In this document: one piece after another, positions 1 to 64,000 of the stretch
How positions within the stretch are numbered: position 1 is the stretch's first letter
Layout: the number at the start of each line of letters is the position of its first letter
Virus record (IMG/VR): IMGVR_UViG_3300032271_001847
Coordinates: 1 to 64,000 of that record
DNA: 64,000 bases
Source: a virus
Strand: one strand, 5' to 3'
Program-made: the position numbers and the translations under genes
Notes under the pieces: model-generated
What the model saw: only the letters and a program-made list of their open reading frames with translations
The model's database searches: none
Told to the model about the DNA's origin: nothing

Positions 1-49
1 TTCATCATGCATCGCAGATGTATTTCAATTGATCGATTGTTGATTCAAT

Positions 50-86
50 ATTATATGCATGGTGATATTCTCACCATGCATATAAT
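50..86. repeat. Perfect 16-bp inverted repeat upstream of the phosphatase gene
   Basis: Arms at 50-65 and 71-86 are exact reverse complements around a 5-base loop. No T tract follows at once, so it is not a textbook terminator. It lies 17 bases before the first gene and could be an operator or a 5' leader hairpin. Confidence 0.7.
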
Positions 87-103
87 CAAGGATAGAGTTT
101 TTC

Positions 104-559
104 ATGACCACTTCGCCTACAATCATCTTCGATATCGACGGGACGCTAGCTAACTGCGAACACCGTGTCCATTGGGTTCGCAGCACGCCCAAGAACTGGC
201 CGGCCTTTAACCGAGGAATGAAGCGTGACACCGCGCACGAGGACATCGTGTGGATGCTGCGCACCTTCCATGCAACTGGCTGCACCATACTGATCGCCAG
301 CGGTCGGGGTGAGGAAGACAGAGCAGTTACCGAAACCTGGTTGCGTGATGTGGCTGGGATTGAAGGACTCTATTCCAAACTCTACATGCGCCCGACCAAG
401 GACTTTCGATCCGATGACATCATCAAGGGAGAGATCCTGGACCAGATGCGAGAGGAAGGGTATGATCCCACCATCGCGGTGGATGATCGACAGCAGGTCG
501 TCGACGGATGGCGTGCCCGAGGCTTGCGCTGCCTCCAGGTCGCACCGGGGGATTTCTGA
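104..559 (+). CDS. Polynucleotide 3'-phosphatase, HAD family (stand-alone T4 PseT C-terminal domain)
   Basis: This 151-residue protein looks like the phosphatase half of T4 polynucleotide kinase/phosphatase, which removes 3'-phosphates from broken RNA or DNA ends before ligation. The HAD motif I is visible near the start (FDIDGTLANCEHR, with the two Asp at residues 10 and 12), a Ser/Gly/Arg stretch (IASGRGEEDR) follows, then KDFRSDD, and the late acidic motif VDDRQQVVDGWR sits near the end. There is no P-loop, so it has no kinase domain; that activity is encoded separately at 11825. The stop overlaps the start of the next gene by one base, suggesting translational coupling. Other HAD phosphatases are possible, but the match to the PseT phosphatase pattern is good. 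Confidence 0.82.
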   Translation: MTTSPTIIFDIDGTLANCEHRVHWVRSTPKNWPAFNRGMKRDTAHEDIVWMLRTFHATGCTILIASGRGEEDRAVTETWLRDVAGIEGLYSKLYMRPTKDFRSDDIIKGEILDQMREEGYDPTIAVDDRQQVVDGWRARGLRCLQVAPGDF

Positions 560-852
560 TGTCGGATTATCCTCGCACAAGAAATGGTCACGTTGACGAC
601 GGTAGTCTCATCAAGGCCAGCAATCGCCGGGATAGATGTCCCAACTGTGGTAGTTCGAACTATCGAGAAACCCTCAGTTGCGAGGCATGTAATAGTTGTG
701 GCCTGGTCTGTGATTACTGGGGTGGACGTACCAACAAGGTGTACAACAACTATCTTGCCAGTCGACATGCCGCTGAGGCAGAACAAAGGCGCATCCGAGA
801 GGATCGAGAAGAACGCGAATGGCGGGATTCATGGTCTTCCAACAATGACTGA
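559..852 (+). CDS. Small zinc-ribbon protein
   Basis: A 97-residue basic and acidic protein with two cysteine pairs (CPNCGSSNY, then CEACNSCG) typical of a zinc ribbon, followed by a charged, probably helical tail rich in Arg and Glu. Its start codon overlaps the stop of the phosphatase gene, which I prefer over an upstream in-frame ATG at 508 that lies inside the phosphatase coding sequence. No catalytic residues are evident; small ribbons of this kind bind nucleic acid or protein partners. Function unknown. Confidence 0.7.
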   Translation: MSDYPRTRNGHVDDGSLIKASNRRDRCPNCGSSNYRETLSCEACNSCGLVCDYWGGRTNKVYNNYLASRHAAEAEQRRIREDREEREWRDSWSSNND

Positions 853-883
853 TCATTGTTGTTTGTTTGATTGAAAGGTTGTC

Positions 884-1033
884 ATGCAAATCTGGTTAAT
901 AATCGTTGTTCTCATGCTGTTGTTTGGCGTCAGCACGGTACTAAAAGCAATCGGAGCTGCGGTTCTGTTGTTCCTAATGGCACCTGCTGTCCTGATATTG
1001 GTTATCGTGTTTGTCTTGCTGTTCTCTGATTAA
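884..1033 (+). CDS. Small membrane protein, 49 residues
   Basis: The product is almost wholly hydrophobic, with two likely membrane helices around residues 3-20 and 24-46 separated by a single Lys, and it ends in Ser-Asp. An AAAGG sequence lies 6 bases before the ATG. It overlaps nothing, and its stop codon lies just before the promoter of the next gene. Size and shape resemble small phage inner-membrane proteins, including some holins or superinfection factors, but nothing identifies a role. Confidence 0.55.
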   Translation: MQIWLIIVVLMLLFGVSTVLKAIGAAVLLFLMAPAVLILVIVFVLLFSD

Positions 1034-1037
1034 CCAG

Positions 1038-1065
1038 TTGACAACCAAGCAAGATCTGCTATTAT
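1038..1065 (+). promoter_or_regulatory. Sigma70-type promoter (TTGACA, 16 bp, TATTAT)
   Basis: TTGACA at 1038-1043 and TATTAT at 1060-1065 with a 16-base spacer ending in GC. It precedes the gene that starts at 1095. The same arrangement recurs several times in this window. Confidence 0.75.
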
Positions 1066-1094
1066 ATTAGCATAATCTTGAAAGGATGCCGCAA

Positions 1095-2138
1095 ATGGAT
1101 GAGGTGATCAAAACGCTCGATCATAACCTTGCTGATTTTAACAGCGTGTATGGTCGCGTTCTTAATTTCATCCACTACGAGGTGGATTCATCCACCCTTA
1201 AGGCAGAGCTTGTTAAGTACTCAGAAACCATCGGCAAATCCGATATAGCATTGCTGATACCGGCCAATCGTGTGGGAGTTGAGGGCAGCATCGCATACTG
1301 CATAAATCGTGGTGCAAATCTTCTCCCTTCGAGCATTGAGAAGGTTGGTACGATACTTGACGCCTACTCCCAGTCTGCCAAGGATGTTTCCCCAGACTGG
1401 GAGTATCTTCCTGAGACTGCCCAGGGCAAGCAGATATTGGCATACGTTGCTTGCTACAGCCACATTGACAACGCAAAAACCCGCGTTCTTCTTGGAAAGC
1501 TTGAGCAACGAGAGCTTGCTACGGAAATCAGAAAGATCATCACGGCGTATGCCGGCGGCAAGATTGCCGTGGCCAAGATGCTCAACGAGCACTATCAGCA
1601 AAGCATAGCAGAAGCAAAGAAAGATGATCTAATCAAGGATTGGATAAAACCCCTTTCGACGATTGCCAACACGATCTCGCTGATGGTTAACAACCGTGCT
1701 TCCATCAAGGCCGGGGCAAAAGGTGCCAAGGCACGCAAGATGGCCAGCACCGCCGGGGAGGTTGATCGCAAGGGGGAAAAGGCCGCAAGCAAGGTCACCT
1801 ATAAGGATGAGGACAACGAGCTTGGTATCCGAAGCGTGGATCCGGTCAATCTCGTCGGGTCAGAAGCTGCTGTGGTGTACAACACGAAAAATCGGCACAT
1901 TGAATTCTATCGTGCCAAGCAAGGAAAGAAGCTCAGTTTCCAAGGAGCACGTATCATCAATTTTGACGAGGCGAGCAGCATTGGCAAGACCATCCGCAAG
2001 CCAGAAACCGATCTTCCGCACTGGACGCGGGCAACAACCGTGCGTCGGTTGGAGGTGTTGTCAGACGGGATCCGTGGTAAGAAATGGGAACCATCTGGCA
2101 AGATGAATCGCAATACCATCATCATCAAGATCATGTGA
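1095..2138 (+). CDS. Conserved-looking phage protein of unknown function, 347 residues
   Basis: I do not recognise a family. The protein is soluble, without signal peptide or membrane segment. A helical N-terminal two thirds is followed by a Lys/Ala/Gly-rich linker (about residues 205-240, AGAKGAKARKMA) and a C-terminal part of beta character. The start at 1095 is chosen because AAAGGA at 1081-1086 is correctly spaced for it, whereas the in-frame ATG at 1086 overlaps that site. It has its own promoter and is followed 10 bases later by the CreA gene. The basic linker could contact nucleic acid, but this is only a guess. Confidence 0.6.
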   Translation: MDEVIKTLDHNLADFNSVYGRVLNFIHYEVDSSTLKAELVKYSETIGKSDIALLIPANRVGVEGSIAYCINRGANLLPSSIEKVGTILDAYSQSAKDVSPDWEYLPETAQGKQILAYVACYSHIDNAKTRVLLGKLEQRELATEIRKIITAYAGGKIAVAKMLNEHYQQSIAEAKKDDLIKDWIKPLSTIANTISLMVNNRASIKAGAKGAKARKMASTAGEVDRKGEKAASKVTYKDEDNELGIRSVDPVNLVGSEAAVVYNTKNRHIEFYRAKQGKKLSFQGARIINFDEASSIGKTIRKPETDLPHWTRATTVRRLEVLSDGIRGKKWEPSGKMNRNTIIIKIM

Positions 2139-2148
2139 GGAAAACATC

Positions 2149-2625
2149 ATGAGGACTTTACTATCAACCATCATCGGTGCTGCTGCGCTTTTTACCGCAA
2201 CGGTAGCCGTGGCACAAACACGCATCGGCGAGGTCAGTACCACGTTCAGACTGATCGGTCCTAACGATAAGGTCACCGTGGAAAGATATGACGATCCCAG
2301 GGTACAAGGCGTGAGCTGTTATCTCAGCCGTGCCGAAACGGGCGGCATCGGCGGTGCGTTGGGACTCGCCGAGGATCCAAGCCATTTCAGCATCGCTTGT
2401 CGAGCAACTGGTCCTGTGCGCATCATCGGCGACATCGATCGGGGTCGCAACGGTGAGGTCGTGTTTGGCGAGAGGACCTCTCCATTGTTCAAGGAATTGC
2501 GGGTCACGAGGTTCTTTGATTCCGAAAGAAATGTTCTCGTGTATCTCGTCTGGAGCACACGATTGATCAATGGTAGTCCATTCAATTCGGTCACCGCGAT
2601 CGCGATGAACGGCCCGCCGCAGTAA
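2149..2625 (+). CDS. creA: CreA family periplasmic protein
   Basis: The protein matches bacterial CreA along its whole length: a signal peptide (cleavage likely after AVA at residue 22), then IGEVSTTFRLIGPNDKV, DDPRVQGVSCYLSRA, TGGIGGALGLAEDPS, GEVVFGERTS and LVYLVWSTRLINGSP, all recognisable from E. coli CreA. The length, 158 residues, is also the family norm. The family is periplasmic and its biochemical role is unknown. The gene follows the unknown 1095 gene by 10 bases and has a GAGGAAAA-type ribosome site. A phage copy is unusual: it would be exported into the host periplasm. The intact length and signal sequence argue against a decaying captured gene. Confidence 0.88.
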   Translation: MRTLLSTIIGAAALFTATVAVAQTRIGEVSTTFRLIGPNDKVTVERYDDPRVQGVSCYLSRAETGGIGGALGLAEDPSHFSIACRATGPVRIIGDIDRGRNGEVVFGERTSPLFKELRVTRFFDSERNVLVYLVWSTRLINGSPFNSVTAIAMNGPPQ

Positions 2626-2648
2626 GATCTCCAAAGGAATAGTAAATC

Positions 2649-2888
2649 ATGGAAAACGATGATAACGATCCAGAGGAATTCAAAAGGATACGCGTCACCT
2701 GGATACAACCACATGATGGGTGGGGTTTCAATGCGTTCCATCGTGAAATGGCCGCATTGATACACCATCTTGCAGTCAAGGCCGAGATGGAAACCATTGC
2801 CGAGCTTGACGAAAAGGTAACTGGTGATGATCATCCCTCCGCCCTTGAGATGATCATGAATGCTTACAACAAACACAAGGAATCCTGA
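2649..2888 (+). CDS. Hypothetical acidic protein, 79 residues
   Basis: Small soluble protein with an acidic start (MENDDNDPEEF), a Trp-rich segment (RVTWIQPHDGWGF) and helical remainder. AAAGGAA lies upstream of the ATG. It sits in the rightward cluster after creA. No family recognised. Confidence 0.5.
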   Translation: MENDDNDPEEFKRIRVTWIQPHDGWGFNAFHREMAALIHHLAVKAEMETIAELDEKVTGDDHPSALEMIMNAYNKHKES

Positions 2889-2893
2889 TATGG

Positions 2894-2922
2894 TTGACGC
2901 GTTATCTGAAAGATCGTAAAAT
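2894..2922 (+). promoter_or_regulatory. Sigma70-type promoter (TTGACG, 17 bp, TAAAAT)
   Basis: TTGACG at 2894-2899 and TAAAAT at 2917-2922. The -10 lies only five bases before the ATG at 2928, so transcription may start at or inside the start codon; alternatively it serves the longer gene at 3178. Confidence 0.45.
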
Positions 2923-2927
2923 AAAGC

Positions 2928-3176
2928 ATGAGCGATCTGGTCACACGAATCCGCAAGAACATTGCCAATGTAGGCGGCAGCGAGCTGAAGGCAATGGCAT
3001 CGAACTCCGGTCTTAAATCCCTGTGGGCCGATAAACAAGCCCTTCTTGCCGAAATGAACGCGGCCAAGAAGACCGCGGCCGAGGAAGCTGCAAAACCATA
3101 TCTGGAACTGATAGCCGAGGTAGACGAGCAATACGCGGTGTTATTGCAATTCGTCGGCGATAACAAGGACGATTGA
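2928..3176 (+). CDS. Hypothetical helical protein, 82 residues
   Basis: Mostly helical, Ala/Lys/Glu-rich, soluble, with a probable coiled-coil stretch at residues 36-62. It ends one base before the ATG of the 3178 gene, so the two are probably translated together. Family not recognised. Confidence 0.5.
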   Translation: MSDLVTRIRKNIANVGGSELKAMASNSGLKSLWADKQALLAEMNAAKKTAAEEAAKPYLELIAEVDEQYAVLLQFVGDNKDD

Positions 3177-3177
3177 A

Positions 3178-4359
3178 ATGTCAAAGGTCACCATCCCTGA
3201 AAAGCACTACGTTGGTATGCAGGTCAGAGGCAGCAGCAAGGTGCCTCTTGGGTTCATCACCCCATGGGGCGAGGATGCTGCCGCACAAAAGCGCATGGGC
3301 ACCGTGGATTCATGGGTCGGGCGTACACGCACAGGCAGCTTGCCCACGACGGTGATCGAAAACGAGCCTATGTTGGGTTTCAAGATGAGCGGAGATATCC
3401 GTCGTAACATGCAGGGAGGACAGGACATGTGGCGAATTGAAGATCCTCGTGGTTTTGAGCTGGAGATCACCGGCACCAATCTCTCCATGCTTCTTGCTGA
3501 CACCACGCTGGAGAAGGGAGAAATCCTGGATAAGTGCGTGTGGGCGCGAGAAAACGGACAGAACCTCCTCCTTACGGTGGAAAGCGAGGAGTATGTTGAA
3601 GCGGTACGCATGACCAAGATCGCCACCAGTACTGCCAGCTGGAAGGACGTGAAGATCGGCAATACCATCGTCCTGCAGAATGGCATCACCGGCCGGTATC
3701 TCGGCCGCATGCACACACTGTCAGTTGTGCAACAGGACATGACGTTTGAATCGTGCAACACGATTGAATCAAGCGACAAGATGCTGCATGTCATCCTCAG
3801 TAATCAAACGGAATATAGCTATCCTCCAACTGTGCAGAGAGAGCTTCACCTCTTCGCAAGTCCCAAGCTCAGCAGCATCACCGATCAATCCGAACTATCA
3901 GTAGCCGATGCCGAGGTGGCAGCAAACGAGGCCATCAGCAATGAGGATTGCCGTGTCAGCTGTGTCGGATATCGAACCGTTGTTTTAGCAGCGGCAAATC
4001 CGATCAAGACCGATAAGTGTAGGCTCATGCTGGTTGATGCCGATGCACCGGCAGATCTTTGGAACACACGTTACTACAAACCTGCCTATCTCGTCCGCAT
4101 GAAGGATGGCAAGCTTGGTCGTCCACATTCCAATTACAATGGCAAGAACACCGTTTCGTTCGTTCGCGAGGATCTATTCGCACAGGGGATATATTCGCTT
4201 GCTACCAAGCCAACCGTGCGATCCCACCATTATTATGGACCTAGTGATTCACGAGACACGGTGACCATTGAAGTTGATCCTGCTGACATCGTCAGCATCC
4301 ATCATCTTAGGCTGGAAACCGACACCAAGGCTGGCAACACGGTTGGAAATCTGGTTTGA
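3178..4359 (+). CDS. Phage protein of unknown function, 393 residues
   Basis: A long soluble protein, mainly of beta character, with no signal peptide, membrane segment or catalytic motif I can name. It contains several short stretches typical of beta sandwiches (IGNTIVLQNGITGRYLG, NTVSFVREDLF). The start follows the preceding stop by one base, and its own stop overlaps the next ATG by one base, so it belongs to a tightly packed operon running from 2928 into the IMP dehydrogenase gene. It could be a minor virion or enzyme-regulating protein, but its place among rightward non-late genes speaks against a virion role. Function unknown. Confidence 0.55.
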   Translation: MSKVTIPEKHYVGMQVRGSSKVPLGFITPWGEDAAAQKRMGTVDSWVGRTRTGSLPTTVIENEPMLGFKMSGDIRRNMQGGQDMWRIEDPRGFELEITGTNLSMLLADTTLEKGEILDKCVWARENGQNLLLTVESEEYVEAVRMTKIATSTASWKDVKIGNTIVLQNGITGRYLGRMHTLSVVQQDMTFESCNTIESSDKMLHVILSNQTEYSYPPTVQRELHLFASPKLSSITDQSELSVADAEVAANEAISNEDCRVSCVGYRTVVLAAANPIKTDKCRLMLVDADAPADLWNTRYYKPAYLVRMKDGKLGRPHSNYNGKNTVSFVREDLFAQGIYSLATKPTVRSHHYYGPSDSRDTVTIEVDPADIVSIHHLRLETDTKAGNTVGNLV

Positions 4360-4661
4360 TGGCAATGATGTATCGCATCAAGCACACACCGTCCGGTATG
4401 TACTTTGGCCCAAGCCGCAGCATCCGGGCCAAGCTCACGGATGATTCCCCTGTTTATGCGCAGATCCCACGATATATCAAGAGCAATCTCAGCAAGGATG
4501 GTAAGATATATACCAGGCGACCGAGCCTAACGCAGATCGGAATGCACTATTATACGCACCATCAGGTCATCAGTGCCCGTGACCTTGATCACGGCATCAT
4601 TGGAGAATACAAGATGCTTGCAGTAATCCCAGAGGAATGGGTCATAGAGGAGATCGCATGA
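4359..4661 (+). CDS. Small conserved-looking protein, 100 residues
   Basis: Basic protein with a start typical of short phage proteins displaying [15 protein letters not shown], followed by [13 protein letters not shown]. The ATG at 4359 overlaps the preceding TGA by one base. Its end overlaps the start region of the IMP dehydrogenase gene. No known domain; the pattern resembles small phage proteins of unknown role found next to nucleotide-metabolism genes. Confidence 0.5.
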
Positions 4662-5875
4662 TGGAAATCATCATCAGGGATGCACTGGCATTCGACGACG
4701 TGCTACTTGAACCGGGATACAGCGAGATACTGCCCGCAGATACCAACCCGGCAGGAAGGTTCAGTCGTAACATCGCCCTTAACGTTCCATTGATATCAGC
4801 GGCGATGGACACGGTGACCGAGCATGCCATGGCCATCGCCATGGCACAGGCCGGCGGTATAGGTGTGATACACAAGAACCTTACCATGCAAGAACAAGCA
4901 GAGGAAGTACGCAGGGTGAAGCGCTATGAAAGTGGGATGGTGGTTAATCCAGTGACCATCTATGCCACAGAGAATCTCAGCTCGGTCCGGGCATTGATGG
5001 AGCAACATGACATCAGCGGTATCCCTGTGATACAGCCCGGCACCAACAAGCTCATTGGCATAGTGACCAATCGAGACGTACGGTTTGCGACCGATCCGAA
5101 CACTCCGGTGACGGATCTCATGACCAAGGATCTGATAACTGTACGAAGCGGCGTGGGCAAGGACGAGGCACGCGAATTGTTGCATCGACATCGCATTGAA
5201 AAACTCATGGTGGTCGATGATTATGGTAGATGTACCGGACTCATCACGGTCAAGGATATTGACAAGGCACATGCCAATCCACTTGGAAACAAGGACGGTG
5301 AAGGTCGACTGCGAGTGGCGGCTGCCGTCGGTATCGGTCACGATTCCATGCGACGGGCCGGTGCATTGGTCCTTGCCGGTGTTGATGCGTTGGTGATCGA
5401 TACTGCGCATGGACATAGCAAGGGCGTGATGGAAATGATAACCGCTCTTAAATCCCAATATCCCCATGTCGATGTCATTGCTGGTAACGTGGCGACGCCA
5501 ACCGCTGCAAGGGCATTGATCAACGCCGGTGCCGATGGAGTGAAGATAGGCATCGGTCCGGGTTGCTTTGTCCCAGGATCAATTGTCATAACAAACAGAG
5601 GCGGTGTACCAATTGAAGATGTTATGATAGGTGATATGGTAACAACTCACACAGGTCAATGGAAACCGGTAACCAACATCTTTACGTTTGACGATAAAAA
5701 ATCCGTTATCAAGATCAACGACATCGGTTGTACTCCTAAACATGAGTTCTATGTACTAAACAAAAAATGGAAGGATGTGGTTACAGATGAAAATCTGGCG
5801 TCATATGCGGAATGGATTACAGCCGAGGAACTTACCAACGACTATCTATTGATTCGGCATGCACAAATTAAATAG
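4658..5875 (+). CDS. guaB: IMP dehydrogenase N-terminal part fused to the N half of a split intein
   Basis: Residues 1-302 are the first part of IMP dehydrogenase, which oxidises IMP to XMP for guanine nucleotide synthesis. Visible are the N-terminal barrel strand ([13 protein letters not shown]), two CBS modules (about residues 95-215, with DISGIPVIQ and [10 protein letters not shown]), [37 protein letters not shown]. The catalytic loop is cut straight after GIGPG. From residue 303 an intein N fragment begins with Cys1 ([14 protein letters not shown]) and holds the block B-type motif TPKHEFYVL; it ends at a stop after 103 intein residues. Start at 4658 or 4661, both served by GAGGAG at 4647-4652. 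The protein cannot be active alone: trans-splicing with the product at 6839 would restore a 487-residue enzyme, the normal bacterial length. Confidence 0.93.
5564..5872 (+). mobile_element. Split intein, N-terminal fragment (IMPDH-1 type)
   Basis: A 103-residue fragment starting with the nucleophile Cys1 and inserted in the active-site loop of IMP dehydrogenase. Sequence and insertion site correspond to the IMPDH-1 split intein type described from marine metagenomes. DNA becomes visibly richer in A+T exactly at the boundary. Confidence 0.9.
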
Positions 5876-5901
5876 CTAAAATAGCTATTGGAGCAGGTAG
5901 T

Positions 5902-8301
<2,400 letters not shown>

Positions 8302-8308
8302 GATCAGA

Positions 8309-8317
8309 TATTTATCC
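8309..8317 (-). promoter_or_regulatory. Putative late promoter, GGATAAATA, for the Ntn hydrolase
   Basis: T4-type late -10 sequence on the minus strand, only 7 bases before the chosen ATG at 8301. If used, the transcript would be leaderless or nearly so. Confidence 0.45.
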
Positions 8318-8319
8318 GT

Positions 8320-8347
8320 TTGACATTTCATAGAAATATGCTATCAT
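8320..8347 (+). promoter_or_regulatory. Sigma70-type promoter (TTGACA, 16 bp, TATCAT) for the ligase N part
   Basis: TTGACA at 8320-8325, TATCAT at 8342-8347, 16-base spacer ending in GC. It lies 26 bases before the ATG at 8374 and overlaps the opposite late promoter region. Confidence 0.75.
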
Positions 8348-8373
8348 GCATGGGTAACATAAAAGGTCAGGCC

Positions 8374-9018
8374 ATGAAGTACGAGTTTCCGCACATCACG
8401 AATCTGGACGAAGTCCGTGCCGTGATCAAGGATCTTCCTGAGTTCATCATCGCCGAACGCGATTGGGGATTCGTGGTGAACTATCTGGTGAGTGGTCCAG
8501 ACACCTTCCCTGGTGTCCACACCGCCGGTGGATCTCCACGCATGCGTGAGGAAGCAACCCGGGCCAAGGCCATCCGCCGCGAGTGCCGTGGCCTGATCTT
8601 TTGCAAGAAGACTGAACTGATCACCCGCAGGCCGCTACACAAGTTTTGGAATATCAACGAGCGAGACGAAACGCAGCTTGATAAGCTTGATTTCTCTGCA
8701 CCTCATCGGGTTTATACCAAGCTCGATGGGTCAATGCTGGTTCCGTTTGAGGTCGAGCACGGTTCCGGTATTGTAAGGTGGGGGACTAAGATGGGTGCTG
8801 GCACAGAGGTTGCACTGGCTGCTGAGGTGTTTGTAGCCGACAATCCAAAATATCAGCAATTTGCTGAGTGGTGCATCAAGCAAGGCATTAGTCCAATCTT
8901 TGAGTTCACCACTCCGGGTAAGCACAAGATCGTGGTCGACTACCATGCACCAATGCTAACCCTACTGGCTGCTCGTCACATGATCACCGGAGAATATATC
9001 GACATTCACGGACCGTGA
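8374..9018 (+). CDS. rnlA: RNA ligase (T4 Rnl1 type), N-terminal part of a broken gene
   Basis: 214 residues carrying the first half of an Rnl1-type RNA ligase, which seals 5'-phosphate and 3'-hydroxyl RNA ends through a ligase-AMP intermediate. The nucleotidyl-transfer motif I is clear (VYTKLDGSM, adenylated Lys), preceded by RRECRGLIF and KFWNINE, and followed by motif III/IIIa-like FEFTTPGKHKIVVDY and LLAARHMITGEYI. The reading frame stops just after this point; motifs IV and V lie in the second gene at 9871. The start at 8374 follows AAAAGGTC; an upstream open frame back to 8161 lies over the opposite gene and the promoter. Alone this part could perhaps be adenylated but lacks motifs needed for the full reaction. 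Confidence 0.85.
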   Translation: MKYEFPHITNLDEVRAVIKDLPEFIIAERDWGFVVNYLVSGPDTFPGVHTAGGSPRMREEATRAKAIRRECRGLIFCKKTELITRRPLHKFWNINERDETQLDKLDFSAPHRVYTKLDGSMLVPFEVEHGSGIVRWGTKMGAGTEVALAAEVFVADNPKYQQFAEWCIKQGISPIFEFTTPGKHKIVVDYHAPMLTLLAARHMITGEYIDIHGP

Positions 9019-9741
9019 ATGTCGATTCCTCTGCCTTTCAGATGGACTTCTTTTAGGAATGTCAAATTCAGATAGCATCAACTGAACTGCTGCCTCTGTA
9101 CACCCTAGATTTTTGCTAATTGCACGACAAGATAATTTATTCACGATATAAGATTGGTATAGATAGTCTCGGTTACGAAGATCGGCTCGTCGACGGTTAA
9201 TATCAAGCTTCCTTCTCCAGTTATGTATCGCCGTAGCAGATACACCGTAGAGTTTGCCAATAGCTGGATCTGAAAAACCATCTTCCACATGCCCAAGAAG
9301 GAGTATTTTAAAATCTTCTATGGTAGTACTCATAGACCACGCCGGCGGGCCGTTTATTCCTCGCGGTCCGCTGTTAGCTTCTCTAACAGCTTCTCTGGCC
9401 GCAGCTAGTTGCAAGATTGTTGGATTTCTCCGATTCTTACCACCATTATCTTTGACGCACATGCAGTGGTAGGCCCGCAAGGCAGCAATTCTATATTCTC
9501 CTATTGAAAACTTTGTCATTATATGATGGACAACAATGTGTTCTTTTGCGGTCAGGGCAGCAATATTGTTTGGGTCTGTCTCTCCGCCAAGACGGAACGA
9601 TCGAGGCACAATGTGGTGTGACTCGTAATACATGTTAGGTAAAGTTGCACGAGTTATAGCCCGGTTGATTATAGCCACATACCATCTAAAGTATTTGTTA
9701 GCTAGGGAATGCTCAGCCAGACAAGTCAAGTAAATATTCAT
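8962..9741 (-). CDS. HNH homing endonuclease inserted, antisense, in the RNA ligase gene
   Basis: A 259-residue protein whose N-terminal half holds a classical HNH core (ESHHIVPRSFRLGG, then DPNNIAALTAKEHIVVHH). The C-terminal half has two helix-turn-helix-like segments (IGKLYGVSATAIHNWRRKL and LSCRAISKNLGCTEAAVQ), a usual DNA-binding part of homing enzymes. It runs opposite to the ligase gene and its last 57 bases overlap the ligase N part. GAGGAG precedes the ATG at 9741 and a perfect T4 late promoter lies upstream. Its 5' leader is nearly the same as that of the GIY-YIG-like gene at 45285. Very likely a selfish gene that broke the ligase gene. Confidence 0.85.
   Translation of the reverse strand: MNIYLTCLAEHSLANKYFRWYVAIINRAITRATLPNMYYESHHIVPRSFRLGGETDPNNIAALTAKEHIVVHHIMTKFSIGEYRIAALRAYHCMCVKDNGGKNRRNPTILQLAAAREAVREANSGPRGINGPPAWSMSTTIEDFKILLLGHVEDGFSDPAIGKLYGVSATAIHNWRRKLDINRRRADLRNRDYLYQSYIVNKLSCRAISKNLGCTEAAVQLMLSEFDIPKRSPSERQRNRHSRSVNVDIFSGDHVTSSQ
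9001..9023. repeat. Palindrome at the end of the ligase N part
   Basis: Two 11-base arms that are reverse complements around a single central base; the ligase stop codon lies within the second arm. It is also coding for the antisense HNH gene. It could be a protein-binding or homing-related site; no T tract follows. Confidence 0.6.
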
Positions 9742-9780
9742 GCTGATTGCTCCTCGAAAGCGTTTAGAGCAGTTGGGGAC
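9742..9780 (-). promoter_or_regulatory. Shared homing-gene leader, copy 1
   Basis: The 39 bases before the HNH start codon are nearly the same as the bases before the unrelated GIY-YIG-like gene (45286-45323). Both contain the minus-strand words GTCCCCAAC, CTCTAAACGCTT and GGAGCA before the ATG. Confidence 0.7.
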
Positions 9781-9803
9781 GGCAATCCCGCGAACTGCAT
9801 TCG

Positions 9804-9811
9804 TATTTATA
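9804..9811 (-). promoter_or_regulatory. T4-type late promoter, TATAAATA, for the HNH gene
   Basis: Exact T4 late consensus on the minus strand, about 60 bases upstream of the HNH start. Confidence 0.75.
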
Positions 9812-9814
9812 CGC

Positions 9815-9842
9815 TTGACATTGTCCATATCTGTGCTAATAT
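9815..9842 (+). promoter_or_regulatory. Sigma70-type promoter (TTGACA, 16 bp, TAATAT) for the ligase C part
   Basis: TTGACA at 9815-9820 and TAATAT at 9837-9842, spacer of 16 bases ending in GC, 28 bases before the ATG at 9871. It gives the second ligase part its own transcription. Confidence 0.75.
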
Positions 9843-9870
9843 AGGCATACAATAAACAAGCGAGGCACTT

Positions 9871-10461
9871 ATGCGATCCATGATTGAATACCTTGGAATC
9901 CCGGTGGTACAGGCACACGATCCGGTGACAAATCCACAAAGCTTTATGAGGTCCATCAAGGACCTCGAAGGAAGCGAGGGTGTTATCATCGTGTGGCCAA
10001 ACGGACATCGCGTCAAGATCAAAGGAGACTGGTACATTTCCCGGCACAAAGCCAAGGATAAAATCCTGAGGGAGAACGGTTTGATCGAACTGATTCTTAA
10101 CGACGCCATCGATGATGTCAAGCCTGTACTGGATATTGAAGACCGGCATCGTCTGGAGAAATTTGAACGGGAGTTCTGGCGAGGTGTGCTCAATACCGAG
10201 ATGTCGTGGCAGGAAGCATATCGCCAGGTGAGAGGAGAGTTTGGTCATGATCGCAAGCAATTCGCGCTGACGCGGGCTACCGATCTTGAACAGAACCTGC
10301 GTGGGGTGATCTTCCGGGCCTGGGACAATCCGGATGTTGATTTCCGTGCCGCGGTGATCGATGCGGTTCGCAAGAATATGGGCACCCAGACCAAGGTCAA
10401 CGAAGCTCGGCACCTCTGGGGAGGTGCCGAGTGGAACTATCGGGATAACGGGGAAGCGTGA
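9871..10461 (+). CDS. rnlA: RNA ligase (T4 Rnl1 type), C-terminal part of a broken gene
   Basis: 196 residues continuing the ligase from 8374. Motif IV (GSEGVIIVWPNG) and motif V (HRVKIKGDWYISRHKAKD, with the catalytic Lys residues) are clear. The rest is an alpha-helical C-terminal domain as in Rnl1. The opening MRSMIEYLGIPVV fits directly after GEYI of the first part, so little or nothing of the ligase seems lost. The two parts total 410 residues, close to an intact Rnl1. It has its own promoter and a GAGGC ribosome site. No intein fragment is present at either edge, so the parts must associate without splicing or be inactive. Confidence 0.85.
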   Translation: MRSMIEYLGIPVVQAHDPVTNPQSFMRSIKDLEGSEGVIIVWPNGHRVKIKGDWYISRHKAKDKILRENGLIELILNDAIDDVKPVLDIEDRHRLEKFEREFWRGVLNTEMSWQEAYRQVRGEFGHDRKQFALTRATDLEQNLRGVIFRAWDNPDVDFRAAVIDAVRKNMGTQTKVNEARHLWGGAEWNYRDNGEA

Positions 10462-10769
10462 TGTTGGCTGATCCCAATCTGCCAGAGAACCATGATCGTG
10501 TGCTCTGGTGCGTGCATGGCTTTGACTGTTTTCCCGAGATCTTCTGCTGCAAGATCCGTACCCATGCAGAATTTGGTCCCATCATCTGGGGCTACAGCGT
10601 GTATAAACGCAAGCCAGGCTTCCGCACCCTGGGACAGAATGTGAACATCTGGATGCAGGACCTCCGGGCTAAGTTTGGCTGTGATCTATTTGAGTTCTAT
10701 GACGATCACGGAGAGGCCATTGCACGCATCACACGATTGACCACGCCCAATGCAGGAGCCCGATCATGA
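10461..10769 (+). CDS. Hypothetical protein, 102 residues
   Basis: Trp/Phe/Cys-rich small soluble protein (VLWCVHGFDCFPEIFCCK, FGPIIWGYSVY). The ATG overlaps the ligase stop by one base, indicating coupling to the ligase C part. Family not recognised; the position suggests an expression link with RNA repair, nothing more. Confidence 0.5.
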   Translation: MLADPNLPENHDRVLWCVHGFDCFPEIFCCKIRTHAEFGPIIWGYSVYKRKPGFRTLGQNVNIWMQDLRAKFGCDLFEFYDDHGEAIARITRLTTPNAGARS

Positions 10770-10852
10770 GCAAGGAACCCTTCCACAGGAAGGACGGCAG
10801 CCAGATCACATTGGGTAATGTGCTCAAACAACATTTTGGAGTCCAATCCTGA
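10766..10852 (+). CDS. Mini-protein, 28 residues
   Basis: Start overlaps the preceding stop (ATGA) and its stop overlaps the next start, a pattern typical of real phage mini-genes. Basic N-terminus, no known motif. Confidence 0.35.
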   Translation: MSKEPFHRKDGSQITLGNVLKQHFGVQS

Positions 10853-10950
10853 TGGCAAACGATCCTAACCTTGCCCGGGTACAAAAGGCCAAGAAGCTGA
10901 TCAAGAACAGCGCATATGGTCGTAAACTGCCGCGATCGACTGGAAAATAA
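10852..10950 (+). CDS. Basic mini-protein, 32 residues
   Basis: Begins MANDPNLARVQKAKKLIKNS and ends in a basic tail. Overlaps the previous mini-gene by one base. Reminiscent of short basic phage peptides that bind nucleic acid, but this cannot be shown from sequence. Confidence 0.35.
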   Translation: MANDPNLARVQKAKKLIKNSAYGRKLPRSTGK

Positions 10951-10999
10951 CAAGCAATATCAACGAATTAAATCTCCATTACCGTATGCTATGTGTGTT

Positions 11000-11008
11000 G
11001 GATAAATA
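11000..11008 (+). promoter_or_regulatory. T4-type late promoter, GGATAAATA, for the lysis genes
   Basis: Plus-strand late -10 sequence 29 bases before the spanin-like gene at 11038, one of few late promoters on this strand; it fits late timing of lysis. Confidence 0.65.
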
Positions 11009-11037
11009 GCACGAGAAACGTTGCATGGAGACGATGA

Positions 11038-11505
11038 ATGTGGTTGTTGAACTTCGTTCCCGAAGAATTGATACGATGGGTGATACACGGGATCGTCGCC
11101 CTAGGGGCTACCATGTATCTGGCCAGCACATTCGTGAAAATGCTAACATCGAGATTGGCTCCTGGGATCGCCGCAACGGCAATGGGAATACGTCTACTTG
11201 GTGCAGCAATGTTAATAGCCGGCATCTATTTCGAAGGTGGCCACGGTGTTGAGATGGAATGGCGTCATCGCGTTGACGAGATGCAACAACGGTTGCAGCA
11301 AGCGCAACAGGCATCAGCAACTGCCAACGCTGCACTCGAACAAGCACAACGAGACAGGGCACAAGCCATCGCCCAAACAACCACATTGATGCAATCCAGG
11401 ATACAGGCACAGAGAACACAGATCAACAATGCCTGCAGGGTTGATCCGGCTGCGATAGATCTCTACAATCAAATCATTTCAGGACCAAGGGGGCAATCAC
11501 GATGA
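11038..11505 (+). CDS. Inner-membrane spanin-like protein (i-spanin candidate)
   Basis: 155 residues. Two hydrophobic segments, about 14-34 (WVIHGIVALGATMYLASTF) and 44-65, are followed by a long Gln/Ala/Arg-rich coiled coil (residues 75-125), the hallmark of inner-membrane spanins that join inner and outer membranes in the last step of Gram-negative lysis. The next gene, overlapping by four bases, is a small lipoprotein, exactly the usual two-component spanin arrangement. It follows a late promoter. Unusual is the presence of two membrane segments rather than one; a holin-like or fused role is an alternative. No sequence identity to a named spanin is claimed. Confidence 0.62.
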   Translation: MWLLNFVPEELIRWVIHGIVALGATMYLASTFVKMLTSRLAPGIAATAMGIRLLGAAMLIAGIYFEGGHGVEMEWRHRVDEMQQRLQQAQQASATANAALEQAQRDRAQAIAQTTTLMQSRIQAQRTQINNACRVDPAAIDLYNQIISGPRGQSR

Positions 11506-11771
11506 AGATCATGCATATCATGGCCCTGATGGCTCTTGCAGGGTGTGGCAAAACCGTGCCGGTCCACGTGGCATTCCCCGAAGCGCCGGCCTCATTGCTG
11601 CAACCCGCATCGCCACTGACTCCGTTGCCAACGGACAGGACGATACAACTAAGCGACATTCTCGACAATGCCAACACCAACTATGGACGGTATCATGAGG
11701 TGTCGGCAAGGCTGGAATCATGGATACAATGGTATAATGAGCAGAAACGCATTTTCGATGAGGTCAGGTAG
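11502..11771 (+). CDS. Outer-membrane lipoprotein, o-spanin candidate
   Basis: 89 residues with a short signal and a lipobox (MALAGC, Cys at residue 15), then a Pro-rich stretch (FPEAPASLLQPASPLTPLP) and a helical end. Small, Pro-containing lipoproteins encoded overlapping an i-spanin are o-spanins; the pair spans the periplasm and fuses the membranes. The ATGA overlap with the preceding gene supports this. A plain lipoprotein of other role cannot be excluded. Confidence 0.65.
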   Translation: MKIMHIMALMALAGCGKTVPVHVAFPEAPASLLQPASPLTPLPTDRTIQLSDILDNANTNYGRYHEVSARLESWIQWYNEQKRIFDEVR

Positions 11772-11774
11772 AGG

Positions 11775-11803
11775 TTGATAGAACTCCGTTGATGTGCTAT
11801 GCT
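11775..11803 (+). promoter_or_regulatory. Sigma70-type promoter (TTGATA, 17 bp, TATGCT)
   Basis: TTGATA at 11775-11780 and TATGCT at 11798-11803, upstream of the kinase gene at 11825. Confidence 0.55.
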
Positions 11804-11824
11804 AGATTATCAAAGGAGATCACA

Positions 11825-12292
11825 ATGCCAACCCTCTACATGCTGATAGGTGTGCCGTGTGCCGGTAAAAGCACCTGGGTCGGTAATCAGATGTTTGATT
11901 GGACCATCACCGAAATGGTCAGCACCGATGCCATCATCGATCGCCGTGCGGCTGCACAAGGTAAGACCTACAGCGATGTATTCAAGCGAGAAATCAAGTC
12001 CGCCACTGCTGAGATGAACCAGACTCTACGGTCTGCCATCTCTTCAAATAAGGACATCGTCTGGGATCAGACCAACGTCACTGCCAAGGCCCGGAAGAAC
12101 AAGCTGGATCAGATTCCAAATGGGTATCGCAAGGTGGCGATTTTCGTTGCCACGCCTGATCGTGCCGAATTGCAGCGCAGGCTCGATGGAAGACCCGGGA
12201 AGACCATTCCGTATAACATCGTCATGGGCATGGTGAGCCAGCTCGAGCGTCCTTCAACCGACGAAGGGTTTGATGATGTGATTGACGCATGA
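11825..12292 (+). CDS. Polynucleotide 5'-kinase (stand-alone T4 PseT kinase domain)
   Basis: 155 residues with a Walker A P-loop at once after the start (LIGVPCAGKSTW, Lys 15), then VSTDAIID, IVWDQTNVTAKAR and an RRLDGRPGKTIP segment, as in the kinase domain of T4 Pnkp and the AAA_33 group. In T4, kinase and 3'-phosphatase are one protein; here they are two genes 11 kb apart (phosphatase at 104). It would phosphorylate 5'-OH ends of cut tRNA for the ligase. AAAGGAG before 11825 decides the start; an upstream in-frame ATG at 11789 lies inside the promoter. Ends overlapping the next gene by four bases. Confidence 0.85.
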   Translation: MPTLYMLIGVPCAGKSTWVGNQMFDWTITEMVSTDAIIDRRAAAQGKTYSDVFKREIKSATAEMNQTLRSAISSNKDIVWDQTNVTAKARKNKLDQIPNGYRKVAIFVATPDRAELQRRLDGRPGKTIPYNIVMGMVSQLERPSTDEGFDDVIDA

Positions 12293-12597
12293 TCACCAAT
12301 GGCAAGGACGAATCCCTGATCATATTGGCCGAAGAGTGCGCTGAAGTCGTTCAGATATCATCAAAGATACATCGTTGGGGACCTGATAGCAACAACAATG
12401 GCAGGATGGAACACACCAACATGGATCAACTGATCCTTGAGATCGGTGATCTACAGGCGATGATTGACATCGTGATCAGCGAATGGGAGATAGAGCCATC
12501 CTTGATCAAGGCAGCGTGCGATGCCAAGAAGATCAAGCTGGAGAGATACAGCAACCATTTGCGAGGTTATGGATCTAAGCCCACGCTACCATCTTGA
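12289..12597 (+). CDS. MazG-like nucleotide pyrophosphohydrolase
   Basis: 102 residues with the all-alpha NTP pyrophosphatase pattern: ILAEECAEVVQ (metal-binding Glu residues), a Lys/Arg-Trp-Gly segment (KIHRWGP) and LILEIGDLQAMIDIV (second acidic motif). Enzymes of this kind hydrolyse (d)NTPs or alarmones to monophosphates. It follows the kinase with a four-base overlap, so it belongs to the same transcript. Its 3' end overlaps the convergent 12575 gene. The specific substrate cannot be told. Confidence 0.75.
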   Translation: MITNGKDESLIILAEECAEVVQISSKIHRWGPDSNNNGRMEHTNMDQLILEIGDLQAMIDIVISEWEIEPSLIKAACDAKKIKLERYSNHLRGYGSKPTLPS

Positions 12598-13216
12598 ATT
12601 TCTCCGGTCCGATGCCAAAGAATTGGCATTTCCAGTCGCTCTGGTCAAAAAACCCAAGTCCGTGCCATTCATCCTTGCGCCTTAGCAAGGATGCTGCTGC
12701 ATCGTTCCAATCTATTGATATGAGGGCGCGTTCAAGGGATAGTTTCATCTCGTTCACCTCCTTGCGATCAAATCCATCATACTCGTAATGCAGTATCTCA
12801 AACACCTCGCCATCGGCTCCGGCATAATCCATGGAAAAATCAATACCCCATTTTGGTCGGTACCTTGCCACCTTCCAGAGCAGCGGGTTTTTCCGCGCCC
12901 ATCCTTCGAGCTGTTCAAGAGCAAGGCCGGCATAACCTTTTCTTTCAAATATCAATGAATGGTTGAGAACGGCCCCACTGGTCCTCAATTCCTGGACGAA
13001 CCATGGGCGCTTGAGGGCAATATGAGCATGGTTCCTATGTATGCTGTGCCAACCATGATTGGCATGTGAATACATGATCTCTAGTGGAGACAGATCGTAT
13101 CCATTCTGGTCAAATAGCTCTACCGAGTCGGGTCCAGGACAATCCGTGAGATCAATTGGGGATCTCCAATAACCGTCTTTCTCAAAAGAAACCGTTAACA
13201 GGGATACATCGTACAT
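12575..13216 (-). CDS. Hypothetical protein, 213 residues, late-promoter driven
   Basis: Soluble aromatic-rich protein (Trp, Tyr, Phe; RPKWGIDFSMDYAGADGE) with no recognised domain. It is transcribed leftward between rightward genes and converges on the MazG-like gene with a 23-base overlap. A GGTAAATA late-type element ends 6 bases before the ATG, which would give a leaderless message. Function unknown. Confidence 0.55.
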   Translation of the reverse strand: MYDVSLLTVSFEKDGYWRSPIDLTDCPGPDSVELFDQNGYDLSPLEIMYSHANHGWHSIHRNHAHIALKRPWFVQELRTSGAVLNHSLIFERKGYAGLALEQLEGWARKNPLLWKVARYRPKWGIDFSMDYAGADGEVFEILHYEYDGFDRKEVNEMKLSLERALISIDWNDAAASLLRRKDEWHGLGFFDQSDWKCQFFGIGPEKFKMVAWA

Positions 13217-13222
13217 CGTGGA

Positions 13223-13230
13223 TATTTACC
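13223..13230 (-). promoter_or_regulatory. Putative late promoter, GGTAAATA
   Basis: Minus-strand late-like element just before the ATG at 13216; the distance leaves no room for a ribosome site. Confidence 0.4.
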
Positions 13231-13257
13231 AGAGTCGATACCATTATAACGTCATAA

Positions 13258-13265
13258 CATAAATA
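13258..13265 (+). promoter_or_regulatory. Putative late promoter, CATAAATA
   Basis: Plus-strand late-like element about 20 bases before the small membrane protein gene at 13287, followed by AAGGA. Confidence 0.5.
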
Positions 13266-13286
13266 ACAAAAAAGCAAGGAATGTCA

Positions 13287-13475
13287 ATGAACGGGTTTTT
13301 AAAAAAACTGCTGGTATCGGCTGTTGTATTCGCTGCCTTCTATCTCTCCGGTTGCATCGCAATCTATTGCGAAGGGCTGCATGACAGTCTTGTTGCTAGC
13401 ACGGCCGTCTTTGGTGTGAGCTTTGTGAGCATCATTGGTGGTGTTGTAAAACTTTGGTATGACATGTTCGTTTAA
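13287..13475 (+). CDS. Small membrane protein, 62 residues
   Basis: Two hydrophobic segments (about 8-27 and 37-57) around a short loop with Cys and His. The N-terminus is basic (MNGFLKKLL) and the sequence SGCIAIYC could be read as a weak lipobox, but the second hydrophobic segment favours a membrane protein. AAGGA is well spaced for 13287; the ATG at 13281 is too close to it. With a late promoter and this shape, a holin or antiholin is possible but not shown. Confidence 0.5.
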   Translation: MNGFLKKLLVSAVVFAAFYLSGCIAIYCEGLHDSLVASTAVFGVSFVSIIGGVVKLWYDMFV

Positions 13476-13480
13476 TCGTC

Positions 13481-13508
13481 TTGACACAGCTTGTTTTAGT
13501 GTTATAGT
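13481..13508 (+). promoter_or_regulatory. Sigma70-type promoter (TTGACA, 16 bp, TATAGT)
   Basis: TTGACA at 13481-13486, TATAGT at 13503-13508; precedes the HNH gene at 13540. Confidence 0.7.
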
Positions 13509-13539
13509 TTAAACTATGTAGAAAAATGGTAGAACAACA

Positions 13540-14094
13540 ATGCCTGCAACACTGGTTCTCAACGCGGACTACTCTCCGCTGAGCATAATTCCGATCAGCT
13601 CCATATCCTGGAAGGATGCCATCAAGATTTCCTTCCTCGGGCATGCGACTCCTGTTGAGTATTATGACGACTGGTCAGTGAGCAGCCCTTCAACTGTGCT
13701 CCCGGTCCCGGCCGTGATGATATCTGAAACATACATCAAGAAAAAGCACGGTGTGCGTTTCAGCAGGACCAATATGCTAATCAGGGACAATTTTACCTGC
13801 CAGTATTGTGCAAAAAAGCTCAATAGCTTCGACCTCACCGTTGATCACGTGATCCCACGTGTCAAGGGTGGAAAGACCAAATGGGAGAACATAGTGTGTT
13901 CTTGCTACGTTTGCAATAGCATCAAGGGTCACAAGACCAAGATGAAACCTGCTAAAATGCCGGTAAAACCGGAATACTGGCAGTTGCTCGATAATGCAAG
14001 GAAGATGCCAATCAAGATTCCAAGCGAAACTTGGATCAAATATCTTGGTTGGAATGAATCACTCATCACGGTGGTCAAACCAGATCGAAATTAG
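13540..14094 (+). CDS. HNH endonuclease, McrA-like, non-homing type
   Basis: 184 residues. The N-terminal part (TLVLNADYSPLSIIPISSISW) and the C-terminal HNH core (RDNFTCQYCAKK, LTVDHVIPRVKGGKTKWEN, CYVCNSIKGHKT) are the pattern of a widespread stand-alone HNH family in bacteria and phages. Two CxxC pairs bind a structural zinc, and the His of DHVIP is catalytic. Unlike the homing genes here, it interrupts no gene, has its own early-type promoter and normal base composition. It could take part in DNA degradation or packaging; its real role is unknown. Confidence 0.82.
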   Translation: MPATLVLNADYSPLSIIPISSISWKDAIKISFLGHATPVEYYDDWSVSSPSTVLPVPAVMISETYIKKKHGVRFSRTNMLIRDNFTCQYCAKKLNSFDLTVDHVIPRVKGGKTKWENIVCSCYVCNSIKGHKTKMKPAKMPVKPEYWQLLDNARKMPIKIPSETWIKYLGWNESLITVVKPDRN

Positions 14095-14149
14095 GTTGAC
14101 ATTGTAAGGTCTCCTGCGCAATGCTTACGAAAGCCAAGGGAGATATCCA

Positions 14150-14458
14150 ATGTCGACTATTTCGTCAATTCCAGAATCAATGCAGCAACAGCAGGCGCCG
14201 GCTGCACCATCGATTTCAATACAGGACCTGCAAAATCTATTGATAGTGGTTGACCTGGCCACTCAACGCGGAGCATTTCGTGGCCCCGAGTTGAGCCAGG
14301 TCGGCGTTCTTTTTGATAAGATTAATCAATTTGTCCAGAGTGCTCTGCCAGCTGATGCGGCCGGACAGCAGGACAACATGCAGCAAGCGGGCGCGCCGCC
14401 GGCACCGACACCGGTAATGCCGATGACTCCACCGTTTGCACCAAAGGTGGGTGTATAA
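14150..14458 (+). CDS. Hypothetical protein with Pro/Ala-rich tail, 102 residues
   Basis: N-terminal Gln/Ala/Pro-rich stretch, a helical centre (IQDLQNLLIVVDLATQRGAF, then ELSQVGVLFDKINQFV) and a low-complexity Pro-rich end. GGGAG precedes the ATG. It is followed 3 bases later by the 14462 gene; the pair may act together. No family assigned. Confidence 0.55.
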   Translation: MSTISSIPESMQQQQAPAAPSISIQDLQNLLIVVDLATQRGAFRGPELSQVGVLFDKINQFVQSALPADAAGQQDNMQQAGAPPAPTPVMPMTPPFAPKVGV

Positions 14459-14461
14459 CGA

Positions 14462-15238
14462 ATGAGCGATTTTACCGGAATGACAAAACACGTCGGTATG
14501 CTCAACAATACCGGAAAAAACGTGGTGGTTGTTTACATGACATTACCGGGCGACACACATCACGCCCTGGTAGTCGATACCGATGCACTACCTGATTCAT
14601 ACAACGAATCTCTTCGAAAGATCGTGGAGAGTGTGGAAGGTCAGCAAAGCAAGGATCTAGCCGATGTTCTTGGACGTCGCATGAGTCCCGATGGTAGCAA
14701 CACCACCCTTCTACAGAAATTCCATATGGCAGGCCGACTACAGAAGGTACCCGTTAGTTTGGTGACCATGACACCCCGAAAGGGCGTTAGATGGCCATTG
14801 GTTGATGTATTGAAGGCGATGGACGCTACCAAGGCAGATGACCCGGTTGGGTTCAATGACCTCGATCCGGACACACGCGCAGCACTGGCAGCCGATCTTA
14901 AGAAATTCAACGTACATGCGAACAATCTCGCCGGAGAAGGTTCCGCCAATCGAAAGGACGAGGCAATTGGTCTCGTAAGACAGGCTGAGCTTCTCGAAGC
15001 CGATGCACAAAACATGCGCCAGCGTGCTTACATGATGGATCCTGCGTTGAGGAGGTCCGTGACAAAACGATCCGAAAAACCGTCCGCGATACTTGAGGAT
15101 CTTTCACCTCTTAATGCAACTGAACCAACAGCCGTTACCACAAAAAAGACTGTTGCGAAAAATAATGACCGTAAGGTCGTTGCTGAGGTGGCAAAGCCAA
15201 CACCTTCAAACTCGGCCAAGAAGCCAAAGGGTGTTTAA
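14462..15238 (+). CDS. Phage protein of unknown function, 258 residues
   Basis: N-terminal globular part (NVVVVYMTLPGDTHHALVVD) and a long helical middle, then a Lys/Ala/Pro-rich unfolded tail from about residue 205. No enzymatic motif seen. Cotranscribed with 14150 and 15241 (2-base gap); the short gaps and similar composition suggest one operon that ends at the terminator at 15511. Confidence 0.55.
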   Translation: MSDFTGMTKHVGMLNNTGKNVVVVYMTLPGDTHHALVVDTDALPDSYNESLRKIVESVEGQQSKDLADVLGRRMSPDGSNTTLLQKFHMAGRLQKVPVSLVTMTPRKGVRWPLVDVLKAMDATKADDPVGFNDLDPDTRAALAADLKKFNVHANNLAGEGSANRKDEAIGLVRQAELLEADAQNMRQRAYMMDPALRRSVTKRSEKPSAILEDLSPLNATEPTAVTTKKTVAKNNDRKVVAEVAKPTPSNSAKKPKGV

Positions 15239-15240
15239 TC

Positions 15241-15510
15241 ATGTCCGCTGCTAGGCAGATTATACTAGACGAGATATCAGGAGAGCGTGATCGCCAGTAT
15301 AATCTGCCCGGCAGCGAGTATGATCAACGACACAGCATAAATGATTGGATAGCTATTGCCTCTCAATATCTCACACGAGGGGCAGATCGCAAGCATACAC
15401 GGGTTGATCTTGATGAACAGAGAGAATCCCTAATCAAGGCCGCGGCCGTGATAGTTGCTGCACTTGAGCACATGGATAGACCAAAAACAACCATGGCATC
15501 CGCTAAATGA
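15241..15510 (+). CDS. Small phage protein with ERDRQ motif, 89 residues
   Basis: Contains IILDEISGERDRQYNLPGSE and an alpha-helical remainder with a Glu/His-bearing helix (LIKAAAVIVAALEHMD). This pattern is seen in a common group of small phage proteins distantly like MazG folds, whose function is not established. Last gene of the rightward operon; a strong hairpin terminator follows its stop. Confidence 0.6.
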   Translation: MSAARQIILDEISGERDRQYNLPGSEYDQRHSINDWIAIASQYLTRGADRKHTRVDLDEQRESLIKAAAVIVAALEHMDRPKTTMASAK

Positions 15511-15540
15511 AAATGGGCCTTATAGGCCCATTTCTTTTCT
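15511..15540 (+). terminator. Intrinsic terminator after the rightward operon
   Basis: Perfect 10-bp stem (15511-15520 with 15524-15533) with a 3-base loop followed by CTTTTCTT. The leading A run also makes it partly usable by leftward transcripts from thyX. The remaining bases to 15624 hold no gene I can see. Confidence 0.85.
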
Positions 15541-15624
15541 TACCGTGGTAGCAGATATGCTTTCTATTTCCTCGCCTAGTTCAATATATACGTCTATTTA
15601 GTAATGAATCCAGCATCATAGATT

Positions 15625-16296
15625 TTATTTCATATAATCATCGATCATTTCTGAAAGGCTTAAGAAATGTATTTTCAATTCATTAGCGGCATCTATTGCC
15701 ACTTGTCGATGCTCTTTTTGTGTAGATTTATCGCATCTTACTTCCAGATACGTCAGCCACGACCTCAACGTGCCATTCATATACAATCGGCTGCGAGTCA
15801 TACCTTCTGGAAGTACCGATCTGGCTTGTTCCTTGGCAATACCATTTTTGATTGCCCATTCATAGATTTCACTGGTTTTATCAATCAAATATTTTTGTCT
15901 GGCGTCCCACTCAGCTTCAAGAAACGGATCATCTTCAATTTCAACGCTATTCTGTCGATTCGTTGGATCCTGAAGTCTTGCTTCTCGAGTTACAAACCCA
16001 AGATCCTTTGTAGGATCCGCATAACGCTGGCTGAACTCCTGGAAGCTAAAGCTACGATGGCGCAATATCTGTCGAGCAATGTCACGTGTGGTATCTATCT
16101 GCATCACCACGTTAACCATCTCAAAGATGGAAAAATGCTTATTTCGGAAACAGTAACGTAGCAACCTATCCGATGTTTCAGTATTCATCTGATTGCTAGG
16201 GTTTGAAACCCTAGCCGCATATGCTATGAAATCCTCGGCGGTCTCTATCCCATCTATCATGGGTCTGGAAATTGATACTATCCTGGCTGTGTTCAT
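15625..16296 (-). CDS. thyX: Flavin-dependent thymidylate synthase
   Basis: 223 residues with the ThyX signature RHRSFSFQEFSQRY (RHR at 79-81, Ser 89, the RHRX7S motif) that binds FAD and dUMP. Also seen are the early FIAYAARVS and HFSIFEM segments, and the C-terminal LPEGMTRSRLYMNGTLRSW block. The enzyme makes dTMP from dUMP using methylene-tetrahydrofolate and NAD(P)H. It is the last gene of the leftward late region, but a hairpin that covers its ribosome site (16295-16320) suggests its own translational control. Length matches the family. Confidence 0.95.
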   Translation of the reverse strand: MNTARIVSISRPMIDGIETAEDFIAYAARVSNPSNQMNTETSDRLLRYCFRNKHFSIFEMVNVVMQIDTTRDIARQILRHRSFSFQEFSQRYADPTKDLGFVTREARLQDPTNRQNSVEIEDDPFLEAEWDARQKYLIDKTSEIYEWAIKNGIAKEQARSVLPEGMTRSRLYMNGTLRSWLTYLEVRCDKSTQKEHRQVAIDAANELKIHFLSLSEMIDDYMK

Positions 16297-16320
16297 TGAT
16301 GGCTCCTATTAGCCATCAAT
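16295..16320 (-). promoter_or_regulatory. Hairpin over the thyX ribosome site
   Basis: Perfect 10-bp stem with a 6-base loop on the thyX message. The loop and 3' arm hold the AGGAG ribosome site, and the stem reaches the first two bases of the start codon. Confidence 0.7.
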
Positions 16321-16340
16321 AATGCTATCTCGTATCGGTT

Positions 16341-16700
16341 TCAGTCAATTTTGCGCTTTCGAACCGATGGCCTGCGTTTCTTAACAGCATTGGCAATGGT
16401 TGCTTCTGCCACCTCAGTTTCAATTGCTTCGATGAACTTATTTGTCCATCGATTAACATCTCTCTTGATCCTGGTGAAATCTATGGTAATTGAGCAGCTA
16501 TGGATATAGCTTTGATCCGGATCTAGCATCTTTTCTCTTGCAACGATATCAGCAAAATCATCCGGAGATACCTTGAATTTTGCACCACTCTTGGTGATTA
16601 TCATGGCATCCATGATGTATCGTGTAGGAGGTTCGGTTCCAAGTATAAGATCGTCGAATATCTCATCCCACCCATCAGCGTTACTCTTGGATCTAGACAT
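16341..16700 (-). CDS. Hypothetical protein, 119 residues
   Basis: Soluble, charged protein with a basic C-terminus (KKRRPSVRKRKID) and acidic N-terminal part. Start at 16700 is chosen because GAGG and a late promoter lie just before it; the longer open frame reaches into the radical SAM gene. No known domain. Cotranscribed at least from its own promoter. Confidence 0.55.
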   Translation of the reverse strand: MSRSKSNADGWDEIFDDLILGTEPPTRYIMDAMIITKSGAKFKVSPDDFADIVAREKMLDPDQSYIHSCSITIDFTRIKRDVNRWTNKFIEAIETEVAEATIANAVKKRRPSVRKRKID

Positions 16701-16729
16701 GACGATTACCTCATGTGTTGTTATGGAAA

Positions 16730-16737
16730 TATTTACC
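16730..16737 (-). promoter_or_regulatory. Putative late promoter, GGTAAATA
   Basis: Minus strand, directly after the radical SAM stop and about 30 bases before the 16700 start. Confidence 0.5.
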
Positions 16738-16740
16738 ATC

Positions 16741-17823
16741 TCATTCGCCTCTGCGTTCCTTCCATTGTCCGGCATATTTGTCAATTCCGTTTCCACAGAT
16801 CCTTGCACATGTTTTCAAGCGACCGTGCTCTAGATCCTGGCTCCAACCTGCCTTGATCTTAGAAAAAACGTCATTATTAACAACGGCTTGTAATCCGTGT
16901 TTGACGGCACTAATGCTTGATATGTCATCCCCGATGATGTTCCAAATTTCGTTTCCGGCATATGGAGCATATAGCTGATTAGCCGTCCAACAACAGGGGA
17001 AAACAAGTCCTTCGGATGAAATATAAATGCTATTATCCTCCTCGACCTTGCAGCGTATATGGCATGATCCAAGATATCCATCAATGCTACCATATCGTTC
17101 GACCACCTTTGATTGCATCATCATGGCAGGATTCTGCCATTCGGGCGACAAGGGTTGTTCAAGATGATATTCGATTTCGCCGTCGGTGCCCATCACGGGT
17201 TGCGTGTCTCTCGGACCAAGGGTCGACGGATCCATAAATCTTGCCGTCCTCTTGGTGGTAAATCTCTCAAATCCCATCGATGCCGATAAGGATCGGGCAG
17301 CTTCGATCTCATGCTCGTTATGCCTAAAAACGATGTATTCCCAATGGGCCCGTCCGCCCGCCGCGATGAACCCCCTGGCATTTTCCATGATGGTCTGCCA
17401 GTTGGTCTTTCGTCGGTATAAATGATTGGTTCCTGCTAGCCCGTCAATTCCCCATTTAACATGGTCCCCTGGTCTTGACATTAGATTTCCAAGATCTCTC
17501 CACCAATCAACCGACCTCGCGCTGCCATTTGTGTGCAACCCAAGGGAGAGACCATCATTTTTGGATCTCAACCATCTCATGATATCAAGGCATTCATGTG
17601 CAACTATCGGATCTCCGTAGTTCCCGCATGCATAAACATAATGAAGCTGATCCACGATGGGAGTGAGAATGGTTTTCACATGATCAAGGCTGATCTCGGC
17701 CATGGGCAAACGTGGATTTACCTTTCCTCCCCATAGATTCCTGCTACATTGTGGGCAGGCCGCATTGCAACGAGAGGTCAGTTCAAGGTGCAACACCCTG
17801 ATCGAGACATATTCAAACGCCAT
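16741..17823 (-). CDS. Radical SAM enzyme with SPASM/twitch-like C-terminus
   Basis: 360 residues. The radical SAM cluster motif is at Cys 19, 23 and 26 (SRCNAACPQCSRN). Further core features are YACGNYGDPIVAHE and KWGIDGLAGTN. The C-terminal part has an auxiliary cluster-like region (CHIRC, SSEGLVFPCCW, then CARICG), as in SPASM/twitch enzymes that modify peptides or activate partner proteins. The start at 17823 overlaps the preceding glycosyltransferase-like gene by 11 bases and has GGAGAG. It is the fifth gene of a closely overlapping block with four glycosyltransferase-like genes, so it may add or alter a sugar or peptide group. No precursor peptide is obvious. Substrate unknown. Confidence 0.85.
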   Translation of the reverse strand: MAFEYVSIRVLHLELTSRCNAACPQCSRNLWGGKVNPRLPMAEISLDHVKTILTPIVDQLHYVYACGNYGDPIVAHECLDIMRWLRSKNDGLSLGLHTNGSARSVDWWRDLGNLMSRPGDHVKWGIDGLAGTNHLYRRKTNWQTIMENARGFIAAGGRAHWEYIVFRHNEHEIEAARSLSASMGFERFTTKRTARFMDPSTLGPRDTQPVMGTDGEIEYHLEQPLSPEWQNPAMMMQSKVVERYGSIDGYLGSCHIRCKVEEDNSIYISSEGLVFPCCWTANQLYAPYAGNEIWNIIGDDISSISAVKHGLQAVVNNDVFSKIKAGWSQDLEHGRLKTCARICGNGIDKYAGQWKERRGE

Positions 17824-18487
17824 GCAACTCTCCAAACAAATTCCTAAGGAATCCAAAATCATTTATCAATGTAAGATCGTCAGCGTGCTTGCCGTACCAT
17901 TGTTCCGCATCAATCAAGCCCAAGGAACACCATTCTGCATATCTAGATTCGATATTTGGGTTTTTCCATGCATCAAGCCTTCGTTTGGATTCAAGATCTC
18001 CATGATCCTTCCTGATGTTTTCCATGAGCTTGATCGATTCGCGGAATGCGCTCTTCCACGATTCGTATGGGCTTGAATTGAACACGGTGGTGGCTATGGT
18101 CTGATCCATTATCTTGATCCCGCCAATGCTGGTGGTGAAATCAAGCCACGGACCGGAGTGCGACAGGACGACCGCCTTTGGCCATAACTTTATCGCTCCA
18201 TATCCATAGCTTAACCCGTTGACAGGGTTCCTGCTGTACCATAGATGCAGATACATCTGATCCCATTCGGGAGGCATGTAGTCGAATTTCCAATCATCAT
18301 CGGCCACCGTGTCCCCATCCACGGTCCAAAACATCTTGGTAAAAGATTGCCTGGCGCATCTCTGGTGTGCGGCCGAGATCCCTTTTACGCCGTGTATCCT
18401 CCTAGCATGTGGCATCCTTGATTTTAGCAAGGACCAGTTTTCATCGGCAGTTGGCTCCTCATAGCTGATGAAAAAAACGTCATACAT
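17813..18487 (-). CDS. Glycosyltransferase-like protein A (VDGD type)
   Basis: 224 residues: FFISYEEPTADENW, RIHGVKGISAAHQRC and FWTVDGDTVADDDW. The DGD triad in a strand-like setting is typical of the metal-binding DxD site of GT-A glycosyltransferases. It is a shorter paralogue of the next gene upstream, sharing the RIHGVKG, AHxxCA and VDGD elements and the NGLxYGxGxxKLW block. It overlaps both neighbours. The donor and acceptor are unknown; a phage-specific branch of a GT-A family is the best description. Confidence 0.65.
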   Translation of the reverse strand: MYDVFFISYEEPTADENWSLLKSRMPHARRIHGVKGISAAHQRCARQSFTKMFWTVDGDTVADDDWKFDYMPPEWDQMYLHLWYSRNPVNGLSYGYGAIKLWPKAVVLSHSGPWLDFTTSIGGIKIMDQTIATTVFNSSPYESWKSAFRESIKLMENIRKDHGDLESKRRLDAWKNPNIESRYAEWCSLGLIDAEQWYGKHADDLTLINDFGFLRNLFGELHGV

Positions 18488-19394
18488 GCCTTATTGCCAT
18501 GAAATGCCTGATCTGATCAATGCCCATCCACGGACGCGGCGGATTCATGTAGACCCTCTTGAAAAAACGAGAATCATCCGGTGACAGCAGGGACAGATCA
18601 AGGCCCAACTGTTGTGACAGCGTCATTCCAAGGACCTTGCTGCCCCCAAGGGGATCATCATTTTTGATCGTTTCCCAAAGTTCATGCATCTTTCCATAAT
18701 CGCTGATGATCACATGGTCTTCAGACGACAACGTGGCAAGATGGCATCCCATCCTTGCACCATAAATGGCCCAAATGCCATTCTCAACATCCATTCCAAC
18801 GCTTGACCATATGCAAAGTCGATTAACGTTGCCAAACCATATGCGATCATGGAATTCTCGAGGGTTTACACGCATCCCGCGATCAAGGCTCATCTTGACC
18901 CCTTCCCTAAACCCGGATCTCCATGCCTGCTCGGGAGATCCGTTTACCACGCTTGTGCTATAACAGCCCTGCATCTCGTGATAACCTGGCGACCAACAAA
19001 AATCAACCCTCGATGCAGGGTCCTTTGCATTTTCATGGCTGTTCATTCCCATCACAAAGGACTTGCTCCATAGCTTGAGACCTCCATTACCGTACACCAG
19101 CCCATTTATGTGATTTCGTCCTGCCCACGTCCATGCATGGTCATGCTGGGAATCATCTATGCTGATCTCAACGTCAAGGAACTCGGGATAGATACGATTA
19201 TCGCCGTCCACCGTGACGAAAAACTCAGTATCACTCGCACAAGCACAGCTTCGATGTGCAGCATCGAATCCTTTCACGCCGTGTATCCTTTTGGCCCATG
19301 GGACCAGATCCACCAGTTCCGCGTATAACATCTCAGCGTTTGGTTCGTCAAAGCTGAGGAAAACGAAATCAAATTCGGATAGCTTATGGTTCAT
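18480..19394 (-). CDS. Glycosyltransferase-like protein B (VDGD type)
   Basis: 304 residues, paralogue of the 18487 gene: FVFLSFDEPNAEMLY, RIHGVKGFDAAHRSCA, FVTVDGDNRI and NGLVYGNGGLKLWSK. The shared architecture and adjacency show a tandem duplication followed by divergence; this copy carries about 80 more residues at the C-terminus. It overlaps the following gene by 8 bases and the preceding one by 4, so all are translated from one message. The VDGD motif supports nucleotide-sugar binding, the rest is unknown. Confidence 0.65.
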   Translation of the reverse strand: MNHKLSEFDFVFLSFDEPNAEMLYAELVDLVPWAKRIHGVKGFDAAHRSCACASDTEFFVTVDGDNRIYPEFLDVEISIDDSQHDHAWTWAGRNHINGLVYGNGGLKLWSKSFVMGMNSHENAKDPASRVDFCWSPGYHEMQGCYSTSVVNGSPEQAWRSGFREGVKMSLDRGMRVNPREFHDRIWFGNVNRLCIWSSVGMDVENGIWAIYGARMGCHLATLSSEDHVIISDYGKMHELWETIKNDDPLGGSKVLGMTLSQQLGLDLSLLSPDDSRFFKRVYMNPPRPWMGIDQIRHFMAIRHV

Positions 19395-19846
19395 CTGTAT
19401 CCACCAATGTAGAAACTGTGTTTATCAGCGTCGGCCCAATTGATGCGTATCGTATTGCCGGTCTGTGCCATGTTGGTAAGGTTCCATGATTTTATCAACC
19501 AGCTAGGATCATTTTTAATGGTAGCGTACAATATGGACGAGGACCGATTGCCATCAATGGTGATCGTCATCCCCTCCTTGTCCACCGATAGCATCGATGC
19601 ACCGCCTGACTCGTCAAGCGCATCAAGTGACCAAAATCTGGCGGGTTCTTTTACCGGAACATCCTTCTTCTTTAACAGCATCGACCCATCCACCTCTTCC
19701 ACATGATAGAGATGCATGTTCTCACTGCCGTCCATGAACGACCCGGCCATTTCCTTGGTTATCTCGATCTCTCGCCCGCCTCCGCTGGACCATCTCACGA
19801 TCGTCGGTTGGCCAACATCATCATATTCAAGCCACGCGCTTGCCAT
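19391..19846 (-). CDS. Hypothetical beta-rich protein inside the glycosyltransferase block, 151 residues
   Basis: Soluble protein with alternating strands (GREIEITKEMAGSF, SMLSVDKEGMTITIDG). No known domain. It overlaps the upstream glycosyltransferase gene by 20 bases and the downstream one by 4. Its placement makes it a candidate acceptor or partner for the modifying enzymes around it, which is inference only. Confidence 0.55.
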   Translation of the reverse strand: MASAWLEYDDVGQPTIVRWSSGGGREIEITKEMAGSFMDGSENMHLYHVEEVDGSMLLKKKDVPVKEPARFWSLDALDESGGASMLSVDKEGMTITIDGNRSSSILYATIKNDPSWLIKSWNLTNMAQTGNTIRINWADADKHSFYIGGYR

Positions 19847-20720
19847 CTTTGATCAATCCTTCATATGTCTCTATCATTTCATCAGTTAACCAATCCTTGA
19901 TATGATAATGCAGCGGATAGAACTGCCTGTGGTTTCCAAGCTTGCAATCCCCGGTTGGCGTGAAAAACGTCCTGAGATGGCATCTCCAATCCTCCGAAAG
20001 ATTTGGATCCTTCCAGCCCTGCATCTGTGTTTTCATGTGCGTGAATGTCGGAATCATGCGATGCGAATAGCTTGCTTGATCGATATCAAGCAGCTTCATG
20101 GCAAGGGCAAAAATAACATCGGTGCTCGGGTGATCAGGTCTATTTTCATAATGGAGATAACGCTCAAAAAATCTCTCCCAGTTCCAAAATATCAATGTAG
20201 CAAGGGCGAAAAAATCGTACGAAGCCGCAGTCTTCCTGAAATATCCGCATGCGGTGTATGTGTTTGGAAGACCGTTTTTCGTGAAAACCTTTCGATAATA
20301 GTCGCTATCGGATTCATTCCCACGCCAATCAAGGACACGATTTGCCCATACCATGTCATTTGGTTGAGATCCAAGATGATTCCACCATGCTGATATGTCG
20401 GTAAAGAACAGCATGTCGCAATCCAATTTTATGGTCTCTTGATATGGTGTCATCCATATCGCCTTCCATTCATTTTCAAGCTTCCACTTGCTGTCCTTGG
20501 CGGAATCTCCCCATGGTATTTCTATGATGTTATCAAATGCCCATGCATATCGAGGATCAACCTCGAATCCTGGCGTTATCCCGACCGTGAGATATGGAAC
20601 CTCATTCTGGGTATGCTTAAGGCTCAGGGCTAACGCATATGCCATGCGAACATAATCCGTATCTCCACTGTTTTGTGCGAAAGTGAAAAATCCACGCTGT
20701 CTGGAATTAATTGGTGGCAT
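19827..20720 (-). CDS. Glycosyltransferase-like protein C (GT8-like, DCD motif)
   Basis: 297 residues. FFTFAQNSGDTDYVRMAYALALSLK at the N-terminus (a pattern for nucleotide-sugar binding in GT8-like proteins), then IKLDCDMLFFTDIS with a DxD-type triad, and ACGYFRKTAASYDFF. The overall order resembles retaining GT-A enzymes such as glycogenin/LPS galactosyltransferases. It overlaps both neighbouring genes. The acceptor may be a tail fibre, since the fibre genes lie directly upstream on the same strand, or host envelope sugar. Confidence 0.68.
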   Translation of the reverse strand: MPPINSRQRGFFTFAQNSGDTDYVRMAYALALSLKHTQNEVPYLTVGITPGFEVDPRYAWAFDNIIEIPWGDSAKDSKWKLENEWKAIWMTPYQETIKLDCDMLFFTDISAWWNHLGSQPNDMVWANRVLDWRGNESDSDYYRKVFTKNGLPNTYTACGYFRKTAASYDFFALATLIFWNWERFFERYLHYENRPDHPSTDVIFALAMKLLDIDQASYSHRMIPTFTHMKTQMQGWKDPNLSEDWRCHLRTFFTPTGDCKLGNHRQFYPLHYHIKDWLTDEMIETYEGLIKDGKRVA

Positions 20721-21585
20721 ATTCTATTATCCTTGGTGCCATCCTGCCGATGCTCCATTTGTTCATCACATGGACGTTATTTCGTACCTGATGTAGCTTG
20801 AAATCTCCCTGAACGGTTTCACTAACGAAGAATGCGTGTCCGTTCTTGAATCCTATCATGTCGTCGTTTTCCGTGGCAACCACGATTTCGGACAAAGGCA
20901 ATGGGGTTATAGCATCGTTCTCAAATTGTCCACTTATCATGTGCAACGCAATGCTAAGTGCATAATCATTACGGAAATATCCGCTTGGAGAAAAACGGTA
21001 GAGATCCTGGTAATATCCGTAGTTTTCCTTGATGAATTTCATCGTTTCAAACACGGCCTTGATACGGTTATTGCGCTTGAAATACATAACCGTTGCCCAA
21101 TATAGTGGTATGCTCATCTCATTGAATCTTTGATCAAATCCACCAATGTTCATGGCATGACGCAGGTCTCGTATTGATTTATTCACCATCAGATCTTCAA
21201 CCGAATTCCATGCATTATCAAGGCTATCATCCAATATCAGATAATCTGCATCAATCAGGATCGTTTCGTCAAATGGGCTTAGATCGAAACTATCCGATCT
21301 ATTTCCATTATAATAAGGTTGTATCTTGCTGCTATACCTAGTATCGTGATATGTACGGACCGATGCATCCCTGTCGATATCCACAACGGTTATATGATCA
21401 AACGCTTGAGCAATGAGATCAGCTCCGTGATTATCGGATATCCACTTGATCGTGTCATCAGTGGTTGCTAACGACACGGAGTTGATCCTAAGATGTTTTT
21501 TGATCAGCAATGCCGAACAAAGGGCCATTGTGCCATAATCAAGCTCGGTATTATTATACGCATGGATCAAGAATCCTTGGGTCAT
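20707..21585 (-). CDS. Glycosyltransferase-like protein D (DAD motif)
   Basis: 292 residues with FLIHAYNNTELDYGTMALCSALLIKK at the start, ETILIDADYLILDDS (DxD-type site) in the middle and a C-terminal half with MYFKRNNRIKAVFE. It shares the general layout of protein C but little detailed sequence. It is preceded by the 21950 gene with a 4-base overlap. Function in nucleotide-sugar transfer is inferred from the motif and neighbours. Confidence 0.62.
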   Translation of the reverse strand: MTQGFLIHAYNNTELDYGTMALCSALLIKKHLRINSVSLATTDDTIKWISDNHGADLIAQAFDHITVVDIDRDASVRTYHDTRYSSKIQPYYNGNRSDSFDLSPFDETILIDADYLILDDSLDNAWNSVEDLMVNKSIRDLRHAMNIGGFDQRFNEMSIPLYWATVMYFKRNNRIKAVFETMKFIKENYGYYQDLYRFSPSGYFRNDYALSIALHMISGQFENDAITPLPLSEIVVATENDDMIGFKNGHAFFVSETVQGDFKLHQVRNNVHVMNKWSIGRMAPRIIEYATN

Positions 21586-21950
21586 TGATCACCAGTTTCA
21601 AATAAATCATGAAACTGATCCCGCACCGTCCTTGCTTGTTTCAGTTTTCTGTATTCAATGTTATAGTAATTTGTGGCTTCAAAATATTTGCTTAATATTT
21701 CTGAATGGAACTCGGTCACATTCGTGATCTCAATTGGATTGCCGTTGATGTCTATCAACACCACGTAATCGTGACCAAGGTCGATCACCAGCTTGGTAAA
21801 GTTGATTAGATCAACGGTGGCCTTGAATATTCCACCGTTGACGGCATGCGTGAGCATGGTATCAACCTTCAGCTTGATGTTTTCCTTGCTGTTGAAAAGG
21901 CTTACGCGATAATTGGCAAATTCAATGGCCCGTTGCAGTCTATCATCCAT
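21582..21950 (-). CDS. Hypothetical protein, 122 residues
   Basis: Helix-rich at both ends with a central beta stretch (DYVVLIDINGNPIEITN). AGGAG precedes the start. First gene of the overlapping block that continues into the glycosyltransferases, 47 bases after the fibre-like gene. No family recognised. Confidence 0.55.
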   Translation of the reverse strand: MDDRLQRAIEFANYRVSLFNSKENIKLKVDTMLTHAVNGGIFKATVDLINFTKLVIDLGHDYVVLIDINGNPIEITNVTEFHSEILSKYFEATNYYNIEYRKLKQARTVRDQFHDLFETGDQ

Positions 21951-21997
21951 GTCAGATCTCCTGCCGTATTATTGGCAAGGATCGCCATGGATTGCAA

Positions 21998-22948
21998 TTA
22001 AATCGCGGTGGTCGTCGTATATGTCGGCGATGGTATGGTGAGAGCACCGGACGCGGATAGCTGTGATATGTTGCTGACAAGCGTGCCGTCCAGGACATAG
22101 TATGCTATCCCCGATGCGAATGTGGCTTGCACCCTGAGAAGGCTACCATTTCCTCCGTTTGATCCGGTGTAACTCTCGACCCTAGCACGCACCGAATAAC
22201 TGATCGTGGTGTATCCATATGCCGATCCGGCATGCACAAACAGGGTTGAGAACCCGCTTGGGTTGTTGGTCAATCCATAATATCCCGTCGAGTAAGCGGT
22301 ACCACCGGAACCGGTGTAGGTCGTGGCACTGGCTCCGATCTTGATGGTCCCCATGTCCGACAATAGCTGTGTCATGGAGTCATTCAGATGATTGGTGGTC
22401 CCACCGGAACGATTGGCCGAAAGATATATCTGCCCACCGCTATTAAAGAAATAGCGTGCCGAATCTTCGTTGGAAAACGCAACCGTGAATTCATGGGTGA
22501 CGGACGAGCTCCAGCTGGTCGTCCGCGTGCTTGATAGCTTGGATGAAAGAGACATCTGCCCGATGTCGTAAAGATTTCGGTTGGTATCAAGCGTTGAAAT
22601 AAGGGTCGCGAGATCCGCCCGTCCTCCGGTGCCATCATAAGCATGTATGATGTCTCCGGTTGATACGTTTGAAGGTATGGTTAGCCCGCTTCCGGTATGC
22701 GTGTTGATGGTTGACATCACCGAGAACATGTCATTCCATTGGGACGCGGCAATGCTGTTGCCGGCAATCACCGATGGCAGCGATGTCGACACTTGTCCAT
22801 AACCTCTTGTACCATACCCAACACCGATCAGCGCCGCTAGCTTATCCGTAGCGGACGAATCGTTAGAATATGCCACGTTTGGATCAACTGATCCTCGAAA
22901 TCCCATGTATTGGGATGCCAATATGTCTTGCCCGGTGGCATACGTCAT
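21998..22948 (-). CDS. Virion-associated fibre-like protein, 316 residues
   Basis: Rich in Ser, Thr, Gly and Ala with many short beta strands and no catalytic motif, typical of phage fibre or baseplate adhesin proteins. An N-terminal segment (GSVDPNVAYSNDSSATDKLAALIGVGYG) may be the attachment part. It follows the 24098 gene with a 1-base gap and belongs to the same late transcript. Exact position in the virion is unknown. Confidence 0.6.
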   Translation of the reverse strand: MTYATGQDILASQYMGFRGSVDPNVAYSNDSSATDKLAALIGVGYGTRGYGQVSTSLPSVIAGNSIAASQWNDMFSVMSTINTHTGSGLTIPSNVSTGDIIHAYDGTGGRADLATLISTLDTNRNLYDIGQMSLSSKLSSTRTTSWSSSVTHEFTVAFSNEDSARYFFNSGGQIYLSANRSGGTTNHLNDSMTQLLSDMGTIKIGASATTYTGSGGTAYSTGYYGLTNNPSGFSTLFVHAGSAYGYTTISYSVRARVESYTGSNGGNGSLLRVQATFASGIAYYVLDGTLVSNISQLSASGALTIPSPTYTTTTAI

Positions 22949-22949
22949 G

Positions 22950-24098
22950 TCAGTTCTTGCCTATAACTACTTCTATCAGTTCAACTGAATCCGTGTTCTT
23001 GTCAACAAGCGAACGGCCAAGAACCGCTAGCGGACCAAAATCAGGATTCCATGCGCAGGCCGTACCTTCCACGACCGATGCCATGAGGCGCTGGCCCTTG
23101 TAAACGGGGCCGGATACCTTGCACGGAACACGTCCAACCAGCGCAACGGCCGGATGCGTGGCATCGGTTCCTGCATCCTTATTCATGAGATATGCTGGCT
23201 TTGTTGACACCACGCCAAATACCGCGATATCGCCATCATTCCTGCATGCGGTCACTTCTGCGGATCCACCAAGGCTGACCACCGTGCCCGGAGCGTATTC
23301 GGCATCAGCGGCATATCGCTCAGCAAGGTCAGCGTACTTGGCCGAACTTGCGGTTCCGACGAAGTTTTGGGAGTAAACGTTTGAAAATCTAAGTCCCGAG
23401 CTTCCCAGATTCCAAGAAATATCAGCCGACGGAAGGTTGGTTTGGGTTGACCTGAAAGTGGTAGTGTCGCCTGCTATACCGGTGCCCGAAATGGTGGTGT
23501 TGAAATTGATTCCAGGAGATATTGATGCAAACCCTGTGATGCTAGGGCTGGGGGTGAACACAGCATCCTTGCTAATGATGGCAAAAAGGGTTCCACCAAG
23601 CACCACCCTCCACACCTGGTGGGCGTTGGTACCATCTGAAATCCTTGCTGCTTCAAGCGTGCTGTATGATGGTATTGCAGGATTGATAGGGTCTGTTCCA
23701 GCTGGACTTCCAAGAGGGCCTACCAATACCCATGCGGTTCCGGTCCAGACATTTAGCTGCTTGTTGGTCGTATCAAACCAGAGAGCACCCGGATTGGCGC
23801 CCGAACCAGGTGCGCTAGCCGATTGTAGCGTTCCTCCTGCTGCTAACCATGTTGATCCGCTGTAAACCTTGAGTATCTGCTGGGCGGTATCGTACCATGC
23901 CTGCCCGGTGACAGGACTTGTCGGTGCGCTAGCACTTGCAAAATTCTGCATGATCCAGAGCATGTTCTCATTTACCGGCTCTCCATAGTTTAGATAGCCG
24001 TGACCTGGAAACTTGATGCTAGAGCTGCCGGTGTTAATGCTGCCGTCCGCAACAGTAGCCAATAACGTCCCGTCATAGTTGAATATATTAGTAGCCAT
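22950..24098 (-). CDS. Tail-fibre-like protein with C-terminal chaperone-type domain, 382 residues
   Basis: The N-terminal half has repeats used in fibre proteins of T4-like cyanophages (SAPTSPVTGQAWYDTAQQ; GANPGALWFDTTNKQL). The C-terminal part (SAKYADLAERYAADAEYAPG, TVVSLGGSAEVTACR, VFGVVSTKPAYLMN) resembles the peptidase G2/intramolecular-chaperone type endings of phage fibres, which assist trimer folding. It has a late promoter at 24125 and AAAGG before the start. A role in host recognition is likely. Confidence 0.68.
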   Translation of the reverse strand: MATNIFNYDGTLLATVADGSINTGSSSIKFPGHGYLNYGEPVNENMLWIMQNFASASAPTSPVTGQAWYDTAQQILKVYSGSTWLAAGGTLQSASAPGSGANPGALWFDTTNKQLNVWTGTAWVLVGPLGSPAGTDPINPAIPSYSTLEAARISDGTNAHQVWRVVLGGTLFAIISKDAVFTPSPSITGFASISPGINFNTTISGTGIAGDTTTFRSTQTNLPSADISWNLGSSGLRFSNVYSQNFVGTASSAKYADLAERYAADAEYAPGTVVSLGGSAEVTACRNDGDIAVFGVVSTKPAYLMNKDAGTDATHPAVALVGRVPCKVSGPVYKGQRLMASVVEGTACAWNPDFGPLAVLGRSLVDKNTDSVELIEVVIGKN

Positions 24099-24124
24099 CG
24101 ATGTTGCCTTTATCTATGATGCTG

Positions 24125-24133
24125 TATTTATCC
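24125..24133 (-). promoter_or_regulatory. T4-type late promoter, GGATAAATA
   Basis: Minus strand, 26 bases before the fibre gene start at 24098, leaving a normal leader with a ribosome site. Confidence 0.7.
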
Positions 24134-24137
24134 ATCG

Positions 24138-24737
24138 TCAGACCGTTTGGATCCGGATGGTGTAGACGATTTCGATCTGACGATTGAGACTTTTTTGAAC
24201 GGGACTGAAAATCACATGTGTTAGAAGGCGTCCTTCACCAGTTGGATCATATGCCTTGAGTCCAAGTTCGTTGAAAACATACGGACCAGACAGATTGGTT
24301 GTCGTATCAAACGCTTCTTGGCCCGCAGGCTCGCCAATACCAAGATTGCATGTGATTATCACATCGCTGTATGTGGTACCGGATGTATGTGCCGTGGTTA
24401 TATAGTTCTTTGTTGGATCCACATTCAATGGGCTCAGATCGTTGACACATTTAATGTAAGTCTGGTTGTAGAGCTGAGCCGATGTTCCTATAACATTTGG
24501 AGGCAGATAAGTGATGGTGCCTATCCCACTGACCGTGGCAGCACCATTTCCAAACACCATGTCCTGTATCCAACTATCGGTTCGATTGGCTATCGTGTGT
24601 GCAAGGGATATTGAGAAATTCTCATAGTTAATAGCGTTGTTTTTGTCAACCAATATCTCACCTGTCAACACATCTCTTATGATAACATGTCCTTTGACGG
24701 ACTTGCCTATTGTTTCTTTCATATGATCTCTCATCAT
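24138..24737 (-). CDS. Virion structural protein with IRD-TGE motif, 199 residues
   Basis: Begins with a short lead and VKGHVIIRDVLTGEILVDKNNAIN, then beta-rich sequence and ends with FSPVQKSLNRQIEIVYTIRIQ. The pattern is common in structural proteins of T4-like cyanophages located near the wedge genes. Its start overlaps the stop of a small gene that carries a shortened version of the same motif. In-frame alternatives at 24734 and 24722 are possible starts. Confidence 0.62.
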   Translation of the reverse strand: MMRDHMKETIGKSVKGHVIIRDVLTGEILVDKNNAINYENFSISLAHTIANRTDSWIQDMVFGNGAATVSGIGTITYLPPNVIGTSAQLYNQTYIKCVNDLSPLNVDPTKNYITTAHTSGTTYSDVIITCNLGIGEPAGQEAFDTTTNLSGPYVFNELGLKAYDPTGEGRLLTHVIFSPVQKSLNRQIEIVYTIRIQTV

Positions 24738-24871
24738 GCTCGCTTGTTGACCAACATCTCGCCAGAATCTGGGTCTCTTATTTTTAGATTACCATAGACC
24801 ATGACACCTGCGGTTTCATCGCATGGTGTCTGCTTGGTATCAACATCATCTTTTCTGTCATCTGCTGCCAT
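24734..24871 (-). CDS. Mini structural-like protein, 45 residues
   Basis: Acidic start (MAADDRKDD) and VYGNLKIRDPDSGEMLVNKRA, matching the first motif of the 199-residue protein that follows; the genes overlap by ATGA. A late promoter ends 4 bases before the ATG. Probably a real gene produced by duplication of the motif. Confidence 0.55.
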   Translation of the reverse strand: MAADDRKDDVDTKQTPCDETAGVMVYGNLKIRDPDSGEMLVNKRA

Positions 24872-24875
24872 GATC

Positions 24876-24884
24876 TATTTATCC
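24876..24884 (-). promoter_or_regulatory. Putative late promoter, GGATAAATA
   Basis: Minus strand, overlapping the end of the giant gene and only 4 bases before the mini-gene start. Confidence 0.55.
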
Positions 24885-27800
24885 ACCAAACGAGTGGCTG
24901 AGTATGAACCTAGCTTGGGTCGAGTCGTTGTATTGGAGACCGTTTGGAGATGGTTCCCAATTATATCCCCATGGCATGCGAACCGCATCTCCAGCATCAA
25001 TTACCGTGCTTCCTGAAACATGCGAAAGATTGGTTTGCACGCTGTCAACGTTCAGTGCCACTATCTTGACGTTTTTGTAACCAACCTGGGGCGGAGTTGA
25101 GAATCTCACATAACGTCCACCTGGCAAGTCCACAAACACATAATCAGATCCTTCCACCATGATCATGTCATTTTTCCACACGGTGGTTGAAAGTGCCTGG
25201 GTGGCAGATTCCGTTGCAAAATCAACCGTATATCCATCACCATTATAAAATAGTGCGTTATAACGGCTTCGAGGAGTTCCGCTTGTTCCATTCTGATTAC
25301 GTCGTATTCCAGTTAGGAACGCCCTTGATGGATGCTGCGTTGTCGGTGCCAACTGTATTTCTCGATATCCAATCATCTCGTCGTTTATGTAAACATATCC
25401 TATTCCGTTGTGTGTTGGGATTGAGACGGTATCATAATTGGCAATCTCAATGGAACTGCTGTAGGTATAGACATTACCGAGAATCGTTGTTTCTCTCATT
25501 GGATCAATCACGGTAGATATGATCTGATCTCCGCTTGTTAGCGTCCTCCATGCGATCGCCGGTCGTTCGGGTTTACCGGTCATGTAGCTTATTACCACTT
25601 TCCTGACCATATCCCATCCATCGGTATCCCACGCTGCCCTATCCCACCCATCGGTGGGTGTTAGCTCAACCCGCATGGTTTCTCCTCTCGGCATGTCCCA
25701 CTGGTACGTGTCCCATTCTATCTTGCTCCATCCATTTACCGCCGGGGCACGGGTAACCACGTAATCACGACCAGGGACCATGTGTTTTCCATCAAACCAA
25801 ACGGATATGGTTGAGATGTCATATGGCATGGCGGCCAAGATGTAGATACCTGTTGTGGTTTCGTCAAACACCTCCTCGTGGAATTCATAATCCATGTCCT
25901 GGCTATAGGTTGTTACCAGGACCGTGTCTCCCGCAACTATGCTACCTGATTTAAAGGTTATGTATTGCCCGGATATCGTGTATTCAGTATCAGGTGATGT
26001 TGCAACTATGGTTATGTTGGATCCTATATCCGGACGAGATGAGAACCATATCATGTTATTTGATATCAGGTAATCAACTCCGCCAATCAAATGGACGCTG
26101 TCCACGAATATTTCCACGCTTGCTCCGGTAAGATCAATGGTTATCGGATATTCAAACGGTGAGCCCAGACCGAGTATCTGCTGTATCAGAGGTGTTTTCA
26201 TCAACTTTCCATTCTTCCTAACCGTTGTGGACACACATGTCGGCAAGGTGCTATATGGTTGTTGAGAAAGATGATAAGTTAGCAACAATCCATCCGTGAT
26301 GGATAGGACCGTTTCAACAACTGTACTAAACTGCTGAGTGTCAAACGCGGTGATGACAACAACCGATCCATACGCTGGTGCCGGCAGCAATCTTATTCCG
26401 TTGGTGAGCAACGAGTTTATCGGAGTAAGTACCCCATTTATCGTAACCAACACGCCCGCAAACGGTGTCGGTATCGTGAAATCCGTCCTGGTACCGTTGC
26501 CAACGTACTCATATTTTTCCATCTCGCCGGTGTAGTCAACGTTAACGGTTAATCCAGTTCCATTGGTGTTTGTTGCGGATCCATATCCAACCGGCAATTG
26601 AACGAGAGGTTGCACAGGTAGTCTTGCCCAGAGTCCTGGTAATACCACACCCAACAGATCTACTCCCCAAACAGCATCTATCACCGCGTCAACATTGATC
26701 TTCTTTTTGGACCGATTGGTTTTCCAAGAATAAGGTGAATTTGGAGTTACCGTCCACGATCCTGGAGATAGAACGGATAGTCCTAGTATTTCTCCCATTG
26801 TTCCAACACTGATGACCTTAAGTACCGTGTCGGAGGTACTGGTACCTCCGGTGCCAGTGAGTATCAGCTGGTTACCAACCGAATATCCTTTACCAGGATT
26901 GGTTATCCTATATCCGGATGCTTGAACCGAGATAACCTTGAGGACCGTTGGTTCTATCCCAATGGTGGTTGCAAGCTGTATCGTATCACCTGGCTTGTAA
27001 TTTCTGCCAGTGGCAACAACATATGAATTTTTAACCATACGTCCGCCGCCACCACCATTTCCTATACAGGTAACCGACAGGGTTCCAGGGGCTGGCGGAT
27101 TTATGAATACCATGTGGTTGGTATCATAGTTGATGACAAAATCCCCCGATACTCCTGCCACCAACGGAGTTCCATCAAGATAAGCCATGACCGCTTGATC
27201 GCTCTGAGGAGCGATCAACAGGTCAAACTGGTCGCTAAGACCGTCAGTTATATACACACGGCTGCTCACAAGAGGGCGGTTACCTGCCGCCCGAGAGGTA
27301 ACATCCATCATTAGCGCATCCCTGGCCTTGAATGGATACAGCTCTTCTGGATGGTCATCGTCAACATTTGGTTGTATGAATTCATTGCCTTCTATCACGT
27401 GGTCCGATTCGGCAAGCGGTGCTGGTTCAAAGGTGGTTCCTGCATATAGAACATATATGTTAGGAACCGAACTGCTTGAAGGCGGCGTGACAAACTCAAT
27501 CTCTTGGCATGCCCAGTCAATTTCAATCACGGCATGCATGCCCGTTCCGGGATAAAGAAGAGGATAAGATGCTGGATATGGACCAGGAAGGACCGTGGAA
27601 TATGACCCGGTACCAACCAGTTCAACGTCTGTGATTGAGCCATGATTGGTGGAAAGAACCTGTATTCTTGCAGAGATCACACCGGTACCAGCCGTTACGT
27701 CTAATAGGTCACCTGGTTGATATCCAAATCCGCCCTCAATTATCCTAGCAGAAACCGCATGTGTTGGCACTGTCCATTCAAGGGCGTAGGTTCGTAGCTT

Positions 27801-30800
27801 CCCATCTGACCATACGACCATGCTGTTTGGATTAACGGCATGTCTCAGAAGAGGGAACCTCCTTGATATGCCGTTTCCGATGGCACTATCATAATTTGGT
27901 ATCGCACCACCTTGTATTATCTGATCAAGATATGCTTCGATCGCAGCCTTGTCGGCATCCCATCCGATGAATCCCCAAGGAGAATGTCCCCACCCTTCCT
28001 GCATGTTAAACCCAAGTGCTGATAGAACGGTTCCTTTATAAACGGCGCCGGATATGAGATCAGCAACTATCTTTGGAAGCATGCCAGGCGATGGTTCGTA
28101 ATACTCCTCAATTCGTGTCATGGCACCAAATGTCTGATCGGTTGATTCACTTTCCCATCCAAACGAGGACCATGCTGATCCCCATCCCGGAACAAGGGCA
28201 GGTGTGCTTATACGATCAAAAACAAGGGTGGTATTGAGATTTCTTATAAGCTCAGGATTTGAAATGTAGTTGTCTTTCCACGACTGGTAGGTATCATAGT
28301 ATGCCCGTTCAGCAGTTCCTTCACCGGGCATCTCGGTTAATGGATCGGCAAGCCATCCAGGTGGTGCATCAAAATCAACCAAAGATACGCTAGAGGTGTC
28401 GATGGAGGACTTTCCATATACAAACTCTCGTATCTTTCCGTGATATGGCTTAGCCTCGTTAATGAATCCTATTATGCTATCGATGGTATCGGCTGCAAAC
28501 AAAGAGTTTTTTGCCAAATCCTGGTTGAATCCCTTTAGCACGATATTGCTGGTTTTTATGGCCCAGTCAATTTGGTGTTGTTCCGAAATGGCATAGCTGA
28601 TCATCGAGAAAAACAACGTGTTTTTTTCTATTGAATTTGGATAACCATAAATGGCGTTGCTTATACCATCTATGATGTTACCAAACTCAACCGACGCGGT
28701 AAGATCAAACGGGGCATAATCAAACGCGGTCCCATCAAATCCTCCAAAATTCTTGCTCCACTTGTATATTGATGGAAGTATCTCAATGTTTCCATCCTGT
28801 TGTCCAACTAACGTCCATTTTCCAGAGAATGAGAATAGTTGCCATTTATTAACACCATTATTCAACACCTTGACCACAAATCCAGAATATGCATTTTCAA
28901 CTGTTGATAGGTCAGCAGGTGTTTGTACCGTGGCTTTGATCGTAGTATAGGATCCATAACCGGTCATGTACCAGTCCACGTAGTTCCAATAATTAGCGGT
29001 ATTGTATCCTTGTTTACGTATCAGCTCCCATTCAACACCATTCGTCTGGTATTCCCACATGGTCCAGAGATTTCCGTTCTCGCTGACCGGTTCAACCAAG
29101 ACCACCTGGCCCGGGACGATGGCACCAACAAGCGCGTCGCGCTGTAGCATGTCCTGAACCCTATAATCCCAGTTTCCAGACTGAGGAGGAATGGGCTCAG
29201 CTGCGTAGAAATAGTTTTCCCACCCTGCTTTTGATGCATCATCTATCAATGGCGTTGCACTGGTGGATAGTAACTGGTTTGTCGTATCAACAAAAACCTT
29301 GCTTGCTGCAACCCTGTCCATGAACCAGCTCTGACGAGGACGAATTTCGGTTCCATATTTCTGTAGGTCATTAAGATGGTAATCAGGTACATCATTGCCA
29401 AGTCCATCAAATGTGATAAGACTGGTTTTGACCTTATCCCACAATTTTGTGCTGATGGGACTCATTGAGTCGCCTTCTCTCACAAGTTCCCATTCACCAT
29501 AGATATTGCTGTCGTTTGGAGTTGATGTGTAGGTTATCTGCTGTATGGTCCGTGTGCCGTTCAGACGAGATGCGTAGTTTCCTATGATCAGGCTATCGTC
29601 TGATATTGCAGCCCACCACGGCTTGTCGTCAGTGCTAGGCTGCTCTATTAGATTTGCTATTTGCTCGGTGGTCAATGCTCTCGATGGCGAAGCCGGAGAC
29701 ATTCCACTGTTTTTAACCCAGAAATAATAATATGTCGTGCTAGTACCGTTTGCACCATATTCGATTAGTTCTGTCCAGCTTGGACTGGTTGGATTTCGTA
29801 TGCTTCCTGAAGGGATATAACTTCTGCCGCCGTCTGTGATGCTTTGGCCTTGCGCAACATTGCTAGACCAATCTGAAGGCGGTATAGGGCTTCGTATCCA
29901 TTCATAAACATCAATGCTTGTTCCAGGTGCAATCTTTCCCCATTGTTGCATCCTATATTTTCCGTCACCTTGTTCATAATCAATGTACCTTACGGCGGAT
30001 AGGTCCCACCAAACCTGCCCTAGTTGGGCACTGCTCCACGATTCGGTTGGGCTTAATGCGTACTTGGTGTTGTTTCCATTGTTATATTTGGCCGGATCGT
30101 AATCAGTCTTGTAATTGATTTCAGCATCTGCCCTACCAGAGATGAATCCCTTTGCTGGATCATAATAATTGAGCGTTGTTAGTTGCATTCCAGAGATGGA
30201 GTCAAAAAGCTTGTTCTGCTTGATCAATGACGCGTCGACCTTGTATTCTTGTTGCCTAAACGCCGTCCATCGTCCCTGGGCTCTCTTGTAAACCGTCCAT
30301 GCACCTTCCACGATTCCGCCATCATCAACGTATGCAAGGTTGCCATCGATCCAACCACCCGGTGGTTCTCCGCTATCTCGAGAAAATACATCTGCAAATC
30401 TGGTCGGACGATAGACCATTATGGTACCACCCGTTCCTTGTTCATAGGTGGTAACATCTATCTGGAATGTCAGTGGTGTTACCGAACTAACCGTGTATGT
30501 TCCATTTATGGCAGAAACTCCAGAAATACCATAAATGATGCAGATGTCACCATCCGACAACCCGTGTGGGGATGCCGTCGTTATAACGGTCGGTGCTCCT
30601 GATATGTTTGAAGGTATGGTAAGATCCACCTGTGCATACGCTGGTGTCAGGACCCATGTCATCCATGTCCCGGTGTTGGTTATGAACTGCCACACCGTAT
30701 CCCTGTTTTTAACAGGAGTTGAGGTTGTTTTCTGATTGTCGTACAGTGCTAGAAGATCAGACGACGTGGCTGCTAACCATGTGGTCTCACCGAGCATGGC

Positions 30801-33800
30801 ATAGCCAGTGGTCGGATTGTCCGTGCTAGTGTTCGGTGCATATGAGGATCTCAATGCAAATTTCCGATCAATGTAGCTTTCAGGTGGTGTTACCATGAGG
30901 GGGTCACGGGGCACTATATCAAGCACGTCATCATTGGCGTTGTCGCCGTCGTGATTTCCAAACAGTCTTATACGTTGAGGATCGTTGACCATCCTATCCT
31001 GCGGCAGTCTGATCTCAACCAGATCGTTGAGATCCGTGGCACCATATCGACCAACACGTAGAAGCCATTCCTCATAATACTCAAACGTGCTTTTGGCCGG
31101 CAATATTGAGGTATTTCTCAGCAGGCTGTCAAGCGAGGATCTTGTACCTTTTTTCTTGATGAACCCTTGATAGAATTCAAACTCCGTGGCATCTTCAAGA
31201 AGGAGATTCTGCATGTAATCTCGATTTTGATAGCCTATCATGTGCCGAGAGATATCAGAAATATCCTTTCTATCCACTACGCTCTGCTTAGATGTTCTTT
31301 CAATCAATGCACCCGTGGTTTGATTTATCTCGGAATAGTTCTTTGGCTGGTCAATGTTGAAATACTTCCTAAAATCGTCGGCCGTTTTTTCAAAGTTGCT
31401 GGTCATCGTCCAGGTATTGCTGGTGGTATTCTGTGTGATGATGTATCCAGGTGCATCAACCCGACCATTCCAGTCGTTTGTCCTATAAGATAGTATCTTG
31501 ATCCTATCCTGTTTGAGATCATACAAGGGCTGATAGATGACGTCATTAAAAGAGGTCAGGTTGTCAAAAAACACGGCGTGTTCAATGGTAGTTCTGAAGA
31601 GCCTTAATCCATATACACCTTGATCGTTGGTAGCGTTAACCGTTATGGTACCTTCGTTCCTTGACACAACAACGTTCTGCGGTTGTATCGGCATTCCGGC
31701 TCGATCAATCACAGGATAGGTTCCGGCTACTATGCCATTAACATATTGTATGTTACCAAAGTCCTGCTTGAACTTGACCATGTCTGCTGACGGACTCAAC
31801 GCGATGAAAGTACCGTTTGTCCACGATCCTTGGCTCCAGAAAAGGAACTCCTTTGCGCTCTGGAACCAATCCATCATGCTGTTTGAGTCATTTCCATATT
31901 GATCAAACACCCACCCTTGGCTGATGAGCCAACGACCATGTCCTATCAGGAAATCGTACACTTCCTGCCGGCTGGTAAACGTGGTGCCATACGGGATCAA
32001 TTTTGTGGTTTTAAGACCCGTTGTGTATTCAATAACTCGTTGGTTGCCGATGATCACGGTGTTTTTGGAACCACGTGTGTTGGGAGGAATTATGGTAAAG
32101 GTTGGATAGATGACGTTGTATCCATATACCTTCCATCCATCTTTTGTTTTCTCAACCATGACACCACCATAGTAACTCTCCCCTATGCTGGTGCTGCGGT
32201 AAAGGTAGACCTTGATGTTTTCGCTCGGTATGAGCTGGCTGTTGTAGCCAACCTGTCCAAAACTATCAACAAGACCCCTAAAGCTGTCCGCATTGACATA
32301 TCCTGCCATCCTGTGTGACAGCTGAACATCCGACCCCCGTACAACATTTCCACAATAATTGGTAACATCCAATCCTTGGCTGATCAGGTATTCGGATATC
32401 CAATGTTGCAACCCGCAGCTACCAAAATAGGAAAGAGAGGTTTCGTTTGGAATCACGATACCATTGGATATCAGGCTAGGATTCTCACGGTGAACATAGA
32501 ACTGATTGCTCGATCTGCGAGAATTGGTGTCAATGTAAATCCATTGATCATTTACCGTTTCTGAATACGCATCCATGGTTCGTGTTATGTCCCATGTGTA
32601 TTCAACAAACCTAGCCGGTTTCATCAGATATCCAAGCTGTGCTTGAACAAATCCATAATCCTGCGAATTTACCCATGTGCTTTCAATTGGACCGCCGTCA
32701 CCAAATTCCCATTCAGCTGCTGCATCGTGAACGGAAGGCAAGCTCGAAATGCATCCTGCCTGATATGGAGCCAAAAGGTTTCCTTGGTCATCAACTGGTA
32801 TGCAATCCAGCAAGCCGGGACGTTTCCATTCCTGATGAATTCCTTGTCTCGGACCTTGGCTAACATGCCCATCCCGAAGGTCTTCCCACATCAAGGTGTT
32901 TCCACGGGTGTAAGGTGCTTCACCATATTGTGAATCCCACCAGGTTGGTTTTTGTGAAAATCCTAGCATTTCCCATGGATGGGTGTGAGGCCTGTCAGTA
33001 TCATAAACCCATCGATATATGCCCTGCCAGTGTCCAGGTACCAATGACCCGTTCCTGTCAGTCATGTTGCTGTAGTTCCAGGAGAATTGATCGTCAGTGT
33101 CGTAACCGGTATTTGCCCGATAGTCAGCCTGTGCTGATATCACCCACTTGTCAAATGCACCCCTTTGTAGTTGCAGATGTTCGATCCTGGTATAGCTGCT
33201 AGTTCTCCATTTACCCGGCGAATACGTCCTAACATCAAACACATATTCTGCTTCTGGGTTCTTGTATCCAGAAGGAAGGCTGGCATAGAGATCAAGCTCA
33301 AATTGCAACCATGCAGCAGCAATTGGATTATCGAGCTGCTCGGGATTGCTAGTCGAGACCTGGCCGTGCAATATAGACCCGAGCTGTTCGCCTTGTTGGT
33401 CAACCATCACGATCCTGCTACCATCGTGCGTTTGTATCGCCATCCGTGGGGTCTTATATGTATCATCCATGTAAACTACCGGATAATACGACGGTGTGAT
33501 TCCTAGTCGGGCCGACGTAGCCGGGACATAGGTAGGACTGGTGCTTGGTATCGAGCAATATGATCCCGGAACACCGGATGGTCCACTATTAGCCCACGGA
33601 CTGCTAGAAGTCTTTCCGATGTTTATCTGTGCAAGTGCTGATGACACCCATTGGCTGATCATGTACGGATCACACCCACCAGCAACATATGAGGCAGAAA
33701 ATCCTTGTTTTGTGCTCAGATTGAAGAGGGTTTGTATGAATCTTCCATAAAATCTCTGATAAGATCGCTGGGCATATTGCATTGCCATCATTGGATCAGA

Positions 33801-36086
33801 TGGACTTATGGTGCTTATTATGTCTGATAGAGGGGTGCTATTAAGCACGGCAAGCTTTAACAGAGTAGCACGATGGTTCAATATGCTACGACCAAGATGT
33901 TTCATCTGTGCGGTATCCCTGTAATTGTTCTGTCCAAGGGGTGTGCCGACAATGCCTGGTTGATTCTCTATGATCTGAGTAAATTGTTGTAAAAACTGGC
34001 TCCTGCTAACCTGTGTGACCGGAAGATTGTTTGGGTTAGCACTGAGATTGCTTGGTATCTCGTAGAATCCAACCATGATGTCCGGAGCGATTGTATTCCA
34101 TGTTTTGACTATCAGCCGTGAACCATCTGGTTGGGTAGTTATTAGATTTATCATCGAACCCAGCATGGTATAATCAGTTCCTTCTACCAATTGGATTGTC
34201 TGACCATTTGGTGTGATGACGCTGGCAAATATAGTTGGTAATCCCGTTGCAGATCGAGCAGCAGGTGCTTGGTCAAGAATGAAGGAAGTCGTTGGTGATA
34301 CTATCACGAATTCGTTAACGATGTACTGGCGGCTTGATTCAGGCGATTTGTACCACGAATTAACGTATTCGTCGGTGGATTGCATCGAAATCTTCGAGAA
34401 TAGATAACCCATGTAGGTTGTTTCTGTACCACCAATGACATACGAAACGGTATCAATCTCAAGATCATTGTTGAACACAAAATCTCCAAATTGATCAAGC
34501 TTGGTGTTGATGTTTAATTCGGAGTCAACTGCCTGATTCACATCCGTTGCATAGCTGAACACCTTGCTGCCTGCAAAACTACTTCCTGGATAAATGCTAG
34601 GGTCGTCCATTGCATTACCATCCACATCGTACAGCATGAAAAGAGGTGTTGAAGCACCAAATTTTTGTTGCCCGTCAGTCCGCCATGTGTTTCCATCAAA
34701 ATAGAGATTTTGATCCTGGAAATATCCAAACGAGATCGAAACCCTGCTGCCGCGTTCTGGATAACTCTCTTCGATCAATGCAATCGGGGCGGTATTGTAT
34801 ATGACGATCTCGACCACTCTACCAGCGGCTACCGGTGACACCATGGTTACTTGTTCGCCCGTCCACGAATAGGTCAAGGGGGATTGTTGAGTTCCATCAA
34901 TGTATAACACCATGTGATCAGTTGAGTGTTGATAAGGAGACGTGACAAACACTGATGTTGGAACAGAGACCGGATATCTAAGTGTTGCGGGTTCAACCGT
35001 ATCTATCGACACACGATAGATACGGTTGTTCACCTCCGGATCCGCGTCATTTAAGACAAGGATACGCATGCCATCCCTAAGAGGTATGCCTTGCATGACA
35101 TAAGATTTTTGTCCAACTATGGTACCAAACACATCTGACAGGGTATTATCAGCAAGATCCACCGTTCCTTGATCAATCCAACCATATTTCCATATCTCAA
35201 TTCCAGCGTCAAATTCAATTATCGGGCGCCTGGCCTGGAGAATGGATGGGTCAGGGTAGATGGTCTTTGACAATCGAACAACATCAAGATGGAACCATCG
35301 ATTTGACCTGCTCCACTGATTTCCGTCAGGGCTCATTCGAGAAATGGTAACGTAGTTCTTTTCCTCCAACGCGGCACCCGACCAAGATTCCACATCCCAT
35401 GGAGACGAATCCCAACTGGGAGATGCGGAGAACGTATTTTCTGATAGTTCAATCCCTCGGCCAACGCCCTCGACAAACCATTCTCGGCCGTTTATATCAA
35501 GGGTGAGATCATTCATAGGAACTATCTTGAGCCCACTGGTAAAATCAAGCATCGTGGTATCAATTGAACCATTTCCGTATCTAACGGCACCGACATACGT
35601 GTATGAGATATTGCCCGTGGCGTCATTTAACAGATCAGTTGTATCCAGTAATTCTATCGCATCTGGACCATTTGGCAACCAAAAATAACTGGAAAAATTG
35701 GTAAACTTATCCAGATCAATTGGTGGACTCCATGAATAGTATTCTTGATCAAACAAGCGGTCATGGTTGTTAACCAATCCTCCCTGGAATCTCAGCTGTC
35801 CGATGAGATCCTCGTAGAACATGGCATGGGTGATCTTACCACTGAGAAGATCCGTACTAACCACCGTCGGGGATAGCTGGTAATCCGACCGAGATTTAGT
35901 CGGTTCGTTTATGTAAAAATCCTTTGCCGGATCATACCATGACGGACGATTTCCAATGTACCCGCTAAGAAATTCCACGCTTTCTGGTTGGAAAAGATGG
36001 TCAACCGTTGCAGCAAAGATCTTTGTTAGATTTTCTGTCTGCAGGTAGCTCGGGAGTAGCTCTATATTGCGACGCTTATCAGCCAT
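24879..36086 (-). CDS. Giant baseplate-associated virion protein, 3,735 residues
   Basis: One uninterrupted gene of 11.2 kb directly after gene 6 (8-base overlap), where T4 has gene 7. The N-terminus (RRNIELLPSYLQTENLTKIFAA) is typical of large wedge-associated proteins in T4-like cyanophages. The body is beta-rich with repeated themes: a motif of the form VGNGTRTDFTIP followed by VLVTINGV, other strand pairs such as MVLYIDGTQQSPLTYSW, and Gly-rich repeats such as YKPGDTIQLATT and YSVGNQLILTGTGG. No signal peptide or catalytic site recognised. AGGAA precedes the start. By position it may replace gp7 and perhaps gp8/gp10 functions in wedge building or be a long side fibre; I cannot tell which. 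Confidence 0.75.
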   Translation of the reverse strand: MADKRRNIELLPSYLQTENLTKIFAATVDHLFQPESVEFLSGYIGNRPSWYDPAKDFYINEPTKSRSDYQLSPTVVSTDLLSGKITHAMFYEDLIGQLRFQGGLVNNHDRLFDQEYYSWSPPIDLDKFTNFSSYFWLPNGPDAIELLDTTDLLNDATGNISYTYVGAVRYGNGSIDTTMLDFTSGLKIVPMNDLTLDINGREWFVEGVGRGIELSENTFSASPSWDSSPWDVESWSGAALEEKNYVTISRMSPDGNQWSRSNRWFHLDVVRLSKTIYPDPSILQARRPIIEFDAGIEIWKYGWIDQGTVDLADNTLSDVFGTIVGQKSYVMQGIPLRDGMRILVLNDADPEVNNRIYRVSIDTVEPATLRYPVSVPTSVFVTSPYQHSTDHMVLYIDGTQQSPLTYSWTGEQVTMVSPVAAGRVVEIVIYNTAPIALIEESYPERGSRVSISFGYFQDQNLYFDGNTWRTDGQQKFGASTPLFMLYDVDGNAMDDPSIYPGSSFAGSKVFSYATDVNQAVDSELNINTKLDQFGDFVFNNDLEIDTVSYVIGGTETTYMGYLFSKISMQSTDEYVNSWYKSPESSRQYIVNEFVIVSPTTSFILDQAPAARSATGLPTIFASVITPNGQTIQLVEGTDYTMLGSMINLITTQPDGSRLIVKTWNTIAPDIMVGFYEIPSNLSANPNNLPVTQVSRSQFLQQFTQIIENQPGIVGTPLGQNNYRDTAQMKHLGRSILNHRATLLKLAVLNSTPLSDIISTISPSDPMMAMQYAQRSYQRFYGRFIQTLFNLSTKQGFSASYVAGGCDPYMISQWVSSALAQINIGKTSSSPWANSGPSGVPGSYCSIPSTSPTYVPATSARLGITPSYYPVVYMDDTYKTPRMAIQTHDGSRIVMVDQQGEQLGSILHGQVSTSNPEQLDNPIAAAWLQFELDLYASLPSGYKNPEAEYVFDVRTYSPGKWRTSSYTRIEHLQLQRGAFDKWVISAQADYRANTGYDTDDQFSWNYSNMTDRNGSLVPGHWQGIYRWVYDTDRPHTHPWEMLGFSQKPTWWDSQYGEAPYTRGNTLMWEDLRDGHVSQGPRQGIHQEWKRPGLLDCIPVDDQGNLLAPYQAGCISSLPSVHDAAAEWEFGDGGPIESTWVNSQDYGFVQAQLGYLMKPARFVEYTWDITRTMDAYSETVNDQWIYIDTNSRRSSNQFYVHRENPSLISNGIVIPNETSLSYFGSCGLQHWISEYLISQGLDVTNYCGNVVRGSDVQLSHRMAGYVNADSFRGLVDSFGQVGYNSQLIPSENIKVYLYRSTSIGESYYGGVMVEKTKDGWKVYGYNVIYPTFTIIPPNTRGSKNTVIIGNQRVIEYTTGLKTTKLIPYGTTFTSRQEVYDFLIGHGRWLISQGWVFDQYGNDSNSMMDWFQSAKEFLFWSQGSWTNGTFIALSPSADMVKFKQDFGNIQYVNGIVAGTYPVIDRAGMPIQPQNVVVSRNEGTITVNATNDQGVYGLRLFRTTIEHAVFFDNLTSFNDVIYQPLYDLKQDRIKILSYRTNDWNGRVDAPGYIITQNTTSNTWTMTSNFEKTADDFRKYFNIDQPKNYSEINQTTGALIERTSKQSVVDRKDISDISRHMIGYQNRDYMQNLLLEDATEFEFYQGFIKKKGTRSSLDSLLRNTSILPAKSTFEYYEEWLLRVGRYGATDLNDLVEIRLPQDRMVNDPQRIRLFGNHDGDNANDDVLDIVPRDPLMVTPPESYIDRKFALRSSYAPNTSTDNPTTGYAMLGETTWLAATSSDLLALYDNQKTTSTPVKNRDTVWQFITNTGTWMTWVLTPAYAQVDLTIPSNISGAPTVITTASPHGLSDGDICIIYGISGVSAINGTYTVSSVTPLTFQIDVTTYEQGTGGTIMVYRPTRFADVFSRDSGEPPGGWIDGNLAYVDDGGIVEGAWTVYKRAQGRWTAFRQQEYKVDASLIKQNKLFDSISGMQLTTLNYYDPAKGFISGRADAEINYKTDYDPAKYNNGNNTKYALSPTESWSSAQLGQVWWDLSAVRYIDYEQGDGKYRMQQWGKIAPGTSIDVYEWIRSPIPPSDWSSNVAQGQSITDGGRSYIPSGSIRNPTSPSWTELIEYGANGTSTTYYYFWVKNSGMSPASPSRALTTEQIANLIEQPSTDDKPWWAAISDDSLIIGNYASRLNGTRTIQQITYTSTPNDSNIYGEWELVREGDSMSPISTKLWDKVKTSLITFDGLGNDVPDYHLNDLQKYGTEIRPRQSWFMDRVAASKVFVDTTNQLLSTSATPLIDDASKAGWENYFYAAEPIPPQSGNWDYRVQDMLQRDALVGAIVPGQVVLVEPVSENGNLWTMWEYQTNGVEWELIRKQGYNTANYWNYVDWYMTGYGSYTTIKATVQTPADLSTVENAYSGFVVKVLNNGVNKWQLFSFSGKWTLVGQQDGNIEILPSIYKWSKNFGGFDGTAFDYAPFDLTASVEFGNIIDGISNAIYGYPNSIEKNTLFFSMISYAISEQHQIDWAIKTSNIVLKGFNQDLAKNSLFAADTIDSIIGFINEAKPYHGKIREFVYGKSSIDTSSVSLVDFDAPPGWLADPLTEMPGEGTAERAYYDTYQSWKDNYISNPELIRNLNTTLVFDRISTPALVPGWGSAWSSFGWESESTDQTFGAMTRIEEYYEPSPGMLPKIVADLISGAVYKGTVLSALGFNMQEGWGHSPWGFIGWDADKAAIEAYLDQIIQGGAIPNYDSAIGNGISRRFPLLRHAVNPNSMVVWSDGKLRTYALEWTVPTHAVSARIIEGGFGYQPGDLLDVTAGTGVISARIQVLSTNHGSITDVELVGTGSYSTVLPGPYPASYPLLYPGTGMHAVIEIDWACQEIEFVTPPSSSSVPNIYVLYAGTTFEPAPLAESDHVIEGNEFIQPNVDDDHPEELYPFKARDALMMDVTSRAAGNRPLVSSRVYITDGLSDQFDLLIAPQSDQAVMAYLDGTPLVAGVSGDFVINYDTNHMVFINPPAPGTLSVTCIGNGGGGGRMVKNSYVVATGRNYKPGDTIQLATTIGIEPTVLKVISVQASGYRITNPGKGYSVGNQLILTGTGGTSTSDTVLKVISVGTMGEILGLSVLSPGSWTVTPNSPYSWKTNRSKKKINVDAVIDAVWGVDLLGVVLPGLWARLPVQPLVQLPVGYGSATNTNGTGLTVNVDYTGEMEKYEYVGNGTRTDFTIPTPFAGVLVTINGVLTPINSLLTNGIRLLPAPAYGSVVVITAFDTQQFSTVVETVLSITDGLLLTYHLSQQPYSTLPTCVSTTVRKNGKLMKTPLIQQILGLGSPFEYPITIDLTGASVEIFVDSVHLIGGVDYLISNNMIWFSSRPDIGSNITIVATSPDTEYTISGQYITFKSGSIVAGDTVLVTTYSQDMDYEFHEEVFDETTTGIYILAAMPYDISTISVWFDGKHMVPGRDYVVTRAPAVNGWSKIEWDTYQWDMPRGETMRVELTPTDGWDRAAWDTDGWDMVRKVVISYMTGKPERPAIAWRTLTSGDQIISTVIDPMRETTILGNVYTYSSSIEIANYDTVSIPTHNGIGYVYINDEMIGYREIQLAPTTQHPSRAFLTGIRRNQNGTSGTPRSRYNALFYNGDGYTVDFATESATQALSTTVWKNDMIMVEGSDYVFVDLPGGRYVRFSTPPQVGYKNVKIVALNVDSVQTNLSHVSGSTVIDAGDAVRMPWGYNWEPSPNGLQYNDSTQARFILSHSFGG

Positions 36087-39000
36087 TGCTTATTCCTAGA
36101 ACGCTTTCGGTGAGTGATGGTACTATTTGGACATCGGTTACCCGTGCTCCACTAATGAATATCTCGTCGGCATCGCACGCGATCTCAAAGAGATCACCAA
36201 ATTTTGCCTGTGCGTTTAGTGGTGTTATCACCACCGATCCAACAATGGTGGCAAGAACCTGATGTATGTATGCAGCCAACTCCGTGAAGAAAAAACTCTG
36301 TCCAAAATCCCAGTTTGAAAGGCTGAAATATTGGTTTACGGCCTGTATTACCAAGCTCTTGACCTCATTATCAGTAACCGTGGTCCCGGGTGTTTTGACA
36401 ACCTTGAATTTTGCTTGATATTCTGGTGCGGCCTGGCTACCAACGATCACCTTGTAACTAACAGGATGCCATATCATCTGATCAGTCATCTGCTTGTATT
36501 GTTCAAGGTCAACAAACGCCGCCTTGAGCTCAGCACTGCTAAGTGGCTGTGGCATGGTTGCCATGCTACCATTGGTGGCTATCCAATTCCTGAGATCAGT
36601 ATCATACGCGGAAGTTAATGTGTACATATCGATTATGTTCATAACCGCCGGATTGATGCGCTGATCAGTCGGAGCAAAATGCTTCCACAAAAAAGAAAGA
36701 TTGTTTCTTCCTATTCGCATCTTATAATCCGGGGTCACATCGATAAAGGTATTTTGTGCATATTGATAGAAAACGCCATTGCTGATGATGTATGCCACTT
36801 CACCGGTTGTCCAGTTGGCATCAGTCGGAGTTGGTAACAATCCTGGATTTGAATAGATGCGCGACGTTGGTATGACAACCGGATACCAATACTGGTATCC
36901 ATCGGACGAGGTTTTCCTATTCCAGAATATCATCCTGCTTGGTATCATCTGCGGATCGACTATTTCATTAAACTCATCCGGGTCGTCTGGAATTCCATAG
37001 TTGTCTCCTTCCCACATCGTGAGACGCACACTGCGAGGATCAGCAAATCCGTCTGGATATATCTGTTGTCCAGTGATTTGCCATAGATAATCTTGAGATA
37101 GTGCTAAACCGGTTGTTGAATCCGGATTGATGCTCAAAACACTGACATAATCAAGCTGTGCCGTATTGGTATTTGGATCAAACACCTTCTTCGTGTTTTC
37201 AAAATAAAAACGATTTTGTCTCTCGCTTTCAAAGATGTATCTCATCGCACGAGAATATATCCTCCACCCTGCACCGGTCCACACAACCTTGATCATCCAG
37301 CTTGCATCCTTATTGGTGCTACTGGTATTTCCAGCAAAATCAAGGCTAAAACTAGAACTCGCGCTAAGATTATCCGACGTGATCACCTTCCATGTAAGAT
37401 CAGATGCATTGTATCTGACTCCAAAAGTAACATGCTTCTGCAATTGTGCCGCTATGGCAATGCTTTCATCCTGTGTAAACGTGGTACGGAAAGATGCGAT
37501 AACATATGATGGCTGGTATCCCTGTCCGAGAAGCGTGCTAATGGTTATGGCACCTTCTCCGCCCGACACCTTTCCGGAAAGATTGATACCAGTACCATCG
37601 CCGATGACACCTATCAATGAAGCTAGGGTGTTTTTTCCGGTAGATGGATTTGAAAACCCAACCAATGATCCTTGCGTTACATATTGAAGCGGGCTGTTGA
37701 CCGGCGCGTTTGTACCAACGGCAACAGCAGTAGATCCGGTGAAAAAAGCACCTGTGCAACTGGTAGTAAGGCTCGTGATGGTCTTCCATACGTATCCAGA
37801 CCCAATATCCACGCGGGGATAGCTGTAATAAAAGAAATTCTTTAGCTCAAGCGCCTGTGTTTGGCTATTAAAGCTGCCATTGACCAACGGCTGTATCTGC
37901 GTATTGACAACAACCAATGCATTGGTTCCAGGGGAATTGACCACGTCTCTCATGTTGAGATCGTTTTCCATGTAAAGGATTCCGTCAGTTCCAAAAACAT
38001 TCAGATCGTTATAGCTACCGGTAGGATCATTTAGATCAAGGTATCGGCTCTGTCCGCTATAAACACGATTCACAGCCTTGTTCTTTAATATCCTTGCATC
38101 CTGCAACGGAAAGAGATTGTAATCTTCACCGTTGACCATTCGATCCTGGGTGTAGTATGTCTGGGGAGCGTTCTGTGCAATGCGATAGTTATCCTCGGTG
38201 CTCTGTGCATTGTTCACGGTGTATTGAAGATTGGTGGTGAACGCCACGTTCCATGCGTTGTTAAGATTGTCCACATATGCAAATGCAAACACCTGATTTG
38301 AAATGTCAGAAGGACGTATCTGATAGGTGAGATTATTGCTAATCCTATGCCATACCCTAACTATTCCAATCGGAACGTTTCCAAAATTTCCGTCAGCAAA
38401 TCGCACGCTGATTTGATCATTTCCATTGCTGTCTCTCGTGACCACGCTATAAATGTTGCGTATGTTCTTATCAATGCTGTTGTAGATGACATTAAATCCG
38501 TTAACGCTAGGAACCTTGGTCCATTTCTTGCTCACCAACCCGGTGCTATCTATCGTTTGAACCCATACGTCGGTCTGGTTAACACCGTCCGTGTCAACAT
38601 CTATCACGCGGTTTGCTAGTGGGAGGCTGCACTGATAGTCCTTGTACTGCATGCTACCTTGTTTAAAATAAAGGAAGAAACCGGTGTTAGCACTGGCATA
38701 TCCATTACCATCGGCACGATAAACGATGTTCCAACTGTTCAACGGATCAGGGTCAATCTCATAAAAATTTCCAGAATTTGCTAGAGATGTGGTGCTACCT
38801 TCATTGAATGTTGCATTTGCCAATTCAAGCTGTACGTTGTTCCCTGCAATGGACGCGGTAAATGGAATCACGCTAAGAGGTATTGAAACGTTGTTCATCT
38901 CATATAGCTGGGTTTCAACACCTGAAACCAATCCCGATTTTGATGGATTTCCAAACGTGTTGGTTGAATTTAGTGTGGCATTCATCACCAATATAAATTG

Positions 39001-39468
39001 TTCAAACCAATCAGGGTTGTTTTGATCATTCCAGATGATTTGCACGTTTTGAAGATTGGTTCCATATGAATCGTATATCGGCTGGTCAGTGATCACAGCG
39101 GTTATCTTCACCAACCCGCTTGCCGGAATGCATCGCTGTGGCTGATAGTTGAGCATGCGTGCTAATCTGAAGATGCTTTCACGGCGAGTTGCCGTGTCAA
39201 GGAAGTTCTCTCGTGTATTGAGATCCATCCTGAAAGCCAGACTTTGTCCAAGATATGCTAACAGATCGATCAATGCAACAAACTCGCTGCTTTCGACCCA
39301 ATCGTTAAAATCCTCCGGATAATTCAACCGTATGTAGTTGATCATCGCAGTGCGTATCGAACTAAAATCATATGCGTTGAAATTGATCTGCGTGAACGCC
39401 GTGTATATGACGCGCCAATCCTCAGCGGCAAAGAGTTGACTCTGTCTCAGTTGTTGTGTGATGGCCAT
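36079..39468 (-). CDS. gp6: Baseplate wedge protein gp6
   Basis: 1,129 residues. The N-terminal region has the strong gp6 signature: INFNAYDFSSIRTAMINYIR, VALIDLLAYLGQSLAFRMDL, FLDTATRRESIFRLARMLNY. The rest is the baseplate J-like core and a C-terminal region ending in FGDLFEIACDADEIFISG. gp6 forms the dimeric core bundle that links neighbouring wedges of the contractile-tail baseplate. It lies 16 bases after gp25 and overlaps the giant gene, the T4 order 25-6-7. T4 gp6 is 660 residues, so this one is much longer, as in cyanophages. Confidence 0.93.
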   Translation of the reverse strand: MAITQQLRQSQLFAAEDWRVIYTAFTQINFNAYDFSSIRTAMINYIRLNYPEDFNDWVESSEFVALIDLLAYLGQSLAFRMDLNTRENFLDTATRRESIFRLARMLNYQPQRCIPASGLVKITAVITDQPIYDSYGTNLQNVQIIWNDQNNPDWFEQFILVMNATLNSTNTFGNPSKSGLVSGVETQLYEMNNVSIPLSVIPFTASIAGNNVQLELANATFNEGSTTSLANSGNFYEIDPDPLNSWNIVYRADGNGYASANTGFFLYFKQGSMQYKDYQCSLPLANRVIDVDTDGVNQTDVWVQTIDSTGLVSKKWTKVPSVNGFNVIYNSIDKNIRNIYSVVTRDSNGNDQISVRFADGNFGNVPIGIVRVWHRISNNLTYQIRPSDISNQVFAFAYVDNLNNAWNVAFTTNLQYTVNNAQSTEDNYRIAQNAPQTYYTQDRMVNGEDYNLFPLQDARILKNKAVNRVYSGQSRYLDLNDPTGSYNDLNVFGTDGILYMENDLNMRDVVNSPGTNALVVVNTQIQPLVNGSFNSQTQALELKNFFYYSYPRVDIGSGYVWKTITSLTTSCTGAFFTGSTAVAVGTNAPVNSPLQYVTQGSLVGFSNPSTGKNTLASLIGVIGDGTGINLSGKVSGGEGAITISTLLGQGYQPSYVIASFRTTFTQDESIAIAAQLQKHVTFGVRYNASDLTWKVITSDNLSASSSFSLDFAGNTSSTNKDASWMIKVVWTGAGWRIYSRAMRYIFESERQNRFYFENTKKVFDPNTNTAQLDYVSVLSINPDSTTGLALSQDYLWQITGQQIYPDGFADPRSVRLTMWEGDNYGIPDDPDEFNEIVDPQMIPSRMIFWNRKTSSDGYQYWYPVVIPTSRIYSNPGLLPTPTDANWTTGEVAYIISNGVFYQYAQNTFIDVTPDYKMRIGRNNLSFLWKHFAPTDQRINPAVMNIIDMYTLTSAYDTDLRNWIATNGSMATMPQPLSSAELKAAFVDLEQYKQMTDQMIWHPVSYKVIVGSQAAPEYQAKFKVVKTPGTTVTDNEVKSLVIQAVNQYFSLSNWDFGQSFFFTELAAYIHQVLATIVGSVVITPLNAQAKFGDLFEIACDADEIFISGARVTDVQIVPSLTESVLGISNG

Positions 39469-39484
39469 TGTTCTCTGTTGTCCT

Positions 39485-39868
39485 TTAGATCATCTGCTGG
39501 CTGCGTTTGTCAAAATTCACAGCAAAAGTTCCATATGCATTAAATGGAACGTAGTATAGGTTCATCAGTATCCGTAGCATTCCGTCTGTTTCGGTAACAT
39601 CGATTGATCCAAGCTGAACACGAGAATCTCTGGATATGACCTGTTCGGCTTCATAGACTATGAGATCTCGAACCTGATCAAGGGGTTCAAAGAGATATTC
39701 CCATATACCACATCCATAACCGGGCATCATCACCCGTTCATTTTTCCTGGTATAAAAATGATTTAGCAGATCCTGCTCCACCATCTTGAGATCAACTAGA
39801 TGTTGGATCCGCGAAGAGCCGACGGTCGAATATCCGACGAATAGATTTTTGCTTGTTAAAGTTGCCAT
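39485..39868 (-). CDS. gp25: Baseplate wedge protein gp25
   Basis: 127 residues matching the gp25/lysozyme-like wedge family: VEQDLLNHFYTRKNERVMMPGYGCGIWEYLFEPLD, then VISRDSRVQLG. gp25 starts sheath polymerisation and joins gp6 and gp53. I chose the ATG at 39868 because the earlier in-frame ATG at 39886 lies within the late promoter. It has no visible ribosome site. First gene of the long late operon. Confidence 0.92.
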   Translation of the reverse strand: MATLTSKNLFVGYSTVGSSRIQHLVDLKMVEQDLLNHFYTRKNERVMMPGYGCGIWEYLFEPLDQVRDLIVYEAEQVISRDSRVQLGSIDVTETDGMLRILMNLYYVPFNAYGTFAVNFDKRSQQMI

Positions 39869-39876
39869 ATTAGCTG

Positions 39877-39885
39877 TATTTATCA
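39877..39885 (-). promoter_or_regulatory. T4-type late promoter, TGATAAATA, for gp25
   Basis: Minus strand, 8 bases before the gp25 start; transcription would start about 3 bases before the ATG. Confidence 0.6.
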
Positions 39886-39965
39886 TGGTAAGAAGGTGGA
39901 GATTTTACGGTTATTGACAGCCATTGATACCAATTAGCACACTGAACGTCTAAGATAGGGATAAC

Positions 39966-40208
39966 ATGCCAACAGTTGAAGAAACCATCCTTGGATATCT
40001 CAAGGATTACACATCGCCAGGATTTACTCCGGCATTAGAACACCGTCTGCTAGAGGATCTAAATCTTGATAGCCTTGACATAGTCGAGCTTTCCATGCAT
40101 CTGGAAGAATCACTCAATATCATTCTCGATGATGACGATGGCATACGAAAATCCAAAACGGTTGGCGATCTTGTTTCTTTCATACGTAAACGCACCGGGT
40201 TACAATGA
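39966..40208 (+). CDS. Acyl carrier protein
   Basis: 80 residues with the ACP fold pattern: helix 1, then LLEDLNLDSLDIVELSMHLEE with the phosphopantetheine-accepting Ser 36 in DSLD, acidic recognition helix, and a final helix ending KRTGLQ. ACPs carry acyl chains on a 4'-phosphopantetheine arm added by a host AcpS-type enzyme. No acyltransferase or ketosynthase is seen nearby. It overlaps the next gene by four bases. Phage ACPs could redirect host lipid or acyl-dependent steps; the role is open. Confidence 0.87.
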   Translation: MPTVEETILGYLKDYTSPGFTPALEHRLLEDLNLDSLDIVELSMHLEESLNIILDDDDGIRKSKTVGDLVSFIRKRTGLQ

Positions 40209-40399
40209 TTACACGATCCGATCAATTGATTGAGGACATTGCCATGGCCATCTATTCAGATAGCTATACCCAATATGGCACTTGCAGTCCGTTGCATTGG
40301 CAAAAAACAAGTGAAACCCAACGAGAGTTTTGCCGAGGGCAAGCAAGGGCAGTGATTGATGTGTTGGTATCAAAAAACATGTTGGTAGTAAAGATCTAA
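40205..40399 (+). CDS. Hypothetical protein, 64 residues
   Basis: Small helical protein with two Cys residues (YGTCSPLHW, EFCRGQARAVIDVL); ATGA overlap with the ACP gene indicates coupling. Family not recognised. Confidence 0.5.
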   Translation: MITRSDQLIEDIAMAIYSDSYTQYGTCSPLHWQKTSETQREFCRGQARAVIDVLVSKNMLVVKI

Positions 40400-40411
40400 G
40401 CAGGGGGCTTC

Positions 40412-40909
40412 ATGGACGTTACCATCAAGGGTCAACATTTTGATCGAGATCAAAAAATACTGATGGTCGATCTCGCAAGATGGTGCGGAAACAAATTACT
40501 CGGTCCTCGTATAAACAAGAACGTGGAACTGCTCATACGCATTGTCAATCCTAAGACGATTGGCATTAACAGGACTTACGGAACATCAGAAGTACACCAT
40601 GATGATGAACGGAGGTATCCTCGCAGTTTCATCATCACCACCACCAACTACTACGGAACGTTACGCACGCTCATGATAGTTGCACATGAAATGTTACACG
40701 TTAAGCAATATGCATTGCGAGAACTAACCTATTGCGGAAGAACCGGGTCGGCTCGCTGGCAAGGTAAGTTGATCGATGAGAACATCGTCGACTATTGGGA
40801 TCTACCGTGGGAGATAGAAGCATATGGCAGGGAGAAGGGTCTTGTATATCAATGGGCACAGGATCGAGGACATGATACCACGGCAAAATGGCACAAGGAG
40901 TTGTTTTAA
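40412..40909 (+). CDS. Zincin-type metallopeptidase-like protein
   Basis: 165 residues with an HExxH motif in a helix (MIVAHEMLHVKQYA; His 92, Glu 93, His 96), followed by WQGKLIDENIVDYWDLPWEIEAYGRE, where a Glu may be the third metal ligand. The pattern resembles small phage zincins. It lies 12 bases after the 64-residue gene. Target unknown; could be host or virion protein processing. It is not a membrane protein. Confidence 0.7.
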   Translation: MDVTIKGQHFDRDQKILMVDLARWCGNKLLGPRINKNVELLIRIVNPKTIGINRTYGTSEVHHDDERRYPRSFIITTTNYYGTLRTLMIVAHEMLHVKQYALRELTYCGRTGSARWQGKLIDENIVDYWDLPWEIEAYGREKGLVYQWAQDRGHDTTAKWHKELF

Positions 40910-41217
40910 TGTCATACGAGTCACCGATAAGAAAAGGTGTATTATACACGGATCTCACCCGGGTCTCTGATGAATTCAATGATTGGAGCCGATGCCTTAC
41001 CGGTGGTTATCAGATAGATTTCAGCACGGTTGAAAAGATGGGTATAGACATGCCCGAGACACCAATGCGGATTACCTTTTCATGCGTGGAAGATCAGGCA
41101 GCATATTTGCTCACATGGACCGAGGAACATGTTGTTGGATTTGACAACATAATCTTACCGATAATATGGCGATCAATGCCAACCATCATCGCCAATGCCA
41201 ACCATCATCGCCAATGA
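40909..41217 (+). CDS. Hypothetical protein, 102 residues, paralogue of the next gene
   Basis: Starts at 40909 overlapping the previous stop; AAGGAG precedes it. Contains DEFNDWSRCL and ITFSCVEDQAAYLLTWTEE, which recur in altered form in the next gene. The 3' end has a 19-base tandem duplication, whose length is not a multiple of three, so the C-terminal residues were probably changed by slippage. Function unknown. Confidence 0.5.
   Translation: MSYESPIRKGVLYTDLTRVSDEFNDWSRCLTGGYQIDFSTVEKMGIDMPETPMRITFSCVEDQAAYLLTWTEEHVVGFDNIILPIIWRSMPTIIANANHHRQ
41174..41211 (+). repeat. Tandem duplication, 19-base unit, two full copies
   Basis: Two perfect copies (41174-41192, 41193-41211) and a 5-base start of a third, at the end of the 40909 gene. 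Confidence 0.9.
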
Positions 41218-41309
41218 CATCATCGGCGTGTCGCCAATGACCGGTCCAATTGGTTCTATATTTGCCCTAAGGAGCCGATATCTGCCATCCACACCGGAGG
41301 ATCCCACGG

Positions 41310-41711
41310 ATGGAAAATGATCGTCATCTTGCTCCACAGCGAGCAGGGGTCCTTGATGACCGTAAATGGTTCACCAACGAGTTCAAGGATTGGATCAGCA
41401 AGAAGTGCCGCGGGCTCGTATCTATAAAAAAGATCAGGCCCGATGATGACCCCCACATACCCGTGTGGTACATTGAATTTGAAAATGATGAAGAGCGCGT
41501 GGAGTATCTGCTCACATGGATCGAGCCAGCCCCTGAACTCACCGTGGAAGAGATCATGTCATGGACCCTCAGCTATGAGATCGAAAAGGAGATCAATTCC
41601 GAAATACTGGAAAAAATCTCCAGCTCCGCGAGTCCATCCTCTCACAATTCCGATCAGTGGGTAAAAAAGGGCAATCTCTGGTTGCGACCCCTCAAGGACC
41701 GATTGACATAG
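41310..41711 (+). CDS. Hypothetical protein, 133 residues, paralogue of the previous gene
   Basis: Shares with the 40909 protein the elements NEFKDWISKKCRG and IEFENDEERVEYLLTWIEP. The remaining C-terminus is Ser-rich and ends KDRLT. GGAGG precedes the ATG at good distance. The two genes are a diverged tandem pair. Function unknown. Confidence 0.5.
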   Translation: MENDRHLAPQRAGVLDDRKWFTNEFKDWISKKCRGLVSIKKIRPDDDPHIPVWYIEFENDEERVEYLLTWIEPAPELTVEEIMSWTLSYEIEKEINSEILEKISSSASPSSHNSDQWVKKGNLWLRPLKDRLT

Positions 41712-41730
41712 CTGTACGCCGTGCTATTAT
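41703..41730 (+). promoter_or_regulatory. Sigma70-type promoter (TTGACA, 16 bp, TATTAT)
   Basis: TTGACA at 41703-41708 and TATTAT at 41725-41730, spacer ending in GC. It overlaps the end of the previous gene and serves 41758. Confidence 0.8.
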
Positions 41731-41757
41731 GCTCGCATGGAACGACAGGAGCACGGT

Positions 41758-42447
41758 ATGACCATCACTGCCGAGGAAATGATCTGCTCGCTGGCTGGCA
41801 TGTGCAACCGTGCCAGTACCACGGACGGTGCCGGCTTCAGTAAAATGGATGCTGATTTTGGCCATAGCCTTGCACAGTGGGCAAACCAGGGCCGTACATG
41901 GACCAACAAGCAGGCCTGTGCTGCATTGAAGATGCTGCGCAAATACCAGCGCCAGCTCGGCGGCAAGGAGTTCATGGATGGTTGGTTGAAAAATCCAATC
42001 TTCCGGTGCCAGCCGATAAACACCGACGTTCCGTCCAATAACGAGACGATGTCTCACCCTGATCGGGTGCTGTCGAGCAACGGCAGCAATGCGGTTTTCA
42101 GCTTTCGTTATGATGCGGCGTTGGTTTCAGACATCAAGAACATCCGTGGAACGCACAGGGACAGGAAGTTTTGGGCAAACTGGGAACCCGTTTCAAAAAC
42201 ATGGTTGGTTCCAGTCAATGAAACCAGCATCTGGTCCATCATGGATGTTGCCGAAAAACACGGTTTCACCATCGAAGAACGATTTCTTTCCTATCTGGAT
42301 CAGGTGAGAGAAAAGACCGAAGAAAGCCGTACCATGCTAGCCCTAAATGATGGGCGTAACGTGGTCATGGTTGGTAATACGATCGTGATTTCCATTGCCG
42401 ATGCGGCAATACTTGAGGAGTTTGAACGTGAACTTGCAGAATCCTGA
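41758..42447 (+). CDS. HARP-domain-like accessory protein of the SNF2 helicase
   Basis: 229 residues. The central segment (FSFRYDAALVSDIKNIRGTHRDRKF, WEPVSKTWLVPVNE) resembles the HARP module of SMARCAL1-type annealing helicases, which binds DNA forks. The N-terminal part (FSKMDADFGHSLAQWANQGR, WTNKQACAALKMLRKYQ) is helical. AGGAG before 41758 decides the start; an ATG at 41737 is too near the promoter. The SNF2 gene follows after two mini-genes. In other genomes such modules are fused to the helicase, so this may be the separated N-terminal part. Moderate confidence in the HARP assignment. Confidence 0.6.
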   Translation: MTITAEEMICSLAGMCNRASTTDGAGFSKMDADFGHSLAQWANQGRTWTNKQACAALKMLRKYQRQLGGKEFMDGWLKNPIFRCQPINTDVPSNNETMSHPDRVLSSNGSNAVFSFRYDAALVSDIKNIRGTHRDRKFWANWEPVSKTWLVPVNETSIWSIMDVAEKHGFTIEERFLSYLDQVREKTEESRTMLALNDGRNVVMVGNTIVISIADAAILEEFERELAES

Positions 42448-42586
42448 CATGAAAGAAACACAGGTAATGGACGAACGCCAGGAAATCATTGATTTCTTCA
42501 GTAACATGGAGGTCATTCATGGAACCGTGTTTGATGACGGGCGCAGATGGTGTGGGTTGTGTCTAGCACCTCGGTTCATGTGCTAA
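42428..42586 (+). CDS. Mini-protein, 52 residues
   Basis: GTG start at 42428 preceded by GAGGAG at 42415-42420; alternatively ATG at 42449 without clear ribosome site. Overlaps the previous gene end. Contains RQEIIDFFSNMEVIHG and ends CGLCLAPRFMC (four Cys-type positions). Function unknown. Confidence 0.4.
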   Translation: MNLQNPDMKETQVMDERQEIIDFFSNMEVIHGTVFDDGRRWCGLCLAPRFMC

Positions 42587-42589
42587 CCG

Positions 42590-42727
42590 ATGGTTGACAA
42601 TCCATGGACCGAACGCACCTGTTTACAATGCAAGGCAATCTGGCCCGAGTTCCTTGACATCGTTGCTACCGAGATGATGGAAGACGATGACTTCCAGAAT
42701 GGGTTTGATAATGTTGTCATCAACTAA
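42590..42727 (+). CDS. Mini-protein with CxxC, 45 residues
   Basis: Begins MVDNPWTERTCLQCKAIWP and continues acidic. It follows the previous mini-gene by 3 bases. The CxxC pair could bind zinc together with a partner. Weak ribosome site. Function unknown. Confidence 0.4.
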   Translation: MVDNPWTERTCLQCKAIWPEFLDIVATEMMEDDDFQNGFDNVVIN

Positions 42728-42730
42728 CGG

Positions 42731-42758
42731 TTGACCTTTCGGCAAAATCTGCTACTAT
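42731..42758 (+). promoter_or_regulatory. Sigma70-type promoter (TTGACC, 16 bp, TACTAT)
   Basis: TTGACC at 42731-42736 and TACTAT at 42753-42758, spacer ending in GC, before the SNF2 gene. Confidence 0.75.
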
Positions 42759-42782
42759 AGGGCATCAAACGAGGAGCCTATC

Positions 42783-44387
42783 ATGCTTTCGGTTGCTGCC
42801 ACGATTAATAATACCCGTAAGATCATCCGTCTTGCCACCAAACACGGTCTCAATGTGGATCCTAAGCTGCATGAGATCCTTGATGGCATTCCTCGGGTAC
42901 AGGTGTTGCCTGGGTTTGCTTTCAAGCTCAAGGATTTCCAAGCCGACGGGGTGGCCTGGTTGGAAAAGCAAGACGGCCGTGGATTGCTCGCCGACGAGCA
43001 GGGTACCGGCAAGACCGTCCAGGTGATGGCCTACATCCACAAGTGCCAGGTTCTTCCTGCCCTGATCGTGGTGCCCAACACGCTGAAACTGAACTGGCGA
43101 AACGAGATCATCGCCATGACCGGTCAGCGCTATCGCATCAACATTGTGGGGAAGGCCTATAGCAAGCGACAAACCGCCAAGCGAGCATCCAGGCATCCCA
43201 ACGTCATCTACAGCAAGGTTCCTACCGCAGGGTGCGATATCTACGTCATCAACTACGATATCCTTTCCGCCAACTGCGAACAGCTTGAAAATCTTGGACT
43301 TCAGTTCATGGCCGTGGATGAAAGCCACAAGATCAAAAATCCGGATGCCAAACGAACCCAGGCCATGCAACGACTGGCCGTCGGCGGGTATGACACCAAA
43401 CTCAAGGGTGGCAAGCGTGAGCGTGTGACGTTTGGCCCTGGTATTGGACGAGTTACGCTAATGTCCGGTACTCCACAAGTCAATAAGCCTTTAGAGTTGT
43501 GGACGTCAGTTAGCACGGTAGCCCCATGGGTTCCAGAGTTCAGTACGTTTACCCGCTTTGCATTCCGATACTGTAATCCCCAGAACGATGGCCACGGATG
43601 GAACTTTTCGGGGTCCAGCAATACCGCCGAGCTCAACCAACTGCTAACCGGCCATTGCATGATGCGACGCATCAAGGCTGATGTGCTCAAATCCCTTCCG
43701 GCCAAGACTTGGTCAACCATTCCTCTGGACTTTGACCGCCGCGAGTATGACCAAGTTGAGGCTGCATTCAACGGAATCAATTGGCAGGCCGGCATGGAGA
43801 CATTGATCCGGTTTGGTGGTAATCCGGCCAAGAGCGACGAGCCGATCGTTGCGATCCAGAAGCTGAAGGAAATTGCAGGGTACGCCAAGCTCAAGAGTGC
43901 GATTGAATGGATTCAAGATTATACTGAAGAAGGTCGCAAGTTGGTGGTGTTTGCTCACCATCGCAATGTGATCACAAATATCCAGAGCGAGTTGGAGAAA
44001 AATCAAGAATACGTTGGTAAAGTTCAGGTTATCATGGGCGGCGTCAGCAATGATGAGCGCGATTCAGCTGTTCAAGCGTTCCAGAACGATCCCACTGTTC
44101 GCGTTATCATTGTGTCAATCCAGGCCGGCGGATTTGGATTGACTCTCACGGCTGCCTCAGCAGTGGCATTTGTTCAAATTCCTTGGTCGCCGGCAGAATT
44201 ACAGCAGTGTGCTGACCGAGTGCACCGGGTGGGTCAAACTGCCAGCAGTGTTCAGATTTTTGTTCTCACTGCCGAAGGTACCGTCGAAGACGATCTAGCT
44301 GAGATGATCATGAGCAAGGCATCGGTCATGGATGAGGTACTAGACGGTGGGCGCAGTGTCAATTATGTTGACCTCGGAGTCGCTTGA
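42783..44387 (+). CDS. SNF2-family DNA helicase/translocase (SMARCAL1-like)
   Basis: 534 residues with all SNF2 motifs: Q-type FKLKDFQADGVAWLE, Walker A DEQGTGKTVQ (about residue 71-80), VVPNTLKLNWRNE, DESHKIKN, LMSGTP, then helicase C with VVFAHHRNVI, GGVSNDERDSAVQAF, GGFGLTLTAASAVAF and motif VI QCADRVHRVGQ. Such proteins translocate on double-stranded DNA and remodel forks or protein complexes. It lacks its own HARP part, but such a module is encoded just upstream at 41758. GAGGAG precedes the ATG and it has its own promoter. A convergent homing gene starts 10 bases beyond its end. Confidence 0.92.
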   Translation: MLSVAATINNTRKIIRLATKHGLNVDPKLHEILDGIPRVQVLPGFAFKLKDFQADGVAWLEKQDGRGLLADEQGTGKTVQVMAYIHKCQVLPALIVVPNTLKLNWRNEIIAMTGQRYRINIVGKAYSKRQTAKRASRHPNVIYSKVPTAGCDIYVINYDILSANCEQLENLGLQFMAVDESHKIKNPDAKRTQAMQRLAVGGYDTKLKGGKRERVTFGPGIGRVTLMSGTPQVNKPLELWTSVSTVAPWVPEFSTFTRFAFRYCNPQNDGHGWNFSGSSNTAELNQLLTGHCMMRRIKADVLKSLPAKTWSTIPLDFDRREYDQVEAAFNGINWQAGMETLIRFGGNPAKSDEPIVAIQKLKEIAGYAKLKSAIEWIQDYTEEGRKLVVFAHHRNVITNIQSELEKNQEYVGKVQVIMGGVSNDERDSAVQAFQNDPTVRVIIVSIQAGGFGLTLTAASAVAFVQIPWSPAELQQCADRVHRVGQTASSVQIFVLTAEGTVEDDLAEMIMSKASVMDEVLDGGRSVNYVDLGVA

Positions 44388-44397
44388 TCATACCTCG

Positions 44398-45285
44398 CTA
44401 CCAGCTGGATCCAGGACACTTGATTGACATTACATTTTGATATCCGTCTGTCCACCATAATTTACCAAGACTTCTAGCACCAATGGCAGATGATGTTCTC
44501 ATTATTCTGCCTGGAAACCATCCGTCTCCGGGACAGATTTTTGACATTTTACTAACAGTGCCGTTGCTCCACCATGTGGTTCCTTTATGTATCAAACTAG
44601 ATTTTGCTCGTTGTTCGACAGTGTTTGTTTGTAAACTACCTATTATCCATCCCTCACCGGGGCAAGTTTTTGACATTTTATTGTTGGTTCCGTCATTCCA
44701 GCATTTTAGCCCAGTCTTCAATTCTTTTAACTTATTGATAGTATCCAGCTTATGGGTGTTATTACCTTTTAAGACCTTTGTGGCTAATGCCTTTGCAGCC
44801 CCAGTTTGATAACTATTGTTCGCCTTCCTTGTGGCTACAACTTTTTCTACCATTTTACGATAGGATCCTGATGCACGTTTGGTTTCAACCGATCTAGCAA
44901 CCGATTCAAGAGTTCTTTTGTCGTTTCCGTTCTTCTTTCTAGTCAAATTTCCCTTAGCTACTGACGCAGGGGTTGAATGGAATCCACCTTTGGCATAACT
45001 TCGATTTATGAATAGAGGGCTATTGACAACGTCAAATATGATCTGCCATTTTCTCTCAAGCTCTACCGCCTCGTCTACCGTTTCAATATATTGATCCGGT
45101 ATAATGATAGTTTCAAATAAGTGCGGATTGGATTTAATTTCTGATGTCCACACATCTTTCCATTCAACCGAAGTTACCGATCCGTGATAACCTTTTTGGA
45201 TGTTCTCAACTTTTGTGCTACCTATATAATATGGAGGTAGCAATTGTCCTCGATATATAGTAAAATAAATGCAATATTTTTGCAT
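44398..45285 (-). CDS. GIY-YIG-like homing endonuclease with C-terminal repeats
   Basis: 295 residues. The N-terminus (YCIYFTIYRGQLLPPYYIGST) is a GIY-YIG-type start as in Seg-like phage nucleases, with WKDVWTSEIKSN and AVELERKWQ after it. The C-terminal part has three copies of a short motif (CWNDGTNNKMSKTCPGEGW; WWSNGTVSKMSKICPGDGW; WWTDGYQNVMSIKCPGSSW), probably a NUMOD-like DNA-binding module. The gene is A+T-rich and antisense to its neighbours. It lies between genes, not inside one. Its leader nearly equals that of the HNH gene at 9741, including the late promoter. Confidence 0.8.
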   Translation of the reverse strand: MQKYCIYFTIYRGQLLPPYYIGSTKVENIQKGYHGSVTSVEWKDVWTSEIKSNPHLFETIIIPDQYIETVDEAVELERKWQIIFDVVNSPLFINRSYAKGGFHSTPASVAKGNLTRKKNGNDKRTLESVARSVETKRASGSYRKMVEKVVATRKANNSYQTGAAKALATKVLKGNNTHKLDTINKLKELKTGLKCWNDGTNNKMSKTCPGEGWIIGSLQTNTVEQRAKSSLIHKGTTWWSNGTVSKMSKICPGDGWFPGRIMRTSSAIGARSLGKLWWTDGYQNVMSIKCPGSSW

Positions 45286-45323
45286 GCTGAATGCTCCTAT
45301 AAGCGTTTAGAGTGGTTGGGGAC
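45286..45323 (-). promoter_or_regulatory. Shared homing-gene leader, copy 2
   Basis: Bases before the GIY-YIG-like start codon, nearly the same as those at 9742-9780. It includes GGAGCA as the ribosome site. Confidence 0.7.
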
Positions 45324-45346
45324 TCTCACCTCCCGTGGACCACACT

Positions 45347-45354
45347 TATTTATG
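45347..45354 (-). promoter_or_regulatory. T4-type late promoter, CATAAATA, for the GIY-YIG-like gene
   Basis: Minus strand, about 60 bases before the start codon, like the arrangement at the HNH gene. Confidence 0.65.
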
Positions 45355-45362
45355 CTTACTTC

Positions 45363-45390
45363 TTGACATGTTGGTCTAATATGCTATTAT
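45363..45390 (+). promoter_or_regulatory. Sigma70-type promoter (TTGACA, 16 bp, TATTAT)
   Basis: TTGACA at 45363-45368, TATTAT at 45385-45390, spacer ending in GC; upstream of 45453. Confidence 0.8.
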
Positions 45391-45452
45391 GACTGCATAG
45401 AGCAATAGACAGATGGTCAACACGCTGGACCTCAAGCTGGCGGGCAAGTGAG

Positions 45453-45716
45453 ATGGACCTAGGATGGTATGGTGACCTCAACGAATGGTTCCCTGACAGG
45501 GACCAAAGCTACGTTCCGATCTGGGGAGCACACTGGAGCGACTACTCTGGTTGCGCATGGGTGGTCATCCTTGACCGAAACGGTCAGCTATACGAGCTCG
45601 ACTATTGTTATTCACCGGAATCAGATGACAACCAGGCCCGTTGGGATCCATGGCCCGTTACATACGAACGGGCCATGGAAATACTTGAGGAATGGGAAGA
45701 ATTCCTTGATGGTTAA
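45453..45716 (+). CDS. Hypothetical acidic, Trp-rich protein, 87 residues
   Basis: Many Trp, Tyr, Asp and Glu (MDLGWYGDLNEWFPDRD; EILEEWEEFLDG). Soluble. Early-type promoter upstream. Highly acidic small phage proteins are often inhibitors or DNA mimics, which is only a possibility here. Ends one base before the convergent hub gene end. Confidence 0.55.
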   Translation: MDLGWYGDLNEWFPDRDQSYVPIWGAHWSDYSGCAWVVILDRNGQLYELDYCYSPESDDNQARWDPWPVTYERAMEILEEWEEFLDG

Positions 45717-48700
45717 TCAAAACTGAGTGGCATCGACCATGGCATTGCTGCTTCCACCTGTGTTATCAATTTGGGGACCGCCCATGAAATTAACCACCTC
45801 AGCACGACGCCTGATCACCAGCCCGTTGACGATCTGACCGGCCGCATTCTTCGTGTGCTGCATCCAAAGATTTGGTACGCTTTGAAGATTTCCTTCATTG
45901 AATGCCTTTAGGGCGGTTGATGATTTGAAATTACCCTCGCCTATATTGAATGCAAGACTACAAAACATGTCATACTGTGTCTGGCTAAGACCAACCTTGA
46001 TCTCCGGCTTGACCCAATCTTGGACCTTTTGTAGATCCTGTGTAAAGAGATCGTTTATCTGTTGTTGACTGAAAGGTGCCGACAAGCTTACCTCAAGTCC
46101 GTTTATGATAACGCTGTTCTTGCTGATCTCCTCTGCTGATATGCCATGACCATAACCTATCTCTGATTTTGGAGGATTGCCGACGGTAATCGGACGATAG
46201 CTACCATTCTCACGCGAGGTGATGAATTGTTTTCCAGAATCGCTAACGTTGAGAGAACCTGCACTGAGTATCGTGGTGTTACCAATTGGCGATTCGTATC
46301 GATATATCGGTTGCCCTTGAGAATTGTAGCTATCACCTCGATAGACCGCCGGAGGCATATCAGATCGCGGTGTTCCATAAACATCCAACGGACGATCACT
46401 CCTGGCTATGATTTCTCCATCTCGAAGACCAGTGTTGGTGTTCACCGATGTAGCGTCTCTTATGTTCTCAAAATTACGCCCGCCGTGATTTGCATATGGT
46501 TCATGATATGGCAAGTGGGGCATGATGGTGTCCGTTAGAATGGCGGTGACGTTGCCAAAACTGTTAACCACCGCGTCGGTTTGTTTCTGCCCTTCTTTGC
46601 CAATGGCTGCCGCCGCTGCAACAGCAGCAGGCGGTGCTGGCCCGTTCATGTCTATCTTTGGAGAGTCCATCTGTATAAATCCAGATGCACCTACTGTCCA
46701 GTCAGCGCGAACGCTCTCATGTGAGTAACCACCGGCTATGCGATTGACGTTTCCTATCGCGCTATCAAACAGATTCTGTCCAACCAACCTATGCATGTCT
46801 TGTTGGCTGGTCAGGAACATGTGTTGTGCCGATAGGAGATGCATGCTGTTTTGACTTTGTATTTTAATGAACCCGCCCTCAAGATTTGAATCTGACGTAG
46901 AAATTGGCGCTCCTTGTCCGTTAGCACCGGTGTCCGACGGTGTTGTTGGATATCCATCAACCTGATTAGCCGGAGAACCTGTCCCAGCAAGATCTGGTTT
47001 TTCTCGATAGAGATTCGCTTCTCTCAGCCTGCGTGCCGTTAAGCCGGTTGGATTTCCGCTCCATCCTAGGGCACTGGTTTCTATGGTCTTGGCAGCACTT
47101 TCAATATCTCGGCTGTTGATATAGTTGGTCAGTCCTTTTGATACCGGTTGTCCTAGATTACCAACGTTATATGCATAGCTCACCAATGCAGCACGCTGAT
47201 AAGGACCTAACAGATCCCATGCACCTCGGATGGCCCTACGTACAACTGCGGCTCCAAGTGCTTCGATGTCAACCGCAAACATTCCTTCGGCCTGCTCGGC
47301 CGTGCAAGTTGTATCCTTGCCAAATTGTCCCCTGATAGGAACTCTGCCAGCCGACCCGCAATTTATGGAACTCTCGCCACGTGCTAGGTTGTTCTTGATG
47401 AGATGTCCGTGTCCGATTGAAAACTGATCCGTCCTATTCGGTGGGTCAGGAAACGCCGTTAAGCTTGGTCCTCGACGTCCCGACTCTTCTCTCTTAACGA
47501 ACGGTATTGCAATGGATTGCCAAGTGATATCAGTAGTTTGTGCAGCATTTGCAGATGCTGCATCCTGTGTTACTGCTGTCGGCTGTCCGGTACCGGTTGC
47601 ACCGGTTGCACCGGTTGATCCGCCGGTTGTGGTTGGCCCGGTAGGACCGGTCGCACCCGTGGTCGACGGGATGCATTGTGCCTGTGCGGCGGTCGCAACC
47701 ATGTCGTAGCTACGGGGATGCAGATTATCTGCCGTTGGGTAGTTAGCAAGGTCAATCACCCTGTCATTCTTGCCGTTAGCAAAATCCGCCACCACTTGTT
47801 TGGCAGCGTCATAATAAGGAAGTATCCAAACGTAATTTGATGCCTGCAGGAAACTACGTATCTGTTCGAGATTCGCACGGAGCGTGTTAGGGTTACCACC
47901 CTGCGGGGTGATGTCATTGCTGCCGGCACTGATGATGGCATTTGTTGCGTTCTTGAGAGAAGGATCAGATTTCAATTTGTTTAGTATGGTGGTGCTGTTA
48001 TCCCCAACGGTTGCCATGGTTCGGGCGGATGTTATCTTGCTTCCTATTCCTACCGCGATGCTATCCCCTATCACCACGATCGGACCCGGAGATTCGGACG
48101 GGGTTGGAGGATTGCTCAGTGGGTTCGGTGTGACGGCAGCACCGGTCTGCCGACCGCGTGCCCTTATGTTAACGTCACGCCCGGCTTCGATGTTCACGTC
48201 CAGATCGCCACGAAGATTGAGGCTTCCTTGGGTACGAAGGCTGATGTCATCCTGCGCATAGATATCAATCTTGCCATTGGCATCCATGCTTATCCAATTC
48301 TTACCATCAACTGAATTGAGATATATGCATCCAACCGTGTCGTTGATCATTATCTGGGCGCCATGCTGAGTGCGTAGCCGTATGAGGGAGTTATCCGGGC
48401 TATCATCAAATACCAGCTGGCTACCGCCCGGTGTGAGTATTCCGTAAACCGTGTTATACGGAGCGTCCCTGCGTGCTCCACTATCAGTAACACCTCGCAC
48501 GGTATCCTGATCAAGCCCTTGCGTGATCAGAGCATCGGACAATGGTTCATATAGTGGTCTTGTTGGAGAGTTAAGATTAGAGTCAGGTAATTTCTTGTTG
48601 TATTCAGCAGCCGGTAAGGTTGCCGAAGTGTCCTCACCAGGTATGCCAGGAACCATGTGGTTCATGTTTTGTTGATACAGGCATCCTAGCCATATACCCC

Positions 48701-49052
48701 GGCCGGGATCTCCATTGATGAATGCGCAGACCACCTCGTTATTGATGTCCGGAGGTACGAACCACATGCCATAGCTTTTCTGCGTAGCAGTGTAGGTCCG
48801 TTCATTGGTGTTTTTATAGACATTTGTAGCGCCCGCAAATGGAGCACAATAGCTTACTATGAACCATGTGGACTCATCGTTTGGATCTCCTGACAGTTCT
48901 GGTATCCAGATCGCAAGCCTGCCCATCCTAAGAACATCATCAGCATTTTTCACAAATCCAATGTATATCTTGTCCTGTAAGGTCGCGCGTCCGGCGGGTT
49001 TGCCGCTGAACTCGTCTGGTGAGCTGTAGCTCATTATCGGAACATTTGACAT
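45717..49052 (-). CDS. gp5: gp5-type baseplate hub protein with SGNH hydrolase and two lysozyme domains
   Basis: 1,111 residues. N-terminal OB-type domain (about 25-135; IYIGFVKNADDVLRMGRLAIWI, INGDPGRGIWLGC), beta-helix-like region (205-300), then an SGNH/GDSL hydrolase domain (about 324-457) with all blocks: IGDS (Ser 331), Gly 350, GSND (Asn 379) and DNLHP (Asp 442, His 445). A collagen-like Gly-x-y linker (466-487) leads to a GH24-type lysozyme domain (about 513-690; REESG, FPD, FSIGHGH). After a second beta-rich region (722-800) a further GH24-like domain is at 938-1095 (RENG, SEIGYGHG). It should form the spike hub that punctures the outer membrane and digests peptidoglycan; the SGNH part may remove acyl or acetyl groups. 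T4 gp5 has a single lysozyme domain. Confidence 0.88.
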   Translation of the reverse strand: MSNVPIMSYSSPDEFSGKPAGRATLQDKIYIGFVKNADDVLRMGRLAIWIPELSGDPNDESTWFIVSYCAPFAGATNVYKNTNERTYTATQKSYGMWFVPPDINNEVVCAFINGDPGRGIWLGCLYQQNMNHMVPGIPGEDTSATLPAAEYNKKLPDSNLNSPTRPLYEPLSDALITQGLDQDTVRGVTDSGARRDAPYNTVYGILTPGGSQLVFDDSPDNSLIRLRTQHGAQIMINDTVGCIYLNSVDGKNWISMDANGKIDIYAQDDISLRTQGSLNLRGDLDVNIEAGRDVNIRARGRQTGAAVTPNPLSNPPTPSESPGPIVVIGDSIAVGIGSKITSARTMATVGDNSTTILNKLKSDPSLKNATNAIISAGSNDITPQGGNPNTLRANLEQIRSFLQASNYVWILPYYDAAKQVVADFANGKNDRVIDLANYPTADNLHPRSYDMVATAAQAQCIPSTTGATGPTGPTTTGGSTGATGATGTGQPTAVTQDAASANAAQTTDITWQSIAIPFVKREESGRRGPSLTAFPDPPNRTDQFSIGHGHLIKNNLARGESSINCGSAGRVPIRGQFGKDTTCTAEQAEGMFAVDIEALGAAVVRRAIRGAWDLLGPYQRAALVSYAYNVGNLGQPVSKGLTNYINSRDIESAAKTIETSALGWSGNPTGLTARRLREANLYREKPDLAGTGSPANQVDGYPTTPSDTGANGQGAPISTSDSNLEGGFIKIQSQNSMHLLSAQHMFLTSQQDMHRLVGQNLFDSAIGNVNRIAGGYSHESVRADWTVGASGFIQMDSPKIDMNGPAPPAAVAAAAAIGKEGQKQTDAVVNSFGNVTAILTDTIMPHLPYHEPYANHGGRNFENIRDATSVNTNTGLRDGEIIARSDRPLDVYGTPRSDMPPAVYRGDSYNSQGQPIYRYESPIGNTTILSAGSLNVSDSGKQFITSRENGSYRPITVGNPPKSEIGYGHGISAEEISKNSVIINGLEVSLSAPFSQQQINDLFTQDLQKVQDWVKPEIKVGLSQTQYDMFCSLAFNIGEGNFKSSTALKAFNEGNLQSVPNLWMQHTKNAAGQIVNGLVIRRRAEVVNFMGGPQIDNTGGSSNAMVDATQF

Positions 49053-49067
49053 TATTTCTTTCCGTTA

Positions 49068-51572
49068 TCAGATAGGTCCGCCGGTGGCAACCGCGGCATG
49101 TGCTTGTGTGGTTAGTTTCTCAAGTTCAGCCGTTGTTGGTAGTCCTTGCGAGATCAATGGATCCCGAACGGCCTTGATGTTCTGTGTGAATTTACCATCC
49201 CTAAACGTGCTCTTAATGTTAGTTGCGCCATATAGCCCGGCAAATGCAACACTGGTGTTCTTGAACTCCATCAACCCTGAATCCTCGCTAGGAGCTTCAC
49301 CCGTCCTGAACAAAAGCAAAAATCCGGTTTCTCCTGAATAGAACCATGCTGCATCCTGTCCCTGCGGAGTGGTGTGGTTCTCAATGTATTGATTTTCAGC
49401 TATGTTACCCAATCCAAGCCAAAATGGATCACCGCGTATATCAAGATCAATTGATACGAAATAAGGAGCGGTGGTCATGTCATTCAACACCGATGCAACC
49501 AGTCCTCTGGATCTTGGCATGTTTTCTGGGCCTTGTTGGGTACCAGCCCGGTCGGGGCTTGCTTCTCCAGACATGGTGGTGCGCTGCGCCATTGGCGGTG
49601 CTCCCGTGCGGAAACTCACCGGAAGTGGGGTTGGAACAAATGCCGTGGTTTTCACGTCTTCAAGATATGCGCTACGGCGCGTCTGTGTCATCTGTGACCA
49701 TTGGGATGCTGCCACGAGGCTTTGTGCCACATTTCGATCCTGTAGAAGTGCGGGATTTGTTACCTGTATGTTCTGCAATGCATGTTGACCAGAGCTGCTG
49801 TTATCCCATGTCACCTGGAAATTTCTTGCGTCATTATTTCCAAGATTTGTTAAATCTAATCGAGCTTGGTTGAGCTCTCTAGTGGCGTTAGCTTTGTCTT
49901 GGGTAGCAGCTAGACGTTCCTGTGGAGTTGACCCTCTGTTATTCAGCACAGCCGTTGCGTTTTCAAGCTGTGTTTGGGCACGGATTGCATGCGCCCGTGC
50001 TGCACGGTATTGGCTAAGAACGCTGGTTGCCACCCCGTTTGAATCCTGCTGAGGACCAACTGAGTAATTTGTATAGGTGTTTTCCCCTAGTTGGGTTGGT
50101 ATCATGCTTTGCCAAAAAAATTCAAGCTTGATGTCAAATCGTAATATATCAAGATTTCGGCCCGTATAAATGTATTCGTATGCTTTTGAAAATCGTTCAG
50201 ACGTCAACTGGGATTGTAATCGATTTGTTTGCATGGCCGGACTATTGGTGACATTGCGAACATTGCTCTGATCAATCATCGCACGATTGGTTTCGTACTT
50301 AACAAACGTGTAGGTTATGCGCCGTACGTAGTCGCTGGTGATATGATCAAATCCAACAAGCTCAACCCGACTATGGATCGAAAAGGCGTTGGCCATGCCA
50401 TTATTTTGTATGCTTGCTCCGGCTTGCCGGGCCGCCCGCCTGCTTCCTGAGGCTCTTTCCTCTCCTGCAACGTATCTCCTGCCCTCGTCGGTCATTCCAA
50501 GCACGAAATAGAGTATGGTGCTAACATCCATTCCTCTGGCAATGGTGATAGTTGGATTACTCGTTCCTCTCCCACTTCTTACATCAAGTCCTGATTGCCT
50601 CTGGCTTGTGACAGGATTACGTGAGAACTTCCATCCAGCCATTTCAACAGGAACTGAAAATTTGTAAATATTTCGCTGGGTAAAATCATAATCAAGATTC
50701 CTCTGTTGAGAATTGAGCGCGTTTTCAAGCTTGCTAAAAAATTCTCCGATTGTACTAGCAGGGCCTATATTAAGGCTACTAGCCGTTGCAATCGCCACGG
50801 TGTCGCTGTTGGCATAGGTTCCATCAAATAAACCTTCAAGGTGATACGTGGTTCCAGAACTGGTTGTTTCGGCCAGCATCTTGGTAACATTTACCCTGAA
50901 TAATCGATAGATGGTTTTTTTCATATCCGTTGTGGCCAGATGACCATCCTCTCCGTATCCTGTAAACCAGACCTCAAGGAACGATGGAGACGTGAGATGA
51001 TTATGTACTCCCATTATCTGTGACGCCGCATACAACCGATCAACAAGGCTCAATCCATATGGCTCTCGTATGGTCATCTTCCATCCGGTATGTCCCATGG
51101 CCTGCGTTTGTGGTCCAACAGGGCAGATATTATCTATCTCAAGATCAGATATGTTGAATCCAACCGTAGCACCACTCTCGGCAATGACTATCTTCCCGGC
51201 ATTTTCAAATTCAGCTGCTGATCTTATTGAGGACGAAACTATGTCATTGGCCAATGACCATCGTATGTGATAGGTATAGTTGGCATATTGATCGAGAACG
51301 TTTGGAAATGGTGAAAACGTTTTACCGGCCTGTTGTGCCGCGTTTGTTATGTCGGCACGCATGTCAGCAAGCGTTGGAACAATGTTGTTTTGCCTTGCTG
51401 CGATCGCGGCAGCGGCCTGTTGTCCTATGCTTGAATTTTGTATTGACGATAGCGATACGTTCTGATATACGGCACTTTCTGCCGGATCTGATCGTGGTGT
51501 CGGGAGTATGGTTCGTACCGCATTTGGGTCGTTTGGCGTGGTAGAAGATCCACGATTTCTGTTAGCTACCAT
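49068..51572 (-). CDS. Baseplate hub-region structural protein, 834 residues
   Basis: Between gp53 and the gp5-type hub. No enzymatic motif. Contains regular beta-rich modules (YTYHIRWSLANDIV, PFWLGLGN), a helical Gln/Ala/Arg-rich stretch at about 560-625 and a final GLYGATNIKSTFRDGKFTQ segment of the type found in tail hub proteins. By place and size it may do the job of T4 gp27 as the hub base between tube and spike; sequence alone does not prove it. Ends 15 bases before the hub gene. Confidence 0.6.
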   Translation of the reverse strand: MVANRNRGSSTTPNDPNAVRTILPTPRSDPAESAVYQNVSLSSIQNSSIGQQAAAAIAARQNNIVPTLADMRADITNAAQQAGKTFSPFPNVLDQYANYTYHIRWSLANDIVSSSIRSAAEFENAGKIVIAESGATVGFNISDLEIDNICPVGPQTQAMGHTGWKMTIREPYGLSLVDRLYAASQIMGVHNHLTSPSFLEVWFTGYGEDGHLATTDMKKTIYRLFRVNVTKMLAETTSSGTTYHLEGLFDGTYANSDTVAIATASSLNIGPASTIGEFFSKLENALNSQQRNLDYDFTQRNIYKFSVPVEMAGWKFSRNPVTSQRQSGLDVRSGRGTSNPTITIARGMDVSTILYFVLGMTDEGRRYVAGEERASGSRRAARQAGASIQNNGMANAFSIHSRVELVGFDHITSDYVRRITYTFVKYETNRAMIDQSNVRNVTNSPAMQTNRLQSQLTSERFSKAYEYIYTGRNLDILRFDIKLEFFWQSMIPTQLGENTYTNYSVGPQQDSNGVATSVLSQYRAARAHAIRAQTQLENATAVLNNRGSTPQERLAATQDKANATRELNQARLDLTNLGNNDARNFQVTWDNSSSGQHALQNIQVTNPALLQDRNVAQSLVAASQWSQMTQTRRSAYLEDVKTTAFVPTPLPVSFRTGAPPMAQRTTMSGEASPDRAGTQQGPENMPRSRGLVASVLNDMTTAPYFVSIDLDIRGDPFWLGLGNIAENQYIENHTTPQGQDAAWFYSGETGFLLLFRTGEAPSEDSGLMEFKNTSVAFAGLYGATNIKSTFRDGKFTQNIKAVRDPLISQGLPTTAELEKLTTQAHAAVATGGPI

Positions 51573-51886
51573 TATGCACCTGATTTTCCCGGAAGATTAT
51601 TTGCGCTTGGAATGTATATGGTCATGCCCGCCTTGAGATCGTTTATAGGATCCTTGATGCTGTCGGGATTCCTTAGGGCAAAAACCCACCAATATCCCGT
51701 GGTTTGATAGAAATCATAGCTAAGGAGGTCAGGACGACGATCATATTTTGCCTGCACGGTATAAAGAGAGTCAGTACCAACAGGATTGATAAAAGACCCA
51801 TTCCAAAAATCAAGATAGTCCAGATAAATGCTAGGCTGATCGGTTTGTTGATAAGGGCTCGATCCTTGGTATGTGACCTTGCTCAT
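51572..51886 (-). CDS. gp53: Baseplate wedge protein gp53
   Basis: 104 residues showing the gp53 pattern of T4-like cyanophages: YDYLDFWNGSF-like N-terminal motif (LDYLDFWNGSF), YDRRPDLLSYDFYQTTGYWWVFALRNPD and a LysM-like end (DLKAGMTIYIPS). gp53 clamps the wedge to gp6/gp25 during baseplate assembly. T4 gp53 is about twice as long. GGAGG decides the ATG at 51886, which overlaps the previous gene end. Confidence 0.85.
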   Translation of the reverse strand: MSKVTYQGSSPYQQTDQPSIYLDYLDFWNGSFINPVGTDSLYTVQAKYDRRPDLLSYDFYQTTGYWWVFALRNPDSIKDPINDLKAGMTIYIPSANNLPGKSGA

Positions 51887-52710
51887 GCCCACCCTCCTTG
51901 CCTTAGCAGCTCTCCGGTCCTAAACTTGTCAAGATCAAATGCACGGAGCCGTTGTGGAGTCTGCTGCACGGTGAGATTAACTGTGATGGCAAATGCTGCC
52001 GGCAACCATGAATATCCGTTTTGGCCCGCACCACTGGCGATGGATTCTTGTGTGACCTTATTCACTCCGGACGCCGTTCCGGTTGGAGCAGCGGTATTGT
52101 TTCCGCCTGCCTGCACAGGAACATAGTCAACATCCTTTGGCAATGTCATGGTAAATCCGGTCACGATCACCGGCAGTGAATTGAACATGAACTGACCATA
52201 AGCATCAAACAACAAGACCGGCGGCGGAGTTCCTTGCCTTGCATCGGTACCCGAAAAATACATCTTGGTCACCGTTCGCAAGAAATGCAAGCAAGCAAGG
52301 GCATATTGACCCTCTTTTTGGCTCTGTACAGTGAAATCTCCGTCAACCTGTAGCTTCAACGCTGGTGTTTTTGAATAAACGTGGAAGTCCTGATTGGCAT
52401 GCACCATCTCCATTGACTGGTAGGATACCTCTTGTTGGTATGTTATTGCCGGTTGATATGGAAATACCATCCCTTTAGTTGTTACCAATGGAAATAATAG
52501 TCCGGTAAAAGATCCATACACAGTTCCAACGGCTGCAGGTTTTGGACGTAATCTTACCCGTCTTCCTGCTGTATCATCGAGATTTTCGGGTGCAGTCGGT
52601 GGATTACCTATGGGATTGACAAACGGAGAACTTGAGTACTGTGTGTTGTTTGTCGGAACTGTGACGGAATCTGCTGATATTCCGGGTGTAGCGCCGCTTG
52701 AACCTGACAT
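51883..52710 (-). CDS. Tail tube-associated baseplate protein (gp48/gp54-like candidate)
   Basis: 275 residues, N-terminal low-complexity region followed by a core with HVYSKTPALKLQVDGDFTVQ, ACLHFLRTVTKMYF and PVIVTGFTMTLPKDVDYV. This resembles the tube-initiator type proteins in T4-like cyanophages that cap the hub and start tube growth. Late promoter at 52739 and GGAAG before the start; first gene of this leftward late operon. The exact T4 counterpart (48 or 54) is uncertain. Confidence 0.62.
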   Translation of the reverse strand: MSGSSGATPGISADSVTVPTNNTQYSSSPFVNPIGNPPTAPENLDDTAGRRVRLRPKPAAVGTVYGSFTGLLFPLVTTKGMVFPYQPAITYQQEVSYQSMEMVHANQDFHVYSKTPALKLQVDGDFTVQSQKEGQYALACLHFLRTVTKMYFSGTDARQGTPPPVLLFDAYGQFMFNSLPVIVTGFTMTLPKDVDYVPVQAGGNNTAAPTGTASGVNKVTQESIASGAGQNGYSWLPAAFAITVNLTVQQTPQRLRAFDLDKFRTGELLRQGGWA

Positions 52711-52738
52711 GATTTCTTCCAGTTGCTGAGATCATATA

Positions 52739-52747
52739 TATTTATGG
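52739..52747 (-). promoter_or_regulatory. T4-type late promoter, CCATAAATA
   Basis: Minus strand, about 28 bases before the 52710 start, with a normal leader. Confidence 0.7.
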
Positions 52748-52782
52748 TGAGTTTTAACCCCCTTGTTAACCTTAGTTCCGGT

Positions 52783-52811
52783 TTGACTCAATAGTCCAAA
52801 ATCGTTACACT
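52783..52811 (+). promoter_or_regulatory. Sigma70-type promoter (TTGACT, 17 bp, TACACT) for gp55
   Basis: TTGACT at 52783-52788 and TACACT at 52806-52811, about 30 bases before the gp55 start; a TTTAAAG stretch follows. Confidence 0.65.
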
Positions 52812-52841
52812 TTAAAGAATTTTGCCTAACAAAGGAATAAC

Positions 52842-53675
52842 ATGGCCTTACCTCCAACAACCAAGATCAAATATCTAACCAATAAGGATCTCCTAAGCGA
52901 GATCCACAAGAGCAAGGCCACTTATTGTTCATACGTCGATCCGAAATATGTGGCATATGACTTCATAGTGTCAAACATTGGACAGATCACGCCGGCTAGG
53001 ATCGAGCAAGCAAGAAAATCAAAGCTAGCCGACATGCAACAGATCGAAAAAAAGGAATACACGGGCAAGTCCGTAAAGGATTTCAAACCAACTACCACGT
53101 TGGATGATGTACCTGCCGAAAACATAGTCATTAGGGTCATGATGCATGACCACATACCAATAAATCCTGATAAGGTCGACAAGGCTAAGACCGAGGCCGA
53201 GAGGCACATACGCTGTAACTTTCCTCCGTTCCAACACTACATCATGAGAGAAGGGGAACTGCTTTGCGTACTCAAGAGCCACTGGAAAGGTGGTCTTGAA
53301 AATGGACATTTCTCCAAGGATCACGGTAGGATGACCAACAATCTGGCGATGATGTTCATGAAACTGGTTGATCGGTACGGACATCGAGGCAACTGGAGAG
53401 GATACACCTACATAGACGAAATGAAGTGCCAGGCCCTGTTGCAACTATCCCAGGTTGGGTTGCAGTTTGATGAAAGCAGGAGCGAAACTCCAAATCCGTT
53501 TGCATATTACACACAGACCATAACCAACAGCTTCATGCGGATACTTAATGTTGAGAAGAAAAATCAAAACATACGAGATGACATATTGATAATGCACGGT
53601 GCCAATCCCAGTTATACCAGGATGGTTGATAATGAACTATCCCAAAAATCGCAGGGTGAAAAACCTCCAGAGTAA
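52842..53675 (+). CDS. gp55: Late-transcription sigma factor gp55
   Basis: 277 residues with the gp55-type core: VDRYGHRGNWRGYTYIDEMK, LLQLSQVGLQFDES, NPFAYYTQTITNSFMRILNVEKKNQNIRDD, matching sigma region 2 elements of T4 and cyanophage late sigma factors. gp55 directs host RNA polymerase to TATAAATA promoters, of which many exist in this window. The N-terminal 100 residues are longer than in T4 gp55 (185 residues). The product is encoded from a host-type promoter, as needed for a regulator acting before late genes. AAAGGAA precedes the start. Confidence 0.93.
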   Translation: MALPPTTKIKYLTNKDLLSEIHKSKATYCSYVDPKYVAYDFIVSNIGQITPARIEQARKSKLADMQQIEKKEYTGKSVKDFKPTTTLDDVPAENIVIRVMMHDHIPINPDKVDKAKTEAERHIRCNFPPFQHYIMREGELLCVLKSHWKGGLENGHFSKDHGRMTNNLAMMFMKLVDRYGHRGNWRGYTYIDEMKCQALLQLSQVGLQFDESRSETPNPFAYYTQTITNSFMRILNVEKKNQNIRDDILIMHGANPSYTRMVDNELSQKSQGEKPPE

Positions 53676-53691
53676 AGGAACGTTGGCTTTA

Positions 53692-53720
53692 TTGATACCT
53701 CCATAATCACACGCTAAAAT
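53692..53720 (+). promoter_or_regulatory. Sigma70-type promoter (TTGATA, 17 bp, TAAAAT)
   Basis: TTGATA at 53692-53697 and TAAAAT at 53715-53720 before gp47. Confidence 0.65.
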
Positions 53721-53743
53721 AATGCATTGAGCAGGGAGCCAAC

Positions 53744-54763
53744 ATGGCCAACAATCCGGATTTTTCCAAGGTAGCTGTGTTCACCGACGTACACTACGGA
53801 ATGAGAAACAACTCTCGGGATCATAACGACTCGTGTGAAGGATTCATACGATGGATGATCACCCAAGCTGAGGAACGAGGAATACGGACCTGCATCTTTG
53901 GTGGAGATTGGCATCATGTGAGATCGGCCATCAATATCTCCACCCTTAACTATTCCGTCAGCGGACTGCGATTGCTGAATGATTATTTTGATAATACCTT
54001 CTTCATCATCGGCAATCACGATCTCTTCTATCGTGACAAGTACGAGATACATAGCCTTCCATACATCACGCAGTTTCCAAAAATACACCTAATTGACTCC
54101 ATAACTGAGATGGGAGAAGTGGCATTCATACCATGGCTGGTATCGGATGACTGGAAGAAGGTACCCAAGGTAAAATCTCCTTACATGTTTGGACATTTTG
54201 AGCTACCAAAGTTCAAAATGAACGCAATGGTAGAAATGCCTGATCACGGTTTGCTCAACGCTACCCATTTTGTTAATCAAAAACAGGTATTTTCTGGACA
54301 CTTCCATAAACGCCAGAACAAGGGCAAGATATGGTACATTGGCAACACTTTTCCACATAACTATGCAGATGCATGGGACGACGATCGAGGAATGATGGCA
54401 TGGACTCCAGGACAAGAACCGGAGTTCATTTCATATCCAGGTGCACCAAAATACAGGGTTCTTAATCTCAGCCAAGTCATCGCAAATCCGGCAAAATACA
54501 TCGATAACAGGACGTTTGCGAAGATCACCATCGATCTCGACGCCAGTTATGAGGACATCAATTTCATCCGAGAGCTAATGGAGAAGGAGATCGGAGCAAA
54601 AGACATCCAGATGATATCCAGCAAGATTGAGGATCTGGATCTTGCTGACGAAGCTGAGATCAATTTTGAAAGCGTCGATACCATCGTGATAAGCCATCTC
54701 CAAACCATCGATAGCAATTCCATTGATAAAAACGAGCTGATAAAAATCTACCAGGAGATCTAA
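53744..54763 (+). CDS. gp47: Recombination nuclease subunit gp47 (Mre11-like)
   Basis: 339 residues with the calcineurin-like phosphoesterase motifs of Mre11/SbcD: TDVHYG (Asp 15, His 17), GGDWHH, IGNHDLF, FGHFELP and SGHFHKRQ. With gp46 it makes the 5'-3' resection nuclease needed for recombination-dependent replication and host DNA breakdown. GGGAG precedes the ATG and gene 46 begins 2 bases after its stop, the usual order. Confidence 0.95.
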   Translation: MANNPDFSKVAVFTDVHYGMRNNSRDHNDSCEGFIRWMITQAEERGIRTCIFGGDWHHVRSAINISTLNYSVSGLRLLNDYFDNTFFIIGNHDLFYRDKYEIHSLPYITQFPKIHLIDSITEMGEVAFIPWLVSDDWKKVPKVKSPYMFGHFELPKFKMNAMVEMPDHGLLNATHFVNQKQVFSGHFHKRQNKGKIWYIGNTFPHNYADAWDDDRGMMAWTPGQEPEFISYPGAPKYRVLNLSQVIANPAKYIDNRTFAKITIDLDASYEDINFIRELMEKEIGAKDIQMISSKIEDLDLADEAEINFESVDTIVISHLQTIDSNSIDKNELIKIYQEI

Positions 54764-54765
54764 GC

Positions 54766-57612
54766 ATGTTGGTAATCAAGAGCGTGACCATGCGCAACTT
54801 CCTCAGCTGCGGTAATGTCACACAGACCGTCAAGCTTGACCGTAACGGCATCAATCTCGTCATGGGAGAGAACCTTGACATGGGAGGAAATGGCAGCAGG
54901 AATGGTGTTGGCAAGGCCCAACCTCTATCTTCCAAAATATATACCCCATCTGGGTGGGTATCTATGAGAGATCTTGAAATTGGTTCAAAGATATATGCCG
55001 CCGATGGCTCGATTTCCGCAGTTGTTGGAATTTATCCACAAGGATCTATTCCAACCTATAGAATTCAATTCTCTGATGGCCGATCAACTATCGCCAGCGG
55101 AGATCATCTATGGTCTATTTACAGCCATCTTTTTAACAATGGCAGAAATGACAGAACCAAGGTGATCTCTACCATGGAGATGATTAACATAATCAAGGCT
55201 TCTAAAAAGAATAGACCAAATTCTAAATCATCAAATTACCTGTATGTTCAAACGTTTTCCCCAGAGACCATAGATGACATAGATCTTCCAATTGATCCAT
55301 ATCTATTAGGTGCCATGATTGGCGACGGCAAGCTGAGCAATGGTATTGGATTTACATCAAAGGATGAACATATCATCAGATGTGTCTCACATCTATTAGA
55401 AAAAGACTGGAATTGTTATCTTAAACAGAAAAAACATTCACCTATTCAGTTTGGTATCAAAATGATTAGACAAAAAAAGGTCAATCCATTTAGGGCCGAA
55501 ATAGATCGCCTAGGTCTTGGTGTACAATCATATCTAAAATTCATTCCATCTTGTTATATGGGATCATCTGTAAATCAAAGAATTAAGCTTCTGCAAGGGT
55601 TAATAGATACAGACGGATACGTATCTGGCAACGGATCAATATCTTTTACTACAACTAGCCAAAAGCTGGCCGACGATGTTGCATATCTAGTAAGAAGCAT
55701 TGGAGGTCTTGCTCATGTTAAATTAAAGAAGAACTGCACTTATATCAATAAAGGTATAAGGATACCATGTAGAGATTCATACACCGTAGCTATCAGATAT
55801 CGTAATCCATCAGCGCTAGTGTCCTTGCCAAGGAAGCTAAATCGTATATCCAGCAACTATCAATACAAGGATCTAAGGCTACAGGTAGTATCCATTAAAC
55901 CAGTAGGTGAACAGGAATGCCAATGCATAATGATAGATCATCCGTCTCACCTGTATGTGACGGATGATTTCATCGTTACACACAATACAACATTATTGCA
56001 GGCCATATCATTTGGCCTATACGGACAGAGTCTCACCAACATACGGGTCAACAATCTCGTCAACAACATCAATCAAAAAAACATGATGGTAAGCGTTGAG
56101 TTTGAGAAGGATGGTCATCAATATAAGATCGAGCGAGGTCGTAAGCCAACGTTCTTCAGGTACATCGTTGACGACAAGAACATGGACGAAAGCACCGACG
56201 AGGCACAGGGCGAAAGCAGAGAGACGCAAAAAGACATTGATCGCATACTCGGTATGAGCCATACCCTGTTCAAACACATACTAGCACTCAACACATACAC
56301 GGAACCATTCCTTAGCCTAGGCGGCGGAAAGCAACGAGAGATCATCGAGGAATTGTTGACCATCACCTTGCTGAGCCAAAAAGCCGAGAATCTCAAGGAA
56401 ATGGTCAAGACCACCAAGTCATCCATTGAGCAGGAAGAGTTCCGGATACGCACCATCAAGCAGAGCAATGATCGCATACGTGCAACGATGGTTGATATAC
56501 AACGTAAAGCTGACACGTGGCAAAAGAAACACATAGATGATCTAAACGAGATGGCACGTTCCATAGAAAATCTTGAGATGCTTAAGATTGAGGAGGAAAT
56601 ACAGGCACATCGCGATCTCGAGCTGTACAACCAGCTGACCTCGTCACGCTCTCACGTGGCAAGAGATCTTGCGATGAAAACCAGGCATTTACAACAGCTT
56701 AACTCACAGTTGACAACGTCGATCTCCAGCTATGATCGTGCATCAAAACATGAATGTCCAACCTGCGGACAGGGAATACATGATGCTGAGCACGAGCATA
56801 TACGTATCGGACTTGAAAGCAAGATCATGGACCTGGATGTACAGATAACATCTGAACAGGTTGATATAGATCGCAGCAAGGCACAATTGGAGGAAATTGA
56901 CGGTATGCTGTCTGGAATGACACGACCCGCCGTGGTATATGGTAATCTTGAACAGGCCCTAAATCACAGGAACACCCTTGATCGCCTGACTAACGAAATA
57001 GAACGTGCTGCCGGATCGTTAAATCCGTATGTTGATCAGAACGACAGCCTTGCAGGAACCATACAGGAGGTCACATACGATGAGCTCAACAGTTTATCAA
57101 AATCCAGAGAACATCAGGAGTTTTTGCTCAAATTGCTGACCAACAAGGATAGCTTCATCCGCAAAAGAATCATCGATCAAAACCTGGCATATCTTAACAT
57201 GCGATTGAATGAATATCTAGATCGGCTTGGGCTGCCCCATCAGGTTAGGTTCGTCAATGACCTCTCTGTTGAAATCAGCCTGCATGGACAGGATCTTGAT
57301 TTTGATAATCTCAGCAGGGGTGAAAGAACCAGGCTGATACTCGGACTCAGTTGGGCATTCAGGGACATCTTTGAAAACACCAACCATGCGATAAATCTGG
57401 TATTCGTTGATGAACTTCTTGATGCCGGAATGGACCCGCAAGGGCTTGAAGGATCCGTTGAGGTCCTGAAAAAGATGGACAGGGAAAGGCACAAGAACGT
57501 GTTCATCATCAGCCACCGAGAGGAATTGGTAACCAGGGTCAGCAACGTTCTGACCGTGATCAAGGAGAATGGATTCACCAATTTCTCCTGGGATTACACC
57601 CCGGCCGTTTGA
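54766..57612 (+). CDS. gp46: Recombination nuclease subunit gp46 (Rad50-like) with an intein in the Walker A motif
   Basis: 948-residue precursor. The N-terminus (MRNFLSCGNVTQTVKL, GSRNGVGK) is cut by an intein after Lys 50; TTLLQAISFGLYGQS resumes at residue 408 and completes Walker A GKTT. Mature length is 591 residues, normal for gp46. Further marks are long coiled coils (about residues 530-790), a zinc hook CPTCGQG, ABC signature LSRGERTRLILGLS and Walker B LVFVDELLD. The protein is an ATPase that drives the gp47 nuclease. Without splicing the ATP site is destroyed, so splicing is obligatory for function. Confidence 0.94.
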   Translation: MLVIKSVTMRNFLSCGNVTQTVKLDRNGINLVMGENLDMGGNGSRNGVGKAQPLSSKIYTPSGWVSMRDLEIGSKIYAADGSISAVVGIYPQGSIPTYRIQFSDGRSTIASGDHLWSIYSHLFNNGRNDRTKVISTMEMINIIKASKKNRPNSKSSNYLYVQTFSPETIDDIDLPIDPYLLGAMIGDGKLSNGIGFTSKDEHIIRCVSHLLEKDWNCYLKQKKHSPIQFGIKMIRQKKVNPFRAEIDRLGLGVQSYLKFIPSCYMGSSVNQRIKLLQGLIDTDGYVSGNGSISFTTTSQKLADDVAYLVRSIGGLAHVKLKKNCTYINKGIRIPCRDSYTVAIRYRNPSALVSLPRKLNRISSNYQYKDLRLQVVSIKPVGEQECQCIMIDHPSHLYVTDDFIVTHNTTLLQAISFGLYGQSLTNIRVNNLVNNINQKNMMVSVEFEKDGHQYKIERGRKPTFFRYIVDDKNMDESTDEAQGESRETQKDIDRILGMSHTLFKHILALNTYTEPFLSLGGGKQREIIEELLTITLLSQKAENLKEMVKTTKSSIEQEEFRIRTIKQSNDRIRATMVDIQRKADTWQKKHIDDLNEMARSIENLEMLKIEEEIQAHRDLELYNQLTSSRSHVARDLAMKTRHLQQLNSQLTTSISSYDRASKHECPTCGQGIHDAEHEHIRIGLESKIMDLDVQITSEQVDIDRSKAQLEEIDGMLSGMTRPAVVYGNLEQALNHRNTLDRLTNEIERAAGSLNPYVDQNDSLAGTIQEVTYDELNSLSKSREHQEFLLKLLTNKDSFIRKRIIDQNLAYLNMRLNEYLDRLGLPHQVRFVNDLSVEISLHGQDLDFDNLSRGERTRLILGLSWAFRDIFENTNHAINLVFVDELLDAGMDPQGLEGSVEVLKKMDRERHKNVFIISHREELVTRVSNVLTVIKENGFTNFSWDYTPAV
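54916..55986 (+). mobile_element. Intein with LAGLIDADG endonuclease, class 3-like, in gene 46
   Basis: 357 residues. It starts with Ala (AQPLSSKIYTPSGW), not Cys or Ser, and ends VTHN before Thr. Conserved class 3 features are visible: Trp 66 in block B (SGDHLWSIY), Cys 337 in block F (QECQCIMID) and Thr 355 just before His-Asn. Two dodecapeptide motifs, LLGAMIGDG (about intein residue 130) and LLQGLIDTDG (about 226), show an endonuclease domain that looks intact. The element is A+T-richer than gene 46. Confidence 0.88.
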
Positions 57613-58106
57613 ACCATGTTGAAGATGGTGTCCTTGTTATCGGTGAAGAACTTTTCAAATTCAGTCATGACATTTGAACCATATCTCACATGATTACCAA
57701 CGGTGAAGGATGGAAGATGCGTGGAGTCAAAAACGGCAAAACTTCCTTTGTGATTGATCCTAAAGACAACCACCCAAAAATCTCCATCGTCAGCGCTGTC
57801 AATTGCCTGCTTTATCCATTTGTCAAGCAAGGGTATCGGATCTTCCTTCGTGAGATTGTGGAAAGGAAACTCGCCATAGAACTTGCTTTCAATCACCAGC
57901 TTGCGCATGTTGCTTGGTGGAATGAGATCGGCCTTGAACGTGGCTATCTGTCCTTCGTCGAGTTGGGCTTTACGGAATGCGTTGGCACCTCCAAGGAACG
58001 CGCCACTATTTGGAACCCTCATGAACTTTTGTCCATATAATTTTGAAAGGAATTCGGCTATCTTACGTTCTCCTGAATTTCCCTTGTTTTTGCCCTTGTT
58101 TGACAT
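57594..58106 (-). CDS. PD-(D/E)xK nuclease-like protein (Holliday junction resolvase type)
   Basis: 170 residues. The N-terminus NSGERKIAEFLSKLYGQKFMRVPNSGAF and later FKADLIPP, VIESKFYGEF carry the pattern Glu ... Asp ... ExK of restriction-like and Hjc-like nucleases. Start at 58106 has AAGGA and lies downstream of a late promoter; longer in-frame starts up to 58160 run into the promoter. Converges with gene 46 (19-base overlap). It may take part in resolving DNA junctions before packaging. Confidence 0.68.
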   Translation of the reverse strand: MSNKGKNKGNSGERKIAEFLSKLYGQKFMRVPNSGAFLGGANAFRKAQLDEGQIATFKADLIPPSNMRKLVIESKFYGEFPFHNLTKEDPIPLLDKWIKQAIDSADDGDFWVVVFRINHKGSFAVFDSTHLPSFTVGNHVRYGSNVMTEFEKFFTDNKDTIFNMVQTAGV

Positions 58107-58134
58107 TGCTGCGGTGTCCTTACCTGTGATCATG

Positions 58135-58142
58135 TATTTAAG
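58135..58142 (-). promoter_or_regulatory. Putative late promoter, CTTAAATA
   Basis: Minus strand, about 28 bases before the 58106 start. Confidence 0.5.
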
Positions 58143-58159
58143 CATGGTTTTGGCGGTCA

Positions 58160-58189
58160 TTGACTTATTTTTACGGTTGTAGTTACACT
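58160..58189 (+). promoter_or_regulatory. Sigma70-type promoter (TTGACT, 18 bp, TACACT)
   Basis: TTGACT at 58160-58165 and TACACT at 58184-58189; serves the 58214 gene. Confidence 0.5.
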
Positions 58190-58213
58190 ATGGATAGAAT
58201 TGGAATCATGCAC

Positions 58214-58996
58214 ATGGAACAAAAACCCAGAACACCCACGCCACGGACGATTTATCGAAAAACATTTGAGGTGGAAACCACCAAGGATGTTGACAATCAT
58301 CTCGGATACTTCATCAAACAGGAGCTAGGTTACTACAATGCACTTGTTGAACAACTAGGACCAAGATTACGGGCATTTCCACAAGAACTGCTTGCCATCA
58401 AGGATCGAGAGAAAAAGCTATGGGAGGCATGCGCCGAGCACGCCGTTCCTGCACAAAAGCTTCTCGATCATCCTGTTAATGAATGGCCGGAAAAACTGCG
58501 ATTGCTTGAAAGCCTTGTCTATGACCAGGCTGGAGAACCAAAGATAACATCTGCCCAGGCCAACATACTCAGCATTGCCGCAGCACCGGCTCGCCTGCAT
58601 CCACAGGTGAGAAAAAACATCAGCTCAGAGATTTTGAGATACATGATCGGACAATCCGACTCAGTGATCGCATCTCAGAAGACTGAGGGCTTCCGATCAC
58701 CGATACAACTGCTAACCACGCACACGCTTGAATCAAAAAGGCATCTACAGATACCAGGATCTTTGGTGAAAATGTCCTACGATGCGGGATCGAACTCCAC
58801 CCATATATCAATTCCATACACCAAGGAACCATTGGTGGTACACGGTATCGACATTACCGAAGCGCGTTTCAATGTGTTGATCGTTCGTGCATCAGATTCA
58901 AATGCAGCTGGTCGCAAATGGTTCGTGGATCTCAAGGATTCGACAAGCCGTTACATGCTGAATCTCACCGACAGCGTTGAGCGAAGGAAGAAATAA
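58214..58996 (+). CDS. Phage protein of unknown function, 260 residues
   Basis: Helical N-terminal half (EVETTKDVDNHLGYFIKQE, LRLLESLVYDQ) and beta-rich C-terminal third (THISIPYTKEPLVVHGIDI). No known catalytic motif. Start at 58214 is favoured by a GGAA at good distance; ATGs at 58190 and 58208 are in frame. It lies on its own between replication genes and the hairpin region. Function unknown. Confidence 0.55.
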   Translation: MEQKPRTPTPRTIYRKTFEVETTKDVDNHLGYFIKQELGYYNALVEQLGPRLRAFPQELLAIKDREKKLWEACAEHAVPAQKLLDHPVNEWPEKLRLLESLVYDQAGEPKITSAQANILSIAAAPARLHPQVRKNISSEILRYMIGQSDSVIASQKTEGFRSPIQLLTTHTLESKRHLQIPGSLVKMSYDAGSNSTHISIPYTKEPLVVHGIDITEARFNVLIVRASDSNAAGRKWFVDLKDSTSRYMLNLTDSVERRKK

Positions 58997-58998
58997 AA

Positions 58999-59030
58999 AG
59001 CCGGTATGGAAACAATGTTCCATACCGGCT
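58999..59030 (-). terminator. Hairpin with T tract on the minus strand
   Basis: Perfect 13-bp stem with 6-base loop. On the minus strand TTTTTATTTC follows the stem, so it should stop leftward transcripts arriving from gp26/gp51; on the plus strand it directly follows the 58996 stop but lacks a T run. Confidence 0.75.
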
Positions 59031-59114
59031 GCGCTCGGCTCAGTTATATGGAACGTTGGCTCATGACGTCCATGTCAGTATTATGCATTCAACTCCATGA
59101 CAGGTCTATAACGA

Positions 59115-59399
59115 ATGAAGAAATTCTTTCCTAAAAATGCCAAGGCCGGATTGCCAAGGGTCAATAGATCCAGGAGCATCCGTCCACGATATCAGGATCC
59201 TGGTGCAACATCAGGCGTGGATTTACGCAAGGAGTTTAACATCCTCATGGAGGAGAAATATACAGACTTGCCACAGAACGATCGCAACATACTGTGGACT
59301 AAGATAGGCTCAATATTGATAATGCAATCAGGCTCCCAACCAATTAAGAACAGGCTCATGAACGCGCTCCAACAAGCTCACAAATCCCTCCTCGAATAA
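59115..59399 (+). CDS. Hypothetical basic protein, 94 residues
   Basis: Basic N-terminal region (MKKFFPKNAKAGLPRVNRSRS) and a helical C-terminal part (RKEFNILMEEKYTDLPQNDR, IGSILIMQSGSQPIKNRL). Soluble. No recognised family. A possible promoter (TTGGCT, 17 bases, TATTAT) lies around 59055-59083. Confidence 0.5.
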   Translation: MKKFFPKNAKAGLPRVNRSRSIRPRYQDPGATSGVDLRKEFNILMEEKYTDLPQNDRNILWTKIGSILIMQSGSQPIKNRLMNALQQAHKSLLE

Positions 59400-59726
59400 A
59401 CACAAGATATCCATACTGGCATAATAATGGTGGTGTTGCCACCTAGTGAAAGGATAACGAACCGGTTATCACACTCACTATCAGGGATGTTGCTGAAAGC
59501 CCTGGCCGAAAAAATCACAAAAAGGACCACGATGGCCGTGTGACAACACGCCCGTGGCACACGTCACCGCCTCTGCATGGCCGACGTGTGGCTTGGTAAA
59601 CCATAACCGAGCGTGGGATAAGATCCCGAGAGATACATCCGTATGTTGGAATTAGGCGCTCCGCCAACTGGCCAGTTTGGCCTAGGATGATGCAGCATGG
59701 TCGACGACTCATCAGAAGCGAACCTA

Positions 59727-59752
59727 TTCTTTTCCCCGCAAGGGGAGAAGAA
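59727..59752. repeat. Hairpin with GCAA tetraloop
   Basis: 11-base arms with one wobble pair closing a GCAA loop. Confidence 0.7.
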
Positions 59753-59800
59753 TGGCCTCCAATCTTTCAGAATCAAACAAATAAATCCATATGTATGCTG

Positions 59801-59850
59801 GTGTTGATAGTGATATTGATGAGCTTGCGAATCAATATCACTATCAACAC
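59801..59850. repeat. Perfect 20-bp inverted repeat
   Basis: Arms 59801-59820 and 59831-59850, 10-base loop, no mismatch. It lies downstream of the gp51-like gene (leftward) with a second hairpin between. Confidence 0.9.
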
Positions 59851-59873
59851 GCATGGACGCTGTGCGTCCATGC
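59851..59873. repeat. Perfect 10-bp hairpin next to the gp51-like stop
   Basis: Arms 59851-59860 and 59864-59873 with a 3-base loop, two bases after the stop of the leftward gene. Probably a transcript-end or stabilising hairpin. Confidence 0.8.
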
Positions 59874-59875
59874 AA

Positions 59876-60100
59876 TCATCCTATCAGATTACCACCTTTT
59901 TGTGGACTCATCGATGCATAGTGTTTTTCGATGACCTTGCTGAGTATCTTGCGCTGCTCAGCTGATAGCTGGTGTGCATCATCAAAGCTAATACCACCTT
60001 GCATGTAGAAGGTAAGCGTGCCCACCTCCTGCGTTATGGCCTTGCGATTTGATTCCATGGTTTCCAGCATGTCGGTTATTCTACGTGGATCGCCCGTCAA
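59876..60100 (-). CDS. gp51-like baseplate hub assembly protein candidate
   Basis: 74 residues, helical, with FYMQGGISFDDAHQLSAEQRK and IEKHYASMSPQKGG, a pattern seen in short proteins next to gp26 in T4-like phages, where gp51 catalyses hub assembly. Overlaps gp26 by four bases. The assignment rests mainly on the pattern and position. Confidence 0.6.
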   Translation of the reverse strand: MTGDPRRITDMLETMESNRKAITQEVGTLTFYMQGGISFDDAHQLSAEQRKILSKVIEKHYASMSPQKGGNLIG

Positions 60101-60951
60101 GAGCGTTTGCCGAAAAAACTTGAAGGATCAAAGCTAAGGGTGTCTTGCCACTGATGGCCACAACCCGCACAGACCACGCCAAGCTCCTTTGGAACCCCAA
60201 CGTTGTTCAGCTTGTTCACGGCTTCTATCACCATGTCCGCTTGTGGCTTGCTGATGCCCGTTAGCCACTCGTTAATGTGCTCTTGGTCCGTGACTGTGAT
60301 GTTTTCCTTGAGCAACACGATCTTCTCCACGCTTCGGCTCACCAGCACGAATGTGATCTTGCTCAATCGATCCACGCTTTCTCCAAAGATGCTGGCCTTG
60401 GCCATGTCATCCATGTCCTTGTTGTTTGACTCGATAGCCCGTATCAGTCGCTCCTCCTCAAACTCTCGCTTGATGAACAGTTGTCTCATTTCAAAATCAT
60501 AAGGTTTCACATGGACCTCAAGATCGTCACCAAATTTCAACACAAGATCATCAGGGTTGACAAAGCTGGTGCTATCAAGCAGTTGCTGGCAGTCCATATC
60601 AAAGCTGTTCTCGTGTCCGCAACTAGGGCACTTCCTGTCATAATCGGCCTTGCCCCCGGTTGTCGCTGCTTTGAGCGCGACGAAGATGGCTTCAAGGTCA
60701 GGCAACATCAATCTCTTGACGTTTTTAACGTCTGGTACGCAGTTGATGATGACCTTCTCCAGCGACTGTCCATTTAGCATGGCGTCAGGAGTGTTGAGTA
60801 GTATGTCATCGAGGGCAGTTAGGGCATGCACCGCAAGTTCCCCGTCTTCGGTAACTGACACCTCTTCCGGTTTGTACCATCGTCCTTGTGTGGGTAATCT
60901 TACGTAGATCGATGGTTGCTTGAAGTATCTCTGTAAGGGGTTATTGACCAT
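60097..60951 (-). CDS. gp26: Baseplate hub subunit gp26 family protein (T4_baseplate)
   Basis: 284 residues. VYVRLPTQGRWY-like start (IYVRLPTQGRWYKPEEV), LTALDDILLNTPDAMLNGQS, LPDLEAIFVALK, two cysteine pairs (CPSCGHEN; CAGCGHQW) forming zinc ribbons, and the ending DTLSFDPSSFFG mark the T4 baseplate gp26 family. gp26 belongs to the hub assembly pathway. A late promoter and GGAG lie before the start; gp51 follows with an overlap. Confidence 0.82.
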   Translation of the reverse strand: MVNNPLQRYFKQPSIYVRLPTQGRWYKPEEVSVTEDGELAVHALTALDDILLNTPDAMLNGQSLEKVIINCVPDVKNVKRLMLPDLEAIFVALKAATTGGKADYDRKCPSCGHENSFDMDCQQLLDSTSFVNPDDLVLKFGDDLEVHVKPYDFEMRQLFIKREFEEERLIRAIESNNKDMDDMAKASIFGESVDRLSKITFVLVSRSVEKIVLLKENITVTDQEHINEWLTGISKPQADMVIEAVNKLNNVGVPKELGVVCAGCGHQWQDTLSFDPSSFFGKRS

Positions 60952-60961
60952 GTATTTTGCT

Positions 60962-60971
60962 CCGATAAATA
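60962..60971 (+). promoter_or_regulatory. T4-type late promoter, CCGATAAATA, rightward
   Basis: Serves the tape-measure-like gene at 61029. Reverse complement of the facing promoter at 60983-60992. Confidence 0.65.
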
Positions 60972-60982
60972 AGGTACGCTGA

Positions 60983-60992
60983 TATTTATCGG
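60983..60992 (-). promoter_or_regulatory. T4-type late promoter, CCGATAAATA, leftward
   Basis: Serves gp26 at 60951; forms a 10-base inverted repeat with the rightward promoter, so the two start points nearly coincide. Confidence 0.65.
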
Positions 60993-61028
60993 CTTAAAAT
61001 AGGTACTTTATGGGCCTGAGAGAAATAT

Positions 61029-64000
61029 ATGGCTGATCCGTTAAGTTTAGACGAAGCAAAAAGACTTGGTTGGGCAACTGAAGAAACGTTGGGTAATCTC
61101 CTGTCCAACAGCGAGATCACCAATGCTACCCTGCGTCTCATAGGAGAGCGCTATAAGGGTTTTGGTACCAAGCTTGACACCAAGATTGAGGAACTTGGCA
61201 TCGTCATAAAGGATTCCATGCCGACACCAAAGAAAGCTGATCCAGAGACGGTGAAAAACACCAGTGGTCTTGGAAAGGTCAGCGATCGGCTCAGGGCGGT
61301 TGATCGAGGGTTTGGCCAGTTCTCCAGTATGTTCAATGCCAAGGATGCATCAAGCATGATTGGCGGGCTTGCATCAGGCCTGCATGGGCTTGAAACGGAT
61401 GCAAGATACTATGGCGGAGCATTAAAGGAATTCATACCGTATCTTTCAATAGCCACTGATCTCCTTAAAGCATTTAACTCGGTTCTCAAGGAAATAACCG
61501 TGGTCATGGATGGCATGCGGGAGATGTATGCCGGCGGGGTAAATGTTGGATCCAGTCTTTCTGGTCTCGCACAGGCCGCAAGCGATTCTGGCATGCGCGT
61601 CACGGAGTTTGCGTCAATGCTGGCCAAACATGGACGCGTTGCCGCCACTCTTGGGACCAAGGCCACCGTTGATCTCAGCCGCCAGTTCCAGCGCATGACC
61701 GGATTTGGCGGAGAGCTGATGATGGGTCAGAAGGAGGCCGGTCAATCTTTCTTTGAAACGCTGGAAATGATGCGCAACAGCGGTGAAATGCAGGGCCTCA
61801 GCCAGCAGCAGATCGCGCGTCGTGGCGTGAACCTATTGCAGAACTTCAATGATCTTGCCATCGCGACCGGCAGGAATAGGGACGAGCTACGCAAGCAAAC
61901 CGCTGACATACTGCGGCAGCCATTGATCAATCTGTGGTCACGCATGCTGCCAGAGGAAGGTCGTCGCAGGCTTTCTGACATGACCTCAAGATTGGCAGCG
62001 GAGTTTGGAGACCAAGGTGCCACCATCGCCAACATGATCGAGCGAGTAGGGCAAGCCGGTGGTAGCTTTGGTCTCATGGAGGAACAGTTCAGACCATTGG
62101 TCAGCTTGGTTCCTGGGTTCGGTAGTGCATTGCAGAATGCCGCACGCAGCGTTCGTGATGGAAGCATGACCCAGGAACAGGCCGTTCGCGGGCTTTCAAC
62201 TAGCTTCGATGGCATGAGCGAGCAACAGCTATCGATGATGTCTCGGGCCAATCCGCAGCTGGCTGGCTTCGTTTCGCAGGTGTTGCAAGCACGACAAGCG
62301 GCGGCGGATGCAAGGAAACAGCTGGAACGAGAGGCGGTAACCCGTGGAATGACCACCGCTGCGTTGGAAGAAGAACGCAGGCGGCAGACCCAGAGAATGC
62401 AGCAGATACAAACCAGCCTTAACACGGCCGGTGCATCGGCAACCAGATTTGGACAAAGCTTTACCAAGATAGCTGCTAGCCTTAGTGGCGTGGTAACGCC
62501 GGTACTTGATGGATTTTCATTCACGCTTGATATCGTCAGCTCGGTATTTGAAACCCTTGCTGACATCATTGAGCCGTTTGCCGACATCATCGGGCGTGTG
62601 ACCAGCATAATAGGTAAAATAGTAGGCGGAGTCATTAATACCGTTGGTAACATTGTTGGTAAGCTATGGCGTGAGAGTGGTCTTGCATACATTTTCACAT
62701 CGGCAGGAAACGGGATTGAATCAATTGTTAATTTTCTCGATGACGCCATAGATGGCATTGATGATTTTTTTGAATCCATAAACACAGGATTTAACAACGT
62801 TTTTGATTACCTAAAAATCAAAATAGATCGGGTGCTTGGATGGTTTGGTATCAGCAGTGGTGGTAGTAGTAACAAAGAAGAGGGAAGCACGGGAGTTACC
62901 GCCGGGGGCGTAGTCACAACAGTCACAACAATGATCGCGGGAGGCCTATTGTTCAAGATCGCCTCCACGACCCTAAAATGGATAGCAGGTGCCGGCGCGG
63001 GATTGTTTACAAGGGCAACGGGACTTCTTAGCAAGATACCACTGGGCAGAATGGCTGCAACGGCAGGAGGACTTCTTGGTAAGATACCACTGGGCAGAAT
63101 GGCTGCAACGGCAGGAGGAGTTCTTGGTAAGATACCGGGTGTAGGCGCTGTGGGCAGGGCAGCAGGTGCTGCTACTGGTTTGGCTTCAAAGGCAATGGGA
63201 GCCGTGTCAGGGTTGGCTACAAAGGCAACAGGCGCCGGCGCAGGCCGCATTGGTGGCATGCTAGGAGGCATTGGACGTGGTATATCGGGGTTTACGGCCG
63301 GAATGGGCCGTGCGGTTTCTTCCGCGCTACGGGGACTAGCTAGTGGTATTTCAGCACTTGGCCGACCAGCGGTGCTTCGTGGTCTATTAGCGATGACCGC
63401 CATGGTAGTTCCGTTATATCTATCAGCAAAGGCATTCAAGGAATTTAATACTGTTGACTGGGAAAGCATGGCCAAGGCCGGTCTGGCTCTTGGCGCGATA
63501 GGTGGTACGATAGCACTGGTTGGTAGGAAGGTTGGTGCAACTGAGGTGCGAGGAGCGGCAATGTTTGCCGCAGCCGTTGGTGCGATAGGCCTTGGCATGC
63601 TGGTAGCTGGAGAAGGTCTGAAAACCTTCAATGACGTCAACTGGGAAAGCATGGCCAAGGCAGGTATCGCCATAGCCGTCCTTGCCGGTGCGGCCGCGCT
63701 AGCAGGCTCCGGTCCGCAGGCCGCCGCCATCGCACTAGGCGGGCTTGCCATCGGAGGGGCAATCGGCGCGATAGGTGCTGGTATAGCAGGAGCGGCATGG
63801 TTGCTTGGAAATACCTTGCCTGATCTCATAAACGGAATAAAAGGATTTGAGCAGCTTGATGGACAAAAACTAAAGGATGCTGCCGTTGGGATGGCAGAGA
63901 TATCCGGCGCATTGGTCCTGATGACGGGCGGATCAATAGTTTCAGGATTGGGCGGATTGGTATCCAGTTTTGCCAATCTTTTCACCGAGGATCCGGTGTC
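61029..64000 (+). CDS. Tail tape-measure-like protein, incomplete at the window end
   Basis: At least 990 residues, still open at the end of the window. The N-terminal 480 residues are helical (SSMFNAKDASSMIGGLASGL, QFQRMTGFGGELMMGQKEAG, ARQAAADARKQLEREA). Then come hydrophobic Gly/Ala/Ile-rich stretches (about 490-560, 640-790 and 805-940), as in tape-measure proteins that set tail length and later help DNA cross the membrane. Internal repeats: a 16-residue unit (LLGKIPLGRMAATAGG) two to three times from residue 666, and a unit beginning FNTVDWESMAKAG / FNDVNWESMAKAG at residues 806 and 867 with a weaker third at 940. Late promoter upstream; ribosome site weak (GAGAG). Reading frame checked by translation with no stop. 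Confidence 0.72.
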   Translation, partial: MADPLSLDEAKRLGWATEETLGNLLSNSEITNATLRLIGERYKGFGTKLDTKIEELGIVIKDSMPTPKKADPETVKNTSGLGKVSDRLRAVDRGFGQFSSMFNAKDASSMIGGLASGLHGLETDARYYGGALKEFIPYLSIATDLLKAFNSVLKEITVVMDGMREMYAGGVNVGSSLSGLAQAASDSGMRVTEFASMLAKHGRVAATLGTKATVDLSRQFQRMTGFGGELMMGQKEAGQSFFETLEMMRNSGEMQGLSQQQIARRGVNLLQNFNDLAIATGRNRDELRKQTADILRQPLINLWSRMLPEEGRRRLSDMTSRLAAEFGDQGATIANMIERVGQAGGSFGLMEEQFRPLVSLVPGFGSALQNAARSVRDGSMTQEQAVRGLSTSFDGMSEQQLSMMSRANPQLAGFVSQVLQARQAAADARKQLEREAVTRGMTTAALEEERRRQTQRMQQIQTSLNTAGASATRFGQSFTKIAASLSGVVTPVLDGFSFTLDIVSSVFETLADIIEPFADIIGRVTSIIGKIVGGVINTVGNIVGKLWRESGLAYIFTSAGNGIESIVNFLDDAIDGIDDFFESINTGFNNVFDYLKIKIDRVLGWFGISSGGSSNKEEGSTGVTAGGVVTTVTTMIAGGLLFKIASTTLKWIAGAGAGLFTRATGLLSKIPLGRMAATAGGLLGKIPLGRMAATAGGVLGKIPGVGAVGRAAGAATGLASKAMGAVSGLATKATGAGAGRIGGMLGGIGRGISGFTAGMGRAVSSALRGLASGISALGRPAVLRGLLAMTAMVVPLYLSAKAFKEFNTVDWESMAKAGLALGAIGGTIALVGRKVGATEVRGAAMFAAAVGAIGLGMLVAGEGLKTFNDVNWESMAKAGIAIAVLAGAAALAGSGPQAAAIALGGLAIGGAIGAIGAGIAGAAWLLGNTLPDLINGIKGFEQLDGQKLKDAAVGMAEISGALVLMTGGSIVSGLGGLVSSFANLFTEDPV
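63024..63167 (+). repeat. Tandem 48-base repeat within the tape-measure-like gene
   Basis: Copies at 63024-63071 and 63072-63119 nearly the same, third diverging from 63120. In frame, 16 residues per unit. Confidence 0.85.

Follow-up and report, generated by a model that had tools for sequence, protein, structure and literature searches.

A T4 gp5-type baseplate hub with a predicted SGNH hydrolase and two GH24 lysozyme folds, the last of them altered

The stretch of DNA analysed here (the window; 64,000 nucleotides) belongs to a viral record of 69,763 bases. The whole interval 45717-49052 is a single minus-strand open reading frame of 1111 codons, for which the best PHROG is 13211, 'baseplate hub subunit and tail lysozyme' (E 2.5e-38). 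Pfam matches in its product comprise Phage_base_V (the OB domain), two Phage_lysozyme stretches and DUF2345, a VgrG/gp5-like β-helix. A baseplate neighbourhood of gp6-like, gp25-like and wedge genes is present in the window. The features of the hub gene and its block are as follows.

45717..49052, minus strand: gp5-type baseplate hub / tail spike gene, 1111 amino acids (PHROG 13211, Pfam)
49068..51572, minus strand: virion structural protein, 834 amino acids, upstream of the hub in the same baseplate block (PHROG 11190)
51572..51892, minus strand: baseplate wedge subunit, same block (PHROG 7145, E 1.4e-23)
36079..39886, minus strand: gp6-like and gp25-like baseplate wedge genes, same block (PHROG 10646; Pfam GPW_gp25, E 4.7e-10)
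48675..48965, minus strand: OB (Phage_base_V) region, residues 30-126 (Pfam PF04717, E 4.6e-10, two stretches)
48153..48449, minus strand: β-helix part 1 (gp5C/VgrG-like), residues 202-300 (model secondary structure; phmmer)
47649..48092, minus strand: SGNH hydrolase domain, residues 321-468 (fold prediction, structure search, residue alignment)
48060-48062, 48003-48005 and 47916-47918, minus strand: codons of SGNH residues S331, G350 and N379
47727-47729 and 47718-47720, minus strand: codons of SGNH residues D442 and H445
47532..47660, minus strand: Gly/Thr-rich disordered linker, residues 465-507 (pLDDT under 50; Gly-X-Y count)
46977..47531, minus strand: GH24 lysozyme domain 'a' (GH24a), residues 508-692 (alignment; T4 lysozyme structure match; Pfam)
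46653..46910, minus strand: β-helix part 2, residues 715-800 (DUF2345 match at 729-770; continuity in the hubs L025 and L065)
45771..46256, minus strand: GH24 domain 'b' (GH24b), residues 933-1094 (alignment, conservation scan, structure search)

Judged by these matches, the 1111-residue protein is a T4 gp5-type hub/spike of a jumbo myophage. A close long relative, L005, shares 55% identity across nearly the entire protein and comes from a 452,799-base record; the 69,763-base record thus probably covers just part of a larger phage. A baseplate role is supported by matching gene order in the cultured phages Atu_ph07 and Phosso. The hubs of Atu_ph07 (Agrobacterium), Phosso (Sinorhizobium), PA5oct (Pseudomonas) and Salicola SCTP-2 show 39-46% identity across roughly residues 4-300, and their hub and wedge genes follow an order similar to that of the window, but the hubs of Atu_ph07, Phosso and PA5oct are without SGNH or GH24 domains of the window type. 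The PA5oct and SCTP-2 proteins stop after the spike, whereas the Atu_ph07 hub (L001:5971-8565) has a C-terminal trypsin-like protease domain (Trypsin_2, PF13365, E 6e-17). On visual reading the Phosso hub (L002:6001-9132) is similar to that of Atu_ph07; it contains an extended Gly-rich stretch, and Pfam called no protease in it. None of 50,697 phage records had a single place covering 80% of the hub protein.

Elsewhere in the window, an HNH/homing-endonuclease-like gene (44398-45285, minus strand; PHROG 10820, E 2e-27) adjoins the hub gene, and an 80-residue acyl-carrier-like protein (39966-40205, plus strand; PF00550, E 8e-6) is encoded beside the baseplate wedge genes on the other strand. 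A virion structural protein of 3735 amino acids occupies 24879-36086 (minus strand; PHROG 10938). At 54766-57609 (plus strand), an SbcC/gp46-like ATPase gene carries an apparent in-frame intein at about residues 51-408, which matches LAGLIDADG_3 and Hom_end and interrupts the Walker A loop (GVGK/AQPLSS...THN/TTLLQ). No RNA families or tRNAs were found in the window.

Within the hub, the OB domain is followed by a predicted β-helix that is interrupted by a cassette of around 410 residues, consisting of the SGNH hydrolase domain, the Gly/Thr linker and GH24a, after which the β-helix resumes and the protein ends with GH24b. The full-length model (pLDDT 59, pTM 0.33) is usable for single domains and says nothing on the trimer or on packing. 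In it, residues 202-300 form regular strands, about one per 10 residues and seen specifically across 202-266, at low pLDDT, as a presumably trimeric helix was predicted as a monomer; residues 201-307 match the contractile-system spike chains 7aef and 7b5h by phmmer. The DUF2345 match to the β-helix (E 4.2e-5) falls under the curated cut-off. Two relatives bear directly on the insertion: in L065 the equivalent of residue 299 is joined to that of 712 with 15 residues between, and in L025 that of residue 300 to that of 726, only 10 to 15 residues separating the β-helix parts in the pair. The SGNH and GH24a domains therefore form a cassette inside the spike. An earlier note on this DNA had placed the SGNH domain between a gp5-type N-terminal region and a lysozyme; that order is right, but both domains lie inside the β-helix. 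Its collagen-like linker does not survive inspection, since no unbroken Gly-X-Y run exceeds 4 triplets, and the stretch is instead a 43-residue disordered region rich in Gly and Thr.

Relatives vary in this respect. The L028-L050 group and L105 have an SGNH-like domain without GH24a; L025, L065 and L046-L049 have neither domain; and more distant hubs carry SLT, M15/VanY or trypsin-like domains. The GH24a-bearing architecture forms one clade (tree support 100/99).

The SGNH domain yields a sub-threshold Pfam GDSL match only (E 0.38), but Blocks I, II, III and V of the SGNH/GDSL superfamily (Ser, Gly, Asn and Asp-x-x-His) are all present, and the spaced four-block pattern occurs once in the hub protein and in none of 20,000 shuffles. 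AlphaFold modelling of residues 318-468, aligned with 22 relatives, gave a mean pLDDT of 94, and the best structural matches of the model are SGNH hydrolases with Z of 13-15, a match recovered from the full-length model also. The smallest matching structure is the catalytic domain of Staphylococcus aureus OatA (132 residues, 2.3 Å, Z 15, 16% identity); the top matches also include TesA/lysophospholipase and Sinorhizobium carbohydrate acetylesterases, while Ape1 (8gkd) ranks 50 in the Foldseek list. Residues and fold thus bear out the earlier observation that S331, G350, N379 and H445 with D442 are intact. The domain is real by both measures and its esterase function is a prediction: sharing a fold with OatA, a transferase, is no proof of esterase activity. 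SGNH enzymes are known both to add and to take off the O-acetyl group of MurNAc (PMC6174289; PMC9487903). One scan of bacterial genomes with a single query sequence found no SGNH relatives, a result compatible with their presence. Among cultured phages the subfamily was represented by just two small proteins (MW202640 and MT835823), neither of them in a hub.

GH24a has a lysozyme fold and a full Glu-Asp-Thr/Ser triad, E523, D536 and S545 aligning with E11, D20 and T26 of T4 lysozyme, and residues 513-691 of the full-length model match T4 lysozyme structures with Z about 14.9. In the T4 enzyme, E11 protonates the bond and the attacking water is kept in place by D20 and T26 (PMC7060211). The Glu and Asp are kept in all 15 distinct relatives; the Thr26 position is filled by Ser or Ala, the latter in L005 and L017, where it may weaken the predicted activity. 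A search for GH24a in cultured phages gave no match at E 1e-3.

The C-terminal domain tells a different story. The earlier note had a second GH24-like domain ending the protein, and the fold is indeed there: residues 927-1092 of the full-length model match GH24 endolysins, with a best Z of 18.4 to 6et6. Two of the three triad residues, however, are lost. E948 is retained, but the Asp20 position is occupied by G958 and the Thr26 position by E964, in a motif, ENGSYxxIxVGxPPxx[E/Q]IGYGH, found in 14 of 14 distinct relatives with the window architecture. Both D20 and T26 equivalents are lost in all 14 relatives with GH24a and in none of 11 hubs without it; these 11 distinct hubs, L105 included, retain the Asp together with Thr, Ser or Cys, and Asp and Thr/Ser are present in every unrelated GH24 domain with a readable motif (46/46). 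The loop from E948 to H969 has a conservation of 0.80 against 0.60 for the rest of GH24b, ranking fifth of 138 scanned segments. As the altered loop is more conserved than the remaining domain, free decay does not explain it. Since the GH24a-bearing architecture is a single clade, the change in GH24b is a single event, and its link with the gain of GH24a is a correlation with n = 1. On these residues GH24b probably does not work as a usual lysozyme, although it is perhaps not dead, since single-Glu lysozymes able to cut exist, such as AP3gp15 (PMC5674055).

The state of the SGNH residues differs among relatives. Ser, Gly, Asn, Asp and His are complete in the window protein and in L005, L016, L017 and L018. 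S, G, N and H are also intact in the distant hubs L075 and L076 (with VanY), L094 (with Phage_lysozyme2/SLT) and L080, as is the tetrad in the non-hub phage proteins L085, L089-L091 and L093 and the small proteins L070 and L071. It is broken in L007, L014, L020, the clade L008-L024, L105 and the clade L028-L050. One triple loss (S to G, N to G, H to Y) occurred within an SGNH domain otherwise 87% identical. Between L014 and L018, 79 codons differ silently and 21 change the amino acid; S, N and H are among the 21 (hypergeometric 0.002, for a pair picked after seeing the data). On the tree, parsimony requires at least three changes of state within the family, in either direction, and by our count six losses if regain is ruled out. 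The broken domains are under purifying selection (pN 0.15-0.20, with pS near saturation in most pairs); synonymous sites being mostly saturated, exact dN/dS ratios are not given and selection is claimed by direction alone. Most relatives thus keep the domain with a broken tetrad, and SGNH catalysis is therefore not essential to the spike. A fold broken yet conserved would point either to a further role, for instance in binding glycans, or to an activity harmful in some hosts.

Among the more distant proteins, L075 (3556-7932) and L076 are 1460-residue hubs with OB, β-helix, SGNH and VanY domains and a weak acyl-hydrolase match in the C-terminal region. L089, L090, L091 and L093 are large non-hub phage proteins of the same SGNH subfamily with a probable lytic domain; L090 and L091 are nearly identical in the SGNH part and differ in the upstream domain, which suggests module exchange.

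Beyond the observed architecture, folds and residue states with their distribution, we infer trimerisation, timing, substrates and a division of labour. In a jumbo phage with a contractile tail, the protein would form the trimeric hub, or central spike, with an esterase-plus-lysozyme cassette placed beside the needle by insertion between two β-helix turns; with such an insertion, the enzymes should flank the needle rather than sit at its tip. As the phage enters, the glycan strands are most likely cleaved by GH24a (E523/D536/S545), and the SGNH domain most likely strips ester-linked acyl groups that obstruct it, our first guess at the substrate being O-acetyl on peptidoglycan and our second O-acetyl on surface polysaccharide. 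GH24b, at the far end, would no longer be an ordinary inverting lysozyme and is most likely retained, its active-site loop remodelled but strictly conserved, as a peptidoglycan-binding tip. These roles draw on the known block of lysozymes by MurNAc O-acetylation and on Ape1 being an SGNH esterase (PMC6174289), and on the residue roles in T4 lysozyme. We would give this spike, in which SGNH deacylates, GH24a cuts and GH24b binds, an even chance of being right. For the phage in the window, the combined entry tool proposed in the earlier note may hold, being made plausible by the intact tetrad, the OatA-like fold and the distant hubs that pair SGNH with a wall hydrolase; as a description of the family it fails, since in most relatives the domain persists with its SGNH residues lost. 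The feature as such is real and well conserved and its outline was read correctly, and the three enzyme folds, more than the one lysozyme of T4 gp5, are backed by AlphaFold and fold searches. What changes the story is, to go by the residues, a last lysozyme that is altered and an esterase that is off in most relatives.

The pattern of tetrad loss lends itself to another explanation, namely that the SGNH domain is mainly a binding or structural module, recognising acylated glycans for example, in which catalysis is optional, or selected against where the receptor includes the acyl group. The window protein, with its tetrad complete, would then show one state of a toggling trait. The repeated loss of the tetrad with the core kept, the at least three changes on the tree, the three of 21 L014/L018 amino-acid changes that fall on S, N and H and the continuing purifying selection all fit, and adsorption of phage phi11 requires 6-O-acetyl MurNAc (PMC4876445). 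Binding alone, however, leaves unexplained why the catalytic residues are complete in the window and four distinct relatives, and distant hubs likewise retain them; we regard this explanation as possible but doubtful. It is unlikely, in our judgement, that the domain acts not on peptidoglycan but on acyl groups in the outer membrane or on surface polysaccharides (lipid, O-antigen or exopolysaccharide). The TesA/lysophospholipase and Sinorhizobium acetylesterase matches agree with such a target, and capsule-acting tail-fibre SGNH deacetylases are known, Aristophanes gp41 being cited in PMC11058221; but here the domain lies on the inner spike, in the same cassette as a lysozyme and not on a fibre, and distant hubs too pair SGNH with peptidoglycan enzymes.

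Were GH24b still to cleave peptidoglycan through its single Glu, as goose-type lysozymes and lytic transglycosylases do, this would account for the invariance of E948 and for the strong conservation of its loop relative to most of the domain, and single-Glu lysozymes and transglycosylases exist (PMC5674055). We nevertheless consider it improbable: the fold is nearest to ordinary GH24 endolysins, and the water-positioning D20 and T26 (PMC7060211) are both gone. By analogy with the T26E mutant of T4 lysozyme, which cleaves and then remains covalently linked to its product (PMC7060211), GH24b could conceivably make one glycan cut and stay covalently bound, anchoring the tip while GH24a widens the hole; with Gln at the Thr26 position in a sister clade and Asp20 also gone, this is very unlikely. 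That the hub is an endolysin for release and not an entry device is scarcely credible given its OB domain, β-helix and baseplate gene neighbours, even though the two GH24 domains of the L005 counterpart are the sole copies found by a Pfam search for the GH24 family in that 452,799-base record.

The spike proposed above, with its deacylating, cutting and binding domains, may be set beside known systems. The muramidase domain of SpmX, a bacterial cell-pole protein, derives from a phage lysozyme that was recruited to a binding role as its catalysis weakened. This domain (PDB 6h9d) has the GH24 fold and is matched by GH24b with Z 17, a likeness at the level of the fold. T4 gp5 likewise combines OB, GH24 lysozyme and β-helix in a single hub protein with baseplate neighbours, but in the order OB, lysozyme, β-helix and with one lysozyme (PMC4576200), whereas in the window hub the β-helix starts ahead of the enzymes, the SGNH-GH24a cassette interrupts it and the altered GH24b ends the protein. 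OatA and Ape1/PatB share the SGNH fold and act on peptidoglycan; OatA is a transferase, and none of these enzymes has a tail link. A wall hydrolase joined to an SGNH/GDSL domain in one tail protein is already annotated for Gp44, the tail-associated lysin of the S. aureus phage phi11 (PMC4876445), which, compared by description only, differs in belonging to a siphophage of a Gram-positive host and in having an endopeptidase, not a lysozyme, in another fold context. No description of a hub that combines an SGNH domain with a pair of GH24 domains was found in the largely open-access literature searched.

Well-studied entry spikes such as T4 gp5 have one wall enzyme. In this giant-phage family, modules appear to have been inserted into the spike β-helix and then switched off one by one, the esterase several times and the terminal lysozyme once, for good. 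Whether acyl groups on the bacterial envelope determine which phages need the esterase is now testable, and GH24b provides a natural case of a lysozyme active site that has been altered and is nevertheless strongly conserved.
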